DNA of 64,000 nucleotides from Gordius sp. MW1 (lineage: Eukaryota > Nematomorpha > Gordioida > Gordea > Gordiidae), in the NCBI GenBank assembly GCA_964036665.1, contig OZ038531.1, positions 22,092,591-22,156,590 of the forward strand. The letters run 5' to 3'. Numbering within the stretch: position 1 is the first letter of the stretch; each line of letters starts with the position of its first letter. The notes beneath the pieces were generated by a model. It was not told where the DNA came from and ran no database searches. It was given only the letters and a program-made list of their open reading frames with translations. The position numbers were made by a program, and so were the translations under genes. This document shows positions 1-64,000 of the stretch, piece after piece.

Positions 1-344
1 GTGCAATAGTTTTAACAGTAGCACGTAAAAATGCACGAGAGGTTAGTCGATAGCAGCCAATCTGTTAAAAAAATTTAGCAGGAGCTCGAGCAGTAAATTT
101 GAGCAGATAGTAGATTGAATTGCTTTTTTTAAACTATTTTAGTTACTTACAATATTTGCTCATGGTATATTATAAAGTTATTATATTATAGTTTTATAAG
201 AAATTAAGCATGTTGAGCATAAATGATGGATTGCACGATAATAAGATGAGATGGTATATTTGATTTTTTACTTGACACGTTATTATATACATTTGGAGTT
301 TTTAGGTATAAATATTTTGTACAGGTGGTTAAATATATATGGGG

Positions 345-1850
345 TAAATGTCATAATCTATGTTTATGATGCGATTTAAATTTTTTTTTCAAATTGTGAC
401 TCACTAAAAACTTAAAAAATGTTTTTCACCATTGAAATTAAGATTTTTAAAAGTTTAGCGGTCGCCCAGGTGACAAATGTCATAATCTATGATTATGATG
501 CGATTTAAATTTTTTTTTGAAATTGTGACTCACTAAGAACTTAAAAAATGTTTTTCACCTTTGAAATTAAGATTTTTAAAAGTTTAGCGGTCGCCCAGAT
601 GACAAATGTCATAATCTATGTTTATGATGCGATTTAAATTTTTTTTTCAAATTGTGACTCACTAAGAACTTAAAAAATGTTTTTCACCTTTGAAATTAAG
701 ATTTTTAAAAGTTTAGCGGTCGCCCAGGTGACAAATGTCATAATCTATGTTTATGATGCGATTTAAATTTTTTTTGAAATTGTGACTCACTAAGAACTTA
801 AAAAATGTTTTTCACCTTTGAAATTAAGATTTTTAAAAGTTTAGCGGTCGCCCAGGTGACAAATGTCATAATCTATGTTTATGATGCGATTTAAATTTTT
901 TTTTCAAATTGTGACTCACTAAGAACTTAAAAAATGTTTTTCACCTTTGAAATTAAGATTTTTAAAAGTTTAGCGGTCGCCCAGGTGACAAATGTCATAA
1001 TCTATGTTTATTATGCGATTTAAATTTTTTTTTCAAATTGTGACTCACTAGGAGCTTAAAAAATGTTTTTCACCTTTGAAATTAAGATTTATGAAAGTTT
1101 AGCGGTCGCTCAGGTGACAAATGTCATAATCTACATTTATGATGCGATTTAAATTTTTTTTTCAAATTGTGACTCACTAAAAGCTTAAAAAAATGTTTTT
1201 CACCTTTGAAATTAAGATTTTTGAAAGTTTAGCGGTCGCCCAGGTGACAAATGTCATAATCTACATTTATGATGCGATTTAAATTTTTTTTTCAAATTGT
1301 GACTTACTAAGAGCTTATAAAATGTTTTTCAACTTTGAAATTAAGATTTTTGAAAGTTTAGCGGTCGCCCAGGTGACAAATGTCATAATCTACATTTATG
1401 ATGCGATTTAAATTTTTTTCCCAAATTGTGATTCTCTGAGAGCTTAAAAAATGTTTTTCAACTTTGTAATTAAGATTTTTGAAAGTTTAGCGGTCGCCCA
1501 GGTGACAAATGTCATAATCTACATTTATGATGCGATTTAAATTTTTTTTCAAATTGGGACTCACTGAGAGCTTAAAAAATGTTTTTCAACTTTGAAAAAA
1601 GATTTTTGAAAGTTTAGCTGTCGCCCAGGTGACAAATGTTTTAATCTACATTTATGATGCGATTTAAAATTTTTTTTCAAATTGTGACTCACTGAGAGCT
1701 TAAAAAAAAATTTTCACCTTTGAAATTAAGATTTTTGAGAGTTTAGCGGTCCCCCAGGTGACAAATGTCATAATCTTCATTTATGATGCGATCAAATTGT
1801 GACTCACTGAGAGCTCAAAAATGTTTTTCACCTTTAAAATTAAGATTTTA
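345..1850 (+). repeat. Tandem array of ~127-bp units, left arm
   Basis: About 12 copies of a unit recognised by the phrase GACAAATGTCATAATCTA, recurring roughly every 127-130 bases. Each unit also carries GATGCGATTTAAATT, a T-run, TTGTGACTCACTAAGA and AAGTTTAGCGGTCGCCCAGG. Copies differ by a few bases and by T-run length, and divergence rises toward the centre of the palindrome. The short open frames here are by-products of the repeat. Confidence 0.92.
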
Positions 1851-1990
1851 CCAGTTTGCCGCAGGGGTTCGTCCCAACCCCTGAACCCGTCTGGTAAAAC
1901 CCGATGTTTTATGGAACCGAACCCATTTTAAAAATACCCTTAAAACCCGAACCCGATCAATACAAAATTTTTGCCATCTATAAGTAAAAA
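1851..1990. other. Unique centre of the palindrome, with CCCGAACCC motifs
   Basis: A non-array spacer between the two opposed arrays. It contains repeated AACCC/CCCGA motifs (for example AAAACCCGAACCCGATC) like those in the subterminal parts of hAT elements elsewhere in this window (31254-32325). It may be a relic of such an element that once occupied the loop. Confidence 0.5.
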
Positions 1991-3415
1991 TTTTAAATCG
2001 CACCTGAGTTACCGCTAAACTTTCAAAAATCTTAATTTCAAAGGTGAAAAACATTTTTTAAGCTCCTAGTGAGTCACAATTTGAAAAAAAAAAATTTAAA
2101 TCGCATAATAAACATAGATTATGACATTTGTCACCTGGGCGACCGCTGAACTTTCAAAAATCTTTTCAAAGTTGAAAAACATTTTATAAGCTCTTAGTGA
2201 GTCACAATTTGAAAAAAAAATTTAAATCCCATAATAAACATAGATTATGACATTTGTCACCTGAGCGACCGCTAAACTTTCAAAAATCTTAATTTCAAAG
2301 GTGAAAAACATTTTTTAAGCTCCTAGTGAGTCACAATTTAAAAAAAAAATTTAAATCGCATCATAAATGAAGATTATGACATTTGTCACCTGGGCGACCG
2401 CTAAACTTTCTAAAATCTTAATTTCAAAAGTGAAAAACATTTTTTAAGCTCTTAGTGAGTCACAATTTGGAAAAAAAATTTAAATCGCATCATAAATGTA
2501 GATTATGACATTTGTCACCTGGGCGGCCGCTAAACTTTCAAAAATCTTAATTTCAAAGGTGAAAAACATTTTTTAAGCGCTTAGTGAGTCACAATTTGAA
2601 AAAAAAATTTAAATCGCATCATAAATGTAAATTATGACATTTGTCACCTGGGCGACCGCTAAACTTTCAAAAATCTTAATTTCAAAGGTGAAAAACATTT
2701 TTTAAGCTCTTAGTGAGTCACAATTTGAAAAAAAATGTAAATCGCATAAAAAACATAGATTATGACATTTGTCACCTGAGCAACCGCTAAACTTTCAAAA
2801 ATCTTAATTTCAAAGGTGAAAAACATTTTTTAAGCTCTTAGTGAGTCATAATTTGAAAAAAAATGTAAATCGCTCATAAACATAGATTATGACATTTGTC
2901 ACCTGAGCAACCGCTAAACTTTCAAAAATCTTAATTTCAAAGGTGAAAAACATTCTTTAAGCTCTTAGTGAGTCACAATTTGGAAAAAAAATTTAAATCC
3001 CATCATAAACATAGATTATGACATTTGTCACCTGAGCGACCGCTAAACTTTCAAAAATCTTAATTTCAAAGTTGAAAAACATTTTTTAAGCTCCCAGAGA
3101 GTCACAATTTGAAAAAAAAATTTAAATCGCATCATAAATGAAGATTATGACATTTGTCACCTGGGCGACCGCTAAACTTACAAAAATCTTAATTTCAAAG
3201 GTGATAAACATTTTTTAAGCGCTTAGTGAGTCACAATTTGGAAAAAAAATTTAAATCCCATCATAAACATAGATTATGACATTTGTCACCTGAGCGACCG
3301 CTAAACTGTCAAAAATCTTAATTTCAAAGTTGAAAAACATTTTTTAAACTCTTAGTGAGTCAAAATTTGTAAAAAAATTTAAATCGCATCATAAACATAG
3401 ATTATGACATTTACC
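1991..3415 (-). repeat. Tandem array of ~127-bp units, right arm (inverted)
   Basis: About 11 copies of the same unit as the left arm, now read as CATAGATTATGACATTTGTC and GTGAGTCACAATTTG, i.e. the reverse complement. Unit count and order are close to, but not identical with, the left arm. This suggests unequal exchange or slippage after the inverted duplication formed. Confidence 0.92.
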
Positions 3416-3768
3416 CCATATATATTTATTTAACCACCCGTACAAAATATTTATACCTAAAAACTCAAAATGTATATAATAACATGTCAAGTAAAAAATC
3501 AAATATACAATCTCATCTTATTATCGTGCAATCCATCATTTATGCTCAACATGCTTAATTTCTTATAAAACTATAATATAATAACTTTATAATATACCAT
3601 GAGCAAATATTGTAAGTAACTAAAATAGTTTAACAAAAGCAATTCAATCTACTATCTGCTCGAATTTACTGCTCGAGCTCCTGCTAAATTTTTTTAACAG
3701 ATTTGGCTGCTATCGACTAACCTCTCGAGCATTTTTACGTGCTACTGTTAAAACTATTGCACCGAACA

Positions 3769-5403
3769 GTTAGCTTAGCACTCATTGTGTTAGCATATTA
3801 CCCAGCTAGTGTTCGTGCTCGAGTTTTTAGTTGAAGCTGCTTAGCAATTTAACAACTATACCAATTATATTAATTTACATTTAACATCCTGATTGCGATT
3901 CACAAATAAAAAATGGCACAACTAAATTTTTTATATTAAGATTAGGATGGCCAATAAAAACTAAAGCCGAGATCTCGCTAATAAAAATTGTATTGTCTCG
4001 CCTCGAGGTCGAAATTCTCGTCTCGATCTCCGCTCATTATTTCAAATCTCGTCTCGAGCTCAAGATTTATCTCGGATTTTTCGCATCACTAAGGAAAACA
4101 AATAAATTTGAGCATTTAATTTTAATAAATCATCTAAAATCGTGTTCAGTAGAGCTTAGTTGATCATTCCAGGATTCTTCTAATGTGTTTTAGCTTGTGT
4201 AATAGGTTTATTAATCAGGCCCCAAGTTCATAAACATATTTAAAGGAAACAAAAACAAATCATTTAATGGCAATTGGTACAATCGGTATGTATATGAATA
4301 TAGATAAAATGTTTGTATTTAGTAACATCAATTGTCGTCGAAACATAAACAATAATTGTAACAGCTTGCAAAACCTGATGACTCTTAAAATTTTATACAA
4401 TTATTTCTTTATTCAATTAAACATGATTTAAATCGTATTAGAGTTGCCGAGATAACATCCCATTTATATTTTAATTTAATGAAAGAGGTTGTGTGTTTAA
4501 AGAACAAAATTAAAAGAAAGGAGGCAAAATGAGAAAAATTAAATATAAACTGTGTTTTAAATTCCGCTTTAAATAACAATAATTAAATAGTTATAGCGGT
4601 AATATAAATACGATATTCGTCTTTCACTAAATATAAATAAATAGATAATTTCAAAACGTTTTACAGCAAATATTTTTATACACATATGCAAATCTATGAC
4701 AAAATAAACAATTCATGAGTTTATGCGACCATACCATAATCCCAAATTGGCTAACCCATTATTACAAGCCGAAGTAGCCGTAATAACAGACGCAAATTGT
4801 AAACACGTGATGTCTTCGGAAACATTTTCTCACACTCTTTTTAAGCCATGTTTCCTATAAATAAAAAGCTGATCAAAAGTGGTAGAGAATTTTGTTTTAA
4901 ATCGGTTGCTGTGTGTTAATGGCAAATCTAATGCCCTTTATAATTCTTTTAATCCAAATACAATCAAATTTCATCTCATAAAACTTGTCTATTTAATATT
5001 GACAAAATTAGATACTCGTTCATCGACACCATCCAATATTCTAGCCTCTGTTTACATTGTGGTTATTATTTTTAGACAAGCCAGATATTGTTGAACGTAT
5101 AGCAGAAATATAAAGTGTTTTTTTTTTATCAATAATTCACTTAGTATTTTTAACGTCAATAAGTTGAGTAATACAGATTACTAAGAAATCGATAATCTTT
5201 TTTAGAAAATTTGGATCTTCTAAGAAGAGATAAATAAATGCATATCTTCGCGGAAAAAGCGTGTTGATATAAGAGCTTTTATGCGCGTATGACAAATCTG
5301 TTCTTTAAAACTGATGTCACGAGTATTTAAAGTCACCCATGTCACCTGTGATTGACATAACTTATGTTACATGTGCCTGACGCAACTTATGTCACGTGTG
5401 ATC
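3769..5403. other. AT-rich intergenic stretch, no gene seen
   Basis: No supported reading frame. A CTCG-rich patch at about 3965-4092 (repeated CTCGTCTCGA-like words) resembles the subterminal repeats of a hAT end. A short imperfect repeat of TTATGTCACGTGTGA-like words lies at about 5330-5402. The rest is low-complexity AT-rich sequence upstream of the GalNAc-transferase gene. Confidence 0.6.
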
Positions 5404-5570
5404 ATGGACGTAGCCAGCATTGGATTTAGAGAGGGGCAATACTGATTTAGGGAGGGGCGAAATAAACATTTTTTTTTAAATTTTAGCCATACTTTTAATG
5501 AATATCAACTAATTTTTGGATTTAGAGAGGTGGCAGTCGGCCCTAGCCTGCCCCCCTTGGCTACGCCCAC
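5404..5570. mobile_element. MITE of the CATGGGCGTAGCC family, copy 1
   Basis: Begins CATGGACGTAGCCAGCATT and ends near CTTGGCTACGCCCACC. Between these ends it has the family's internal phrases (GGGGCAAT.CTGATTTAGGGAGGGGC, TTTTAGCCATA, TTTTTGGATTTAGAG). Non-coding, ~165 bp. Other copies lie at 15864, 28939, 31545, 40398, 49570, 50050, 54093 and 54241. Confidence 0.8.
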
Positions 5571-5957
5571 CCGTGCGACCGACGTCACTACTCTTAACCT
5601 AATTTTACGATTAGAATATTTATGTCAGACATTTTGGGTTAAATGTCTAATGATAGTGACAGATTTGAAATTAGGAGAGTAAGGCCTTTCATTTTACATA
5701 TTATCATGTCGCAGTGTCTAGTATATGTTTGCATTTAAAGAACATTCCTATTATAAGACTTTATTTACAACCATATAATATATTTTGACTTATAGTCTGA
5801 CTCTAAGTTGCGACAATTTGCGGGAAAATGAGAATTTGCTCCCTATGATATAAAATCATAATTACTTCTTTCACGACGAGTTGGAAGCCTAGGGAGCGTT
5901 ATTGCAGGTACCGTCTGCCGTTTGCACGTTGTGTGTGCAGAGTAGCTTAAGCTAATA

Positions 5958-6280
5958 ATGGGTTTGCAACGCAAATTGCGGTATCCACGTAATTATAATA
6001 TAATTGGAAAGTTTGTGGCCGTTTGTTTATTGTTAGTATTCGGCTATAATATTTACGACAAAAAATATTTGAGATATTTTAAATCCACAAATTCGTACGA
6101 TATATATCTCAAAGAAGCTGGAAAAATTCCTGGTTTAGGGGAAAATGGTAAAGCGGCATTTCTTCGCGACCCCGAAGAAATTGAAAGGGCCAAAGAAGTG
6201 TTGAAGAAAGATTCATTTAACGTTATTTTAAGCAACAAAATATCCTTAAATCGCTCTGTTCCAGATAATCGTCCAAAAGG
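5958..6280 (+). CDS. GalNAc-transferase exon 1 (tail, membrane anchor, stem)
   Basis: Starts at the ATG of [14 protein letters not shown] hydrophobic stretch at residues 15-31 is a type II signal anchor. The stem ends in the family-typical GLGENGKAA and LNRSVPDNR. Donor GG|GTATTG; phase 2, so the Gly codon is split across a 169-bp intron. Confidence 0.93.
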
Positions 6281-9200
6281 GTATTGATTTATTTGATTCA
6301 AAGCTTGATTTTAATGTTATTTATAAATAAATGTATTATATTTTAAGTCAATCAAATATGCTTTTATAATACTTTAAAAATTAATATATTTTACATTTAA
6401 TGATGTTTATTTTTCATATTTAATACAAATAATTTGGTAAATTTTATAGGTGTCTTTCAATACAATATGACTCAAGTCTTCCTGATGCTAGTGTAGTTGT
6501 GATTTTCAACAATGAAGCTCTATCAGCCATCATTCGTATGATATACAGTTTGCTCAATCGTTCACCTGCTCATTTATTAAAAGAAATTATTTTGTATGAT
6601 GACTTTAGTGATAAAGGTAAACATAATATTTAACTAAATAAGGTGTATTAATACAGATTGCTTTTAAAATTTTAAGTAATTTATACTCAAAACTATTTAT
6701 ATTTTATTATTATTAACAGTATAATTTCACATTAAATGAAATTTGCCTTAAAATAATTACTTGGCCATTAATTTTGATGCTTTTTAAACGATGAAGTTAA
6801 AAATTTTTATTGTGGGAAATTTTTTTTTAAAATAATTATTGACTTAAACATATTTAGATCAACGTAATTGTAAATCAATAATCCAACCAGCTTAAAATTT
6901 AGGTCATGAGCTGAACTAACTTGCTATATAATTAACTTCAGGTCATTTTTTTATTGATTTTGGTCTACATTTTATATGGATTATAATTTTAATGCATATA
7001 TTATTTAGTTAAAAACTTCTACAATATTTTATAATTTTATTATAAAAAAGTATTTTTAAACCGATTTATCATGATTAAATGAGCAATTTCAAGTTGAAAT
7101 GTCATCTATATTTATAAATTGGAAGGCTAATATAAATAATTTACAATTTTCTAAATCTCAGTGTCAATCAATAAAAAGTTTTATATAAACATTAAAAATG
7201 GTTTAGAATTAATTTAACTTTAAAATGTGGGTGGACAAGTTTAGAAGCAAGTTTTAAAATTTAGATTATTTATTTTTTGTGTGGCCAGAGCCCTGAGGCC
7301 CGACTTGGCCCTAAAGAATTTTGGGCCCAATCTAGATTATAATCAGGTCATAAAACAATTTGAATTTTTTAATTCCCTATTAAAAATATTTATAACTTTT
7401 GTGGAGCTTACTTAACATTTTCTATAATCTCATTTTTTAATCAAATTTTTAAATTTCCTAACCATATCGTATGTAGTGCTTTTACTTATAATTAAAAAGG
7501 ATTAATAAACAAAAACATTAATATACACTTTAAAGTAAATTTACGTTAAAAAATATTTAATCAAGTTGAACCAATTTTGATTTCGCTATGATGATGCATG
7601 GTAAAAATGTAAAATTTTAAGAATGCCAATCCTGACTAAGCCTATAATTGCATTATCATTTTTTGGTTTTCGTAATTGTAGATGAGTTAATGGATCCACT
7701 TGAAGACTACGTAGCCGACCATTTTGATGCAGGGAAGGTTAGGCTTTACAGAAGTGCTCAGCGGCTGGGCCTGATCAGAGCACGGGTTGCAGGTGCCAAA
7801 TATGCTACGGGCACGGAAATCGTCTTCTTGGATGCCCATTGCGAAGCTGGGGAAGGTTGGTAAGTTAAACCCCCTTTGCCCCCCCCCCCCCCCCCACCAT
7901 TCTATGTGCCCGTGTTGTAAAAAACGGCTTGGTTTTGTTTTGTAGACCTAAAACTATGACTTTTAAAGTTGTACCCTGAAAGATAATACGATAGATTAGT
8001 AAACAGGTTAGGATTATTAAGTGAGAGGGTAGGCCGCCATTAGGGACATTCCATGTCAAATCGCCACGTTTTCGGCCGACCCTCTCAATTTTATAAAATT
8101 TTGTGGAAATGTCAATATTAATTTCCAAAAATTTTAGCTCATTTCGCCCACTATTTTTTGAGTTGTGAGCGCTCAAAGGTCGAAAATCGGCCTTTTTAAA
8201 AATTGGTTCGTGACGCTATATTCCATAAAATTTATAAGCTATTGGCCCCCAAATCATAGAATCTTGCTGTAGTATTAGGTAAGACCTATCTCCATAGAAA
8301 AAAAGTTAAAAATAATTTTTTAATCGATTGGTCATCTCATAATGGCCGAAATGGCATAATTACTGTCGAACCCTCTCAAACGGTTTCAAATTCGAGACAA
8401 ATGTTCTATACCAGTGGTTCTTAACCTTTTTATACATGCGACCCCCCAAATATTTTATAATTTTTTTGCGACCCCCCCATTTTTTTTATAATAATTTATA
8501 TTTGTTAAATTATCTATTATATGATTTTTTATTATTGTTTCATTTTATTAAATAATAAACATAAAACACAACTTTATTATTTCATTATCTATTTAAAATT
8601 TAAATAGATAATGAAATAATATCAACATAAAAACTTCATAATTAAACATAAAAACAATTCATTTATAATAAAAAGGATATGCATTCGGAAATATATTTAA
8701 TGAGATTTCTGCTGCTGAACATCATCAACCAATTTGTTAATTCTTGGTTCAATTGATTGTAATGCTATCCTCATGCAGGAATCTAGTCGCAATCGATTGC
8801 GTTTTTTAGTTTTTATATCCACCATAGTTGAGAAACCTTTTTCACACAAATATGTACTAGCGAAAGGCAGCAAATTTTGCATTGCTGCTGAAAATAATGG
8901 AGGATATTCTGCACGAATTTGTATCCAAACTTGCGCCAAACTTTTAGTTTTAAACAAAGATTTTAAATTACAATCATTTATTAATTCTAATAATGAATCT
9001 TCATCATCTGATGATAAATTGGTATTTTTATAATTGTTGTATGGATCTTGAATCCAGAGTTTTGTAATGTGACCTTCATCATTAGGGAAATATTTTTCAA
9101 ATTTATCAATTAATTTTAAAATATGACATTTAATCAAGTAATTTACATTTTCTTTCTCGAATTGAAATTTTGAATCAGAGATTAGTTGTGAATAGAATGG

Positions 9201-11520
9201 AAACATTTCATATATATTTGAGTCTATTCTTTGAATCCATCTTTGTAATTTCATTTTCATAGCCTCAATTTTGTTATGCATAGTAAAAATATCAGATTTA
9301 GGTCCTTGCATAGATATATTCAACTGATTTAGAATTGTAAAAATATCCGCTAGATATGACAATTTAGCGACCCAATTATTGTCATCAAAATAGCTTGATA
9401 GGCTGGAGTTTTTATCATTTAAAAAAAGTTCAACTTCCAGTCTCAATTCAAATAAACGAGTTAAGATTTTTCCTCGTGATAGCCATCTCACTTCTGTGTG
9501 AAATAAAAGAGAACTATTATCTGCGCCAACTTCTTCACAAAAAATTGAAAATAATCTTGACTTTAGTGAACTTCCTTTTATGAAATTTATAATCTTTACT
9601 GAAATTATCAAAACTTCATTCAATTCTTCACTCATTTCCTTGGAGGCTAATTGTTCCCTATGAATAAAACAATGAGTAGTTGTTATGTTTGCATGTGCAA
9701 TACGTTTTATTCTTGATGTAATGCCCTTATAACAGCCAGTCATAGAGGCAGCACCATCTGTGCAAATTCCAACACAGTTTTTCCAGAGTAAGCCATTAGT
9801 ATTCAGAAAGGAATCTATTTTGTTAAATATATTTTCACTTGTTGTATCTGTTTCTAAGTCTATGCAAAAGAGAAATTCTTCAGATATATCCATTTTTATA
9901 AAATCAATAAATCGAATGTATCCTAAGCAAATGCTCCTGTTAGAAACATCTGTAGATTCATCTATTTGTAATGAGAACCAAGGAGAATTTTTAATATAGC
10001 CAGTTAACTGTTCCTGAAGATCATTAGCTATTAATAAAGTTCTATTATAAATTGCATCATTTGACAAAGGTATTTCTTTAATTTTGTTTGACACAAAGGG
10101 TTCAAATAGCTCTTTACAAATATTAAACATGGCAGGTTTTAATAATTCTTCGGCTATAGTAAATGGTTTTTTTGCTTTTGCAATGTACAAAGCTGCAATA
10201 AATGAAGCTTTTAATAAATTTTTATTGGTAGTAGTTGTCACATTTATGAGCGTCTTTTGATTTTTTAATTCATCTCTTTTTCTTATAAAAAAATCTTCCT
10301 TTTTATTTTTATATTTATCATGGTTAAGATTTAAATGCCTCCACAATTTATTAGGTTTCATTGATTCATTAGAGAGAACTACACCACATATAACACATTG
10401 TGGTTTTGTAGTTCCTCGAACTTCTATGCTTACAAACCCATATTTAATATAATCACGATAGTATTTTCTAATTCTATTGTTACTTGATTTTATACCTTTA
10501 GTTTTAGGACTATTGGTTTTTTCCGTTTCATTTTTCGCTGTATCATCATCGGAACCTTCACTAATATTTGAAGTTCCTGGTCCGCGATTATTTAGATCAA
10601 AAAAAATTCCAATGTTTCTTTCTGCTTTTTGCTCATAATATGGAATATAATAACTATTTAAAATGAACAAACAATATAAGAAATAATGCACTATTTTGCG
10701 ATCCAAAGTCTGTGGTGAGAAGTTCGCTTTATTTTTAAATTTCAGAAGTTAAATTTGTTGAATTGTAAAATTAAATGAAGATAATTATTTTAAAGATTAG
10801 AAAATGAATAAATTATGAAACAGCAAAAAAATCTACCATTCAAAAAATTATTTTCATTATAAATAATAAGTTTCACAACGTATTTTAATAGCAGCATGGT
10901 GTGAGTGGTTATAGCGACGTCTTGTAAATGTAAACAAACATAATGCAACGAGTTCGAATCCCAAGGTGAGTATTTTTTCTAAAGCTTTTCTGAATATATT
11001 TATTTTATTCTAAAAAAATTTGGCGACCCCCCGGCAAACTTCTCGCGACCCCCTTGGGGGTCGCGACCCCTAGGTTAAGAATCACTGTTCTATACTACCT
11101 AGTAATCAAATTAAATGAAAGAGAAAGTAGGGCGGCCATCTTGAAATGGTAATAAATTGCTTAAAGGGTATTGCATTTATTTGGCGCCAAAATGACCCTC
11201 TAAAAATGGTTTTATTGCTCAATTAGCCATCTTATAATATTAGTTTATCAATAATACAAATATTTATGGTATAAATTAACGGGACCGGGTCAAAATAGCA
11301 GAAAAAACAGCCAAATTGGTTAGAACTGATCAAGATTGGTCAGGAGGGTTAGGGTTAGTGTTTTAAGTCAGCGTTTTAGGTTAGGGTTAGGATTAGATGC
11401 ACATCAAATTCCCTCCCCATTTGAGATTTAATTCTAATATATTGATTATCTAAATCTCATATGTTTCTGCTATTTTTTCATCATTCTGCTGTTTTGACCC
11501 CGATTCTAAATTAACACCTC

Positions 11521-11551
<31 letters not shown>

Positions 11552-14500
11552 TTCCTTCCCCCATATTTTCTATCATTACAATTAAAATAGCGAGAGATTA
11601 TTCTTCCCCGAATAGGCTATAAATTTAATTCTTTTTTTGAAAATAGAAACCGCTTTGTAAAATGACCTCAGATAATTTACTTCGATAAAGTTGGAGGTAC
11701 AAGTATATATATTCATTCACTGATTCTTATTTGATATTTAATAATAAGTATTTATGAATAAAGTATGACCGAGGGCATGTCTTCAGCCCCTATAAAAAAT
11801 GGATTCAACATTATTTGAATTGTATTTTACTTGAGGCAATATGTTTTGATGTCGCATCGAGCATTTCACTTTTAGATAAGGTATAAGTTCTCCCTCCCGG
11901 ATGGGTAAAGGTGATACAATAGTTAATGTATCCCATTTCTTGAGAGATAATTCGCGAAATTTATTTGGGAAAGCGAAAGAGTTTGACGGCCCGCATGGAT
12001 TATTAAGCAAACTAACTGGTATTTTTTCATCCTCATAATTTTGATTAGAATTTGTATTCAAAGTTTCATTACAAGAATTTGACATCACTTGAAATTCGCG
12101 CTACAGGGTCATAAAAATTAATTAGTACGCGCCAAAAAAGAATTAAATCTGTGATGACAAGGCATTTTTAAAGCCTATATTCGATAATCCTGACGATTTT
12201 ATTTAAATAATATTTTTATAGCTATTTTACGAGCCTGTTTCCAAATTACAGTAAAATAATTTTTGGGAAAAATCACTCGCCATTTTTATTGTAATTGATA
12301 GGGAATATGGGGGGGGGGGGGTTGGTATCTTTTCCATAGGTTAATTCATAGCAAAAATATTTGTATTATGGATATATAGTATTACCTAATTAGATTGGTA
12401 TCTTTATGATTTGGATTAGAGGTGTGCACGGATCAATCCGATCCGACATCCGATCCGATCCGTCCGAAGTCGGATCGGATCGGATCAACATTTTATTTTA
12501 GTCGGATCGGATCGGATTTTCAAATTTAAAATAAACATTAATAATTAAATTAATAATTTTGAGTATACCTTTTCATAATTATTTTTGCATTCTTTTTTTA
12601 CTTTACCATTTTTGATGCCCAATCGGGTAATCATAAGTGATGTAACTTGCCTTGCCTTCTTTCTTAGAAGCAATCTCCATGGTGCAGCAGGGGTATTGTC
12701 TGGTGTGAGTCACGCCGACTTGAGGGGAAAAAATAATGGGGGGGGGGGGGTGTTGGAATTGGGATAAAGCCCCCGATGAAATCACAATTTACCTTTCGTT
12801 AAAAAATGAAGATTGCAAATATGATTCAAAAAAAGATTTGCTGAAATGGTGGGTTTTGTATCAAACAGTCCTGCCAAGGCTTTATAAGCTGGCAAATAAA
12901 GTTTTAGCTATACCTGCTACCTCTACCAATTCGGAAAGAAATTTCTCGGTGGCTGGAAGAAGAAGAAAGAACGCGAATTAAACCAGAAAATTTAGATTCT
13001 TTATTATTATTATTTGATAATATCGAATTAGTCAAATAAAATTATTTAGTTCAGGTCTATTAAAATTGCTATACCTTATTTTTATGTATTTTGAATTTAA
13101 TCATCAATAAAAAATTCTGTTCTTAAATTTTAATTTGAAAATTTCGGATCGGATCGGATCGTATTTAGATTTTAAAAAACTCGGATCGGATCGGATTTAG
13201 ATTTTAAAAAACTCGGATCGGATCGGATGGATATAAAATTTTTCAAAAACCCCTCGGATCGGAACGGATCAAAAAAATTTGATCCGTGCACACCTCTAAT
13301 TTGGATATCACTCTATTCACACTCCTCCTTACTCTATTCACATCCTTCACTTTGAATATAGAAGGGACATTGAAGTTGATGTTTAAATACCTTACTATTC
13401 ACCTATATTATTCAAATTAATAGCCTCGCTACATGTGTATATTAACCTAAATATTCATTAGAATCACTTCTTTCTATGGGTTATAATAAAGGAGAATCTT
13501 TTAATTCTCTACAGATATACTAATATTATAAGATGGCGAAATGTGCATTAAAATCATTTGTAGAGGTTTATTTTGGCGCCAAAAAATAAAATACCCTTTT
13601 AAGGAATTTATTACCATTTTAAGATGGCCGCCCTACTTTCTCTTTCATTTAATCTGATTACTAGGTAGTATAAAACATTTGTCTCAAATTTGAAACCGTT
13701 TTAGAGGGTTCAACAGTAATTATGCCATTTCGGTCATTATGAGATGACCAATCGATAAAAATTTTTTTTTTTTCTATGGAGATAGGTCTTACCTATTACT
13801 ACAACAAGATTATATGATTTGGGGGCCAATAACTTATAAATTTTATTAAGTAGAGCGTCACGATTTTACAAGGTCGATTTTCGACCTTTGAGCGCCCACA
13901 ACATTAAAAGTGGTGGCCCCAAATGAGCTAAAATTTTTGGAAATTAGTAATTTTACTAGTTTTAACATTTCCACCAAATTTTATAAAATTTTGAGGAGGT
14001 CGGCCGAAAAACGCGTTTTTATGATCGATTTGGCATAAAAAACTGGGCGCTTCATTTGTTGTCTTTTAATATTTATTTTCAAAAATTTTTTGTATTGAGC
14101 AAACAACACGTACCAAAACTTCGGAATCCAAAAAGGAAAAAATCTAATGTTAGTTGAAGTAAATATGGAATTACATTGTGAATATTTAAGATTATGTGCA
14201 ACATTCACATATTAGTGTAGAAATGATATATGTTATCGCTAAGAATAAAATCGACGCCATCTTTAATATACTTTCTACAAGCTCTAAAAGTCATAGAATT
14301 TCCCATTGTAAATACTGTTTTAAGTTACTTAATAAGTTTTAATGCAAAAAACAGCTGTCGAGCAGTGTATTGAGTATTATTTTAGTCTAACATTATAGGA
14401 TCAATTTCTTAGCAAGGGACTTGTTGTTTTAAGATATGACATTTAGTTTTTTCGATAATTGTGCATACATTGGTTACATTTCATTTTGAAAATTCAGCAT

Positions 14501-17500
14501 TTTTTTGCTCAAAAATCTACTTTGAGGGGGGGGGGGTTCATACACTCTGATATTATCTCTTCTTCTCTATCTCAACAATTATTTGGTCCTACAGTAGGTA
14601 GTGGGGTTTGTTTTGATGAATTTTTTCCTTGACCGGTGTAAGTGCCCCATGTCTTGACGAATCAATCTCTTTTGTTTGTTTTATACTCAAATCGTCTATT
14701 GCACAATTCATATATAATGCACAACTCAACAATTAAAAATTAAAATTTTAATATTATTATATAATCTATTATATATAATAGATATTAAATATTGTAAATG
14801 CATATTAACTTATTATAAAGCATTTAATTTAAACTATGAAAGAAAATACATATGCAGCTAATATAAATTTTTGCAACCTGTTAAAGCGTTTTACAACATG
14901 ACTAAATATGGGAAGCTTGCAAATTTGAACTACATTTTGATTTGGTGGTAGATCCTTTGAGCGATAGACCAGATGACCAAATGCGTTTTTTTACGTAACT
15001 TTATCGACTTGCCCCCCCCCCCCCCCTTCCACTGATATACCATTCGTTCATATTCACAAATTACGAAGGGCTCGGGTCGGGTTCGGTTTAAAACGCTTTC
15101 GGGTCGGGTTCGGGTTGAAAAAAGTGACTTTACAGGGCTCTAGTTTAGATTAAATAAATTACGTAAGGCTGGAACCGATATTGCAAAGATTGAAAGACAA
15201 GCCCGATACCATAATATGCCCCATGATAGACGCGATACACGATAATACCCTAGAATTCATGTCTGGGGCTGGTTATGCCGTCGGTGGTTTCACTTGGAGC
15301 ATGCATTTCACTTGGATTTCTGTTCCGCCCAGAGAAATCCAAAGGCGAGGCGGTTCCGAAACTGCTCCTCTAAGGTTGATATTTACTTTATTTTTCGTAA
15401 TTGAATTTGATGGACTTTTTCTTGTGTAGTTTTGAATAATTTGATCATTTTTTTTTAATTTTGCTGAAATATATCATATATCTGCGTACTACTAATGCTG
15501 TAAAAAAGTCTGGGCTTCGTTTAGTCGACTAAACAAAAACTGACCAATGGTTTTTGGTCTGCCTTGTCAACCTCTAGGCGTTAGTCGAAATATGAAGAAC
15601 AGGCCAGAGTCAACCGTTGTAGTCTTAGTTGAATACCCAACCCTTTTTACAACGCTAATGCGCGTACATCTTATGGATTTGTTAATGTTTTTGTTTGCAT
15701 TTCGCTACCCTACCAGATCACCAACTATGGCCGGTGGCTTACTGGCCTTGAACCGGGAATATTTTTGGCACATAGGTTCGTACGATGAGGGTATGGACAT
15801 TTGGGGTGGAGAAAATTTGGAAATGTCCTTTAGGGTTCGTACACTCTTATTATTCAAGACACTCATGGGCGTAGCCAGGATTGGAATTATAGGGGGGGGG
15901 GGCAAAATGATAATTTTTTTAAATTTTAGCCAGAATTTTATGAATTTCAATAAATTTTTGGATTTAGAGGGGGGCAACCGCCCCTCTCTGCCTCCTCCCC
16001 CTTGGCTAGGCCCATGAAGATACTTATAATATAAGATCGCTTAAATAGCGACGATAGATTTCTTTGTGGTCATTCTGAAGCTAAAATTGATAAAAATGTC
16101 ATTTTTTGACCATTTTCTGATGATCACCCTAAAAATGACATTTGACCATTTTGGCAATTTTCAGATGACCAATCGATTAAAAAATTAATATTTTTTTATG
16201 GAGAACATTCAATAATTTTGATTAAAGGTGCATAAATCAAAAATTTTATCGAATTTAGCATCATGAACCGATGTCGTAAAAGACCTATACTCGAAAATTA
16301 GTGGTTCAAATGAGCTAACACTTTTAGAAATTAATAATAATAATAATAGTTTCTACATTCTCACCAAATTTCATAAAAATCTAAGAATTTGACATTATAT
16401 AATTTATAAAGCCATATAAGAGATGGCTTAAGATATAATTTGCAATCAAATAGTTTTAATGTAATGTTTACGTGCATCAAATGGCGTCAGGTTTGGCAAT
16501 GTCACGGTTCCTTGGAATTTTTGCCTTGCAGCCGGGTCGGACACATATTCAGATCTACGCATCCCTTCAGTTGGCCCGAAAAGAAAGATACGCACGGCCT
16601 GAATTCCCTACGCGTTGCCAAAGTTTGGATGGATGATTACATTCGGCTATTCCATAATCACAGGCCCGATCTATTTGTAAGAAGTTCAATCTTTATTTAA
16701 TTTAATACTGGAGAGGAGTTCTTATGAAAATTTCAATCCTGGGCACACCCATGGGGTATATCAGAACCCATAAAATGTTCAGGAACATTTCCCCCAAATT
16801 TTAGGAATAAGTTTATTATAGCCTCTTATAGGTTCGTGGGAAAAAATAATTTATTATAAATAGTAGGTTGGAAATTATATGAAATTTGCGAAACCCAAAG
16901 AATATCTATAAAAATTAAAATGCTATGTTTTATTTTTGTCCATACAGCTAAAAAGATTCAAAAGGCAAATGTTTTTTTTATTACAAGAAGGTTTTAAAGT
17001 TGTAAAGAGCATGCATTTACAAAAAATGATTATACAGAAAAATTATAAGTATTTAAAAAATGGTCATTTTTTTAGGCTTGTTCCTAACTTTAAAAGGAGC
17101 CTCTGACTGAAAGCCTGCATAGAATTCTATGTTATATGTATAAAAAGTTTTTGCAACCTCTAGAGAATAAATCTTGAGGCCCTGTTTTTTAGACTTTTTT
17201 GAAATATATCGCCAATAGGTCTGATAGATGCAATCAACAGCTTATTACAAAAATTATTAAAAATGGCCTCACAAAAGTTTAAGTAACTAGTAAAATAAAA
17301 AAAAATTAGTAACAATAATCATTTCAAATGTTATATACCTGCTTAAATTACTTTTTTAAAGAAAAAATTAACAAAAATTGAAACTGATAAAAAAAGCTTA
17401 TTTAACTGACCTTATGGGGTATATGGAACCCCAAACGCTTATTTCTCCAAAAGGATTGGGGCAAAATACATGAAATTTTCAGGGAATATAGCTTTTGCTA

Positions 17501-20500
17501 AATTATTAAAATACTGAAAAAACCAAAATTTTGAATTTAAAACTGTTTAAGTGTGATATTAAATATAACCTTTCATAAAGTTTTCTCATATTTCACCTAT
17601 ATAACTTTCCCTTTCTAAGTGAATAGGTTTATCTTTAAAATAATTGTCCGTCGTCTTGTCGAATAATCTTTTCAGTTATTATATTGGATTTTCGTGATGA
17701 TTAATACACATTAATATGGATGGTAGGAAAAAGACATTGGGGACATATCGGAACGCGTAGAGCTGAGGAAAAAGTTGAAATGCCACGATTTCAAATGGTT
17801 CTTAGACAACGTGTTTCCCGAAAAATTTATTCCCGACGAGAATGTTCAAGGATACGGCAAGGTTGAATGCCCATTTACTTCATCATATTTTATATTTTGA
17901 AATCATTAATTTCTAAAGAATTTAAGAACCACGAATCTATAGAAATTTTAAACAAAAATAAATTTTACTTATTAGGCCATACTTATAGATGAACTTAAAT
18001 TTAAAAATAGCACGTGTTATTGTTAATTATTGTCTTTGTTCGTATAGAACAGATGTAGTTTTTTCCTTTTCATTTTAGATATAAATAATTTCGCGCGTAT
18101 GGATATTTACATGTATATCTACGCGTCTGTATATAGATCCGAGTTAAAATGCGTAAGAGCAATGGGGAGGGGGAGAGGGACTACGCGTATACAGACTTTA
18201 ATAAATATGCAAACTAAGATGAGGGGGGGGGGTTTGTGTGAGTGTGCCATGATACAACATTCTCCACAAAGAGCATACATTTCCCGTACTCTCTTGCAAG
18301 CGCAGCTGTGCTTTCTACTCATAATGTAGTCAGCGACTACAACACCATACCCTTCACGATAACCTCCACCGACCTGATCGTTAACTTCTAAGCCCTGTCG
18401 TCGAATTTGAGTTGTTGACCTCGATTTGTATTGAACATTACCAGGCTCGTTTTCCTGTTCGGTCTTGATTGGTCTTCTCGATTTAATTTCGTCGTTGACC
18501 GTAAAAATTGAAACGCAAACCGTTGACCGTAAAAATTGAAACGCAAACGCACCATACCCTTCAAGCTTGCTAGGGGGAGAGCGTTTTGGCCAGAGCATCT
18601 GAGCGTCGTTGGGTTCGGGATAGGATACTTCACCCCAATTGTTTCTTTGATTTTCCCCCATACGAGCAAGACAGAAACATCTTCGTCACTCTAAGTCGTC
18701 TAGGCCGCTTCTCCCTAAGAGCTGCTAGCCTCTCGACCAAAGCGTACGATATCTCCGGTAAATTATAGGTGACGTCGCTATACCACATATCAGCTATCGG
18801 CGCCGACATAGGCACCAGCGACATCACTAAGTGTAAAAAAACTGTCATCAGGCGTATCTCGCATAAATGCAACTCCGCCTACCATAATCACCTGGGAGCT
18901 ATGAACTCCATAACGGTAACCTTGGACCTGACAACGATGGTATTAACTTCCCTTCGTACATGCGAGGTAATTAACTCCAACAAATTAATCAATCATGCGC
19001 ACGGGCAATTTGCCCACCCAGAAAACTCGACCTCATCAAACCTAATATAAAGGTGATAGGGCATAAAGCCAAAAAAAACAGGTCATAACAGGCAATAAGC
19101 CTCCGAATTAATTAAACACGTCGGTAGACGTCGCACCCGTAGGCGCCACACCCGAAAGTGTACCGACGATTAACGTCGAAAAACTAATTAATTCGCTTCT
19201 GGGTATACGCGCGCTCATGCATATCCGAAACCTCGTTCTACACGTTAAATACCACCGCGTCATCTTGTCCACCAGCAGGTACCGACAGAATTTTCCAGAA
19301 CTGCAATAGCGTTCTACAGCACCGGAATCACATACTCTCGGCGCTCTATTTCGCACTGTCAGATACCAGCTGATCAATCAAGGACAATGACGGATAGCGA
19401 TTGACGGTCACATGCGCGTCAATCATATTTAAAAAATATTAAATGAATTCCATGCGAAAAAAAAGCAAAAGCGAAAAATTTGAAGGAATAAAACATGCAT
19501 TATAAAAAATGATTACCTTCGCGCGATTCTATTGGGACTTAAGTACTAATTATAAAATTTCAAACTACCTGTAGTCGCTGACTACATTATGAGTAGAAAG
19601 CACAGCTGCGCTTGCAAGAGAGTACGGGAAATGTATGCTCTTTGTGGAGAATGTTGTATCATGGCACACTCACACAAACCCCCCCCCCTCATCTTAGTTT
19701 GCATATTTAGTAAAGTCTGTACACGCGTAGTCCCTCTCCCCCTCCCCATTGCTCTTACGCATTTTAACTCCGATCTATATATAGACGCGTAGATATACAT
19801 CACGTGTAGATGTAGATATCCATACGCGCGTTTTCATTGGTAAAATATAATCTTTTGTTCATAACATAACATATGATGTGGTTTTTTCTCGTTTCTAAAA
19901 TTATCCATAATTATTATATATTCGCGCGATTCTAGGAGAATGGGAGAATAAATTCTTTTTATCACATAATAATAAATAAAAGTTAAGGTAAGAAAATATA
20001 TACAAGAGTTAATAAACATAAATCATAATAAACTTTTATCATAATTAATCCAAATTGATATAATCATGTTTTTTGGTTATTACAGTGGTGTCAGAAAAAA
20101 TGGATACATTTGAATTTAATAAGCTTTAAATATGAAAAGATAATGTTTATTGTGTTTATTTATTTTATTTTTGGTTGGTGTGATGTTAATCCAGAAATAT
20201 TAGGATTAAAATATAATGAATGCAACGATTTAGATTGCTATTTTAACATTCATTTTTGGGTATTAAGAAGGGTGTGGCAATATTTTTAATTTTTAAATAC
20301 GATGAGTATGGCAGTATTTTGAAACTTTATAAATTAGTGCTTAAGTCCCAATAGAATCGCGCGAAGGTAATCATTTTTTATAATGCATGTTTTATTCCTT
20401 CAAATTTTTCACTTTTGCTTTTTTTTCGCATGGAATTCATTTAATATTTTTTAAATATGATTGACGCGCATGTGACCGTCAATCGCTATCCGTCATTGTC

Positions 20501-23500
20501 CTTGATTGATCAGCTGGTATCTGACAGTGCGAAATAGAGCGCCGAGAGTGTGTAATTCCGGTGCTGTAGAACGCTATTGCAGTTCTGGAAAATTCTGTCG
20601 GTACCTGCTGGTGGACAAGAGGACGCGGTGGTATTTAACGTTTATTATTTAACGTGTGAACGAGGTTTCGGATATGCATGAGCGCACGTATACCCAGAAG
20701 CGAATTAATTAGTTTTTCGACGTTAATCGTCGGTACACTTTCGGGTGTGGCACCTACGGGTGCGACGTCTACGGACGTGTTTAATTAATTCGGAGGCTTA
20801 TTGCCTGTTATGACCTGTTTTTTTGGCTTTATGCCCTATCACCTTTATATTAGGTTTGATGAGGTCGAGTTTTCTGGGTGGGCAAATTGCCCGTGCGCAT
20901 GATTGATTAATTTGTTGGAGTTAATTACCTCGCATGTACGAAGGGAAGTTAATACCATCGTTGTCAGGTCCAAGGTTACCGTTATGGAGTTCATAGCTCC
21001 CAGGTGATTATGGTAGGCGGAGTTGCATTTATGCGAGATACGCCTGATGACATTTTTTGACAGTCGCTGGTGCCTATGTCGGCGCCAATTGCTGATATGT
21101 GGTATAGCGACGTCATCTTTATTTAATGGAAATATCGTACGCTTTGGTCGAGAGGCTAGCAGCTCTTAGGGAGAAGCGGCCTAGACGACTTAGAGTGACG
21201 AAGATGTTTCTGTCTTGCTCGTATGGGGGAAAATCAAAGAAACAATTGGGGTGAAGTATCCTATCCCGAACCCAACGACGCTCAGATGCTCTGGCCAAAA
21301 CGCTCTCCCCCTAGCAAGCTTGAAGGGTATGGTGCGTTTGCGTTTCAATTTTTACGGTCAACGGTTTGCGGTTCAATTTTTAAGGTCAACGACGAAATTA
21401 AATTGAGAAGACCAATCAAGACCGAACAGGAAAACGAGCCTGGTAATGTTCAATACAAATCGAGGTCAACAACTCAAATTCGACGACAGGGCTTAGAAGT
21501 TAACGATCAGGTCGGTGGAGGTTATCGTGAAGGGTATGGTGTTGTAGTCGCTGACTACATTATGAGTAGAAAGCACAGCTGCGCTTGCAAGAGAGTACGG
21601 GAAATGTATGCTCTTTGTGGAGAATGTTGTATCATGGCACACTCACACAAACCCCCCCCCCTCATCTTAGTTTGCATATTTAGTAAAGTCTGTACACGCG
21701 TAGTCCCTCTCCCCCTCCCCATTGCTCTTACGCATTTTAACTCCGATCTATATATAGACGCGTAGATATACATCACGTGTAGATGTAGATATCCATACGC
21801 GCGTTTTCATTGGTAAAATATAATCTTTTGTTCACAACATAACATATGATGTGGTTTTTTTCTCGTTATAACATATAATATTCCTCGCCGATTCTTATTG
21901 GGAAAATAAATTATTCTATGAAATAAATTATGAGTAAAGTAATTGTAAGGTAAGAAACAGACATTGTCTTTATAATAATAACGTAGGTTATTAGTTAGTA
22001 TGTGAGCCAAACATGCCTAATATATAGTTACTTTTAATCATTTTTGGGGTAATCTTTTTCACCAAAATATGTTTCGCCTTCATATGTGTTGATTTTTGTT
22101 AAATTTTCGTTTGCGACCTCGATGTTAAGTAGTTATGTCTGGTGCAGGTAGCATTTCACAAAGATAGTTCGTTCGATTCAAAGCAGTGATTTTTAATGAT
22201 CATAAAAAAGAAAGACAGTTTTTTTATGGGTAAGGAATTTGAGCGTGATTTTGGCCCTTTCCACGTCCATAACTTAAAAAATATTGGTCAATAATGGCTA
22301 AAATTTTGAGAAATTACTATAATACATGACTTGACCAAAAATTATCCAAATCTGAGATGGTCGACCGAAAACCATTTAAAATGTCATAGAAAGGCCCCCC
22401 CCTTATGTATATTTTCATTTTTTAGATTTGAGTTATATCTTTAGTTGAACAAATTTGTTTATTGTGTTTTCCCTCCATAATTTGTTAATTTTAAACTAAA
22501 TAAATTCGATACTTTAAATAAGCTGGTGTTTGGCATTATTTGAAAATCGTGGCCATATATGTATTAAACATTATTTTGTTTGATAAATTTCCATGTAAAT
22601 ATATATTTTATTTTTAAAGGCAATTATTTAGGCTAAATTTGAAAATTGTAAAAATGCATGCGGATTGAATTAAAGATTTTCCTAGCGCGAACTTGAAGTA
22701 AAAATTTATTTTGAAAAGTTATACGTATTATATTTTATGTATGAATAGATCGCCAACAAAGAATCGGGGTTGTGTTTAGATATGCTGGGCCGAGATCTGA
22801 AATCCGTTCAAAACATCGGATTATACCCATGCCAAAACAGCAGTTCTCAAGAGGTAAAAAATTCCTTGGCTTTTAGTTTTATTTTTTGTTGAAAATTTGA
22901 AATTTACATAAACCTATCTTTCATGTTGGAATTCATTTAAACAATCATTTTGTCAAATTATATAAAACTCACATTTTTGTATTCTTCTTAGTTGATTTTT
23001 AGCATGTCTTTCAGGGATTATTAACTAGGTTATTAACGTCTACGCCAGAAGTGATGCAAAAAATTTATTGTTTTTTCTTAGAATAATTAAGTGCCATACA
23101 ATTTTTGAGCTTGATTTCAACGAAAGTCCCGTCCAACTTGTTAAAATGGGAAACTATATAATTTTGGTTGAATTTTTGCCTAAATATAAATAATGACCTC
23201 TGTTGATTGTTTAACTCCGGTTTGCAGCCACTTTCCTCCTTTATTTTTGGATTTTAACTGCCTTTTTAATTTCAATTGATTATTTTTGAAACTCATCCAA
23301 CTTCTTGTTTGACGGAAAACTACGTATTTTGGGGTATGGGTTATAATAGCGCTGTTGTTGCCTCATGCTCTGGTTCCTTCGGTAAACAGGCCAAGGCATT
23401 TTTTTGCAGGAATCATAAAAGTTTCGACGAAATCTAAATTTTCCACGCTTTTTTCACTCGGGCAACGACTTGGGATTCTTAATTGAGAATCTTTTGCCGA

Positions 23501-25046
23501 CTCTCGGCCCGTTTCTGACGATAATGATCTAGATCTTTTTATTTAAGCTAATGTTGTAAAAACGGCTGGGTTTTATTTAATCCTTTAGTTTATTTAAAAA
23601 TAACGGCCGACTATGGTGTGTTTTTCGAAATTCGACCAGCCTAGTGGTCGACTGAGAAAAATAGACCAAATAATCTTTGGTCGGTTTATGTTTAGGCGAC
23701 TAAAACCAACGGTCGACCAAACAAAACCCAGCCCTTTTTACAACACTCCTTTAAGCGATTTCATAAAAATAATTTTTTTTTTATCTTAACCCCCCAAAAT
23801 ATTTAGGTCTTTTCCCTAGCTAACGACGGTCGACTGAGGATGGAAGAAAGTTGTGCCAGTTCTGCTCGATCCGGAGTTGCAGCTAAAGGATTCGCTATCA
23901 CCATGTCAGAATGCGTTAATTTCAATATTCGCGACACTTGGAAGTATACCGAGGTAATACCTCATTAATTGCTACATGCAATTTATGGGCTCTCTTTTGG
24001 TTGGCTGTCCATCTGTCGTGTCCTGTCCAACTTGTATTTTTCAATAATTGCCGTGGAAACTTCTTATACGGGTTTTTAATGGCCGTGGACTTATGCTTGT
24101 GTAAAAGACATCTTTTATTTTGCTTTCGCAAATAGACTAACTAATGACACCGCTGGGTTGGCTTTACTTTTTTCGACCTCGTTTGAGCCCAAATTTCATT
24201 ATTGTTTATGCACTCGACTGGATACCTTTATTAATGAATTTCTTTTAGGAACTTTTTTGCAATAACATTAAAAAAAGTTTATGCTTTATGGCGTACTCGC
24301 TATGAAATATCTATTGATGGTTTAATGGGATGGTCTGAGTCAAAAAGAAATAAGGGATTTCTATATAACTGTCAGCCTCGTTTATATTTGATAGTTATTC
24401 AAGATTTTGCTTTTTTTACACCACAGCACCAGTGTTGTAAATAGACCTGGTTTTGTTTAGCCGATTGGTTTCAATTGACAAAACTTAAACAAACCAAAGG
24501 CTTTTTGGTGTCTGTTTTTCTTAGTCGACCTCCCGGCTTAGTCGAAGTTTGAAAAACAAACGAGAGTCGTCGACCGTTAGTATTAGTTCAGCTAAAGGTC
24601 GACCAAACAAAACCCAACCGTTTTTACAACACTACTTGCTATAAAATAACTATTGATGGCCTAATGGGAAGGTCTGAGTGAACAGGAAATAAAGGATATC
24701 TATGAAACTGCCAGCATCGTTAAGATCTAACAGCTACGCAAACTTTTGCTATTGGGCGCGAGGGTTTAAATTTAAAATAAGCACGTTTTTATTGCTGATA
24801 CCGATGCACATTTAGTAGCTTCTCGTTTAATTAATAATGGGATCCTAGTGTCTGTCCTGTCTCGTCCTGTCCAATATTAAATATATTTATTATCAGAACG
24901 GGCCCCTCATTCACGAATCGACTGGCCTATGCTTGGATGTGAGTGGTAGAACGGCAAATCAAGACCTATTTCTGAACGATTGCTTAGACACACCGTCCCA
25001 GAAATGGCTTTTCAAAGATAATTTTCCACCCAATTGGACTTATTAA
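5958..25046 (+). CDS. Polypeptide N-acetylgalactosaminyltransferase (GALNT/Pgant family), 10 exons
   Basis: Transfers GalNAc from UDP-GalNAc to Ser/Thr of secreted proteins in the Golgi, the first step of mucin-type O-glycosylation. Joined exons: 5958-6280, 6450-6616, 7682-7859, 15168-15374, 15717-15834, 16491-16676, 17727-17861, 22749-22853, 23807-23953, 24897-25046. These give 1716 nt and 571 aa in a single frame, close to the ~560-aa family norm. Visible parts: short cytosolic tail and membrane anchor (about 15-31), stem, GT-A domain with the metal-binding D-A-H at 214-216, MAGG at 296-299, WGGEN at 321-325 and GHIFR at 348-352 (His349 is the expected Mn ligand), then a ricin-B lectin domain (439-571) with two GLCLD motifs and a final QKW. 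All introns are GT-AG. The subfamily cannot be fixed by eye: features of GALNT1, 3/6 and 12 are mixed. A CAG just before position 5941 could be the 3' splice site of a 5'-UTR intron. Confidence 0.95.
6450..6616 (+). CDS. GalNAc-transferase exon 2 (start of GT-A domain)
   Basis: Encodes [21 protein letters not shown] and onward to [14 protein letters not shown], the first Rossmann-like strand pair that binds UDP. Acceptor TATAG|G, donor AAAG|GTAAAC. This exon is too short and frame-split to stand out as a long open frame, but it is required for an intact domain. Confidence 0.93.
7682..7859 (+). CDS. GalNAc-transferase exon 3 (DXH motif)
   Basis: Encodes [10 protein letters not shown] through [12 protein letters not shown]. 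It includes GLIRAR and the catalytic D-A-H that coordinates Mn2+ and the sugar-nucleotide phosphates. Acceptor TGTAG, donor TTG|GTAAGT. The Trp codon is split across the following 7.3-kb intron. Confidence 0.94.
8697..10706 (-). CDS. hAT transposase with BED zinc finger, 669 aa, intact
   Basis: An uninterrupted frame of the ZBED5/FAM200/SCAND3-like hAT transposases. A BED-type zinc finger lies at about 100-130 (Cys104, Cys107, His124, His129 in [18 protein letters not shown]...RHLNLNH). The RNase H-like catalytic core has acidic residues near QIDESTD (Asp249) and [10 protein letters not shown] (Asp317). The C-terminal hAT dimerisation region ends [12 protein letters not shown] ... [13 protein letters not shown], matching the family's C terminus. 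The first ~30 residues are hydrophobic and unlike the family, so translation may start at a later Met or the mRNA may be spliced. Expected to cut and paste its own element and, in trans, MITEs with matching ends. Confidence 0.93.
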   Translation of the reverse strand: MDRKIVHYFLYCLFILNSYYIPYYEQKAERNIGIFFDLNNRGPGTSNISEGSDDDTAKNETEKTNSPKTKGIKSSNNRIRKYYRDYIKYGFVSIEVRGTTKPQCVICGVVLSNESMKPNKLWRHLNLNHDKYKNKKEDFFIRKRDELKNQKTLINVTTTTNKNLLKASFIAALYIAKAKKPFTIAEELLKPAMFNICKELFEPFVSNKIKEIPLSNDAIYNRTLLIANDLQEQLTGYIKNSPWFSLQIDESTDVSNRSICLGYIRFIDFIKMDISEEFLFCIDLETDTTSENIFNKIDSFLNTNGLLWKNCVGICTDGAASMTGCYKGITSRIKRIAHANITTTHCFIHREQLASKEMSEELNEVLIISVKIINFIKGSSLKSRLFSIFCEEVGADNSSLLFHTEVRWLSRGKILTRLFELRLEVELFLNDKNSSLSSYFDDNNWVAKLSYLADIFTILNQLNISMQGPKSDIFTMHNKIEAMKMKLQRWIQRIDSNIYEMFPFYSQLISDSKFQFEKENVNYLIKCHILKLIDKFEKYFPNDEGHITKLWIQDPYNNYKNTNLSSDDEDSLLELINDCNLKSLFKTKSLAQVWIQIRAEYPPLFSAAMQNLLPFASTYLCEKGFSTMVDIKTKKRNRLRLDSCMRIALQSIEPRINKLVDDVQQQKSH
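10895..10970 (+). ncRNA. tRNA-like sequence (degenerate tRNA or SINE head) inside the hAT
   Basis: GTGTGAGTGGTTATAGCGACGTC resembles a Pol III box A and early tRNA body, and GAGTTCGAATCCC about 40 bases later is a near-perfect box B. The D-arm to T-arm interval carries extra AT-rich bases, and no clean acceptor stem is evident. A working tRNA is therefore unlikely. It lies upstream of the transposase gene, on the opposite strand, and is either a captured tRNA fragment or a SINE promoter relic. Confidence 0.5.
11281..11507. mobile_element. hAT-type MITE with 8-bp target duplication
   Basis: Ends GGGACCGGGTCAAAATAGCAG and, inverted, AGAATCGGGGTCAAAACAGCAG. Flanked by a perfect 8-bp duplication AAATTAAC (11273-11280 and 11508-11515). 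The interior has TTAGGGTTAG runs that look telomere-like but are only a few copies. Inserted in the left arm of the long-TIR element. Confidence 0.88.
11522..11551. repeat. Poly(C) tract
   Basis: About 30 consecutive C in the left inner arm of the long-TIR element. The inverted right arm has the matching G tract at about 12309-12321, much shorter. The difference illustrates homopolymer slippage since the arms were identical. Confidence 0.9.
11783..12088 (-). CDS. Small open frame in the core of the long-TIR element
   Basis: 101 codons beginning [20 protein letters not shown] and ending [11 protein letters not shown]. It sits at the centre of symmetry of the long-TIR element, where a transposase remnant would be expected. 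I recognise no domain; the middle ([19 protein letters not shown]) is moderately basic and hydrophobic. It could be an exon of an element-encoded protein or chance. Confidence 0.3.
   Translation of the reverse strand: MMSNSCNETLNTNSNQNYEDEKIPVSLLNNPCGPSNSFAFPNKFRELSLKKWDTLTIVSPLPIREGELIPYLKVKCSMRHQNILPQVKYNSNNVESIFYRG
12417..13298 (+). mobile_element. Deleted hAT element with GATCCGATCC subterminal repeats
   Basis: Ends are TAGAGGTGTGCACGGATC and its inverted partner GATCCGTGCACACCTCTA. Flanked by a perfect 8-bp duplication ATTTGGAT (12409-12416 and 13299-13306). Multiple CGGATCGGAT words fill both subterminal regions, as in Ac-like hATs where they bind transposase. Only 882 bp remain, holding the last part of a transposase, so the element is non-autonomous. 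It interrupts the right arm of the long-TIR element. Confidence 0.93.
12768..13039 (+). pseudogene. hAT transposase C-terminal remnant (dimerisation domain)
   Basis: Reads [40 protein letters not shown] and then [16 protein letters not shown], the hAT dimerisation motif. After SVAGRRRKN the frame stops; the family tail ([20 protein letters not shown] then stop at about 13039) continues in another frame, so one frameshift separates them. All N-terminal and catalytic parts are missing. Confidence 0.85.
15065..15144. mobile_element. hAT terminal fragment (GGGTCGGGTT repeats) beside exon 4
   Basis: GGTCGGGTTCGG words followed by GTTGAAAAAAGTGACTTTAC and GGGCTCTA match, inverted, the left terminus of the element at 31254. 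No partner end is seen nearby, so this is a solo terminus. It ends 23 bp upstream of the exon 4 splice acceptor of the GalNAc-transferase gene, in the polypyrimidine/branch-point zone. Confidence 0.65.
15168..15374 (+). CDS. GalNAc-transferase exon 4
   Basis: Encodes [12 protein letters not shown], then [10 protein letters not shown], and ends GGSETAPLR, the middle of the catalytic domain. Acceptor TACGTAAG|G lies only 23 bp after a hAT terminal fragment. Donor AAG|GTTGAT; the Arg codon is split. Confidence 0.92.
15492..15657. mobile_element. MITE of the TGTTGTAAAAACGGCTGGG family (intron 4)
   Basis: Starts TAATGCTGTAAAAAAGTCTG and ends inverted at CCCTTTTTACAACGCTA. It has the family's GTTTAGTCGACTAAA and TTGGTCTG interior. 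Fills nearly half of the 342-bp intron 4. Relatives lie at 23549, 24431, 25840 and 48998, and the same termini cap the 55184-61813 foldback element. Confidence 0.75.
15717..15834 (+). CDS. GalNAc-transferase exon 5 (WGGEN motif)
   Basis: Encodes [16 protein letters not shown] and [14 protein letters not shown], the Gal/GalNAc-transferase signature. The open frame runs upstream through the intron end, but the acceptor CTACCAG|A restores the standard [11 protein letters not shown] join with exon 4. Confidence 0.92.
15864..16016. mobile_element. MITE of the CATGGGCGTAGCC family, copy 2 (intron 5)
   Basis: Begins CATGGGCGTAGCCAGGATTG and ends TTGGCTAGGCCCATG. Flanked by AAGACACT / AAGATACT, an 8-bp target duplication with one mismatch. 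This is what identifies the family as hAT-type. Starts 29 bp after the exon 5 donor. Confidence 0.88.
16055..16400. mobile_element. Degraded relative of the long-TIR element (intron 5)
   Basis: Shares phrases with the right arm of the 8050-14040 element: GATGACCAATCGAT, CTATGGAGA-like, AATGAGCTAA, TTTTAGAAATTA and TTTCATAAAAATCT. Similarity is patchy, so ends are approximate. Non-coding. Confidence 0.5.
16491..16676 (+). CDS. GalNAc-transferase exon 6
   Basis: Encodes [20 protein letters not shown] and [10 protein letters not shown], ending NHRPDLF. It holds the conserved His of GHIFR that completes the metal site. Acceptor GCGTCAG; donor TTT|GTAAGA; phase 0 at both ends. Confidence 0.92.
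17727..17861 (+). CDS. GalNAc-transferase exon 7 (end of catalytic domain)
   Basis: Encodes [19 protein letters not shown] to [19 protein letters not shown]. [27 protein letters not shown] is the conserved hinge into the lectin domain. Phase 0. Followed by a 4.9-kb intron full of LTR-element sequence. Confidence 0.92.
18087..19545 (-). mobile_element. Inverted partial copy of an LTR-type element
   Basis: Reverse complement of about 20335-21787 with very high identity. It contains the first part of an LTR (to about 18345) followed by internal sequence. Sits head to head with the copy at 19570-22010, making a palindrome of ~3.7 kb in GalNAc-transferase intron 7. Treated as a fossil: incomplete, no coding domain recognised. 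High arm identity suggests a young rearrangement. Confidence 0.7.
19570..20084 (+). repeat. 5' LTR of the intron-7 element
   Basis: TG...CA boundaries, a G/C homopolymer (CCCCCCCCC near 19680), a TATATATAG word near 19777, and an end abutting the primer-site-like TGGTGTCAGA. The length matches the related LTR at 63265-63769 (505 bp), which supports the boundaries. Confidence 0.65.
21543..22010 (+). repeat. 3' LTR of the intron-7 element (3' end approximate)
   Basis: The first ~330 bases are nearly identical to the 5' LTR (GTAGTCGCTGACTACATTATG onward). After about 21860 the two LTRs diverge sharply although scattered words still align. The end is judged only by length. Confidence 0.55.
22185..22400. 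mobile_element. Second degraded relative of the long-TIR element (intron 7)
   Basis: Shares TAATGGCTAAAATTTT, GGTCGACCGAAAA and related words with the arm of the 8050-14040 element. Short and diverged; assignment tentative. Confidence 0.4.
22749..22853 (+). CDS. GalNAc-transferase exon 8 (lectin repeat alpha)
   Basis: Encodes [17 protein letters not shown] through [14 protein letters not shown] and the YPC cysteine are the usual disulfide pair of the first ricin-B repeat. Acceptor GAATAG, donor GAG|GTAAAA, 35 codons in phase 0. Confidence 0.88.
23549..23748. mobile_element. MITE of the TGTTGTAAAAACGGCTGGG family (intron 8)
   Basis: Begins TAATGTTGTAAAAACGGCTG and ends CCAGCCCTTTTTACAACACTC. 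Flanked by ATTTAAGC / CTTTAAGC (23541-23548 and 23749-23756), an 8-bp duplication with one mismatch. Interior has GGTCGACTGAGAAAAA-type hairpin words. Confidence 0.85.
23807..23953 (+). CDS. GalNAc-transferase exon 9 (lectin repeat beta)
   Basis: Encodes [16 protein letters not shown] to RDTWKYTE. Position and Cys/Trp spacing match the second ricin-B repeat. This repeat has ESC where the other two have LCLD, so its sugar-binding site may be degenerate. 49 codons, phase 0. Confidence 0.9.
24296..24411 (+). repeat. Direct repeat copy 1 (intron 9)
   Basis: About 115 bp from ACTCGCTATGAAATATCTAT to CAAGATTTTGCT. A second diverged copy is at 24633-24751 in the same orientation, with a MITE between them. 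Non-coding in both frames. Confidence 0.75.
24431..24633. mobile_element. MITE of the TGTTGTAAAAACGGCTGGG family (intron 9)
   Basis: Starts AGTGTTGTAAATAGACCTGG and ends CAACCGTTTTTACAACACTA, with the family's GTCGACC interior. Lies between the two direct repeats, so a duplication has included or been seeded beside the insertion site. Confidence 0.78.
24633..24751 (+). repeat. Direct repeat copy 2 (intron 9)
   Basis: Copy of 24296-24411 at roughly 75-80% identity by eye (shared TATTGATGG, CTAATGGGA-like and GGTCTGAGT). Ends about 145 bp before exon 10. Confidence 0.75.
24897..25046 (+). CDS. GalNAc-transferase exon 10 (lectin repeat gamma, stop)
   Basis: Encodes [18 protein letters not shown] to [15 protein letters not shown] and a TAA stop at 25044-25046. 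GLCLD and QKW are the third ricin-B repeat. A possible AATAAA polyadenylation signal lies at 25438-25443. Confidence 0.92.
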   Translation, partial: NGPLIHESTGLCLDVSGRTANQDLFLNDCLDTPSQKWLFKDNFPPNWTY

Positions 25047-25839
25047 AGTGTCCAATAATTTGAAAGCACAGAGCACACACTAGTTCTATCTCTGTGCGTG
25101 TGTGACATAATTTAATTTGCTCAGGTCTAACTCATGCTTTTCTACTTGATTTCTTACAAAAAAAGTTTCTTATCTATGTATCCTTGGGGTCTAGAAATTA
25201 AGTTTTGCTAATTGGTGGAGCAATAAGGACGACCCTCTCGCTCACAGTATAAATGGCTCATAATGGTGTTTATTTATAATAACTTGTTCATTCCGTTATA
25301 CGCGTAAATTTGGTGCCGAATTGCATTATACAAATTACTTTTTTTATATATACAGATATATATAGTATTAAAACTGGTTTATATACTCGTTAATGTGTTA
25401 TCACTTTTTTAAACGTGTCCCATTTTTGGCATTGGTTAATAAAATGTGTTGTTTACTACACACTAAAATCATATGAAACCTTTTTAATTGAAATTCATGA
25501 AGGATGAAATATTTTACAAGCACCGTAAAAATTGAAAAAGTTATGGAAGAAATAATTATGAAAACATTAAGATTTCCCCTTTTCGTACCATACGTTATTA
25601 AGTATTTATCCAAAAGAAACATATTAGTCTATGGACCAGCACACGATAGAGTAGAAGCACACACTTTGATTTTTATTACATATTAAATTATATAGAGGTA
25701 CGATTATCATTTTGATAGGATTCATTTGATTATATCGAAGAGATGAGCATAGTGTATTACAAGGGCAAAATAGATGGCTTATCTGGATGATTTCATTTTT
25801 AAGCCTTTTTTGACGAGTTGGGTGGGTACCATGAGTTAG

Positions 25840-25990
25840 GACTAGTCTGGTAAAAAGGGGATTTTTTGGTCTGTTTTTCTTGGCCCACCTCTAGGCTTAG
25901 TCTAAATTTGATAAACAGACCAGAATCGGCCGTTAGTCTTAGTAAAATCAAAGGCGGCCAAACAAAACCCAGCCGTTTCTACAACATTAG
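25840..25990. mobile_element. MITE of the TGTTGTAAAAACGGCTGGG family, 3' of the gene
   Basis: Ends CCAGCCGTTTCTACAACATTA. The interior words TTGGTCTGTTTTTCTTGG and CTAGGCTTAGTC match the family. The left end is worn, so the start is approximate. Confidence 0.65.
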
Positions 25991-26149
25991 TTAATAGGGC
26001 GGAAGGGATTATAAAATTCTTATATATTTGACAAAATTACGGTTCAAAAATCTTAATTGTTTTTAAATTTTTTGTACCCCTCCCCCCGCTCTATGATGGG
26101 GCTGTGAGAGGCTTTACAAGTCTTCCACAGGTGATAAAAAAGTTAAAAT

Positions 26150-27902
26150 GCCCTCCGGTCGGCCTAAGGGTCTAGAATTTGAAATGCTTTCGGGCCCGGT
26201 TCCGGTTGGAATAAAAAGGTGGCGGGTCAGGTCGGGTTAAGATAAGGATGACTTGTATTGCAATACTCTAAAATCTAACAAAATTGTGTAAAAATTTGCT
26301 GGTTATATTATTATATAATTCTGATAAATAACAACTGCTCTATTGATAAGCTATCCCTTCAATCGAAGGATTAAAAAAAGTAAATTTTAAATCAAAAAAT
26401 AATTTGGGTCAACATTTTTTTAAATGCCTTTACAAAGAATGAGTTGATATATTATTCTAATCATCCATTTTAAAAATATCATTTGTCGGACCTGGACGCA
26501 AAATAGGATTGTTTATATTCATCCAAAATACAAACCAGAGGTCAGATTTGTTTACATTTTTTTGCCCGAACCCGGCCCGGTTTGATTTTATGATTAAATT
26601 GCCCGCCCGGCCCGCCCGAACCCTTCTCAGTGTCCGCCCGGCCAGGCCCGAAGCGCAAGAACTCCCCGAAATGCCCGCCCGGCCCGGCCCGAAGCGCAAG
26701 AGCTGCCCGAAATGCCCGCCCGGCCCGGCCCGAAGCGCAAGTAAAAGTATTACACTTTTTATCATTAAACATGTTAAAAAATAAAAAAATGCAGGATATT
26801 ACACAAATGAACACTTTGAATTGAAATACCACGAGACTTACTTGAAATTGAATGGATTAAATACTGTAAAGTAAATGTGAAAAAGAAAATAATAGCGAAG
26901 CGATTAAATTTAGTAGAATGAAAATGAATATGAAAACGTTTTTAAGAGAGTTGGATGTTTGTCTAGACTGCACGTGCACGCACATGCACAGCACATGCGT
27001 TCGTTAGTTAGCAATAAAAAAAGGAAAGGACGTAAAAGTAATAGTAAAGTGAATATTCAACAAATTCATTAAAAATGCGATACTCTCAACAAGGGTTAAA
27101 TAAAGGGTACAGACAGAGATCAGAAGAATGCCCGGCCCTTAATAAAGCACACTAAAAAAATAGAATTTTAATTAGCATTTCGAATCAATCAAATTGTGTT
27201 GTGTTGAGCCCAAGGTCATGGAGGGATAAAAATATGCATCTTTCATATTATTACAAGTGTGGTTTGGTTAACACTTCAGAGGTTGGGTCAAAAATGTTAA
27301 CACGGTATTTGGGCTATTAATTACCCCAAACTAATAGCTATAACTTAGATATTTTATAATATAAACTTGTCAAAATTTGTTAATATATTAATTTGTCTAT
27401 TTGATCAAGTGGTTTTAATTTTATGCCTATAATTATAGAAAACGAATTTATTTTGCACAGCATTTTTAAACGGCTTGGGGTCATTACCATTATAACCCCA
27501 CCGACCTCTGAAGTGTTAAAGGTGAAGTGTGTAAGGCAATTCAATCTAGCTAGAAATTTTCAAAAATTATCCATTTTATATAAAAAGTCACACCCTACCC
27601 TAGCCCTACAATAATTTATTTATGCCCGAATCTTATAGAAGCGTGCCCGCCCGGGCCGCCCGAAAAGTAAAACGTGCCCGCCCGGGCCCGCCCGAAAGGA
27701 CAAACTACATTAAGTTAAAATTTTAAAATAACATAGTTCTAATAAATTTTGCACTCTAGATTTATGGGATCAATTAGTTTGTTAAAGTTAAATTTATCAT
27801 ACCGAACTTATTTTTGTTTTCGGTTCGGGCTCGGTCTTAAAATTTAAATCGGCTTTTGGGTCGGGTTTGTGTTCAAAAAATGCGCTTTTGCAAGCCTCTA
27901 CT
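26150..27902. mobile_element. Cluster of GC-rich hAT remnants (CCCGCCCGG repeats)
   Basis: Patches of GCCCGCCCGGCCC and CCCGAAGCGCAAG at about 26560-26745 (the last a ~48-bp tandem repeat, three copies). GGGCCCGGTTCCGGTT lies near 26190, CCCGCCCGGGCC near 27640-27700, and a GGGTCGGGTTTG patch at about 27820-27902 ends GCAAGCCTCTA. These are typical subterminal repeats of the TAGAG...-ended hAT elements at 31254 and 33088. No complete pair of ends or target duplication was found; the open frames across the GC patches are artefacts. Confidence 0.5.
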
Positions 27903-28358
27903 TTATACTATATTTACTAATATTATTATCAGGCTAAAATTTAAATCACAGGGGAGGCCTGTCAGGCAAGATGCTCAGTTTAAAATTTTAGGCCATGAAA
28001 ATTTGAATTATATATATCAAATAGATATTCATTTGCTATGTTAATTTTTAATCTAACACGCACATAATTTTTTTATAATTTGATCAGACTCCCACCAGTA
28101 AGGTTTAAAAAAATTAACCAAAATTTTTTTGGAAATTTGTAGTCATGTTAAAATTCATATCCTTGCCTGCCAAGTTAGATTAGGGTTTTTCAAGCTGACT
28201 TCAGCATAATTCTCTCTCTTTATGTGACTTCAAGGTCACTTTTACCAAAAATTAATTGTTAAACACATTTTTTGTTTTACCATGTTTTGCTTAATAAAAG
28301 TCCCTTATATTAATTAATCGTTCCAACTAATTCCCATAATTACTTACAAAAATCACAA

Positions 28359-28728
28359 ATGTTTGTAATATCCTATATTTTATTTAAATTAATCATGATA
28401 TTTATGTCCCTTTTTGAAATTCAAAATCAAATAACACAACCCGAAGGTTATAAATATCCTTTCGCCAGAAATCAGCTGGTAACAGAAAATGGTAACCCGG
28501 TTTCCTATACGGGTCCGCGATCTCTTTCGAATGCACCTTTGAAAAGCAATGAATCACATAGTTTGGTGGCCATCTTGAACTATCTGGAAAATAACATAAT
28601 GCCCGAACTGAAGGATATACAAAATCTAATTTTTAAAATTGATAATAGTTCACTTACCATCCGAGATAATAACTCAAAGATTAACAAAAGACTTATATTT
28701 GAGCCATTAGCAGAAGTTACAACATCAA
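28359..28728 (+). CDS. Exon 1 of the unknown secreted protein
   Basis: Signal peptide, then EGYKYPFARNQLV and a helical, probably coiled-coil stretch SLVAILNYLENNIMPELKDI. Unspliced, the frame stops three codons after the donor. Confidence 0.7.
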
Positions 28729-29903
28729 GTAAATAGTTGAAAAATTTTAATTTGTATGAAAATTTTATTGAATTTAAATTATTTTATTCAAAATTTATTA
28801 TTTAGGGAAATGGAATCGATTTATATTCTCATGTTAAAAATGTTGTTTAACCTGAAAATGAAACAAAATTTAAAAAATTACTTTCATTTATTCACAATTC
28901 CTCGATTTAGATAAATCCAATTTATTAATGTTTATACACATGGGAGCCAGCATTGGAATTAGAGGGGGGCAATAATGATTTAGGGAGGGGCATAATACAC
29001 ATCTTTGAAAATTAGCCATAATTTATATAAATTTCAACAAATTTCAAGACTTAGAGGGGTGCACCCCTCTCTGCTCCCCCTGGCTACGCCCATGTTTATA
29101 TAAGTTATACCCGTCAAATAAAATTAACAATTGTTTATGTGGTAGATATCTTAGAATCATCGGAGAAGCCTAAATATACTCTATCTTGTCATACTGATGT
29201 CCCAAACGGAACAACCACGTTCATTATAAATGGACATTTGTTTAACAATCTGAACGTATTTAAACGCAGTTTTAGCGCGGCTGATGATGAAGATTATGAA
29301 GACGACACTGTAAAGATCAAGCCTCCCGGCCTTTATGCCAGATTTGGATTGGATAATAAGAGTTTGGAATGGAAGTTTTTTAACGAAATCAATCAAACCT
29401 ATGAAACCGATGTATTGTCTTTAACGGAATTATTCACTATACAAAATTTATTAAGAGACCTATCTCAGACTACTGACGATCGGCCAGGAATGCCTATTGA
29501 AGAGTTAGTTGAAGTAGAAAGTGATATCGTCTTATCAGCGCAAACGACTCAAAGTCGTAATCCGTCTTACCTTACAGTACGCAGGCTGAATAACGTGGAA
29601 CAGTTTGGGACTGACGCTAAAATGTGCTTAGATATCGAAGTAAAATCTGACATGACAAGGATGTCCTTAGCCTCCAATAAAAAACAAATGAAATGCTTCG
29701 GATCACCTATGGGTAATAGCTGTGGTCAATGTGGTCTACCAGCTAATAATAATGTCTCCGGCCCGATCTTAATTAAATCGGTTCGTATGGACCCAACCGG
29801 TCCCGGTGCATACATAGCGGACGATCAATGGCGCCGAAATCAATACATTTTCCGTGGTTCTCATTATTTCGTATACATCAAAATTAAGGAATGTCTTTTA
29901 TAA
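28359..29903 (+). CDS. Predicted secreted protein, unknown function, 2 exons
   Basis: Joined 28359-28728 and 29146-29903 gives 375 aa in frame. Donor CATCAA|GTAAAT and acceptor GTGGTAG|AT rebuild an Asn codon. The N terminus MFVISYILFKLIMIFMSLFE is a strong signal peptide. The mature part has several N-glycosylation sequons (NSS, NGT, NQT, NVS), an acidic DDEDYEDD patch, and a cysteine cluster near SCGQCGLPANNN. I do not recognise the fold. The long second exon with even codon use and no stops over 750 bases argues that it is real. A GT at HYF|GTATAC near the end could be a donor, so the C terminus may lie in a further exon. Confidence 0.75.
28939..29094. mobile_element. MITE of the CATGGGCGTAGCC family, copy 3
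   Basis: Starts CATGGGAGCCAGCATTGG and ends CTGGCTACGCCCATG. Flanked by TTTATACA / TTTATATA, 8 bp with one mismatch. Occupies over a third of the single intron of the unknown secreted-protein gene and ends 51 bp before its acceptor. Confidence 0.88.
29146..29903 (+). CDS. Exon 2 of the unknown secreted protein
   Basis: Encodes ILESSEKPKYTLSCHTDVPN through MDPTGPGAYIADDQWRRNQY to a TAA stop at 29901-29903. Carries most of the sequons and all the cysteines of the mature chain. Confidence 0.75.
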
Positions 29904-31253
29904 TTCCAAAGTGCCTTAATAATCCCGCGTTTGAAAGTTATTGTTTGTCGGATGTAGAAATATATCAGTAAGTGAGCTTCAATAACGAACAGAGTGAGAT
30001 ATCTTGTGCATTGTGGTTGGTTATTTTCCAGAGATTGGAAGAGCATTTATAAGTCATTTATTAGATTGTTAATATGATATTGTAATAAGTTAGCAACTAG
30101 CAGACCTATTGAACAACAAATTGGCATTCTTATTTAATTTTGTGGTTTGGATATTGATGACGATGAAAAAGTTCAAAAAAAAGAAAAAAACCAAGGTAAA
30201 TAAGATTTTTTTAATAATAAAAGTTCAAATATTTTTGAAGCGCACTCAGGTAAAGTCAAAACAACTTAAAACATGTAATTATCACAAAACTACGATGTAT
30301 TCGTGTCACAAAATGATTTAATTATAAGGCAAAGCAAATTAATAGTCATAATGATAAGATAAAAACTTTAATATATAAATTTAAGACAAAAAATAAATAC
30401 AATTTCAACATTAGTTTAATTAAAAGCTTGGTTTTCTCTCAAGCTAAAGCTATGTTTGACGATATTTAGTTGAACAGAAAAAATGGTTTGGTTAGTATTA
30501 CCAAATATTGACAAAAACATAACTTGTGATTTAATTTTTTAAAACCAGTGAATACCTATTTATTATATATTGTGATGTGAGGGACCCTCAGAGTATACTA
30601 TTATTTTGCTAATTATGTCACGGGTATTAACAAAAACCGATTATAAATCATTTAATATGAATGTTCCTAATTTTTAGATAAATTAAAAAAATGTGAATTA
30701 TAAGATTCCAAAAAACTGTAAAAGATTAATAATTTTTTAACTAAGGCTTATAAGCCATTTCGTTACCATCCGGGAACAAATTTACTTAGCTTTATTTTTT
30801 TAAATCTTGTCGCACGCTGCAATGACTCCTTACAATCAAGCAAATAAATAAACCAACTAAAATGGCGATATCACAGACCTGGAAGTTAAATAATTGAGCA
30901 CGCGTCTTCAATATTTTAGTAAGTGAACTGTCAAGACATCAAATCATACAGTGAGCTTGTTAAAAGAGATAGGTGCAAATCACAAGCTTTTTATTCTCAT
31001 TCTAAAAAGTTGTGTAAATCAGAGACAAGTAAAAAATTAAGAGGTTTAAAAGGACCGCGGAAACACGATTTACGATTGAAGGGAATAGGGAATTTATTGG
31101 GCCGACAGGGGGAAAGGTAAAGACTCAACCGCGAACGCAACAATAAAACTTATTTCTTTTAATTTTTACATCCGACGAGTATCGATAAAGTACGCGTTGT
31201 GTACGCGTATACAAAATTCAATGATGCGTTATGATAAATAATAATATATGTGA
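29904..31253. other. AT-rich intergenic stretch, no gene seen
   Basis: No supported coding region, RNA gene or repeat pair. The short frames near 30109 and 30923 have no recognisable content and sit in Lys/Asn-rich low-complexity sequence. Confidence 0.6.
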
Positions 31254-32325
31254 TAGAGAACTGCAAAGTCACTTTTTTTCAACCCGAACCCGACCCGAAT
31301 TCTTTTTTAAATTTTTAACCCGGACCCGACCCGAAAGCATTTTAAATTTTCCAACCCGAAACCGACCCGACCCAAAGGCATTTTAAAATTTTCAACTCGA
31401 ACCCGACCCGACCCGAAAGAATTTTAAAATTTTTAACCAGAACCCGGCCCGACCCGAAAGCATCTAAATTTTTTTAACCGAATCCATCCTGATCGCGTTT
31501 CAAATTTTGGTATCCAACGCAAGATGAAGCAAAATTGGTGTGTGCATGGGCGTAGCCACGGGGTGGTATATACGGGCGGCTGCCCCCCTCTAAATCCAAA
31601 AATTCTTATTATCAAAATATGGCTAAAATTTAAAAAATGGTTATTTTGCCCTTCTCTTAATAATTATTGCCGCCTCTGAGATTTTAATCCTGGCTATGCC
31701 CATGAGGGTGTTTAAAATTTAATCGACAATTTAAAGTGCGATTTATGAAACTAATAACCACAACTTTTTAATTATTTAAATTTATTTGAATGATTTATTT
31801 TAGAAATATATAAATATGATTTCATCTACAAATCGGGTCACATTTAATTTAAATATAGAATTTTGCAAATAAATTTAATAAATTTAAACCTACTTTTATT
31901 TGTTGTATGAATATATATATATGTAGTATAAATTAAAACTACCATTACACACTATTTAAATACAATAAAAATAATATTTTGTTGATTTATTTTACCTTTA
32001 CAAGCCAAATTTAAATTTGCGTCCAAATTAAAACAATCAGATTAAAAAAACAAAAGGAATATAATTAACTGAATGAAGGAACCTTAATTATACGTTTCGA
32101 TATTAATTAAAAAATATTACACATATTGCATTAATTTAAAAAGATATTTCCCCTGTATTTTGCAATGCAAGATTCCTAACCTTTGACCCGAAACTTTAAG
32201 CCCAACCCGACCCGAAAGCTTTCTAAAATTTACAACCCGACCCGACCCAAAAAACATTTCTAAATTTTCAACCCAACCCGACCCGAGGGCCGGGTCAGGT
32301 TTCGGGTCACCCGTGCAGTTCTCTA
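31254..32325. mobile_element. Non-autonomous hAT with ACCCGACCCGA subterminal repeats
   Basis: Ends TAGAGAACTGCAAAGTCAC and, inverted, TAGAGAACTGCACGGGTGAC, each followed by many AACCCGACCCGA words. Flanks ATATGTGA / ATATGGGG match at 6 of 8 bases, suggesting a worn 8-bp duplication. No transposase frame. It carries a nested CATGGGCGTAGCC MITE at 31545-31704. Confidence 0.8.
31545..31704. mobile_element. MITE of the CATGGGCGTAGCC family, copy 4 (nested)
   Basis: Starts CATGGGCGTAGCCACGGGG and ends CTGGCTATGCCCATG, in inverted orientation to copies 1-3 (GCCCCCCTCTAAATCC precedes GCTAAAATTTAAAAAATGG). Inserted into the hAT at 31254, so it is the younger of the two. Confidence 0.83.
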
Positions 32326-32451
32326 ATATGGGGGAAGAAATAACAAACACGTACAAGCGCGTGGGGGGGGGGGTAGGAAAAGTAACACACACGTAAGGGA
32401 AATTAAATGTAGGGAAAGGAGGTATACCACAGTATACCACAAGGTCACAGC

Positions 32452-32904
32452 CATAGACTACATAGCCTGCTCATCACGGTATAAAATGTGTGTGTTTTTT
32501 TCCGCCATTTTGATGAACAATACCGTCCTATATCACATAATGGCGTTTTGCGCTCTGCCGTTTTTTTCGAACAGGAGAGGTAAAGAAAAAAGGTTTTGAT
32601 TCCATAAATAAGTAAGATATTACTAAATATATGATATTTTTAAAAAATTTTAATAACATTACAGTTTTTACATTATTTATGAAATGTGTCAATAATAAAT
32701 TTTTTAAAAATATCATATCTTAAGTAATATCTTACTTTTATGGAATCAAAACCTTTTTTCTTTACCTCCCCTGTTCGAAAAAAACGGCACAGCGCAAAAC
32801 GCCATTATGTGATATAGGACGGTATTGTTCATCAAAATGGAGGCAAATTTCACACACAATTTGCCATATGGAATATATGACATGAGCAGTCTATGTAGTC
32901 TATG
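32452..32904. mobile_element. Almost fully palindromic hAT-type MITE, 453 bp
   Basis: Ends CATAGACTACATAG and, inverted, CATAGACTACATAGACTGCTC. Flanked by a perfect 8-bp duplication GTCACAGC (32444-32451 and 32905-32912). The arms pair along almost the whole length, including GATATAGGACGGTATTGTTC and AAACCTTTTTTCTTTACC, leaving a loop of ~50 bp. Transcripts would form a ~200-bp hairpin. Confidence 0.92.
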
Positions 32905-33087
32905 GTCACAGCATCTGAGCACAAGCGGGACTATTTCATATGTTTGCAGGCCAAAACTAGACAAAATAAAATGTTGCTTAATAATAAAAATGTAACTATA
33001 GCATTATATATTGTATACATTAAAGTATAATGGATAAGGTTCTAAAAGTTTAAAAATGTGTATAATTATGGTTCTACTATATTACAA

Positions 33088-34646
33088 TAGAGATCTGCAC
33101 GGGCCGGCCCGGCCGGCGGACGGGCCTAAAAGCCCATCTCGCGGGCGGGTACGGACGGGCCTAAAAGCCCATCTCGCGGGCGTGTATGGACGGGCTTGTA
33201 TCATAAAAATTTTAACGGGCCGGGCCCGGGCGGGTTTAACAAATAGAACGGGCTCGGGCGGGCCTGAGATTTTCGGGTCTGACGTTTTATAAACGGGCTT
33301 GAACGAGCCAGAGATTATATAACCGGTCATGGGTTACATAGGTTCTTAATGGTAACACAAATATTTAAATGTATGATTTTTATTAAGTATACCCAAGAAA
33401 AACTATTACAAGCGACGGAAATGAGAATGATACGCTGGAGCTTGGGATACACAAAGTTGGACCATATGACGAATGAAAGTCTTAGAGAGAAAATGGGTAT
33501 TCAGTCAATAGCCGACTATATTAACGAAAATCGGCTAAGATGGTATGGGCATATCTTGAGAAGAAATGCGAGTGACGTCAATCGAATAGTACTAGACATG
33601 GAAGTGCCGGGAAAAAGAGGAAGAGGTCGACCTCGTGGTACCTGGAAAGGGCAAGTGGACAAAGTTATGCTCAATAAGAAGATCGATCCCAATATAGCTC
33701 TAACACGAGCTAGATGGAAGAAACTGATAAAAAACCCCACGAATGTGGGACCTACGAATTGATAAAGAAGAGGAGATATAGATTCTCAATTGTTCTATTT
33801 TTTTAACCTCTAATTTTTGTATATCCTGTACCTGTAGCATTCATTCCTTTTTCAAGCGCCAAATTTGACACTAAATTATTTTTATTCAATTTGCTTTAGA
33901 TTTTCGTTTACATAATTTAAGAATATCCTTCGTATATTCTTTTATAAGTAAGTTCAAATACTTAGTTACATACAATTCACCAAAATTAAAATTTTTGTTT
34001 ATAATATTATCACAAATTTTACTTGTATGATTATTAGGGCCATATAATTTAATAAATATTTTTGTATTAATCTAAACTTAGGTATATTAACTGATATAAA
34101 TTAATCAAAAAATGTAAACTTCTAATTGAAAGTTTAATATTCTCATGTTGTAAAGTATTTTAATTTAATGGGAATATTCTAACTTCTTGTGTATTAACTT
34201 AAATTAATCAAATAAAAGTATTTTTGAAAGTGAAATATTCTCATGTAATTTTTTCAAGTAATTTAATAGTAGTAATATATAGAAATTTTTTAGGTGTATT
34301 AACTGCAAAAATAATTGATGATTTTTTATTTTTACATTATTATTATTGATGTTTTTTTATGAATATGTCAAAAAATAATATAAAATTTTGTGAAATTTTT
34401 AATGAGGCCGGGCGCGGAGTTCTTTAAAAAATTTTGAATAGGTTTTGGCGGGACTGAGGTTTTTCTAAACCGGTACGAACTGGCCTAAAAAATTTACGGA
34501 CGGGCTAGAACAGGCCAGATAAATTTACGGCCAGGCTTGGACAGGCCTGAAGTGTTAAAAAAATTACTGGCGGGCTTGGGCCTTACAGTTTTGAAAACGG
34601 GTACGGGCGGGCCGACCTTCTAAAAACGGCACTTTGCAGATCTCTA
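33088..34646. mobile_element. hAT element with GGGCCGGCCC subterminal repeats
   Basis: Ends TAGAGATCTGCACGGGCCGG and, inverted, TAGAGATCTGCAAAGTGCC. Both subterminal regions are filled with ACGGGCCTAAAA and GGGCGGG words. The left flank TATTACAA resembles TATTATAT found beyond the mariner-like element that abuts the right end, consistent with an 8-bp duplication later split. No hAT transposase remains; the interior has a LINE fragment. Confidence 0.82.
33392..33780 (+). pseudogene. RTE-like LINE 3'-end fragment inside the hAT
   Basis: Encodes QATEMRMIRWSLGYTKLDHM, RLRWYGHILRRNASDVNRIV and EVPGKRGRGRPRGTWKGQVD, the post-RT C terminus of the same LINE family as 50850-53905. Ends with the family's AATTGATAAAGAAG tail. 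Strongly 5'-truncated, as usual for LINE insertion. The surviving frame is open for about 115 codons. Confidence 0.85.
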
Positions 34647-34648
34647 TA

Positions 34649-36598
34649 CAGTCAAAATCGCTTAAGTGAGAATCGCTGGGCCTTGAATTTTGAAAAAATT
34701 CTCACTTAAGCGATTTTAGCACTTATCCGATTATTTTAATTGTTCATTTAATTTTTAAAATCTTTTCAACTCGTAATATTTTTATCAAAATAGAGGTTAC
34801 AAAAATTACTTTTTTTGATATATACAACATATATATAAGTTATTAGAGGAAATTTAAAATTTTGAGCAAACTTAATTTCACGCACTTTATGGTGTTAAAC
34901 AGAATCAGCTGACACTTGATACATACATTAAAAATATAAATAAACAATATATAAGTAATATATATAGGCCAATATTAATGAACAAACAGATATCATTTAA
35001 TTGTCTCTTATATCTTTCAATTCATGTTTACAAGTTGTTTAATGGAATATTTAAAACGTTAATAAGCTAAGCTGGCAATCATATAATGGTTTTAAATATT
35101 AATTAGAGCTTTGTATTAACAAATTTTTAATTATCTGAGTGCCCTCTTATACCTCTAAATTCGTGCTGTTAAATTCAATATTTAGAATAAATTGATATAG
35201 TTAGAGTATTATCTAAGCAGGTGAACTTACAATTAATTAAATAATTAAAACTTAACATTCACAAATGAATAGATATAATCCTAGTGCCATCTTATACCTC
35301 TGAATGCCTAAAGTTGTTAATTCAATATTTAGAATAAATTAATGTAGTTACAAAGTATTTTCTAAGCAGGTTAACGTATTAAATTATTATATAAAGCTTA
35401 ACATTAACAAAGGAATAGATATAATCATTTTATACCACTAGATTCATGTTTAAAAAGTTACATGAATATTTAAAACAAATTAATATAGTTATAGAGTATG
35501 ATCTAAGCAGGTGAACATGTGAACATATAATATATTAAATTATTATATAAAGATTAACATTAATAAATGAATAGATCTCATTCTGGTGCCATCTTGTTTA
35601 AAATTTTGACTATCAAATTATCCCTCATCTGGCTTGTCATATTGTGGTAATCGCTGTCTATCTATTCATCGCCTTATGCATTGGTTGTTGTGCATTTACA
35701 CATCAATGGGGGAGCTATCACTATGGTTGTTGTGAAGTGGTGGTTTGTTGTTATTGTGGAGAAACGTGATATATAAAGGCAGAAGACAACACACACTGAT
35801 TCACTTATCCATTTTGGCCTCATTTTGTGAAACTCTCTCCCACTCATCCACTTACTTACTCTCTCCTCATTGTGTAACAAATTAAACTCGGGCATTGTGA
35901 CCGCTTAATACGTCCATAATTCCCTTTAATTGTAAATTATATATCGTTCTAATTGGGAATTTATGTTAGTATAGATGATTAGTTATTGATTTATTAATAA
36001 ATAACCATTCATAATCATTATATTATTAATTATTAGTTTTATGATTATAATGTTGATAATGGTTTTTGGAAACAATAAATAAATTGATTAGTTTAATTAT
36101 TACATCCATTACACATATATAGGTATGAGAAGAAACACAGGATTTCTCTTTCTTTCTGGGACCTGGGATGCTACTAGATAAATAAAATAAGTTTACTATT
36201 AGTTAAAATATACATATTATATGAAGATAAATGAAATAAATAAAAAAGCTAAGTAGTATAAATATCAAAAAATACCTCTATGCCTCGTGTCCATTTAAAC
36301 AGTAACATTTAGTATTTCTGGAATTTTAGTAGGGACACGTATTAAAAGATGTCTAAAGTTGTATTATAGTTGTCGTCATTTTGAACTGGATTCTTTTTTT
36401 TCATTTAACCACCTAAATTTAATGTCAAAATTAATTTAAAAATTTTTTAATCTCACCACTTATCCGATTTTAAGCATTTAACCAATTCTCACTTATAAGT
36501 AGATTTAGCGTAAATTTTAGGCAATGTGTTCAAAAAATCGCGGTTATTTATTATTCATAAATAAATTTATCCGATTCTCACTTATACAATTTCGACTG
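34649..36598. mobile_element. Tc1/mariner-like (pogo/Tigger type) non-autonomous element
   Basis: Ends CAGTCAAAATCGCTTAAGTG and, inverted, CAGTCGAAATTGTATAAGTG, with the GTGAGAATCG continuation shared. TA target duplication at 34647-34648 and 36599-36600. The CAGTC...CTTAAGTGAGA terminus is typical of Tigger/pogo elements. No transposase found in 1.95 kb; the interior is AT-rich and partly tandemly repeated. It sits exactly at the right end of the hAT at 33088. Confidence 0.85.
34975..35580 (+). repeat. Tandem repeat of ~140-150 bp units inside the mariner-like element
   Basis: About four diverged units marked by TATTTAGAATAAATTGATATAG-like, GTATTATCTAAGCAGGTGAAC-like, AACATTAACAAATGAATAGATATAAT-like and TGCCATCTTATACCTCT words. 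The last unit ends near GGTGCCATCTTG at about 35597. Confidence 0.75.
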
Positions 36599-36663
36599 TA
36601 TTATATTATACTAATATTTTTCGGTGGCCCGTCAACTCGCCGAAAACAATCTCGCCGAAAATA

Positions 36664-36758
36664 ATGTCCCCCAGCTAAAAAATGTCCCCAAATTTGTGAT
36701 TGGTTGATGGGTTAGGGTTAATAAGCTTGGGGGCCTTTTTTTAGCTGGGGACATTATG
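36664..36758. repeat. Short hairpin within the left end of the MULE-like element
   Basis: CCCCAGCTAAAAAATGTCCCC pairs with GGCCTTTTTTTAGCTGGGGAC around a ~40-base loop containing GGGTTAGGGTTA. It interrupts the left TIR relative to the right one, so it looks like a small insertion or local inverted duplication. Confidence 0.7.
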
Positions 36759-38204
36759 GGATATAGGCTAAATCCCGAAAAGGCACAATCCCGAAGCTAC
36801 AATAATGCTACTGCTACGATTTTCAAATTTCCATATGTTTTTTAATTTTAAAGTTTTATCCATAATCAAGAGCAAGATTTGGGTGCCCCTTTACAATTTA
36901 CTTATGTAAGAATCACATTTAATTAACCTCTGCACCAAGTAACATAATATAGCTTTATTTACAGATCACTGATGAGTATTAATATTTAGTGACAAGGTAT
37001 AAATTAAAGGATGCCATTAATAATAATCGTTTGGAATCAATATCTAAGGTAATTTTAACGTATTTAAAATCAGGGAATCATTAATCCTATTAGGTATACA
37101 ATAATGTTTGGGTATTATGTACTCAAGAGCTATATTTGGGTGGAACCTTTACAATTTACTAATTATATAATTAACTGATATACGTTTGTTTGCTAAATCA
37201 CTAACTATTTCTATTTTATTTTTATCTACCTCAACTAATGTTTACTTATTGATGTGCTGTTATATTGATATATAAGATGATTGATGGATGAAACTCTTAC
37301 CCCAATTTTTACATTTAATGCTTACCAAAGAGCCTAGCAAAAAAATGCCTTAAAATCTTGTTCTTGTTTTAAAAAGTCTAATTAGAAAATGTTATAGCAG
37401 GTTATGAAAATCTGGTACCTATCAATAACTTTTTTAGGAATGTGAAAAATTTTATATTTTACCAAACTTAATTTCAAGAAATATCAATAATATACTTATT
37501 GTCATATAGAAATTTAAGTTAGACCCACATTATAAAAATTTTGTTTTGGAAAATATTACATGTATATTTCTGATACCATTTTATGGAATTTGTTGAATTT
37601 ATGGTTATAAAATTGTAAATAATGAGTAATCTATCAATGAGTAAAAGATTGGTTATACTTTCATTCATTTAATCTATATATATCTAGCATAGGCTTTTAT
37701 TTGATAAAATTAAGCTCTAACAATCAACAAATAACAATATTTTAGCTTTGTTTTATAATCTAATTTTATAGTTTTAAGAGTTTATACATTATAGTAAATA
37801 TTATTAAAGCTTAGCAACTTAATACACAAAAATTCTAAATTAATGAACTCATTATACTATGTTTATTAAGTTACTTAATTATAATTTTCATTTTAATCTA
37901 CAATAAATTAAATTTGATACTCATTTTTACACAAAAATTATCATTTTTATAGTTGTATATGTTTATAGACATTACATTTAGATTTTTTCATATTATTAAA
38001 TATAACCTTATATGATGTATTTTTATTTAAAGTGTCAACACTTCCTTAAGTTTGGACGATTCTATTAATTTTTGTTTTTAAGTTTTTTTTAGCCAAATTT
38101 TCTAAATTTATAGTTTGTACCTTATTTAATATGTTCATCATAAAATTAAAAAAGCTATTTTTGTTATGAGCAAAATTAGTCATATTCAAAGAAACTTTAC
38201 CTAA

Positions 38205-38640
38205 GAGTTATCTAAATATCTCCTGCACTTTTAAGAATCTCAGTATTAATTTAAGGAATCATTGATTTAACCTATTTATATCTAGAATAGACTTTTATTT
38301 GATGTAATTAAGCTTTAACAATTAACAAATGATAATACTCTAGCTCTGTTGTATAATCTAAAGATTTGTAGGAAGAACTGATACACCCTCTCCTAAAAAA
38401 TCATAGAATGTTATAAATAAACTTACAAATAATTTGAATAAGCTATATAATATATAAGTGCTAAGAATTATAAGTTACCTTCATGTGAGATGTCAAGAGT
38501 TATCTAAATATCTCCTGCACTTTTAAGAATCTCAGTATTAATTTAAGGAATTATGATAACCTATTTATATCTAGAATAGACTTTTATTTGATGAAATTAA
38601 GCTTTAACAATTAACAAATGATAAAGTTTTCCATCTTTAA
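38205..38640 (+). repeat. Direct repeat of ~140 bp inside the MULE-like element
   Basis: AAGAGTTATCTAAATATCTC through GAATAGACTTTTATTTGATG and TTAACAATTAACAAATGATA appears at about 38205-38350 and again at about 38492-38625. A third, more diverged relative is at about 37660-37765. Spacing is ~287 bp between the first two. Confidence 0.8.
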
Positions 38641-39002
38641 TTTTGGTATAATCCAAGTCTTTATGGGTCAGAATCAAATTTTTTCTACTCGACTTTTTAA
38701 ATTCTAAAGATAATTTATAAATATTTAGATATTAAGCTTACTTATACTTTCTGTATTATCTTGATTTGTTCTCTCAACCAAATATTTATTAAAAGCTTGA
38801 TTATATGATTGCATATTTTTTACCATATGTTAATTGCCGTAAAAGTGTAGCATTAAAATTCGGGATTGTGCGCTTTCGGGATTTAGCCTAGGAACCGACA
38901 TTATTTTTCGGCGAGATTGTTTTCGGCGAGTTGATAGGGCACCATATTTTTCATATTCGCGATTATATGATAACAAAAGACATATCAGCTGTAGAATATC
39001 AC

Positions 39003-39216
39003 ATGGATGAAAAGGAGGAGGATGAGCCCACTATTCCGAGAGCTGTGATCAATAAAATACTCAAGGAGACAATACCAAACGTTAGAGTGGCTAGCGAAAC
39101 ACGTGAATTGATACTTAATTGTTGTTCTGAATTCATTCATCATATATCTACTGAAGCTTACAAAATATGTAGTCAATCTGAGAAAAAGACTATTGTACCT
39201 GAACATATAATTATTG
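39003..39216 (+). CDS. Dr1: Dr1 exon 1 (histone fold)
   Basis: MDEKEEDEPTIPRAVINKIL to KKTIVPEHIII plus one base. The GT at 39217 splits an Ala codon restored by exon 2 (H-I-I-I-A-L-E, human H-V-I-Q-A-L-E). Confidence 0.93.
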
Positions 39217-40132
39217 GTGGGTGTGTAATGCATTTGATTATGAAGTGCAAATGATTATATATTATATAAATTTGATTTAAATTTTTTTTCAATATTTTTA
39301 AATATTATTTAGCACTGGAAAATTTGGGCTTTCATTCATATTTGCCAGAAGTCAACACTGTTTTAGTGGATTGTAAAGACAAAGTAGCTAAAAGAAGAGG
39401 GAAAAGTAATCGCCTTGAAAATTTGGGCATTCCTGAAGAAGAGTTATTAAGGCAACAGGAAGAATTATTTGCAAAGGTTAAAGCTAGAATTTCATCAATT
39501 TTGTAAATTTTAAAATATATGGCAAAATTTTACATAAACACATTTTATGCAGTAATATATGATTAGTTACATAAAGATAGCAATGTTTATTATAATTAAT
39601 TCATTAGCTATATATCTTATTACCAAATTAATTTAAATTAATATATTATCTCAAACATTAGAGCAATGCTCTTTATGAGTATAATTATCTAAAAAAAATT
39701 TATTTTAATATAAAGTCTGATATTATTTAAATATTGAAGTACCATATCATGTTTAATTAATTTAAACATGGATCAATAGCCTTTTAAGTGAGTTTAATGT
39801 TATTGTTAATTGCAAAAATTAAAAAGTTGTTTAAAATTCATGCTTTGAATAATTTTAACTTCCTTATTAATCATTGCATTTATAGTGAAAACCTTTTATA
39901 TATTAATTAATTTTTTTTAACTTAAAAAATTATTTTTGTTAATTTACAATATAATGACTTATTTCAGGCTAGGATGGAACAAGCTTCTATAGAGCAAAAA
40001 CAATGGTTACATTTTCAAAATAATTCAATGTTAATGCAAAATTCAAACTCATCCAACGTGTCTCTAATTGGTATGGCATTTAATGAAAATAATATTGGTC
40101 CAAATGAAGATGAGGAATCTGATTTTGATTAA
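39003..40132 (+). CDS. Dr1: Dr1 / NC2-beta, TBP-binding transcriptional repressor, 3 exons
   Basis: Histone-fold subunit of Negative Cofactor 2. With NC2-alpha (DRAP1) it clamps TBP on promoter DNA and blocks TFIIA/TFIIB entry; in flies it favours DPE promoters. Exons 39003-39216, 39313-39476 and 39968-40132 join to 543 nt, 180 aa (human ~176). Visible: EPTIPRAVINKILKETIPNV at about 9-28, histone fold to PEHIII-ALENLGF, then RLENLGIPEEELLRQQEELF, and an acidic C terminus DEDEESDFD-like. The start is taken at MDEKEEDEP by comparison with human; an upstream in-frame ATG at 38967 would add 12 residues. Both introns are GT-AG. AATAAA at 40263-40268 is a likely poly(A) signal. Confidence 0.96.
39313..39476 (+). 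CDS. Dr1: Dr1 exon 2
   Basis: ALENLGFHSYLPEVNTVLVD, KRRGKSNRLENLGIPEEELL and QEELFAK. The 96-bp intron before it ends TTTAG. The frame runs on past the donor AAG|GTTAAA for ten codons, which would give a false C terminus if unspliced. Confidence 0.93.
39968..40132 (+). CDS. Dr1: Dr1 exon 3 (C terminus)
   Basis: ARMEQASIEQKQWLHFQNN, an Asn/Ser-rich linker and the acidic NEDEESDFD tail, then TAA. Acceptor TTTCAG. The glutamine/alanine-rich tail of vertebrate Dr1 is replaced here by Asn/Ser. Confidence 0.9.
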   Translation, partial: ARMEQASIEQKQWLHFQNNSMLMQNSNSSNVSLIGMAFNENNIGPNEDEESDFD

Positions 40133-40397
40133 CCTGAGATTTACAAAGACTTCATAATATAAAGCAGCCACAATATTTATTTTTATATCTCTTTTTTTTA
40201 TTAAAAATCACCTATTTTATTATGCAAGATTTGTTATATCTCCTTAATTTAGATATTCACCAAATAAAACAGTTTACGCAGTTAAATTTTTGAAGTACAA
40301 ATAATTTTATTGTAGTAAGATAAAAAAAAATTTAAATGCTAGATTATTTCTATTTTATTACTCAGAGCCATTCATGATACAAAAAATTTAATTTTAT

Positions 40398-40544
40398 GCA
40401 TAGCCGTAGCCAGGATTAGATTCAGATGGGGGCAATAATGATTTGGGGAGGGGCAAATGCTATTTTTTTTGTAATTTGGCCTATAATTATATTAAATTTT
40501 AAAGATTTAGAGGGGGGGCAGCTGCCACCCTTTGGCCGCCCATA
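40398..40544. mobile_element. MITE of the CATGGGCGTAGCC family, copy 5
   Basis: Starts GCATAGCCGTAGCCAGGATT, with GGGGCAATAATGATTTGGGG and AGAGGGGGGGCAGCTGCC inside. The right end is worn (TTGGCCGCCCATA). Lies 130 bp after the Dr1 poly(A) signal. Confidence 0.78.
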
Positions 40545-41492
40545 ACCCTGTAGTCAAAAAATTGGCCATAGCTATTTATTCACAAATAATTTGTTTAATT
40601 CCTTTGAGATTTTTACTGATTCCTTGTAAGCTTTTATCTAAATGCTTTAAGAGCCTTCCAAGATATCAAAAAATCAAAATACTAAACGCTTACCGAGTTC
40701 GAAGGATCATTTTTATAATTTAAAAGTCATTCATTACCTTATGCTTTCATCTTGAACTTAACTTAGTGTTTTTTTATTATTTATTGCTCTGCAATTTATG
40801 GACTCATTTTTCACGAAAATTGAAGAGTCGCACTACAATTCTAGCTAAATTTTTGCCTGCATATAAATAATTACCGCTGTTTTAATTTTATTTCTCTGAC
40901 CCCGGCCTACGGCCAAAACCTTTTTTCTGGGCCCGATAGAGCCCGGCTCCAAATCTTTGGTAATCTGTATTGCTATAATATAGATTGTTGCCGAAAAAGA
41001 AACGATTGCCCCTTATGGCGAATAAATATAAAACTAACTTTCTTATATAATAGATTGAACATTTCTGAGTTTATTAAAGTAGTAAAACAAATATATTCAC
41101 AGTTCAATTATATTATTACCAAATAGAGAACTTTAAATAAGAAATTACGTCCCCTCCCCCTCTATTAATACCTTTCGAAATTTAACTTCATAATATATAT
41201 TTATAAATATATTACATGTAGATGAATATGAAGTTAAAATTCATCTGCATGCAGATCTACAAGAGAATTTTTTAAGGCAAAAATGGACAAGCCCGTACGA
41301 AATGTAAATCGCGTAGAATTGGCATGGAGTAAGTTGACGTTAGCACAGGATCTTAAATTTTAAGACGTTGTATAGATTATAAACACATGTATAGAGTACG
41401 GGTCAGAAAGAGGAAGGTTTGGTCGCCCGAAGGTTTGTTGCTATTGGTAAAGATAATATGATAGTGTAATAAAATAGTAACCGTTATATAGT
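40545..41492. other. Intergenic stretch, no gene seen
   Basis: AT-rich with no supported reading frame or inverted-repeat pair. The frame beginning in the preceding MITE at 40532 has no recognisable content. Confidence 0.55.
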
Positions 41493-41804
41493 CATAGACT
41501 AATAAAACCATAGACTACCGAACAGCTGATAATTTTTCAGCAAATATATCAAGCGCCATTTTATGGGAAATTGCAACCAAACAATAGAATTTAGCATAAT
41601 TTATTGTTCTAATTTACTTATTTTTTTTTTAAATTAATATACTAAGCTATTAGTCTTATTTATTTTCTTCAATATTTTTTCGTGGAGAAGTGTAAATATA
41701 CCTGTTGTTACGTTTTTCCTACAATATGGCAGCTATTTTGGTGTCTGAATGATTTTAATAGTAAAAATCAGCTGTTCGGTAGTCAATGGTTTTATTAGTC
41801 TATG
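41493..41804. mobile_element. hAT-type MITE with CATAGACTAATAAAACC ends
   Basis: Ends CATAGACTAATAAAACCATA and, inverted, CATAGACTAATAAAACCATT, continuing to ACTACCGAACAGCTGAT. Flanks TATATAGT / GTTATAGT match at 6 of 8. The first bases CATAGACTA equal those of the palindromic MITE at 32452, so the two may be moved by one transposase. Confidence 0.83.
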
Positions 41805-43849
41805 GTTATAGTATCTTGTTGCAGTACACTTACATTCATGCCGAAGTTGTTGTTTGGGTTTGTATGTAGATGATTTTGCTATTTATGGGATTTTATATTT
41901 GTATTGTCATATATTTAATGACGATTAAGCCACGGGCTGCGAGGAAACGGTGGGCTCTAGATTAATAATAGCTCCGTGGGCTAAGGACGTAAAAGGTTAT
42001 CGGAAAGGCAAGGTTCCTAAAAACTCGCAGGCTAAATAAAGAGTTGGCCCGAGAAACGTAGCTGAGAAGTAAAACTGTCAGCAGAATTCTCTATAAATTA
42101 AAACTTGGGGCGGAAGGCCAAAGAATTTAAAGAGTTTAAAAAATTGGAACTTAACAAGAGGGTGAGGGATGTATATGGCCCGTGGTAATTAAAGAAATCA
42201 GAACGTTTTTCGCGCTTAGAAAACTTATCTTACTCCAAAATTTCCCCCTGGAACCTCCCTTTGTAATATTGGGAGAATATTTCCCTTATCATATATTTCC
42301 CTGAATTGCTAAGACGTAACCGTGTATTGTAAGAACGTTATATTCGCCATCGAATAATATATTCACATCTAAATCCCTCCCCGCATCCCCTGTGTATCCG
42401 TCACCTTAAGGTCAATAATATCGTATGAATTTGAGTTTAAAAATATAATTTCCAAAACGGAAATTCTAAAACAGATCGAATCAACCATATCATCCCTGAG
42501 CGCCCAAGACATAATGTAGTCATTCCCCAAAACTAGATTAGTACCCCGATAGAGTGACCATCCTCCTTCCCAAAGACCCTAACCTGAAGAAAAAATGTAT
42601 GAGCCTCAGACTAGGATTAATCCATTTTACAACGTAAGGGGTGACTGCCCGCTGTAAAGAAGTGCTGATGAGTAAATGTATTTCAGCTATTTTATTTTGA
42701 GTTCATTCTTTTTAAATAAATAAAAGTGATGGCGAAGAGGAAAATAAAGAAACAATTGATGTAAGATGAACATTTTAATAATTATGGTGTTATATATACA
42801 AACATGAAAATTCATCACGGAATATAAATCAGTGACTTTCAAATTTTTCACAAATTTACGTTGCTAGTTGTTCCAATAATTCGACTTGAGCTGCCGAAAT
42901 AATCACGCCCGTGAGACGAATAATTACTGTAGTATTTTCGCGCAACTTGGTCGCGGTTTATGTTTTGGCGTTAGTCCACTACTTTCTTATCTTAGCTTTT
43001 TCTATTTCTCGCCTTTATTACTCTCTGTTTATTGCTTATTTTAATGTCATTTTTCCCCTATATTATACACGCACGCGCAAAACTGTATTATTTGAAAGGG
43101 AGATATTATTATCATTAGGCCACTTTCCTTCCCGCGAACATCTAGGTTTGTTTGTTAAATATACAAAAAACCAAATTCATGCGAGATATATATATATCAC
43201 AATAATTACTTTATTTTGTTATGATATGCAGTTTCCTCACTTTTATTTATATACAATTTTCAACACAAGTTTGTAATTTTGGATTTTGGCATTAATAGTA
43301 ATCATATATAGGTGAGATAAAGAGTATATTATAATTATATATATTGATTGCTTTTTGAACATTAACAAGGATTAACAATTTAGCACGATTTAACTTTATT
43401 TCGAGGTTTAACAGTTTTTCTAGGGTTAACAATGCCAAGGGTAAGATACTGCGTTTAAGATGCAAAGATGGGTAGGGGAGGCGCAAACGCAGAACATATA
43501 AATTTGACTAAATGCGATCAATTAAGTTGGGATATTATATTTATATATAATTAATGCAAATGCTTAAATATTAATCAAAAAAATACGAAGAGTGTCTTTC
43601 AATTTGATGCCTCGATAAAATATAGAACCCGATGAGATTTAACTGGAATTGTTACTAAGAGAGGGGTATTGTATTTTTATTATAGATTATTATACCTAGT
43701 CACGAGCTTAGTGTTCTAGGATTAATTTTGTCCATGAGATCTAATCCATTTCATAGAATTTTATCATAATGTCTAATTTAAATCAAAGTTGTCCATCAAT
43801 TCCTTGTGGTGTAAATTATTATGTTTATCATATGTTAAATTAAATATTT
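41805..43849. other. Intergenic stretch, no gene seen
   Basis: No supported gene. A 121-codon frame at 42911 is hydrophobic and AT-driven, with no family resemblance. Short repeated GGTTTAACA / GGGTTAACA words occur near 43370-43430. Confidence 0.55.
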
Positions 43850-44028
43850 ATGTCTCAAGAATTGCTTTCAAAATTTTCTCACAGAAATAAGGTGTATGGA
43901 TCTTTGGAAGAAGATTGTGATTTTAATTCGCTATCGCCTTCACCTAAAATGCACGTGTTCAATCCCTATACAGAATTTAAGGAATTTAGCAGACAACAAA
44001 TAAAAGATTATGAAGCTAAATTTAAAAA
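43850..44028 (+). CDS. EFHD-like exon 1
   Basis: MSQELLSKFSHRNKVYGSLE through YTEFKEFSRQQIKDYEAKFK. A Lys codon is split at AA|GTAATA; read unspliced, the frame stops at once. Confidence 0.9.
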
Positions 44029-44646
44029 GTAATATATTTGGATGTATTTATCTTATAACTTATTAACCATTATAACTACTAACGCAATACGTTTTATAGG
44101 CATGATATTAACAAGGATGGATTCTTAGATCTAAATGAATTAAAGGTTATGATGGAAAAGTTAGGTGCACCACAGTCTCATTTAACACTAAAACAAATGA
44201 TTGCCGAAGTTGATGAAGACATGGACAATAAAATTAATTTTAGAGAAGTATAAAACATAAATTTATTATAAACTTAAGGCTAATACACGATTATACAATT
44301 ATACTTTTTTTTATTAGTTCCTTCTCATCTTCCGGAAGGGGTTGGAAGGTGATTTAGCTTCTGATGGTGGCTTATCAGAATTAGCAAAATTAGTGGAAAT
44401 TGATGTGCATGAAGTAGGGGTGGTAGAAGCCAAGAAGTTTTTTCAAGCAAAAGTATATTATTTCAGCATCATTTTAATTTTTTCACCAAAAAGATTGAGC
44501 ATTTGAGTATGGATAGTGAAGGAGAACGTCAAATTCGCCAAGAACAAGAGCACAGACGTAAAATGAGTGAAGAAAAACGTGAAAGAGCAGCTCAATTCAA
44601 GGCAAAAGCATCATTTTTTGAAAATGTGGCCACATCTACCAGATGA
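43850..44646 (+). CDS. EF-hand domain protein, EFHD/Swiprosin type, 4 exons
   Basis: Cytosolic Ca2+-binding adaptor linked to actin bundling and lamellipodia (Swip-1/EFHD2 group). Exons 43850-44028, 44100-44247, 44318-44452 and 44494-44646 join to 615 nt, 204 aa. Two EF hands: DINKDGFLDLNE (about 62-73), a canonical loop, and DEDMDNKINFRE (about 98-109), also canonical. MMEKLGAPQSHLTLKQMIAE and FLLIFRKGLEGDL follow human EFHD2 closely. The C-terminal charged coiled coil runs EGERQIRQEQEHRRKMSEEK to the TGA stop. It is shorter than EFHD2 at the N terminus, lacking the long disordered head. Introns are 71, 70 and 41 bp, all GT-AG. Symbol not assigned because EFHD1 and EFHD2 cannot be separated here. 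Confidence 0.95.
44100..44247 (+). CDS. EFHD-like exon 2 (EF-hand 1 and start of EF-hand 2)
   Basis: HDINKDGFLDLNELKVMMEK to VDEDMDNKINFRE. Too short to show as a long open frame. Acceptor TTTATAG, donor GAA|GTATAA. Confidence 0.93.
44318..44452 (+). CDS. EFHD-like exon 3
   Basis: FLLIFRKGLEGDLASDGGLS to EVGVVEAKKFFQAK, matching FLLIFRKAAAGEL and KGAKSFFEAK of human EFHD2. Phase 0 at both ends. Confidence 0.93.
44494..44646 (+). CDS. EFHD-like exon 4 (C-terminal coiled coil)
   Basis: IEHLSMDSEGERQIRQEQEH to SFFENVATSTR and TGA. Preceded by a 41-bp intron GTATATTA...CCAAAAAG. Without that splice the frame from exon 3 stops after about 20 codons. Confidence 0.88.
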   Translation: MEHLSMDSEGERQIRQEQEHRRKMSEEKRERAAQFKAKASFFENVATSTR

Positions 44647-47600
44647 TCAATGAACTTATGTAATTTTGGACAATATTCATCCAGTAAAATCGTCTGCTTT
44701 GGCCAAACGCATATTTTCTACCTCTTCAGACAGAGTTATCTTGTGCTTGTATGCTGATGTTTTTTTACTGCAATATATAAAATCGGTGAATTTTTTAACT
44801 TACTAAAAAATCGTGGAATTTATATCAAACACATTCTGGATGAATTGTAAAAATAGTTTTTCTAATTTCGGCATCCAAATTTTTATTCAAATATTCGCCC
44901 TTAAAATCAACTAATCCATCCATTTCTTACTTCCCGTAAGAATATTCCTGATTAGGGACCTTTTACATAAACGGACATAGTATCGGGGAGTGACGTATTT
45001 AAGAGAAATCAAAAAAACGTAATCAACCTACTACTCAAAAATTAACATCTTATATCATTTACTAAACCCACGACGGCGCCATTTCTAGCATTTTTATTAC
45101 ATTTATTGCCAATTTTCGCATTTCATCATATGAAAACTCGACCAATTCCCTTAGTTACGACATAATTAATAATATACTTTCTTTCTCCCATTATTTTTTA
45201 TATACACACCATTTTACATTTTTACACCTCAAAGATATGAGACGCCATTGTATTAACCAAGCCATAAACGCTTATCTAATTAACGTTCATCGACGCGTAT
45301 GATATATAATATTTATCTTTTTTTCCCTACCAAGGTCTTCCATAACAATAAATCATCATTAAATTCACTTTCTCAGCACTGCCTTTGAAATTTGGTTGAA
45401 AAAAATGAAAAATTACTCCAAATTTATGACTAGGTTAAATTTGAAAGGATTTTTGGATTTTTTTGCCCTGTCTATTGCACTCACGTAAATATCATGTTTA
45501 TGATGAATTGAAAAGAGGGCGTTTGTAACATTCTTACTCAACTCGTCACGAGAATGGTTTGCGTGAAACTGAGATAAGAAGAGCAAAGACTTCGCGTGTC
45601 ATATTCCCGTGTTAAAATTAGTGTATACGTATAGGTTACACTCCCCCCCCCCCTTTAAACAAAAGTTATAGTCAATTTTTTCACACTCAACCCAAGCCCT
45701 TACCTCTACTAGAAACTAAAATTTCCACCTTTACATATTATATCTCCTTAATTTCGAAAGATAATAATTTTAAAATTTATTATAATTCTACTATTTTCAA
45801 AAGTATATTGGCGTTTGATTTTCGAAAAAAAACGGCGGCTATACATTAGTTTGGTAATAAATCTATGGGAAAGCGTGTTTTTTATCTGAGGAATGTGTAT
45901 TTTTTGTGTTGCCCTACCCCATATGAAGGCAGGGTTTAAATTGACCCCGGTGTTGGAGTGTTAGTAATAATCGATATCAATCCCCTAGCCTAAAACCGAA
46001 GAAATTATTGATCTATTGGCTTTTTCAAAGTTTAGAATCACAAATTTTTTATTTAGTTTTTCTTTAAAATATACCGTAAGAGATCAAAATAATTAAATGT
46101 GGTTTATTTTAAAAAATAAATTAGAAAAAAAAGTTATTTTATCTTCCAATTCTGATCTTTATCCAATTACAAATATAGATTTTGCACCAATTTTTCTAAA
46201 TAAAATAATAATTTATTTTGACTGAAAGGACACATTAAGTTTTGACATTTTTACCTAATTTAAATAAAAGAAATATTCTAAAGGCTTAAAAGTTTTTTTT
46301 ATTCAAAAATTATTATTGAACCTATTAAAGTTGAATTATAACTTTATTCGAATGAAATTAATAAATTTATTTTGAAATAACTAACCAAATTTAAAAAAAT
46401 GAATATTTTTGTAATGATAAAAATTAAATTTAAAACATATACATAACATAGTAAATTTTGTTGACCAAATAATAATTAATAAAAATATAAAAAACCAAGA
46501 AAAATTAAAAATTTCGTAATTTAAAATTGTTAAATTGTCACAAAATAAATTATTTCTTTTTGTAAATGCACTCTGGAAATTTGCACTGACGTTGTCTATT
46601 TCTAAAAATAAATTAAATTTATTTTTTTTTTATAAAGTTTTAATTTAAAATTGAACAAAAAGATAAAATACCTGTTAGTTTGTTCCGGTGGATTTTGCAT
46701 CCAATAAGGTAAATGTTTCCTCAGATTTTTGTTTGTCTCCTTTACATATACTTTGAAAAAAACAAACCATTTTTTTGACATTTTAAACAATGTTTTTGTT
46801 TTAATTAAAATTTTTAAAAATAAAATTGGATTTACTTATTCTAGGATAAGTTTTATTTCCTGGAATATCGTAATAAACATTTCCATTTATGTCCACAAAA
46901 CAAATCAAAATCAGGAAAAATGTCAAAATATTCATAATTATGTTTTTTTCGAAAAAAATTATTGAATAAGATGTATAAAAAGAATACAGTATTCTATAAA
47001 CTTTTTATTTAACCCTTAGAACAACTTTTTTCTAAATATTAACTTAAATATATATATTAATTTTGACATTTTGTCTTAATAAATTTTCTTTATAAAAGTA
47101 AAGACAATAAAATTTTAGAATATAATAATAATTGTAATTAATTTTTAAATTATAATATATTAATATGTTTTATCTTTTAAAATAAACAACTACGAAATGT
47201 CTATTGTAAAGTTTCATTTTCATAAAATATTCACAAGTAAATTAATATATTGAATTTGCCTTATTTACTAACCGTTTAAACAATGTTATTTTTATTTAAA
47301 GGTAAACATAAATATTTTCAAAAAATACAGGCATGGTGAAATTTACGATTTTCGTTTTACTTTTGAAATTAAATTTAAAACTAGATTTGTAATTATAGAT
47401 TTATTTAAAAAATAATGGATTTAGAGTTAAGATCTATATATAATAAAAGAAACTTTTTTTAATAATAATATTGCAGAAAAAAATAATAAATTACAATATT
47501 TTATGTTTTCGATTAACTTATAGTATCTCACATGTTAAATGGAATTTTTTTTCAGGTGTCGGTCTTCCTAATGTTGTTTTTCGAATTATTTTTTATAAAA

Positions 47601-48997
47601 ATGCTAATTTTAAGGAAAGACCAATATGTTTGTATTGGAATCAATCATATCTAATCTAAGGATAATCATTTAATAATAATAACTAATCTAAGGATAATCA
47701 TTTATTAAGTAGGAATAAAGATAGTCAAATGATATATTATAGATTAAAAGAAGTAATAACTAGGGCCGGGGTGTGGAAACTACTAAACAAAGGATAATTA
47801 AGTTCAAATTAAAAACATATGGTTACCAACTCGGATTTGGCTTACAACATTAAAATATGTAATTATAGCAATAATACAATCTGTAGCACATGATATACAA
47901 ATATCGTATTCACAATCACATATACGACAGTTTGTTAAATGTAAAATTGAAAAAAAATGATAGGTTTTATTTATATAAATTGTTTTTAATAATAAATATT
48001 TTTTTTTTTATAAATGGCATCATCTTAGTAAATTTTCTGTTATTTTCCGTCGAAACCACAAAATGGCAAACATAGCCAATCACTGTTCATAAAAAAATTA
48101 ATATAATATTAAATAAATATATTGTATAATATTTAAAAAAAAAATTTCAATTTACCCAAAAAGTTCGGGTTTATTTTGCTGGGAAAATGGTACAAACCTC
48201 ATAAAACCAATATTTTTCTCTTTTATATACAATTGTAATAATTTTTTTTTTATAAATTTAAAATATCATATTAATTTGTTTTATTTTGAACAAAATTTTA
48301 AAATACATGCAAAAAAAGGCAACAAACATATTAAGTTACTTTTTCTAGAGTATATATTTGTCCTAGAGTGTCATAACTCATAAGGGAAAATACTATTAAT
48401 TAATTCAAAACCAATGAAAACTACAAAAATTGTCAAAAAGTTCATATAAAATTGAGAAGTTTCAACTGTCAACCCAAATAAATATTCTATAAATGCAAAT
48501 TTTTAGAAAATTAAATACTTTTTTTTGATTTTTAGCTGTTAGAACTAAACAAAAATATTATATCAAATTTAAGAAATATAATTAAAAAAATATTTGCGAA
48601 TTTTGTCCAAATTACTGTATACTAAGAGTATAAAATAAATCAACAATTAAATTATTTGTTACAATTTAATAAGTTAAATATCTTTAATATTTTGCTAAAA
48701 CTTCCATATATAATCATTTAAAAACAAAGCACAACACAAAAATATATACATGTTTTTTTTACTAAAAATTGTCATTTTATAATGGGAAAGCAAATCATCG
48801 CTTAACTATAAAATACTTTGCGCTACGATAAGTGATTCCACAAAATTCAAAACAACCTCCTAACTGGATTCTGATATTATAACTTTATGGTTCCAAAATC
48901 TGAGCAATGTATGAGCTTAGTTTTAGTGAAAATTGTGATAATTGTCCTCCTGATGGTCCACATTTACCAACACTTGCCTACAAAAGTCTAAATAACT
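44647..48997. other. AT-rich intergenic stretch, no gene seen
   Basis: Over 4 kb without a supported gene, RNA or transposon pair. Long A/T-runs dominate. A 21-base word AATCTAAGGATAATCATTTA-like is directly repeated near 47655 and 47683. The possible poly(A) signal of the EF-hand gene (AATAAA, 45347) is weak. Open frames here are short, Lys/Asn/Phe-rich and without resemblance to known families. Confidence 0.6.
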
Positions 48998-49154
48998 TTG
49001 TGTTGTAAAAACGGCAGCGTTTTGTTTGGTCCATGGTCTGTTTTCCAACTTTCGACTAAGCCAAGTGGTTGACTAAGATGGACAGACCTAAAAACCTTTA
49101 GTCGACGAAAACCAATGGTCGACCAAACAAAACCCAGCCGTTTTGACTACACTA
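48998..49154. mobile_element. MITE of the TGTTGTAAAAACGGCTGGG family
   Basis: GTGTTGTAAAAACGGCAGCG at the left and CCAGCCGTTTTGACTACACT at the right. Inside are TTTTGTTTGGTCC, GACTAAGATGGACAGACC and GGTCGACCAAACAAAACCC. Confidence 0.82.
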
Positions 49155-49569
49155 ATGGAGACCAATAAATGCACTTTGGAATTGTCCCGAGCAATTGAGT
49201 AGTTATTAATTTTCCAAGGCCGTAAATGATATATTTAAACCTAGACTCATAAAAAATTACTTTTAAATAATTTCTTTTTTAGTGCCACCATTTTTATTAT
49301 ATTTTTTTAAAGTATATTTGTTAAATCCATCGAAAAGATAAATACATAAAATATACAAAACAAAATGCGCCGTATAAAATAATAAAAAATCGAGAGGATC
49401 TTCTAAAATTGACCAAGAAACCGCGGATGAGGTTTCAAATTAGAATTTTTCAAGGTTTATATTAATTAAATGTGAGATTTATGAATGTTATATTGAGGAA
49501 ATGATAACGGCCAATAAAGTTATTTATGCTGGAAATATAGAATATTACATTTATTTTATGAGCATTTGA

Positions 49570-49726
49570 CATGAACGTAGCCAGGATTAGAACTAGAGGG
49601 GGGGGGTGAAGGCAATAATGATTTAGGGAGGGCAAATTTTAGCAATAATTTTATGCAATTTTAAAGAAGTTTTGGATTTAGATGGTAGCAGCCGCCCCTC
49701 CCTACCACCCCCTGGCTACACCCATG
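49570..49726. mobile_element. MITE of the CATGGGCGTAGCC family, copy 6
   Basis: CATGAACGTAGCCAGGATTA to CCTGGCTACACCCATG, with flanks GCATTTGA / GCACTTTA (6 of 8). Same orientation as copies 1-3. Confidence 0.83.
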
Positions 49727-50049
49727 GCACTTTATACCGCGATTTTCAAAGTAAACGTCTTAAAATATTGCAGCAACTTTATACAGAGCAGGTATATTAT
49801 TAAATATAAAAAAGGGATTATTTAAAATAGCAAAAGGGTGATACAAATGAATTAAAAGCTAAAACCTGTTAGAATTTTATTTTTTAACTTCAGCATTGGT
49901 TTTTTCTTGTATAAATATCTATTAAAAATAGTTGCAAAAAAAACCATCAAATTGTCTAATTTATCCTATTTAAACTCGTGGAATTCCACGAAGTATTTAC
50001 GCCATTACCCACCCTTTAAATACATCCTGCCAGAGGAATTCTAATATAC

Positions 50050-50191
50050 TGGATGGGGGTAAGGGGGGGGGCAGGGAGAGGCAGCTGCCCCCCTCTAAAT
50101 CCAAAAAATTTGTTTTTTAAAAAATGTTTATTTTGTCCCTCCCTTAATCATTATTGCCCCCCCTCTAAAGTTAATGCTGGCTACGCCCATG
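50050..50191. mobile_element. MITE of the CATGGGCGTAGCC family, copy 7
   Basis: Inverted orientation: GGCAGCTGCCCCCCTCTAAA, then ATTGCCCCCCCTCTAAAGTT and GCTGGCTACGCCCATG. The left terminus is blurred by G-run expansion. Confidence 0.8.
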
Positions 50192-50902
50192 ATATCGGTC
50201 AACAAAATATGGACAAATCAACCGGCAAACTGTTTGCAGATTCTGGGAGAGTTTTTTACGGTGAACACAAATGTTATTTTAGTTTTTTCCCTATACGTCA
50301 AATTATTGAAATATTTGCTGTCAAAGTTGCTAAAAACAGAGATTTGGGCGTTTTATAAACGTCAATTAAATCGGTAAAACTTTAGTTTAATAGTTTTGAT
50401 TTTTATATAAAGGGGAGAGGAATCCATCAAAAGCTATTTTTTACCTTATCTCTATTAATTTTTTATATTTATTCAAAATTAACTTATGTTTTTACATTAA
50501 CAAATTGCCCAGACTTAAGGTCGCCCTCCCTTCCCTTTAACACTAAAAGTTTAGTGCGTGTTAATTTTTATCTACTCTACTGCTATTAATTGTTTTAATA
50601 ATTTTGTAAAGAAACGTTAAAGAAATCATTAAGTTATTAACCAAACTTTAAGATAAAGCCTAATAAATTACTTTACCTATTGATATCATTCTTTGTAATA
50701 CCGCCATCTTGCGAATTTATAAATTACACGCAAAAATTCATAGTTTCAAAAAAATGCAAAGCTAATTATGGATTTTAATGTAAGTGAATAAAGGGTAAAT
50801 ATAGCTTATATAATAAAGTTGAAATTTTTGAAAGTAACTTAAGCTTGATAAATAACATTACTTCTTTATCGTGTTGAAAATCCCACAGACGTAGGGTAAG
50901 TT

Positions 50903-52380
50903 TCAGCAGCCTCTTCCATCTGAGTCCGTAAATGCCATGCCAATTTCCATCTGTTTGACGTCCATATCCTTTTCGACCAGTCGTTTCCAGGTGCCCCTTC
51001 CTCTTCTTCCAGGCACGTCCATCTCCAGCGTTCGCCGTGTGACATCGTCCTCGTCTCTTCGTAATACATGGCCGTACCACCGAAGTCGATTTTCTCTTAA
51101 GAAGTCCTTCGTCGCTTGTATACCCATCTTTGTCATCAAGGATTCGTTCGTCCTGCGATCCAGCTTGGTGTAGCCTAAGCTCCATCGCACCATTCTCATT
51201 TCCGTAACTTGCAAGAGTTTCTCCTCCGCGGTGGTTACAGCCCATGTTTCGCTCCCGTAAAGCAAGACCGGTCGCACGATGGTTTTGTACGCCTTGCTTT
51301 TCAACCAAATTGGTATCTTTTGACACCGGAGATGCTGCGCCACTTGAGCCATGCTTTCTTGATCCGAGAATGGACTTCGGCGGTACATCCTCCCTCTTGA
51401 TGTAATAGCGAGCCAAGATATGTGAACTTATCAACCTCCGTGTACATTGGACCGTCATTTTTGTGCATTTGCGGACTACCGCCCATCGTTTGCATGTAAA
51501 CCGTTTTCTTCTCGCTGACCTTTAACCCGAATTCCGAAAAACGTTCTGACCATTTTTTCGCCTGATGAAAAACCCCTTCTCTTGTTTCATCGCATAGGAC
51601 AATATCATCGGCATATAGCATAGTCCAAGGGGCTGGCTTGTGCAAGTCCTTTGTTATTGTATCCATAATTAGATTAAACAAGAATGGGCTTAACGCTGAC
51701 CCTTGATGTAGTCCAAACATTATTCGGAAGGGTTTCGTTTCTCCTACGGTAGTCTTAACAGATGCAACCGCGCCATTATACATTTCCTTAATAAGTCGAA
51801 CATATCCTTCGGGTATATTTCTGGCTCTAAGGGACCACCATATTAAGTCTCTCGGAACCGTATCGTAGGCCTTTTCTAAATCGATGAAGACCATGTGTAA
51901 GTTCTTTCTTATGTCGCCATATTTTTCATCGTCTGCTTCAACGCAAAGATTGGATCCATCGTTGATTTACCGGCCACGAATCCAAACTGATTAGGCGAGA
52001 GACATACTTCGTCATTGAGCCTTTTCACTAGCACCCTTTCTAGTAGTTTTAGTGAGTGGCAGGTACTTGATACCTCTAAAGTTGCCACATTCCTGCGCGT
52101 CTCCTTTGCCTTTGTATATGGGTATGATCGTACTTTCCCTCCATTGGTCAGGGATACGACTCTCATACAGCATAGCGTTAAATAGGCCTGTCATTATGTC
52201 GGGTCCTTCTCCTTTGCACCCAAGCCAAGCTTCGATCGGTAAATCATCGGGACCTAGCGCTTTCCCTTTCCGCATCTTAGTTAGTTGCGCTCCTACTTCA
52301 TAAGCCTGCAATGGTAAAACCAAGTTCGAGTTCGGTTCCACCCTCTCTAGCGGTCTTCTATCATTCGTTTTGTTCATCAT
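50903..52380 (-). pseudogene. LINE reverse transcriptase, broken into several frames
   Basis: Blocks in order: GKALGPDDLPIEAWLGCKGE and RESTIIPIYKGKGDAQECGN (52380-52012); SPNQFGFVAGKSTMDPIFAL (52166-51909); FIDLEKAYDTVPRDLIWWSL, LYADDIVLCDE and LKVSEKKTVYMQ (51894-51301); RMVRWSLGYTKLDRRTNESL onward (51388-50903). YADD is intact. Frame changes separate the blocks. Confidence 0.83.
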
Positions 52381-52398
52381 ATTTTAAAAATAATCGTT

Positions 52399-53175
52399 TT
52401 ATCTTTTGATGACTTCCTTCGGTTTACACAACGTTCGTCCCTCTTCACTTTTAATGACTTTCAGTGTCCCGACTTCTCGACTTTTTTTCTCCCTAATTTT
52501 TGCGAGTTTATACATGACTATGTCGCCGCCCTTGGTATCGAGCTTGTTTGCCATCTCGGTGTAAGCCTCGTTCTTCGCTATCGCAACCGCTATCTTAGCT
52601 TTGCGTTTCGTTTCACGATATGCCACGTAGTCTTCTCCTATCTTCGTTTTGTACCATCGTAGGTACAACGCCTTCTTTTCTTCTATAGCCTCTTTGACCG
52701 AGTCATTCCACCACCATAGTTCACGCTTGTGAGCTCTGCCGCCCTTAGTTCGTCCCAAGATTTGAAAGGCCGTTTCTTTTAGAACATTTGCAACGGTGTC
52801 CCACCTTTTGTTAATGTCGCCCCCCAAGCCTGCAACCTTCAAGAGCGGAGTTGCTCGAGCGTGAAACATTTCATTTGCACGATCATCCTTAAGCTTTTCG
52901 GACTTTGTCCTTGGTGTGTAGACTTTTCTCCTTTCGGGAAAAATCTTTCTTGCTATATCGAGGACAACTGGCCGATGTTGTTTGGCGATTTCTTCCCCCG
53001 ATATAACCTTGCAATCTTTAACTTGCCACAATTTTTGCGCTTCACTAGGATGTAGTCGACCTGTGTAAGGTGATCCCCACTGCTGTACGTCGCTAAATGT
53101 TTGGTACGCTTCTGAAAGAAAGTATTTACAATGGCCATATCGTAAGCTTGCGCCATCTGTAGTAACTTCTCTCAC
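52399..53175 (-). pseudogene. LINE endonuclease-to-RT linker block
   Basis: 258 codons. Positively charged linker with KRELWWWNDSVKEAIEEKKA and YLRWYKTKIGEDYVAYRETK, typical of the region between endonuclease and RT in these LINEs. Interrupted at both ends by frame changes. Confidence 0.75.
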
Positions 53176-53231
53176 TCTTTATTCTTCACCCCATAGCCAT
53201 GCCCGCCGTGATTTCGTTCGTACACGCCCCT

Positions 53232-53825
53232 TTATTTCCCAACGTGCCCATTAAAGTCTGCTCCAATGATGAGATTCTCGTCAGGCTTCACGTAGCGTAT
53301 TTCTTTTTCGAGCTTCTCATAGAATTCATCCTTCTCATTTTCGGAACATCCAACCTGGGGCGAATACGCACAAATAACATTGACAAGGCCGCCTTGATCC
53401 GCCAGCTTTATGCACATCAATCTATCCGAGCATCGTTTGACTTCGACAACCTTGTCCTTAAAGAAATCGCTAGGCACTATACCAACCCCTTTCTTCCGTG
53501 ATGGGGAACCCATGTAGTATAGCTTGTAACAATCTCCTAGCTCCCTGGCTTTTGTTACATGCCACCGCGTTTCTTGTAGACACGCTATGTGTATCCTTCG
53601 CCTTTTTAGCATCTGCGCAACCTCGATGCTCTTCCCCGTCAGCGTGCCCACATTCCAGCTGGCCACTCTTGTCCGTTCGACAACTAGATTCCTTAACCGC
53701 CTTCGTTGTGAGTGAGGCGGTAACCCTTGTATACTTTTCACATTGCACGGGGGGATGATGCAATGCGCGTCGTTTGGGGAGGACGCCCTAGCATTCTGGT
53801 ATAAGTTCGTATTTGAAGCTGCCAT
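53232..53825 (-). pseudogene. LINE endonuclease domain, N-terminal block
   Basis: 197 codons from MAASNTNLYQNARASSPN to GADFNGHVGK, ending in a stop right after the first catalytic Asp/Asn motif. The rest of the endonuclease is found in other frames at about 53175-52950 (SSGDHLTQVDYILV). Apurinic-like endonuclease family by motif order WNVGT / QETRW / GADFN. Confidence 0.82.
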
Positions 53826-54092
53826 GTTGTTTGGAGTTGCTTTTTTACAGCCGGCTTCCGACCTGACGCCAACCCTCCACTTTTTTCACACGGACTTGGG
53901 ACCGTCGTTGGTAGTATAAACTCATAAAAGTAAAAAATAAAAATGCTGTAATGGTGTGATCTTAAAGCAATTTAGTGCCATCTGCATATTATTGAATAAT
54001 CATTTTATAACATACTTTTTTAATTATTAACTAATGAAATAAATTCACCTCTTATGTTTCAACAATGGAGTAGACTGCAGAAAGACTGGGAG

Positions 54093-54236
54093 CATGGGCG
54101 CAGCCAAGGACGGAAGGGGCCGCCCCACCCTCTAAATTAAATTTTTATAAATACAAATAGCTTTAAAGATTGAAAAAAAAGTATGTTTTGCCCCCCCCCC
54201 CCCCCCCACCAATTCAACTTAACTCTAATTTATATA
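54093..54236. mobile_element. MITE of the CATGGGCGTAGCC family, copy 8 (partial)
   Basis: Starts CATGGGCGCAGCCAAGGACG, followed by GGGCCGCCCCACCCTCTAAA and a long C-run at about 54190. The right terminus is missing or overwritten by the adjoining copy. Confidence 0.7.
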
Positions 54237-54240
54237 GACA

Positions 54241-54415
54241 CATGGGGGTAGCCAAGGGGGGGGGGTATGCAGGGAGTGAGGGTGGCCCCCCCCTTTAATC
54301 TAAAATTTTGTTTAAAGTTATTGAAATTATGGCCAAAATTTCAAAAAATGATTATTTTGCCCCTCCCTAAATCATCGTTGCCCCCCCTCTAATTCGAATG
54401 CTGGCTACGTCCATG
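54241..54415. mobile_element. MITE of the CATGGGCGTAGCC family, copy 9
   Basis: CATGGGGGTAGCCAAGGGG to GCTGGCTACGTCCATG. Flanked by TAGACA on both sides (6 bp of a possible 8). Adjacent to copy 8, suggesting insertion of one next to or into the other. Confidence 0.83.
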
Positions 54416-55654
54416 TAGACATTTATTGGAAAATTTACACGAAATCTTTAAATAATTTTATTGAAATCAAATATGAAATTACTGCGTTTATGTAGGCATT
54501 CATTTTTTCCTATTCTAATATCAAATTCAAATGAACATTAGAAATTATATTCGCAAATCAAATTGTAAGTTCTATTTTTGACAAATAGAATGTTTTATTT
54601 AAAAGTATTCATGAATATGATAAATTAGATTCATTAACATTTTTATTGAAAATTAATTATAACAAATTTTTTAATTGCAGAATGTAAAGAAAAATCAGTT
54701 CCAAAGATTTTGAAGGTTATGCAGAGGTATCAAGTCAAGCGACAAGAGGCCACATGATAAAATATGAATTCCATTCATAAGGTCAGACGCCTACAACGTC
54801 AATGATATTTACAAACTAGACACAAAAACTAAAAATTATCATTAAATTGGCAAAATTGTAATATAAGAAAAAATTACTAAATATAAAGCTATTAATTTAA
54901 AATAAATAACATATGCATAGGCCTTCAATTCATATTTATTTGCACATTTTCTAATGAATATTTATAGTAAGTAAGGTGCATACGACCTTTTACAATGCAA
55001 GGTACACACTCTGTCGTATTTTAATTGAAAAGCCATAGGCTATTAATTTTATGCAATAGCGCATCATACAGTTAATTTTTATTTTAATAATTATCCTATA
55101 CTTATGGTCACTTATAATATTATTTAATAACAATAGAATGAGGACTATGTTTTATATTGATTTTACATTTTGTATATATATACTAGTGTTGTAAAAACGG
55201 CTGGCTGGTTTTTCCCAGCGTATTGCTAAGCTTAGTTGTTGGCGTTTTTTTTCACCCAACCTTTTCAGTGTTAGGTGAATTTTCTTGGGAGGGCTTTGGC
55301 GTTTGGCGTTTTCGCAAAAAACACCCAAAGCGTTTTGGGTGTTTTTATTGGGGGCACCTTTGGCGTTTAGGTTTGGGTGTATTAATGAGCTAAAGGGTTT
55401 GGGTGGATAATATTATTAACCTTTTGGTTTGGTTTTGGTCGTTTTGGGTTGGGCATGCAAATATATCAATTTGTTTATATTGTTCATCATATTTGTGTAT
55501 TTAGATTTAGGTAATGAACTTTTAATGAAAATAAAAATAAATGTATCATGACGTCACAATCTAATAAATTCAGTAAATTATAGTTAATTATTATGCATTA
55601 TAGAAGTAGGTAGTGAATCAATATGTTTTATTTACGAAAAAAAAATTTGTGAAG

Positions 55655-57178
55655 ATTTGCCCCCCCCCCCCTTTATTTTTTACCCTCTTTCTCACCTGGG
55701 GAAGAACGGCGGGCAGGTGGGGTGTTTGCCCCCCCCCCCTTATTTTTTACCCTCTTTCTGATCCGGGGGAGAGGCGGGGGGGGGCAGGGGGGTGTTTTGC
55801 CCCCCCCCCCTTATTTTTTACCCTCTTTCTGATGCGAGGGAGAGGGGGGGGGGCAGAGGGTGTTTTGCCCCCCCCCTAAATTTTTATCCTCTTTCTGATG
55901 CGAGGGAGAGGGGGGGCAGGGGGTGTTTTGCCCCCCCCCCTAATTTTTTATCCTCTTTCTAATGCGGGGGAGAGGGGGGCATGGGGGGTGTTTTGCCCCC
56001 CCCCCCCAATTTTTTACCCTCTTTCTGATGTGGGGGAGGGGGGGGGCATAGGGGGTGTTTTGCCCCCCCCCCCCCCTAATTTTTTACCCTCTTTCTGATC
56101 CGGGGGAGAGGCGGGGCATGGGGGGTGTTTTGCCCCCCCCCAATTTTTTACCCTCTTTCTGATGCGAGGGAGAGGGGGGAAGGCAGGGGGTGTTCTGCCC
56201 CCCCTAATTTTTTATCCTCTTTCTAATGCGGAGGAGAGGGGGGCATAAGGGGTGTTTTGCCCCCCCCCCCTAATTTATTACCCTCTTTCTGATGTGGGGG
56301 AAAGGGGGGGGGCATAGGGGGTGTTTTACCCCCCCCCCCCTAATTTTTTACCCTCTTTCTGAACCGGGGGAGAGGCGGGGCATGGGGGGTGTTTTGCCCC
56401 CCCCCCAATTTTTTACCCTCTTTCTGATGCGAGGGAGAGGGGGGGGGGCAGGGGGTGTTTTGCCCCCCCCCCCCCTAACTTTTTATCCACTTTCTAATGC
56501 GGGGGAGAGGGGGGCATGGGGGGTGTTTTGCCCCCCCCCTAATTTTTTACCCTCTTTCTGATGTGGGGGAGAAGAGGGGGAGGGGCAAAGGGGGTGTTTT
56601 GCCCCCCCCCCCTAATTTTTTACTCTCTTTCTGATCCGGGGGAGAGGCGGGGCATGGGGGGTGTTTTGCCCCCCCCCAATTTTTTACCCTCTTTCTGATG
56701 CGAGGGAGAGGGGGGGCAGGGGGTGTTTTGCCCCCCCCCCTAATTTTTTACCCTCTTTTTAATGCGGGGGAGTGGGGGGCATGGGGGTTTTTTGCCCCCC
56801 CCCCAATTTTTTACCCTTTTTCTGATGCGAGGGAGATGGGGGGCAGGGGGTGTTTTGCCCCCCTACCCCCTAATTTTTTACCCTCTTTCTGATGCGAGGG
56901 AGAGGGGGGTGGCAGGGGGGTGTTTTGCCCCCCCCCCTAATTTTTTACCCTCTTTCTCATCCGGGGAGGGGGGGGGCATGGGGGTGTTTTGCCCCCCCCC
57001 TTATTTTTTACCCTCTTTCTCACCCGGGAAGGGGGGGGGCATGGGGGGTGTTTTGCCCCCCCCCCCCTTATTTTTTACCCTCTTTCTGATGCCGGGGAGA
57101 GGGGGGGGGGGGGTGAATCGCCCCTCTTCTTATTTTTTACTCTCTTCCTCACCCGGGGGGGGGGCGCCGGAAAGCCCT
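55655..57178 (+). repeat. G/C-tract tandem array, left arm
   Basis: About 20-21 units of ~70 bp: a G-run of 5-12, GCATGGGGGGTGTTTTGCCC, a C-run of 7-15, TTATTTTTTACCCTCTTTCTGAT-like and GCGGGGGAGAGG. Units vary mainly in homopolymer length and in ATCCGG/ATGCGA/ATGTGG. The Pro/Gly/Phe open frames through it arise from the repeat period and are not genes. Confidence 0.95.
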
Positions 57179-58477
57179 TTTTAACCCTTTCAAAATATTT
57201 TTGTGAATTTTTGCGGTCACAGTGGTGACAGTCATAATCAACATTTTCTATTGAGATTAATATTTTTTTTTGAAAATAGACTTATTATATGACTGAAAGA
57301 TGTTCTACTATTATAAAAAATATTTTTGGGAAGATTTGCGGTCACAGTGATGACAAATGTCTTAATCAACATTTTTTATTAAAATTTATTTTTTTTTGAA
57401 AATTGCCTTATTAAAAGACAAAGATTTTCTAATATTCGAAAATATATTTTTGAAGATTTGCGGTCAATAATTGTCTTAATATACCATATCAATTAAAATA
57501 AATTTTTTTAATTTAACTTCATTTAAGAAATAAGCTGTATTATTAAATATAATATTAATATGAAATTTTACCAGTTTAAAAAAATTTGCCATCATGGGTA
57601 AGTAAGTTTTACTATTTAAGTTATCTGGGCATTTAATGGAAAAACTTGGTATTCCAAAAAGCATATCATGCTATTAATTACTATGCTTTCACAAGGCACC
57701 AACACTCTACGTCCTGTTGACTTAGACCTCGCGTTTACAATGCTTATAAGGATCATAAAAAATTTACGGACTTTTCTGAGTAACAAAAATGAGTTAAGCA
57801 TCTTAATTTAAATTATTGCTTATTTTTAATAAGAAAATTAATTTTCTAATTGATTATGACTTAATTAGTAGTTGACATAATAAAAAAAAAGTTTAATTTT
57901 CATTTATTTTATTTATAATAATATGATTCGCAACTTCTACATACCTTGATCTGTTGTACGTTAAAAAAGAAATGAATGTAAAATGATGTAATAAAGAGCC
58001 TAGCCAGCCCACGCCACACCATGCCTTGTTGTGCCATGATTTTTTTATATATTTAGTTTAGTACTTAACTAAAATCTGATAGGTTTAAATCTGGTTTTGC
58101 GCATGCATGCAACGAGAAAAGGAAGAGAGAGGGTGGATTAGTACATGAACATGTACATGCTACATGGGAGTAGTGATATGTCGAGTCGCGCGGGATGCCG
58201 TTCTCTGATATTGAAAATAGAGTTTAAATATAAAATAAAAGGGACATTATATAATTAATAAGTCTTTATCTTTTACAAGAGGCGAGGAATTCAAAATATA
58301 TTTGAAATTAAATTTTGTGATTAAAATTGCTATTGCCGGGAATATTTAGAGGGGGATTTGTTAGCTGTCATTAATTTAGAATGAATTAAAATATTAATTT
58401 TTAATTGAAGGATTGAATTCAAAATCTGCTCTCGAATGGCCAGATAAATCTCACTTTATAATCGTTTTCTATTTATT
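57179..58477. other. Unique centre of the foldback element
   Basis: AT-rich, non-coding. At 57181-57480 it has two and a half diverged copies of a ~120-bp unit (GCGGTCACAGTGGTGACAG, GTCTTAATCAACATTTT, long T-run, TTGAAAAT). These resemble the unit of the palindrome at 1-3768 (GCGGTCGCCCAGGTGACAA, GTCATAATCTAC). The remainder has no recognisable gene. Confidence 0.65.
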
Positions 58478-61349
58478 GAAAACACCCCCTATGCCCCCCT
58501 CTCCCCCGCATTAGAAAGAGGGTAAATAATTGGGGGGGGGGGGGCAAAACACACCCCATGCCCCCCCTCTCCCCCACATTAGAAAGAGGGTAAAAAATAA
58601 GGGGGGGGGGGCAAAACACCCCCCATGCCCCCCCTCTCCCCCTGATCAGAAAGAGGGTAAAAAATCGGGGGGGGGGGCAAAACACCCCCTATGCCCCCCC
58701 CTCTCCCCCACATCAGAAAGAGGGTAAAAATTGAAGGGGGGGGGGCAAAACACCCCCCATGACCCCCCTCTCAAGAGGGTAAAAAATAAGGAGGGGGGGG
58801 GGGCAAAACACCCCCTATGCCCCCCCCCCCTCTCCCCCACATCAGAAAGAGGGTAAAAAATAAGGGGGGAGGGGGGCAAAACACCCCCTATGCACCCCCC
58901 TCTCCCCCACATCAGAAATAGGGTAAAAATTGAAGGGGGGGGGCAAAACACCCCCCATGACCCCCCTCTCAAGAGGGTAAAAAATAAGGAGGGGGGGGGG
59001 GGCAAAACACCCCCTATGCCCCCCCCCTCTCCTCCGGATCAGAAACAGGGTAGAAAATTAGGGGGGGGGGGCAAAACACCCCCCATGCCCCCTCTCCCCC
59101 GCATTAGAAAGAAGATAAAAAATTAGGGTGGGGGGCAAAACACCCCCTGCCCCCCCCTCTCCCTCGCATCAGAAAGAGGGTAAAAAATTAGGGGGGGGGG
59201 CAAAACACCCCCCATGCCTCCCCCCTCTCCCCCTGATCAGAAAGAGGGTAAAAAATTAGGGGGGGGGGGGGGGGGTTAAACACCCCCTATGCCCCCCCCC
59301 CTTCTCAGCCACAACAGAAAGAGGGTAAAAAATAAGGGGGGAGGGGGGCAAAACACCTCCTATGCCCCCCCCTCTCCCCCACATCAGAAAGAGGGTAAAA
59401 AATAAGGGGGGAGGGGGGAAACACCCCCTATGCCCCCCCCCTCTCCCCCACATGAGAAATAGGGTAAAAAATTGGGGGGGGGGCAAAACACCCCCCATGC
59501 CCCCCTCTTAAGAGGGTAAAAAATAAGGGGGGGGGGCAAAACACCGCCTATGCCCCCCCTCTCCTCCGGATCAGAAACAGGGTAAAAAATTAGGGGGGGG
59601 GGCAAAACACCCCCCATGCCCCCCTCTCCCCCGCATTAGAAAGAGGGTAAAAAATAAGGGGGGGGGGCAAAACACCCCCCATGCCCCCTCTCTCCCCCTG
59701 ATCAGAAAGAGGATAAAAAATTTGGGGGGGGGGCAAAACACCCCCTATGCCCCCCCCTCTCCCCCACATTAGAAAGAGGGTAAAAAATAAGGGGGGGGCA
59801 AAACACCCACCATGCCCCCCCCCTCTCCCCCTGATCAGAAAGAGGGTAAAAAATTAGGGGGGGGGGGTAAAACACCCCCTATGCCCCCCTCTCCCCCACA
59901 TCAGAAAGAGGGTAAAAAATAAGGGGGGAGGGGGGCAAAACACCCCCTATGCCCCCCCCCTCTCCCCCACATCAGAAAGAGGGTAAAAAATAAAGGGGGG
60001 GGGGGCAAAACACCCCCCATGCCCCCCCCCCTCTCCCCCTGATCAGAAAGAGGGCAAAAAATTAGGGGGGGGGGGTACACCCCCTATGCCCCCCCCCCCT
60101 CTCCCCCACATCAGAAAGAGGGTAAAAAATAAGGGGGGAGGGGGGCAAAACACCCCCTATGCCCCCCCCCCCTCTCCCCCACATCAGAAATAGGGTAAAA
60201 ATTGAAGGGGGGGGGCAAAACACCCCCCATGACCGCCCTCTCAAGAGGGTAAAAAATAAGGAGGGGGGGGGGCAAAACACCCCCTATGCCCCCCCTCTCC
60301 TCCGGATCAGAAACAGGGTAAAAAATTAGGGGGGGGGGGCAAAACACCCCCCCATTCCCCCTCTCCCCCGCATTAGAAAGAAGATAAAAAATTAGGGTGG
60401 GGGGCAAAACACCCCCTGCCCCCCCCCCCCTCTCCCTCGCATCAGAAAGAGGGTAAAAAATTAGGGGGGGGGGCAAAACACCCCCCATGCCTCCCCCGTC
60501 TCCCCCTTGTCAGAAAGAGGGTAAAAAATTAGGGGGGGGGGGGTAAAACACCCCCTATGCCCCCCCCCCTTCTCAGCCACATCAGAAAGAGGGTAAAAAA
60601 TAAGGGGGGAGGGGGGCAAAACACCTCCTATGCCCCCCCCCTCCCCCACATCAGAAAGAGGGTAAAAAATAAGGGGGGAGGGGGGAAACACCCCCTATGC
60701 CCCCCCCCCTCTCCCCCACATGAGAAATAGGGTAAAAAATTGGGGGGGGGGCAAAACACCCCCCATGCCCCCCTCTTAAGAGGGTAAAAAATAAGGGGGG
60801 GGGCAAAACACCGCCTATGCCCCCCCTCTCCTCCGGATCAGAAACAGGGTAAAAAATTAGGGGGGGGGGCAAAACACCCCCCATGCCCCCCTCTCCCCCG
60901 CATTAGAAAGAGGGTAAAAAATAAGGGGGGGGGGCAAAACACCCCCCATGCCCCCTCTCTCCCCCTGATCAGAAAGAGGGTAAAAAATTTGGGGGGGGGG
61001 GGCAAAACACCCCCTATGCCCCCCCCCTCCCCCCACATTAGAAAGAGGGTAAAAAATAAGGGGGGGGGCAAAACACCCACCATGCCCCCCCCCTCTCCCC
61101 CTGATCAGAAAGAGGGTAAAAAATTAGGGGGGGGGGGGGGGTAAAACACCCCCTATGCCCCCCTCTCCCCCACATCAGAAAGAGGGTAAAAAATAAGGGG
61201 GGAGGGGGGCAAAACACCCCCTGCCCCCCCGCCTCTCCCCCGGATCAGAAAGAGGGTAAAAAATAAGGGGGGAGGGGGCAAACACCCCACCTGCCCGCCG
61301 TTCTTCCCCAGGTGAGAAAGATGGTAAAAAATAAGGGGGGGGGGGCAAA
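58478..61349 (-). repeat. G/C-tract tandem array, right arm (inverted)
   Basis: About 40 units of the same ~70-bp repeat read as reverse complement (AGAAAGAGGGTAAAAAAT, G-run, CAAAACACCCCC). Several higher-order blocks repeat: the run of units at 58880-59640 recurs almost unit for unit at 60180-60900, so the arm grew by block duplication. About twice as long as the left arm. Confidence 0.95.
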
Positions 61350-61954
61350 TCTTCACAAATTTTTTTTTCGTAAATAAAACATATTGATTCGCTACCTACT
61401 TCTATAATGCATAATAATTAACTATAATTTACTGAATTTACTAGATTGTGACGTCATGATACATTTATTTTTATTTTCTTAAATTAAAAGTTCATTACCT
61501 AAATCTAAATACACAAATATGATGAACAATATAAACAAATTGATATATTTGCATGCCCAACCCAAAACGACCAAAACCAAACCAAAAGGTTAATAATATT
61601 ATCCACCCAAACCCTTTAGCTCTTTAATACACCCAAACCTAAACGCCAAAGGTGCCCCAAAAAAATACCCAAAACGCTTTGGGTGTTTGTTACGAAAACG
61701 CCAAACGCCAAAGCCCTCCCAAGAAAATTCACCTAACACTGAAAAGGTTGGGTGAAAAAAAACGCCAACGCTTGCAGGCAACCAATAGAAACCCTTGGTT
61801 TTTTACAACACTAATATATACATTTTTATTTGTGCTGCAATTATGGCTTGTTATAGACTAAACATTCTTGTATTTATTTATATTGTCTAAATATATGGAT
61901 GACATATATGAAATATGTTAACCTTTATAATAATGATTATTTATATACGCCTCA

Positions 61955-62875
61955 AACTCTTGCGTTAGGACGACAGTTGGACAATCTAAATCTTATCGGG
62001 TTAAAATTGGATTACATCAAGGATCTGCTTTGAGTCCCTTTTTATAATATAATTATAGTCACGATAACGAGGGACATTTAAAAGCCATCGACATGGTGTA
62101 TGCTATATGCCGATGATATAGTACTTTGCGAGGAAACAAGGGAGAAAGGAATCGAAGAAGCCGAAAAGTGGTCGAAGCGCTTTGCTGGATCTGGTTTAAA
62201 GATCAACGATCGAAAAACGGTATACATGGAAATAAACGGAACAAGCACCCCATTGCTGGATGACCCTCTAATCACCCAAAAGTAGACAAGGTTTACATAC
62301 CTCGGCTCGATGCTACATCAAGAAGGAAGTTGCGCAACATAAGTCAATGCCCCGATCCAAAAAGGATGGCTTAAATGGCGAAGTATATCCGGTGTAATGT
62401 GCGACAAGAAAATGCCAATATGATTTAAAAGCAAAGCTTTTAAATCCATCGTAAGATCGGTGTTACTCTATGGAAGTGAAACATAGGCATTAAACACCAC
62501 GGAAGGAAAGCTATTACAAGCCACGGATGAGAATGATACGGTGGAGCTTGGGTTACACAAAGCTGACCATATGACCAATGACTTTTTCATGACAAAGATG
62601 GGTATTCAACCTATGGCGGACATGATTAACGAAAATCGGCTAAGGTGGTATGGGCATATACTAAGAAGGGACACGGATGACGTAAATCGAAAAGTACTGG
62701 ACATGGAGGTACCGGGGAAGAGAGGGACGACCCCGTGTCATGTAGAAAGGGCAAGTCGATAAAGTTGTGAAAATCAAAGAGATTAGTCAAGACATGGCAC
62801 TTACCCGGTCAAGATGGAAGAAGATCAAAACAAACCCCACGATTGTGGGACCAGATAACTGATAAAGAAGAAGAA
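61955..62875 (+). pseudogene. 5'-truncated RTE-like LINE fragment
   Basis: Starts in the RT (VRTTVGQSKSYR, then GLHQGSALSPFL and a stop). It continues YADDIVLCEETREKGIEEAE and NDRKTVYMEINGT, then LGYTKLDHM-like and ENRLRWYGHILRRDTDDVNR. Ends CCCACGATTGTGGGACC...GATAAAGAAGAAG, the same tail as 33392 and 50850. Multiple stops and frame changes. Lies ~140 bp beyond the foldback element. Confidence 0.85.
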
Positions 62876-63264
62876 GAACTATATATTCTGTGGTGACGAA
62901 TGAATTAATATGGAATTTACATGAGGTCCACATCTCAACATCTCTGAGGATAATATAGATGCAACATCAACTTTTATGAAGGATATTTTAAATTAGTTAC
63001 GACATAATCATTTGCACAATGCTTTAATAAAAACTTCTATAATAAACATAAACAAAACATATAAGTTGTTGTTTTCTTTATTGTCTATTATTGATAAATG
63101 AATTGATATTAAATTGACTAAAGCCTTGCAATTCAAAAATCATTTACATGCAATCGTATCCTTATCTCATATGCTTGTAGTCGCATGCATGTATATGCTT
63201 TTCCTTTAATGCTTCCTGCTACTAACACAATACTAAATTACGCTTCTACATACTAACAAACTGT
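62876..63264. other. Short intergenic stretch, no gene seen
   Basis: AT-rich, with ATGCATGTATATGC-like words near 63170-63200. No gene or repeat pair recognised. Confidence 0.55.
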
Positions 63265-64000
63265 TGTAGTTGCATACCACAGATGCACAGGCGCACCCAT
63301 GCATAGTATAACATACACGTCTTTCCCCAAAACCCCCTCATCTCTCTCTCATGGCTTTGTTAGGCGAGTATTTATGCATACACATTTCCGCTCCCCTCAT
63401 CTCTCTCTCTTCGCATTATTATACGCGTAGTACTAATGCCAGCTGCGCTGGCAGTTCAGGTCATGCGTGGATGATTCTGAAGTTTTTAAATCTCTCTTTG
63501 TGTGTATTTAGAATCATATATTATAACACACATAATTATTTCGTGTCTTACTTGATAATATATTTCGCGATAATGGATTCTATTTGGTACTTATGAATAT
63601 TATCGAAACACATGAAATTAAATTCGAATAAATAGATGGGTTTCTAATAAAATATCCTTAATAGAATTTAAGATAAGATTAAATGAGTATTCTTAAATAA
63701 ATAATAGAAATATTATAGTAACGCAATAATAATTTGTTCTTATGTTTTTAATTAATTATCTTTCTTTCAGTGGTGTCAGAAGTAAACAATACTCAAAATT
63801 TACGGCTTATGTGTTTTATAAGAAAGATGATAATTTTTTGGGTTTTATATTTTGGATTAAAGTCAAAAGTAAAATGAAATTTAAATTTAGACAAAACTAT
63901 GTTGTTAGTTATTGTAACTTAAATTTTGGGGTAATATTTGAGATAATAAGGGTATGGCAATATTTTTAATATTAAAATACAATGAGTAGTACATAAGTCC
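63265..64000 (+). mobile_element. LTR-element copy running off the window (same family as 19570)
   Basis: LTR of ~505 bp (63265-63769) starts TGTAGTTGCATACC and ends TTTCA, followed by the primer-site-like TGGTGTCAGAAG. Internal sequence to the window edge matches 20085-20345 (GGTATGGCAATATTTTTAAT, ACAATGAGTA, TAAGTCC). Treated as a fossil; only its 5' end is in view and no gag/pol domain is visible. Confidence 0.65.

Follow-up and report, generated by a model that had tools for sequence, protein, structure and literature searches.

The Foldback (FB) element of Drosophila melanogaster and the TU element of sea urchin both have inverted arms composed of short tandem repeats, and TU makes 8-bp target duplications; they differ in unit sequence and unit length from the elements described here, which we call family A. 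The nearest designs to family A are Tetris and Galileo, both found in Drosophila. Tetris, a foldback of D. virilis, resembles family A in being non-autonomous, in combining an outer domain and tandem repeats in inverted arms with a variable middle, in sharing its tips with a MITE (DAIBAM), in varying in repeat number, and in having no autonomous partner found for it (PMC4079207). Its target duplications are 8-10 bp long, compared with 8 bp and a hAT-type preference in family A. Its units are AT-rich and ~220 bp long, and its three complete copies stand alongside large arrays of free satellite (PMC4079207); a review lists it as a foldback source of satellite DNA (PMC9659126). Family A, in contrast, has ~65-bp G/C-tract units, many young copies, and a core in common with a second family. 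Galileo, of the P superfamily, shares with family A the long inverted arms and the internal tandem repeats that expand and contract, but differs in its 7-bp duplications, P-type transposase, and ~210-bp repeats (PMC3573991). Searches of the open-access literature listed neither a paper on a foldback with G/C-tract arrays nor one on a satellite core present in two foldback families.

The window analyzed here is a stretch of 64,000 bp (C5:22092591-22156590) from the 211.8-Mb, 12-contig genome of Gordius sp. MW1. Its A copy spans 55184-61813 (6630 bp) and is the longest of 18 two-ended copies (range 3771-6630 bp). The copy starts with TAGTGTTGTAAAAA and finishes with the reverse complement, the 14-bp ends matching, and the sequence at the element ends places ATATATAC immediately outside both as a target duplication (left 8-bp copy 55176-55183, right 8-bp copy 61814-61821). 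From left to right, it consists of the left tip TAGTGTTGTAAAAA and left outer arm (55184-55660, plus strand), whose inverted partner lies at 61350-61813; a left G/C-tract array of ~22 units of ~65 bp (55661-57184, plus strand); a 125-bp repeat present in 2.2 copies (57185-57465, plus strand; 57192-57466 in the repeat finder output); a unique 1-kb middle (57466-58478, plus strand); an opposed right G/C-tract array of ~43 units (58479-61349, minus strand); and the right outer arm and right tip, which pair with the left outer arm (61350-61813, minus strand). Tandem Repeats Finder resolved the left array into 21.9 copies of a 64-bp unit (55663-57115) and the right array into 43.0 copies of a 68-bp unit (58479-61349), and a fuzzy unit anchor gave 22 forward units followed by 43 reverse units without interleaving. 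Alignment of the two outer arms over 404 bases shows 7 substitutions. The initial annotation, which described a 6.6-kb unit at 55184..61813 with an 8-bp duplication, matching termini, inverted outer arms, and opposed arrays of ~20 and ~40 units, is borne out by these data.

The 1-kb middle of this copy contains no open frame of at least 110 amino acids, and no transposase frame was found anywhere in the element. Runs of five or more bases number 101 for G and 128 for C. Strict G-quadruplex motifs number 13 and 18 on the two strands, whereas in shuffled sequence they average 5.5 and 5.7 and reach 13 and 12 at most; formation of G-quadruplexes by the window copy is possible on these motif counts, and serves here as a side argument only.

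Other repeats are present in the window. A large inverted repeat (18111-21773) has 653-bp arms, 98% alike, around 2357 bp and encloses a nested pair (19239-19560 and 20323-20644). Non-LTR retrotransposon pieces occur at 50775-53885, with reverse transcriptase and endonuclease domains at 51301-51966 and 53232-53885, and at 62000-62300, the latter recognized by eye.

Genome searches returned full-length matches as the best 40 of 634 candidates for the left tip (98-100% identity), the best 40 of 596 for the right tip (97-100%), and the best 40 of 586 for the A middle (95-100%); the other rows were short cross-matches, 38 of them in the left-tip search and 1 in the middle search. We fetched 20 stretches of 10 kb around the best left-tip matches, excluding the window. 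Since these copies were picked as best matches to the window tip, the sample leans young, and the left tip and outer arm, as the search target, are necessarily present in all 20 fetched loci. Both ends fall within the stretch at 17 of the 20 loci, giving 18 two-ended copies with the window; the right end of L019 lies beyond its stretch, and L023 and L024 are without a right end in theirs. All 18 share one layout, in which tip and outer arm lead into a G/C array, the centre, the inverted array, and a second outer arm, with unit order passing from forward to reverse in every copy and no units in 90,881 letters of flank. Long inverted arms with tandem repeats around a variable middle, the hallmark of a foldback, are thus present in 18 of 18. 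Divergence among the middles ranges from 0 to 4.1% (median 2.1%, 153 pairs). The middle is flipped relative to the tips in three of the two-ended copies (L012, L015, and L021) and likewise in L023 and L024, which have a left end only; exchange between inverted arms would be expected to produce such flips. Family A is a high-copy family with recent movement.

One A copy has itself been a target: a Ty3/gypsy-like sequence with a 1037-amino-acid open frame is inserted into the middle of L019 (3492-6605). L009, L023, and L024 lie in a local repeat of ~2-3 kb, found on the short contig C9 and near the start of C8, in which empty sites recur.

Elements of the hAT superfamily make 8-bp target duplications with the preference nTnnnnAn and have the terminal consensus YARNG; members of the Mutator superfamily make duplications of 9-11 bp. 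Perfect 8-bp duplications flank 16 of the 18 two-ended A copies (15 of 17 without the window copy), L015 and L017 having none, and wherever a duplication is present its length is 8 bp. The motif nTnnnnAn (T second, A seventh) occurs in 13 of the 16 perfect duplications (P 2.6e-10, for an assumed background of 0.34 per position, squared), and TAGTG, which fits YARNG, is found at both ends of all 18 copies. The window-copy duplication ATATATAC lies in a TA-rich stretch and is weak evidence taken singly, but the perfect duplications of other A copies support it.

All 18 copies were compared with the fetched sequence and the window in search of empty sites. The flanks of L009, with the element and one 8-bp copy removed, have near-identical counterparts (98.3-99.7% over 300 bp) at three places in L023 and another three in L024; these six places sit in one local repeat and may be mutually non-independent. 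The length removed, 8 bp, departs from the 9-11 bp of Mutator elements, as do the duplications of the family at large. Near-identical empty sites were found for L009 alone, L025 giving weaker matches (up to 87.6% over 193 bp), and matches of 68-76% for L016, L021, and L026 prove nothing. The initial annotation had proposed a foldback with hAT-type 8-bp duplications and had made the proposal hang on the existence of other copies with the same termini and flanking duplications. Such copies exist, as do the L009 empty sites, and the proposal is supported by the 16 of 18 perfect duplications and the 13 of 16 that have the hAT motif.

A search for an autonomous partner covered 20 hAT 3' flanks, fetched from the 150 domains that were scored out of 3413 candidates; in none of these flanks was a hAT gene with TAGTGTTGTAAAAACGGCTGG (A) tips found. 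Of their matches to the 14-base A tip, the closest has 2 mismatches (L049; 3 or 4 in the others) and was rejected as an A tip, being situated at the end of a coding domain. On C1 below 15.6 Mb, none of eight scored hAT domains has one of the listed A tips within 10 kb (by eye). The window itself contains a hAT-like element (8412-11087) with a 683-amino-acid open frame, relatives among ZBED5- and ZMYM6-like proteins (DUF4371 falling below the Pfam cut-off), and a perfect 8-bp duplication, TTCTATAC; it was set aside as a partner because its ends are of the CAGTGGTTCTTAACC type and are not A tips. Three further candidates were discarded: L050, in which the 2.4 kb between two exact A tips proved to be two small neighbouring units with no frame of at least 80 amino acids; L051, 1.05 kb long and without a matching duplication; and L029, a perfect 3109-bp palindrome of hAT-like frames with no A tips in the fetched stretch. 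In L029 (C6:5653400-5660200), two hAT-like 573-amino-acid frames stand head to head around 563 bp; this palindrome may continue beyond the fetched stretch, and may be real or an assembly product.

The tips of family A also occur on small elements. With up to 2 mismatches, TAGTGTTGTAAAAA was observed 14 times in the window against 2.2 expected by chance, an excess attributable to small elements with related tips that are also present. Five such elements have A-like tips (15493-15657, 23549-23748, 24430-24634, 25843-25989, and 48998-49154), the best duplication among them matching at 7 of 8 bases (23549-23748). Among 100 listed of 1780 occurrences of the exact 21-base A tip, six small pairs were noted by eye. 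These hAT MITEs share the 21-base tip exactly with family A but, unlike it, span only 109-205 bp and have no arrays.

An exact 21-base anchor within the G/C unit occurs 2362 times genome-wide. The mean number of exact anchors per copy (11.7 in 18 A copies, 6.2 in six B copies, described below) would roughly translate this total into a few hundred carriers. The first 100 sites, all on C1 up to 7.96 Mb, form 11 clusters as counted by eye: nine forward-then-reverse, one reverse only (L057), and a last one that is partly listed. Five of the 11 adjoin an exact A tip. L057, which is one-armed with an A-like core, counts against a strict opposed-pair rule. No free-standing array was seen among these 100 of 2362 sites, with one cluster one-armed and one partly listed, and in this respect the sites listed differ from Tetris (PMC4079207). 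A scan of viral contigs for the unit found nothing. The initial annotation had suggested that the element "carries or breeds" a satellite: carriage is confirmed by the mobility of the arrays in sister copies (see below), whereas breeding of a free satellite has so far found no support in the 100 sites listed.

A second family, B, consists of foldbacks of ~1.3-1.7 kb that have the A-type G/C unit but CATAGACTAGATAGACTGCTC ends. Seven two-ended copies were available: L052, L055, and L056, from C1 unit clusters that lack an A tip, and L058-L061, which are among the best 40 B-arm matches (294 candidates in the genome search, best 40 scored). Inverted arms with tandem repeats are found in all seven. 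Perfect 8-bp duplications flank five of them, counting L060, whose right tip is 3 bases short; L052 matches at 7 of 8 bases and L055 at 5 of 8. Because nTnnnnAn occurs in just one of the five perfect duplications and the tip, CATAG, does not fit YARNG, we have not filed family B as hAT. A third foldback, C (L062), occupies window positions 1-3860 and starts 108 bases upstream of the window. It has opposed arrays of a 129-bp repeat, the tip TAGTGTTGTTAAATTG, and the 8-bp duplication CCAATTAT on both sides (right copy 3861-3868).

Families A and B have a core in common, with inner array edge and 125-bp repeat arranged alike (88.9% across 180 bp). The 129-bp unit of C is related both to the 125-bp repeat in the A centre (69.9% over 103 bp) and to that of B (77.8% over 63 bp). 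Between the outer arms of the three elements there is no similarity at E 1e-3, except that the first nine tip bases are common to A and C (by eye). For 239 of 243 A units and 59 of 63 B units (the 63 being part of 306 units in all), the nearest unit outside the same element belongs to the same family. The shared core together with this family-wise grouping indicates that the core was formerly shared and has diverged since.

At one locus, L053, a B left arm is followed by both G/C arrays and by 41 bp of the B right arm, after which comes the right half of C. This half ends exactly at the C tip, and the outer flanks of L053 do not match. Nesting of C in B was rejected since the sequence past the C end is not the remainder of the B arm, and we therefore read L053 as a hybrid. 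Chimeras with non-matching flanks, as in L015, L017, and L053, are also described for Galileo, where they arose between subfamilies of one transposon (PMC3573991); here the core is found in elements with unrelated ends.

Sister copies of family A offer a view of change within the arrays. L009, L011, and L013 have their array structure in common and different target duplications; the same holds for L018/L020 and L025/L028, save for a single 305-bp gap. Between L009 and L011, 4713 aligned bases contain just 1 substitution but 28 length changes made up purely of G/C. Across four comparisons of sisters, two of them involving L009, G/C runs of at least 8 bases changed in 95 of 160 cases, those of 8-9 bases in 40 of 66, and those of 4-7 bases in 2 of 313; for A/T runs the counts were 0 of 34 at 8-11 bases and 1 of 512 at 4-7 bases. 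Most changed runs in five sister pairs were off by 1 base (83 of 124), with a tail up to 9. Across 120 pairs from 16 copies (the window copy and L022 left out), the mean run difference was 0.99 in sisters, 1.57 in copies 0.25-1% apart, 1.52 and 1.88 in the two bins after that, and 1.25 among the most diverged pairs, where few runs can be compared. Many of the gaps between more distantly related copies come close to the length of one or several units. The run-length pattern fits fast, saturating slippage, part of which homopolymer consensus errors could mimic. The replication slippage proposed at the outset gains this much from the 95 of 160 long runs altered, subject to the caveat of sequencing error. 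These run changes, family B as a second vehicle, and foldback C with a unit related to the A centre go beyond the initial annotation.

Homogenization is a separate matter. Arms differ by a median of 0.7% within an element and 1.2% between elements, a comparison confounded by relatedness, so that we make no claim of arm homogenization. Units of the same array lie at a mean distance of 0.186, hardly less than the 0.190 that separates them from units of other A copies, and we likewise make no claim of homogenization within arrays.

Taken together, family A is very probably a non-autonomous hAT-type foldback transposon in which a G/C-tract satellite forms the inverted arms. Its assignment to foldbacks of the Mutator, P, or Merlin type in place of hAT seems to us improbable, given duplications of 8 bp wherever present, the 13 of 16 with nTnnnnAn, terminal TAGTG in agreement with YARNG, and hAT domains abundant in this genome (3413 first-look candidates). 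That assignment draws some strength from the hAT loci checked, among which no transposase linked to A tips was found, from the one-in-five frequency of nTnnnnAn in family B, and from precedent: foldbacks are mostly held to be Mutator-like, and Tetris, with its 8-10-bp duplications, was placed there by those who described it (PMC4079207). The origin of the arrays admits another account, in which A and B each took up an ordinary dispersed satellite and no ancestral foldback core existed. The separate grouping of A and B units (239/243 and 59/63 nearest their own family) and the one-armed L057 are in line with separate capture, but the matching order of array edge and 125-bp repeat (88.9% across 180 bp) is not, nor is the opposed pairing of arrays in both families; moreover, none of the 11 listed clusters, one of them partly listed, is a plain two-ended free array. 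We consider separate capture unlikely.

A more serious challenge concerns the instability itself, which might be a sequencing or consensus artefact of G/C homopolymers, leaving the biology of an ordinary foldback. Single-base changes do predominate (83 of 124), and differences level off early as divergence grows and drop again in the most diverged bin, as consensus errors might produce. Against this, A/T runs of 8-11 bases changed in 0 of 34 cases while G/C runs of 8-9 bases changed in 40 of 66; sisters are closer to each other (0.99) than are copies 0.25-1% apart (1.57), a sign of inheritance; and gains and losses of whole units are independent of homopolymers. On balance, an artefact is the rather less likely explanation, though one with appreciable weight.

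If family A is a hAT-type foldback, a hAT transposase supplied by another element would cut and insert it by way of the terminal and outer-arm sequences, and each insertion would leave an 8-bp duplication. Whole opposed arrays of the ~65-bp unit would travel with transposition, as they have in the three sister groups. The long inverted arms, found in every two-ended copy, would allow inversion of the middle, and the observed differences in long G/C-run length and in whole units would arise by slippage and unequal exchange. The core that A and B share, and that has diverged between them, would predate its present vehicle; we infer a route from an ancestral core into both families. More tentatively, the G/C-tract foldback core may be a transferable, hypermutable inverted-satellite module that has exchanged its ends on at least one occasion (compare A and B, which may belong to different superfamilies), so that it survives beyond any single transposase, with hybrids of the L053 type as the kind of product through which such a swap would occur; we regard this proposal as plausible, though somewhat more likely to fail than to stand.

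Satellite arrays are usually studied as fixed blocks, whereas here a G/C-tract repeat has been spread by transposition as ready-made inverted arrays. This provides many independent, datable copies of a structure-prone sequence within one genome, and sister copies among them can be used to gauge G/C-run slippage, unit turnover, and inversion against substitutions. Family A also raises the question of how the host tolerates dispersed G/C tracts. That two vehicles contain the core suggests that a satellite module is not bound to remain with its original carrier transposon.
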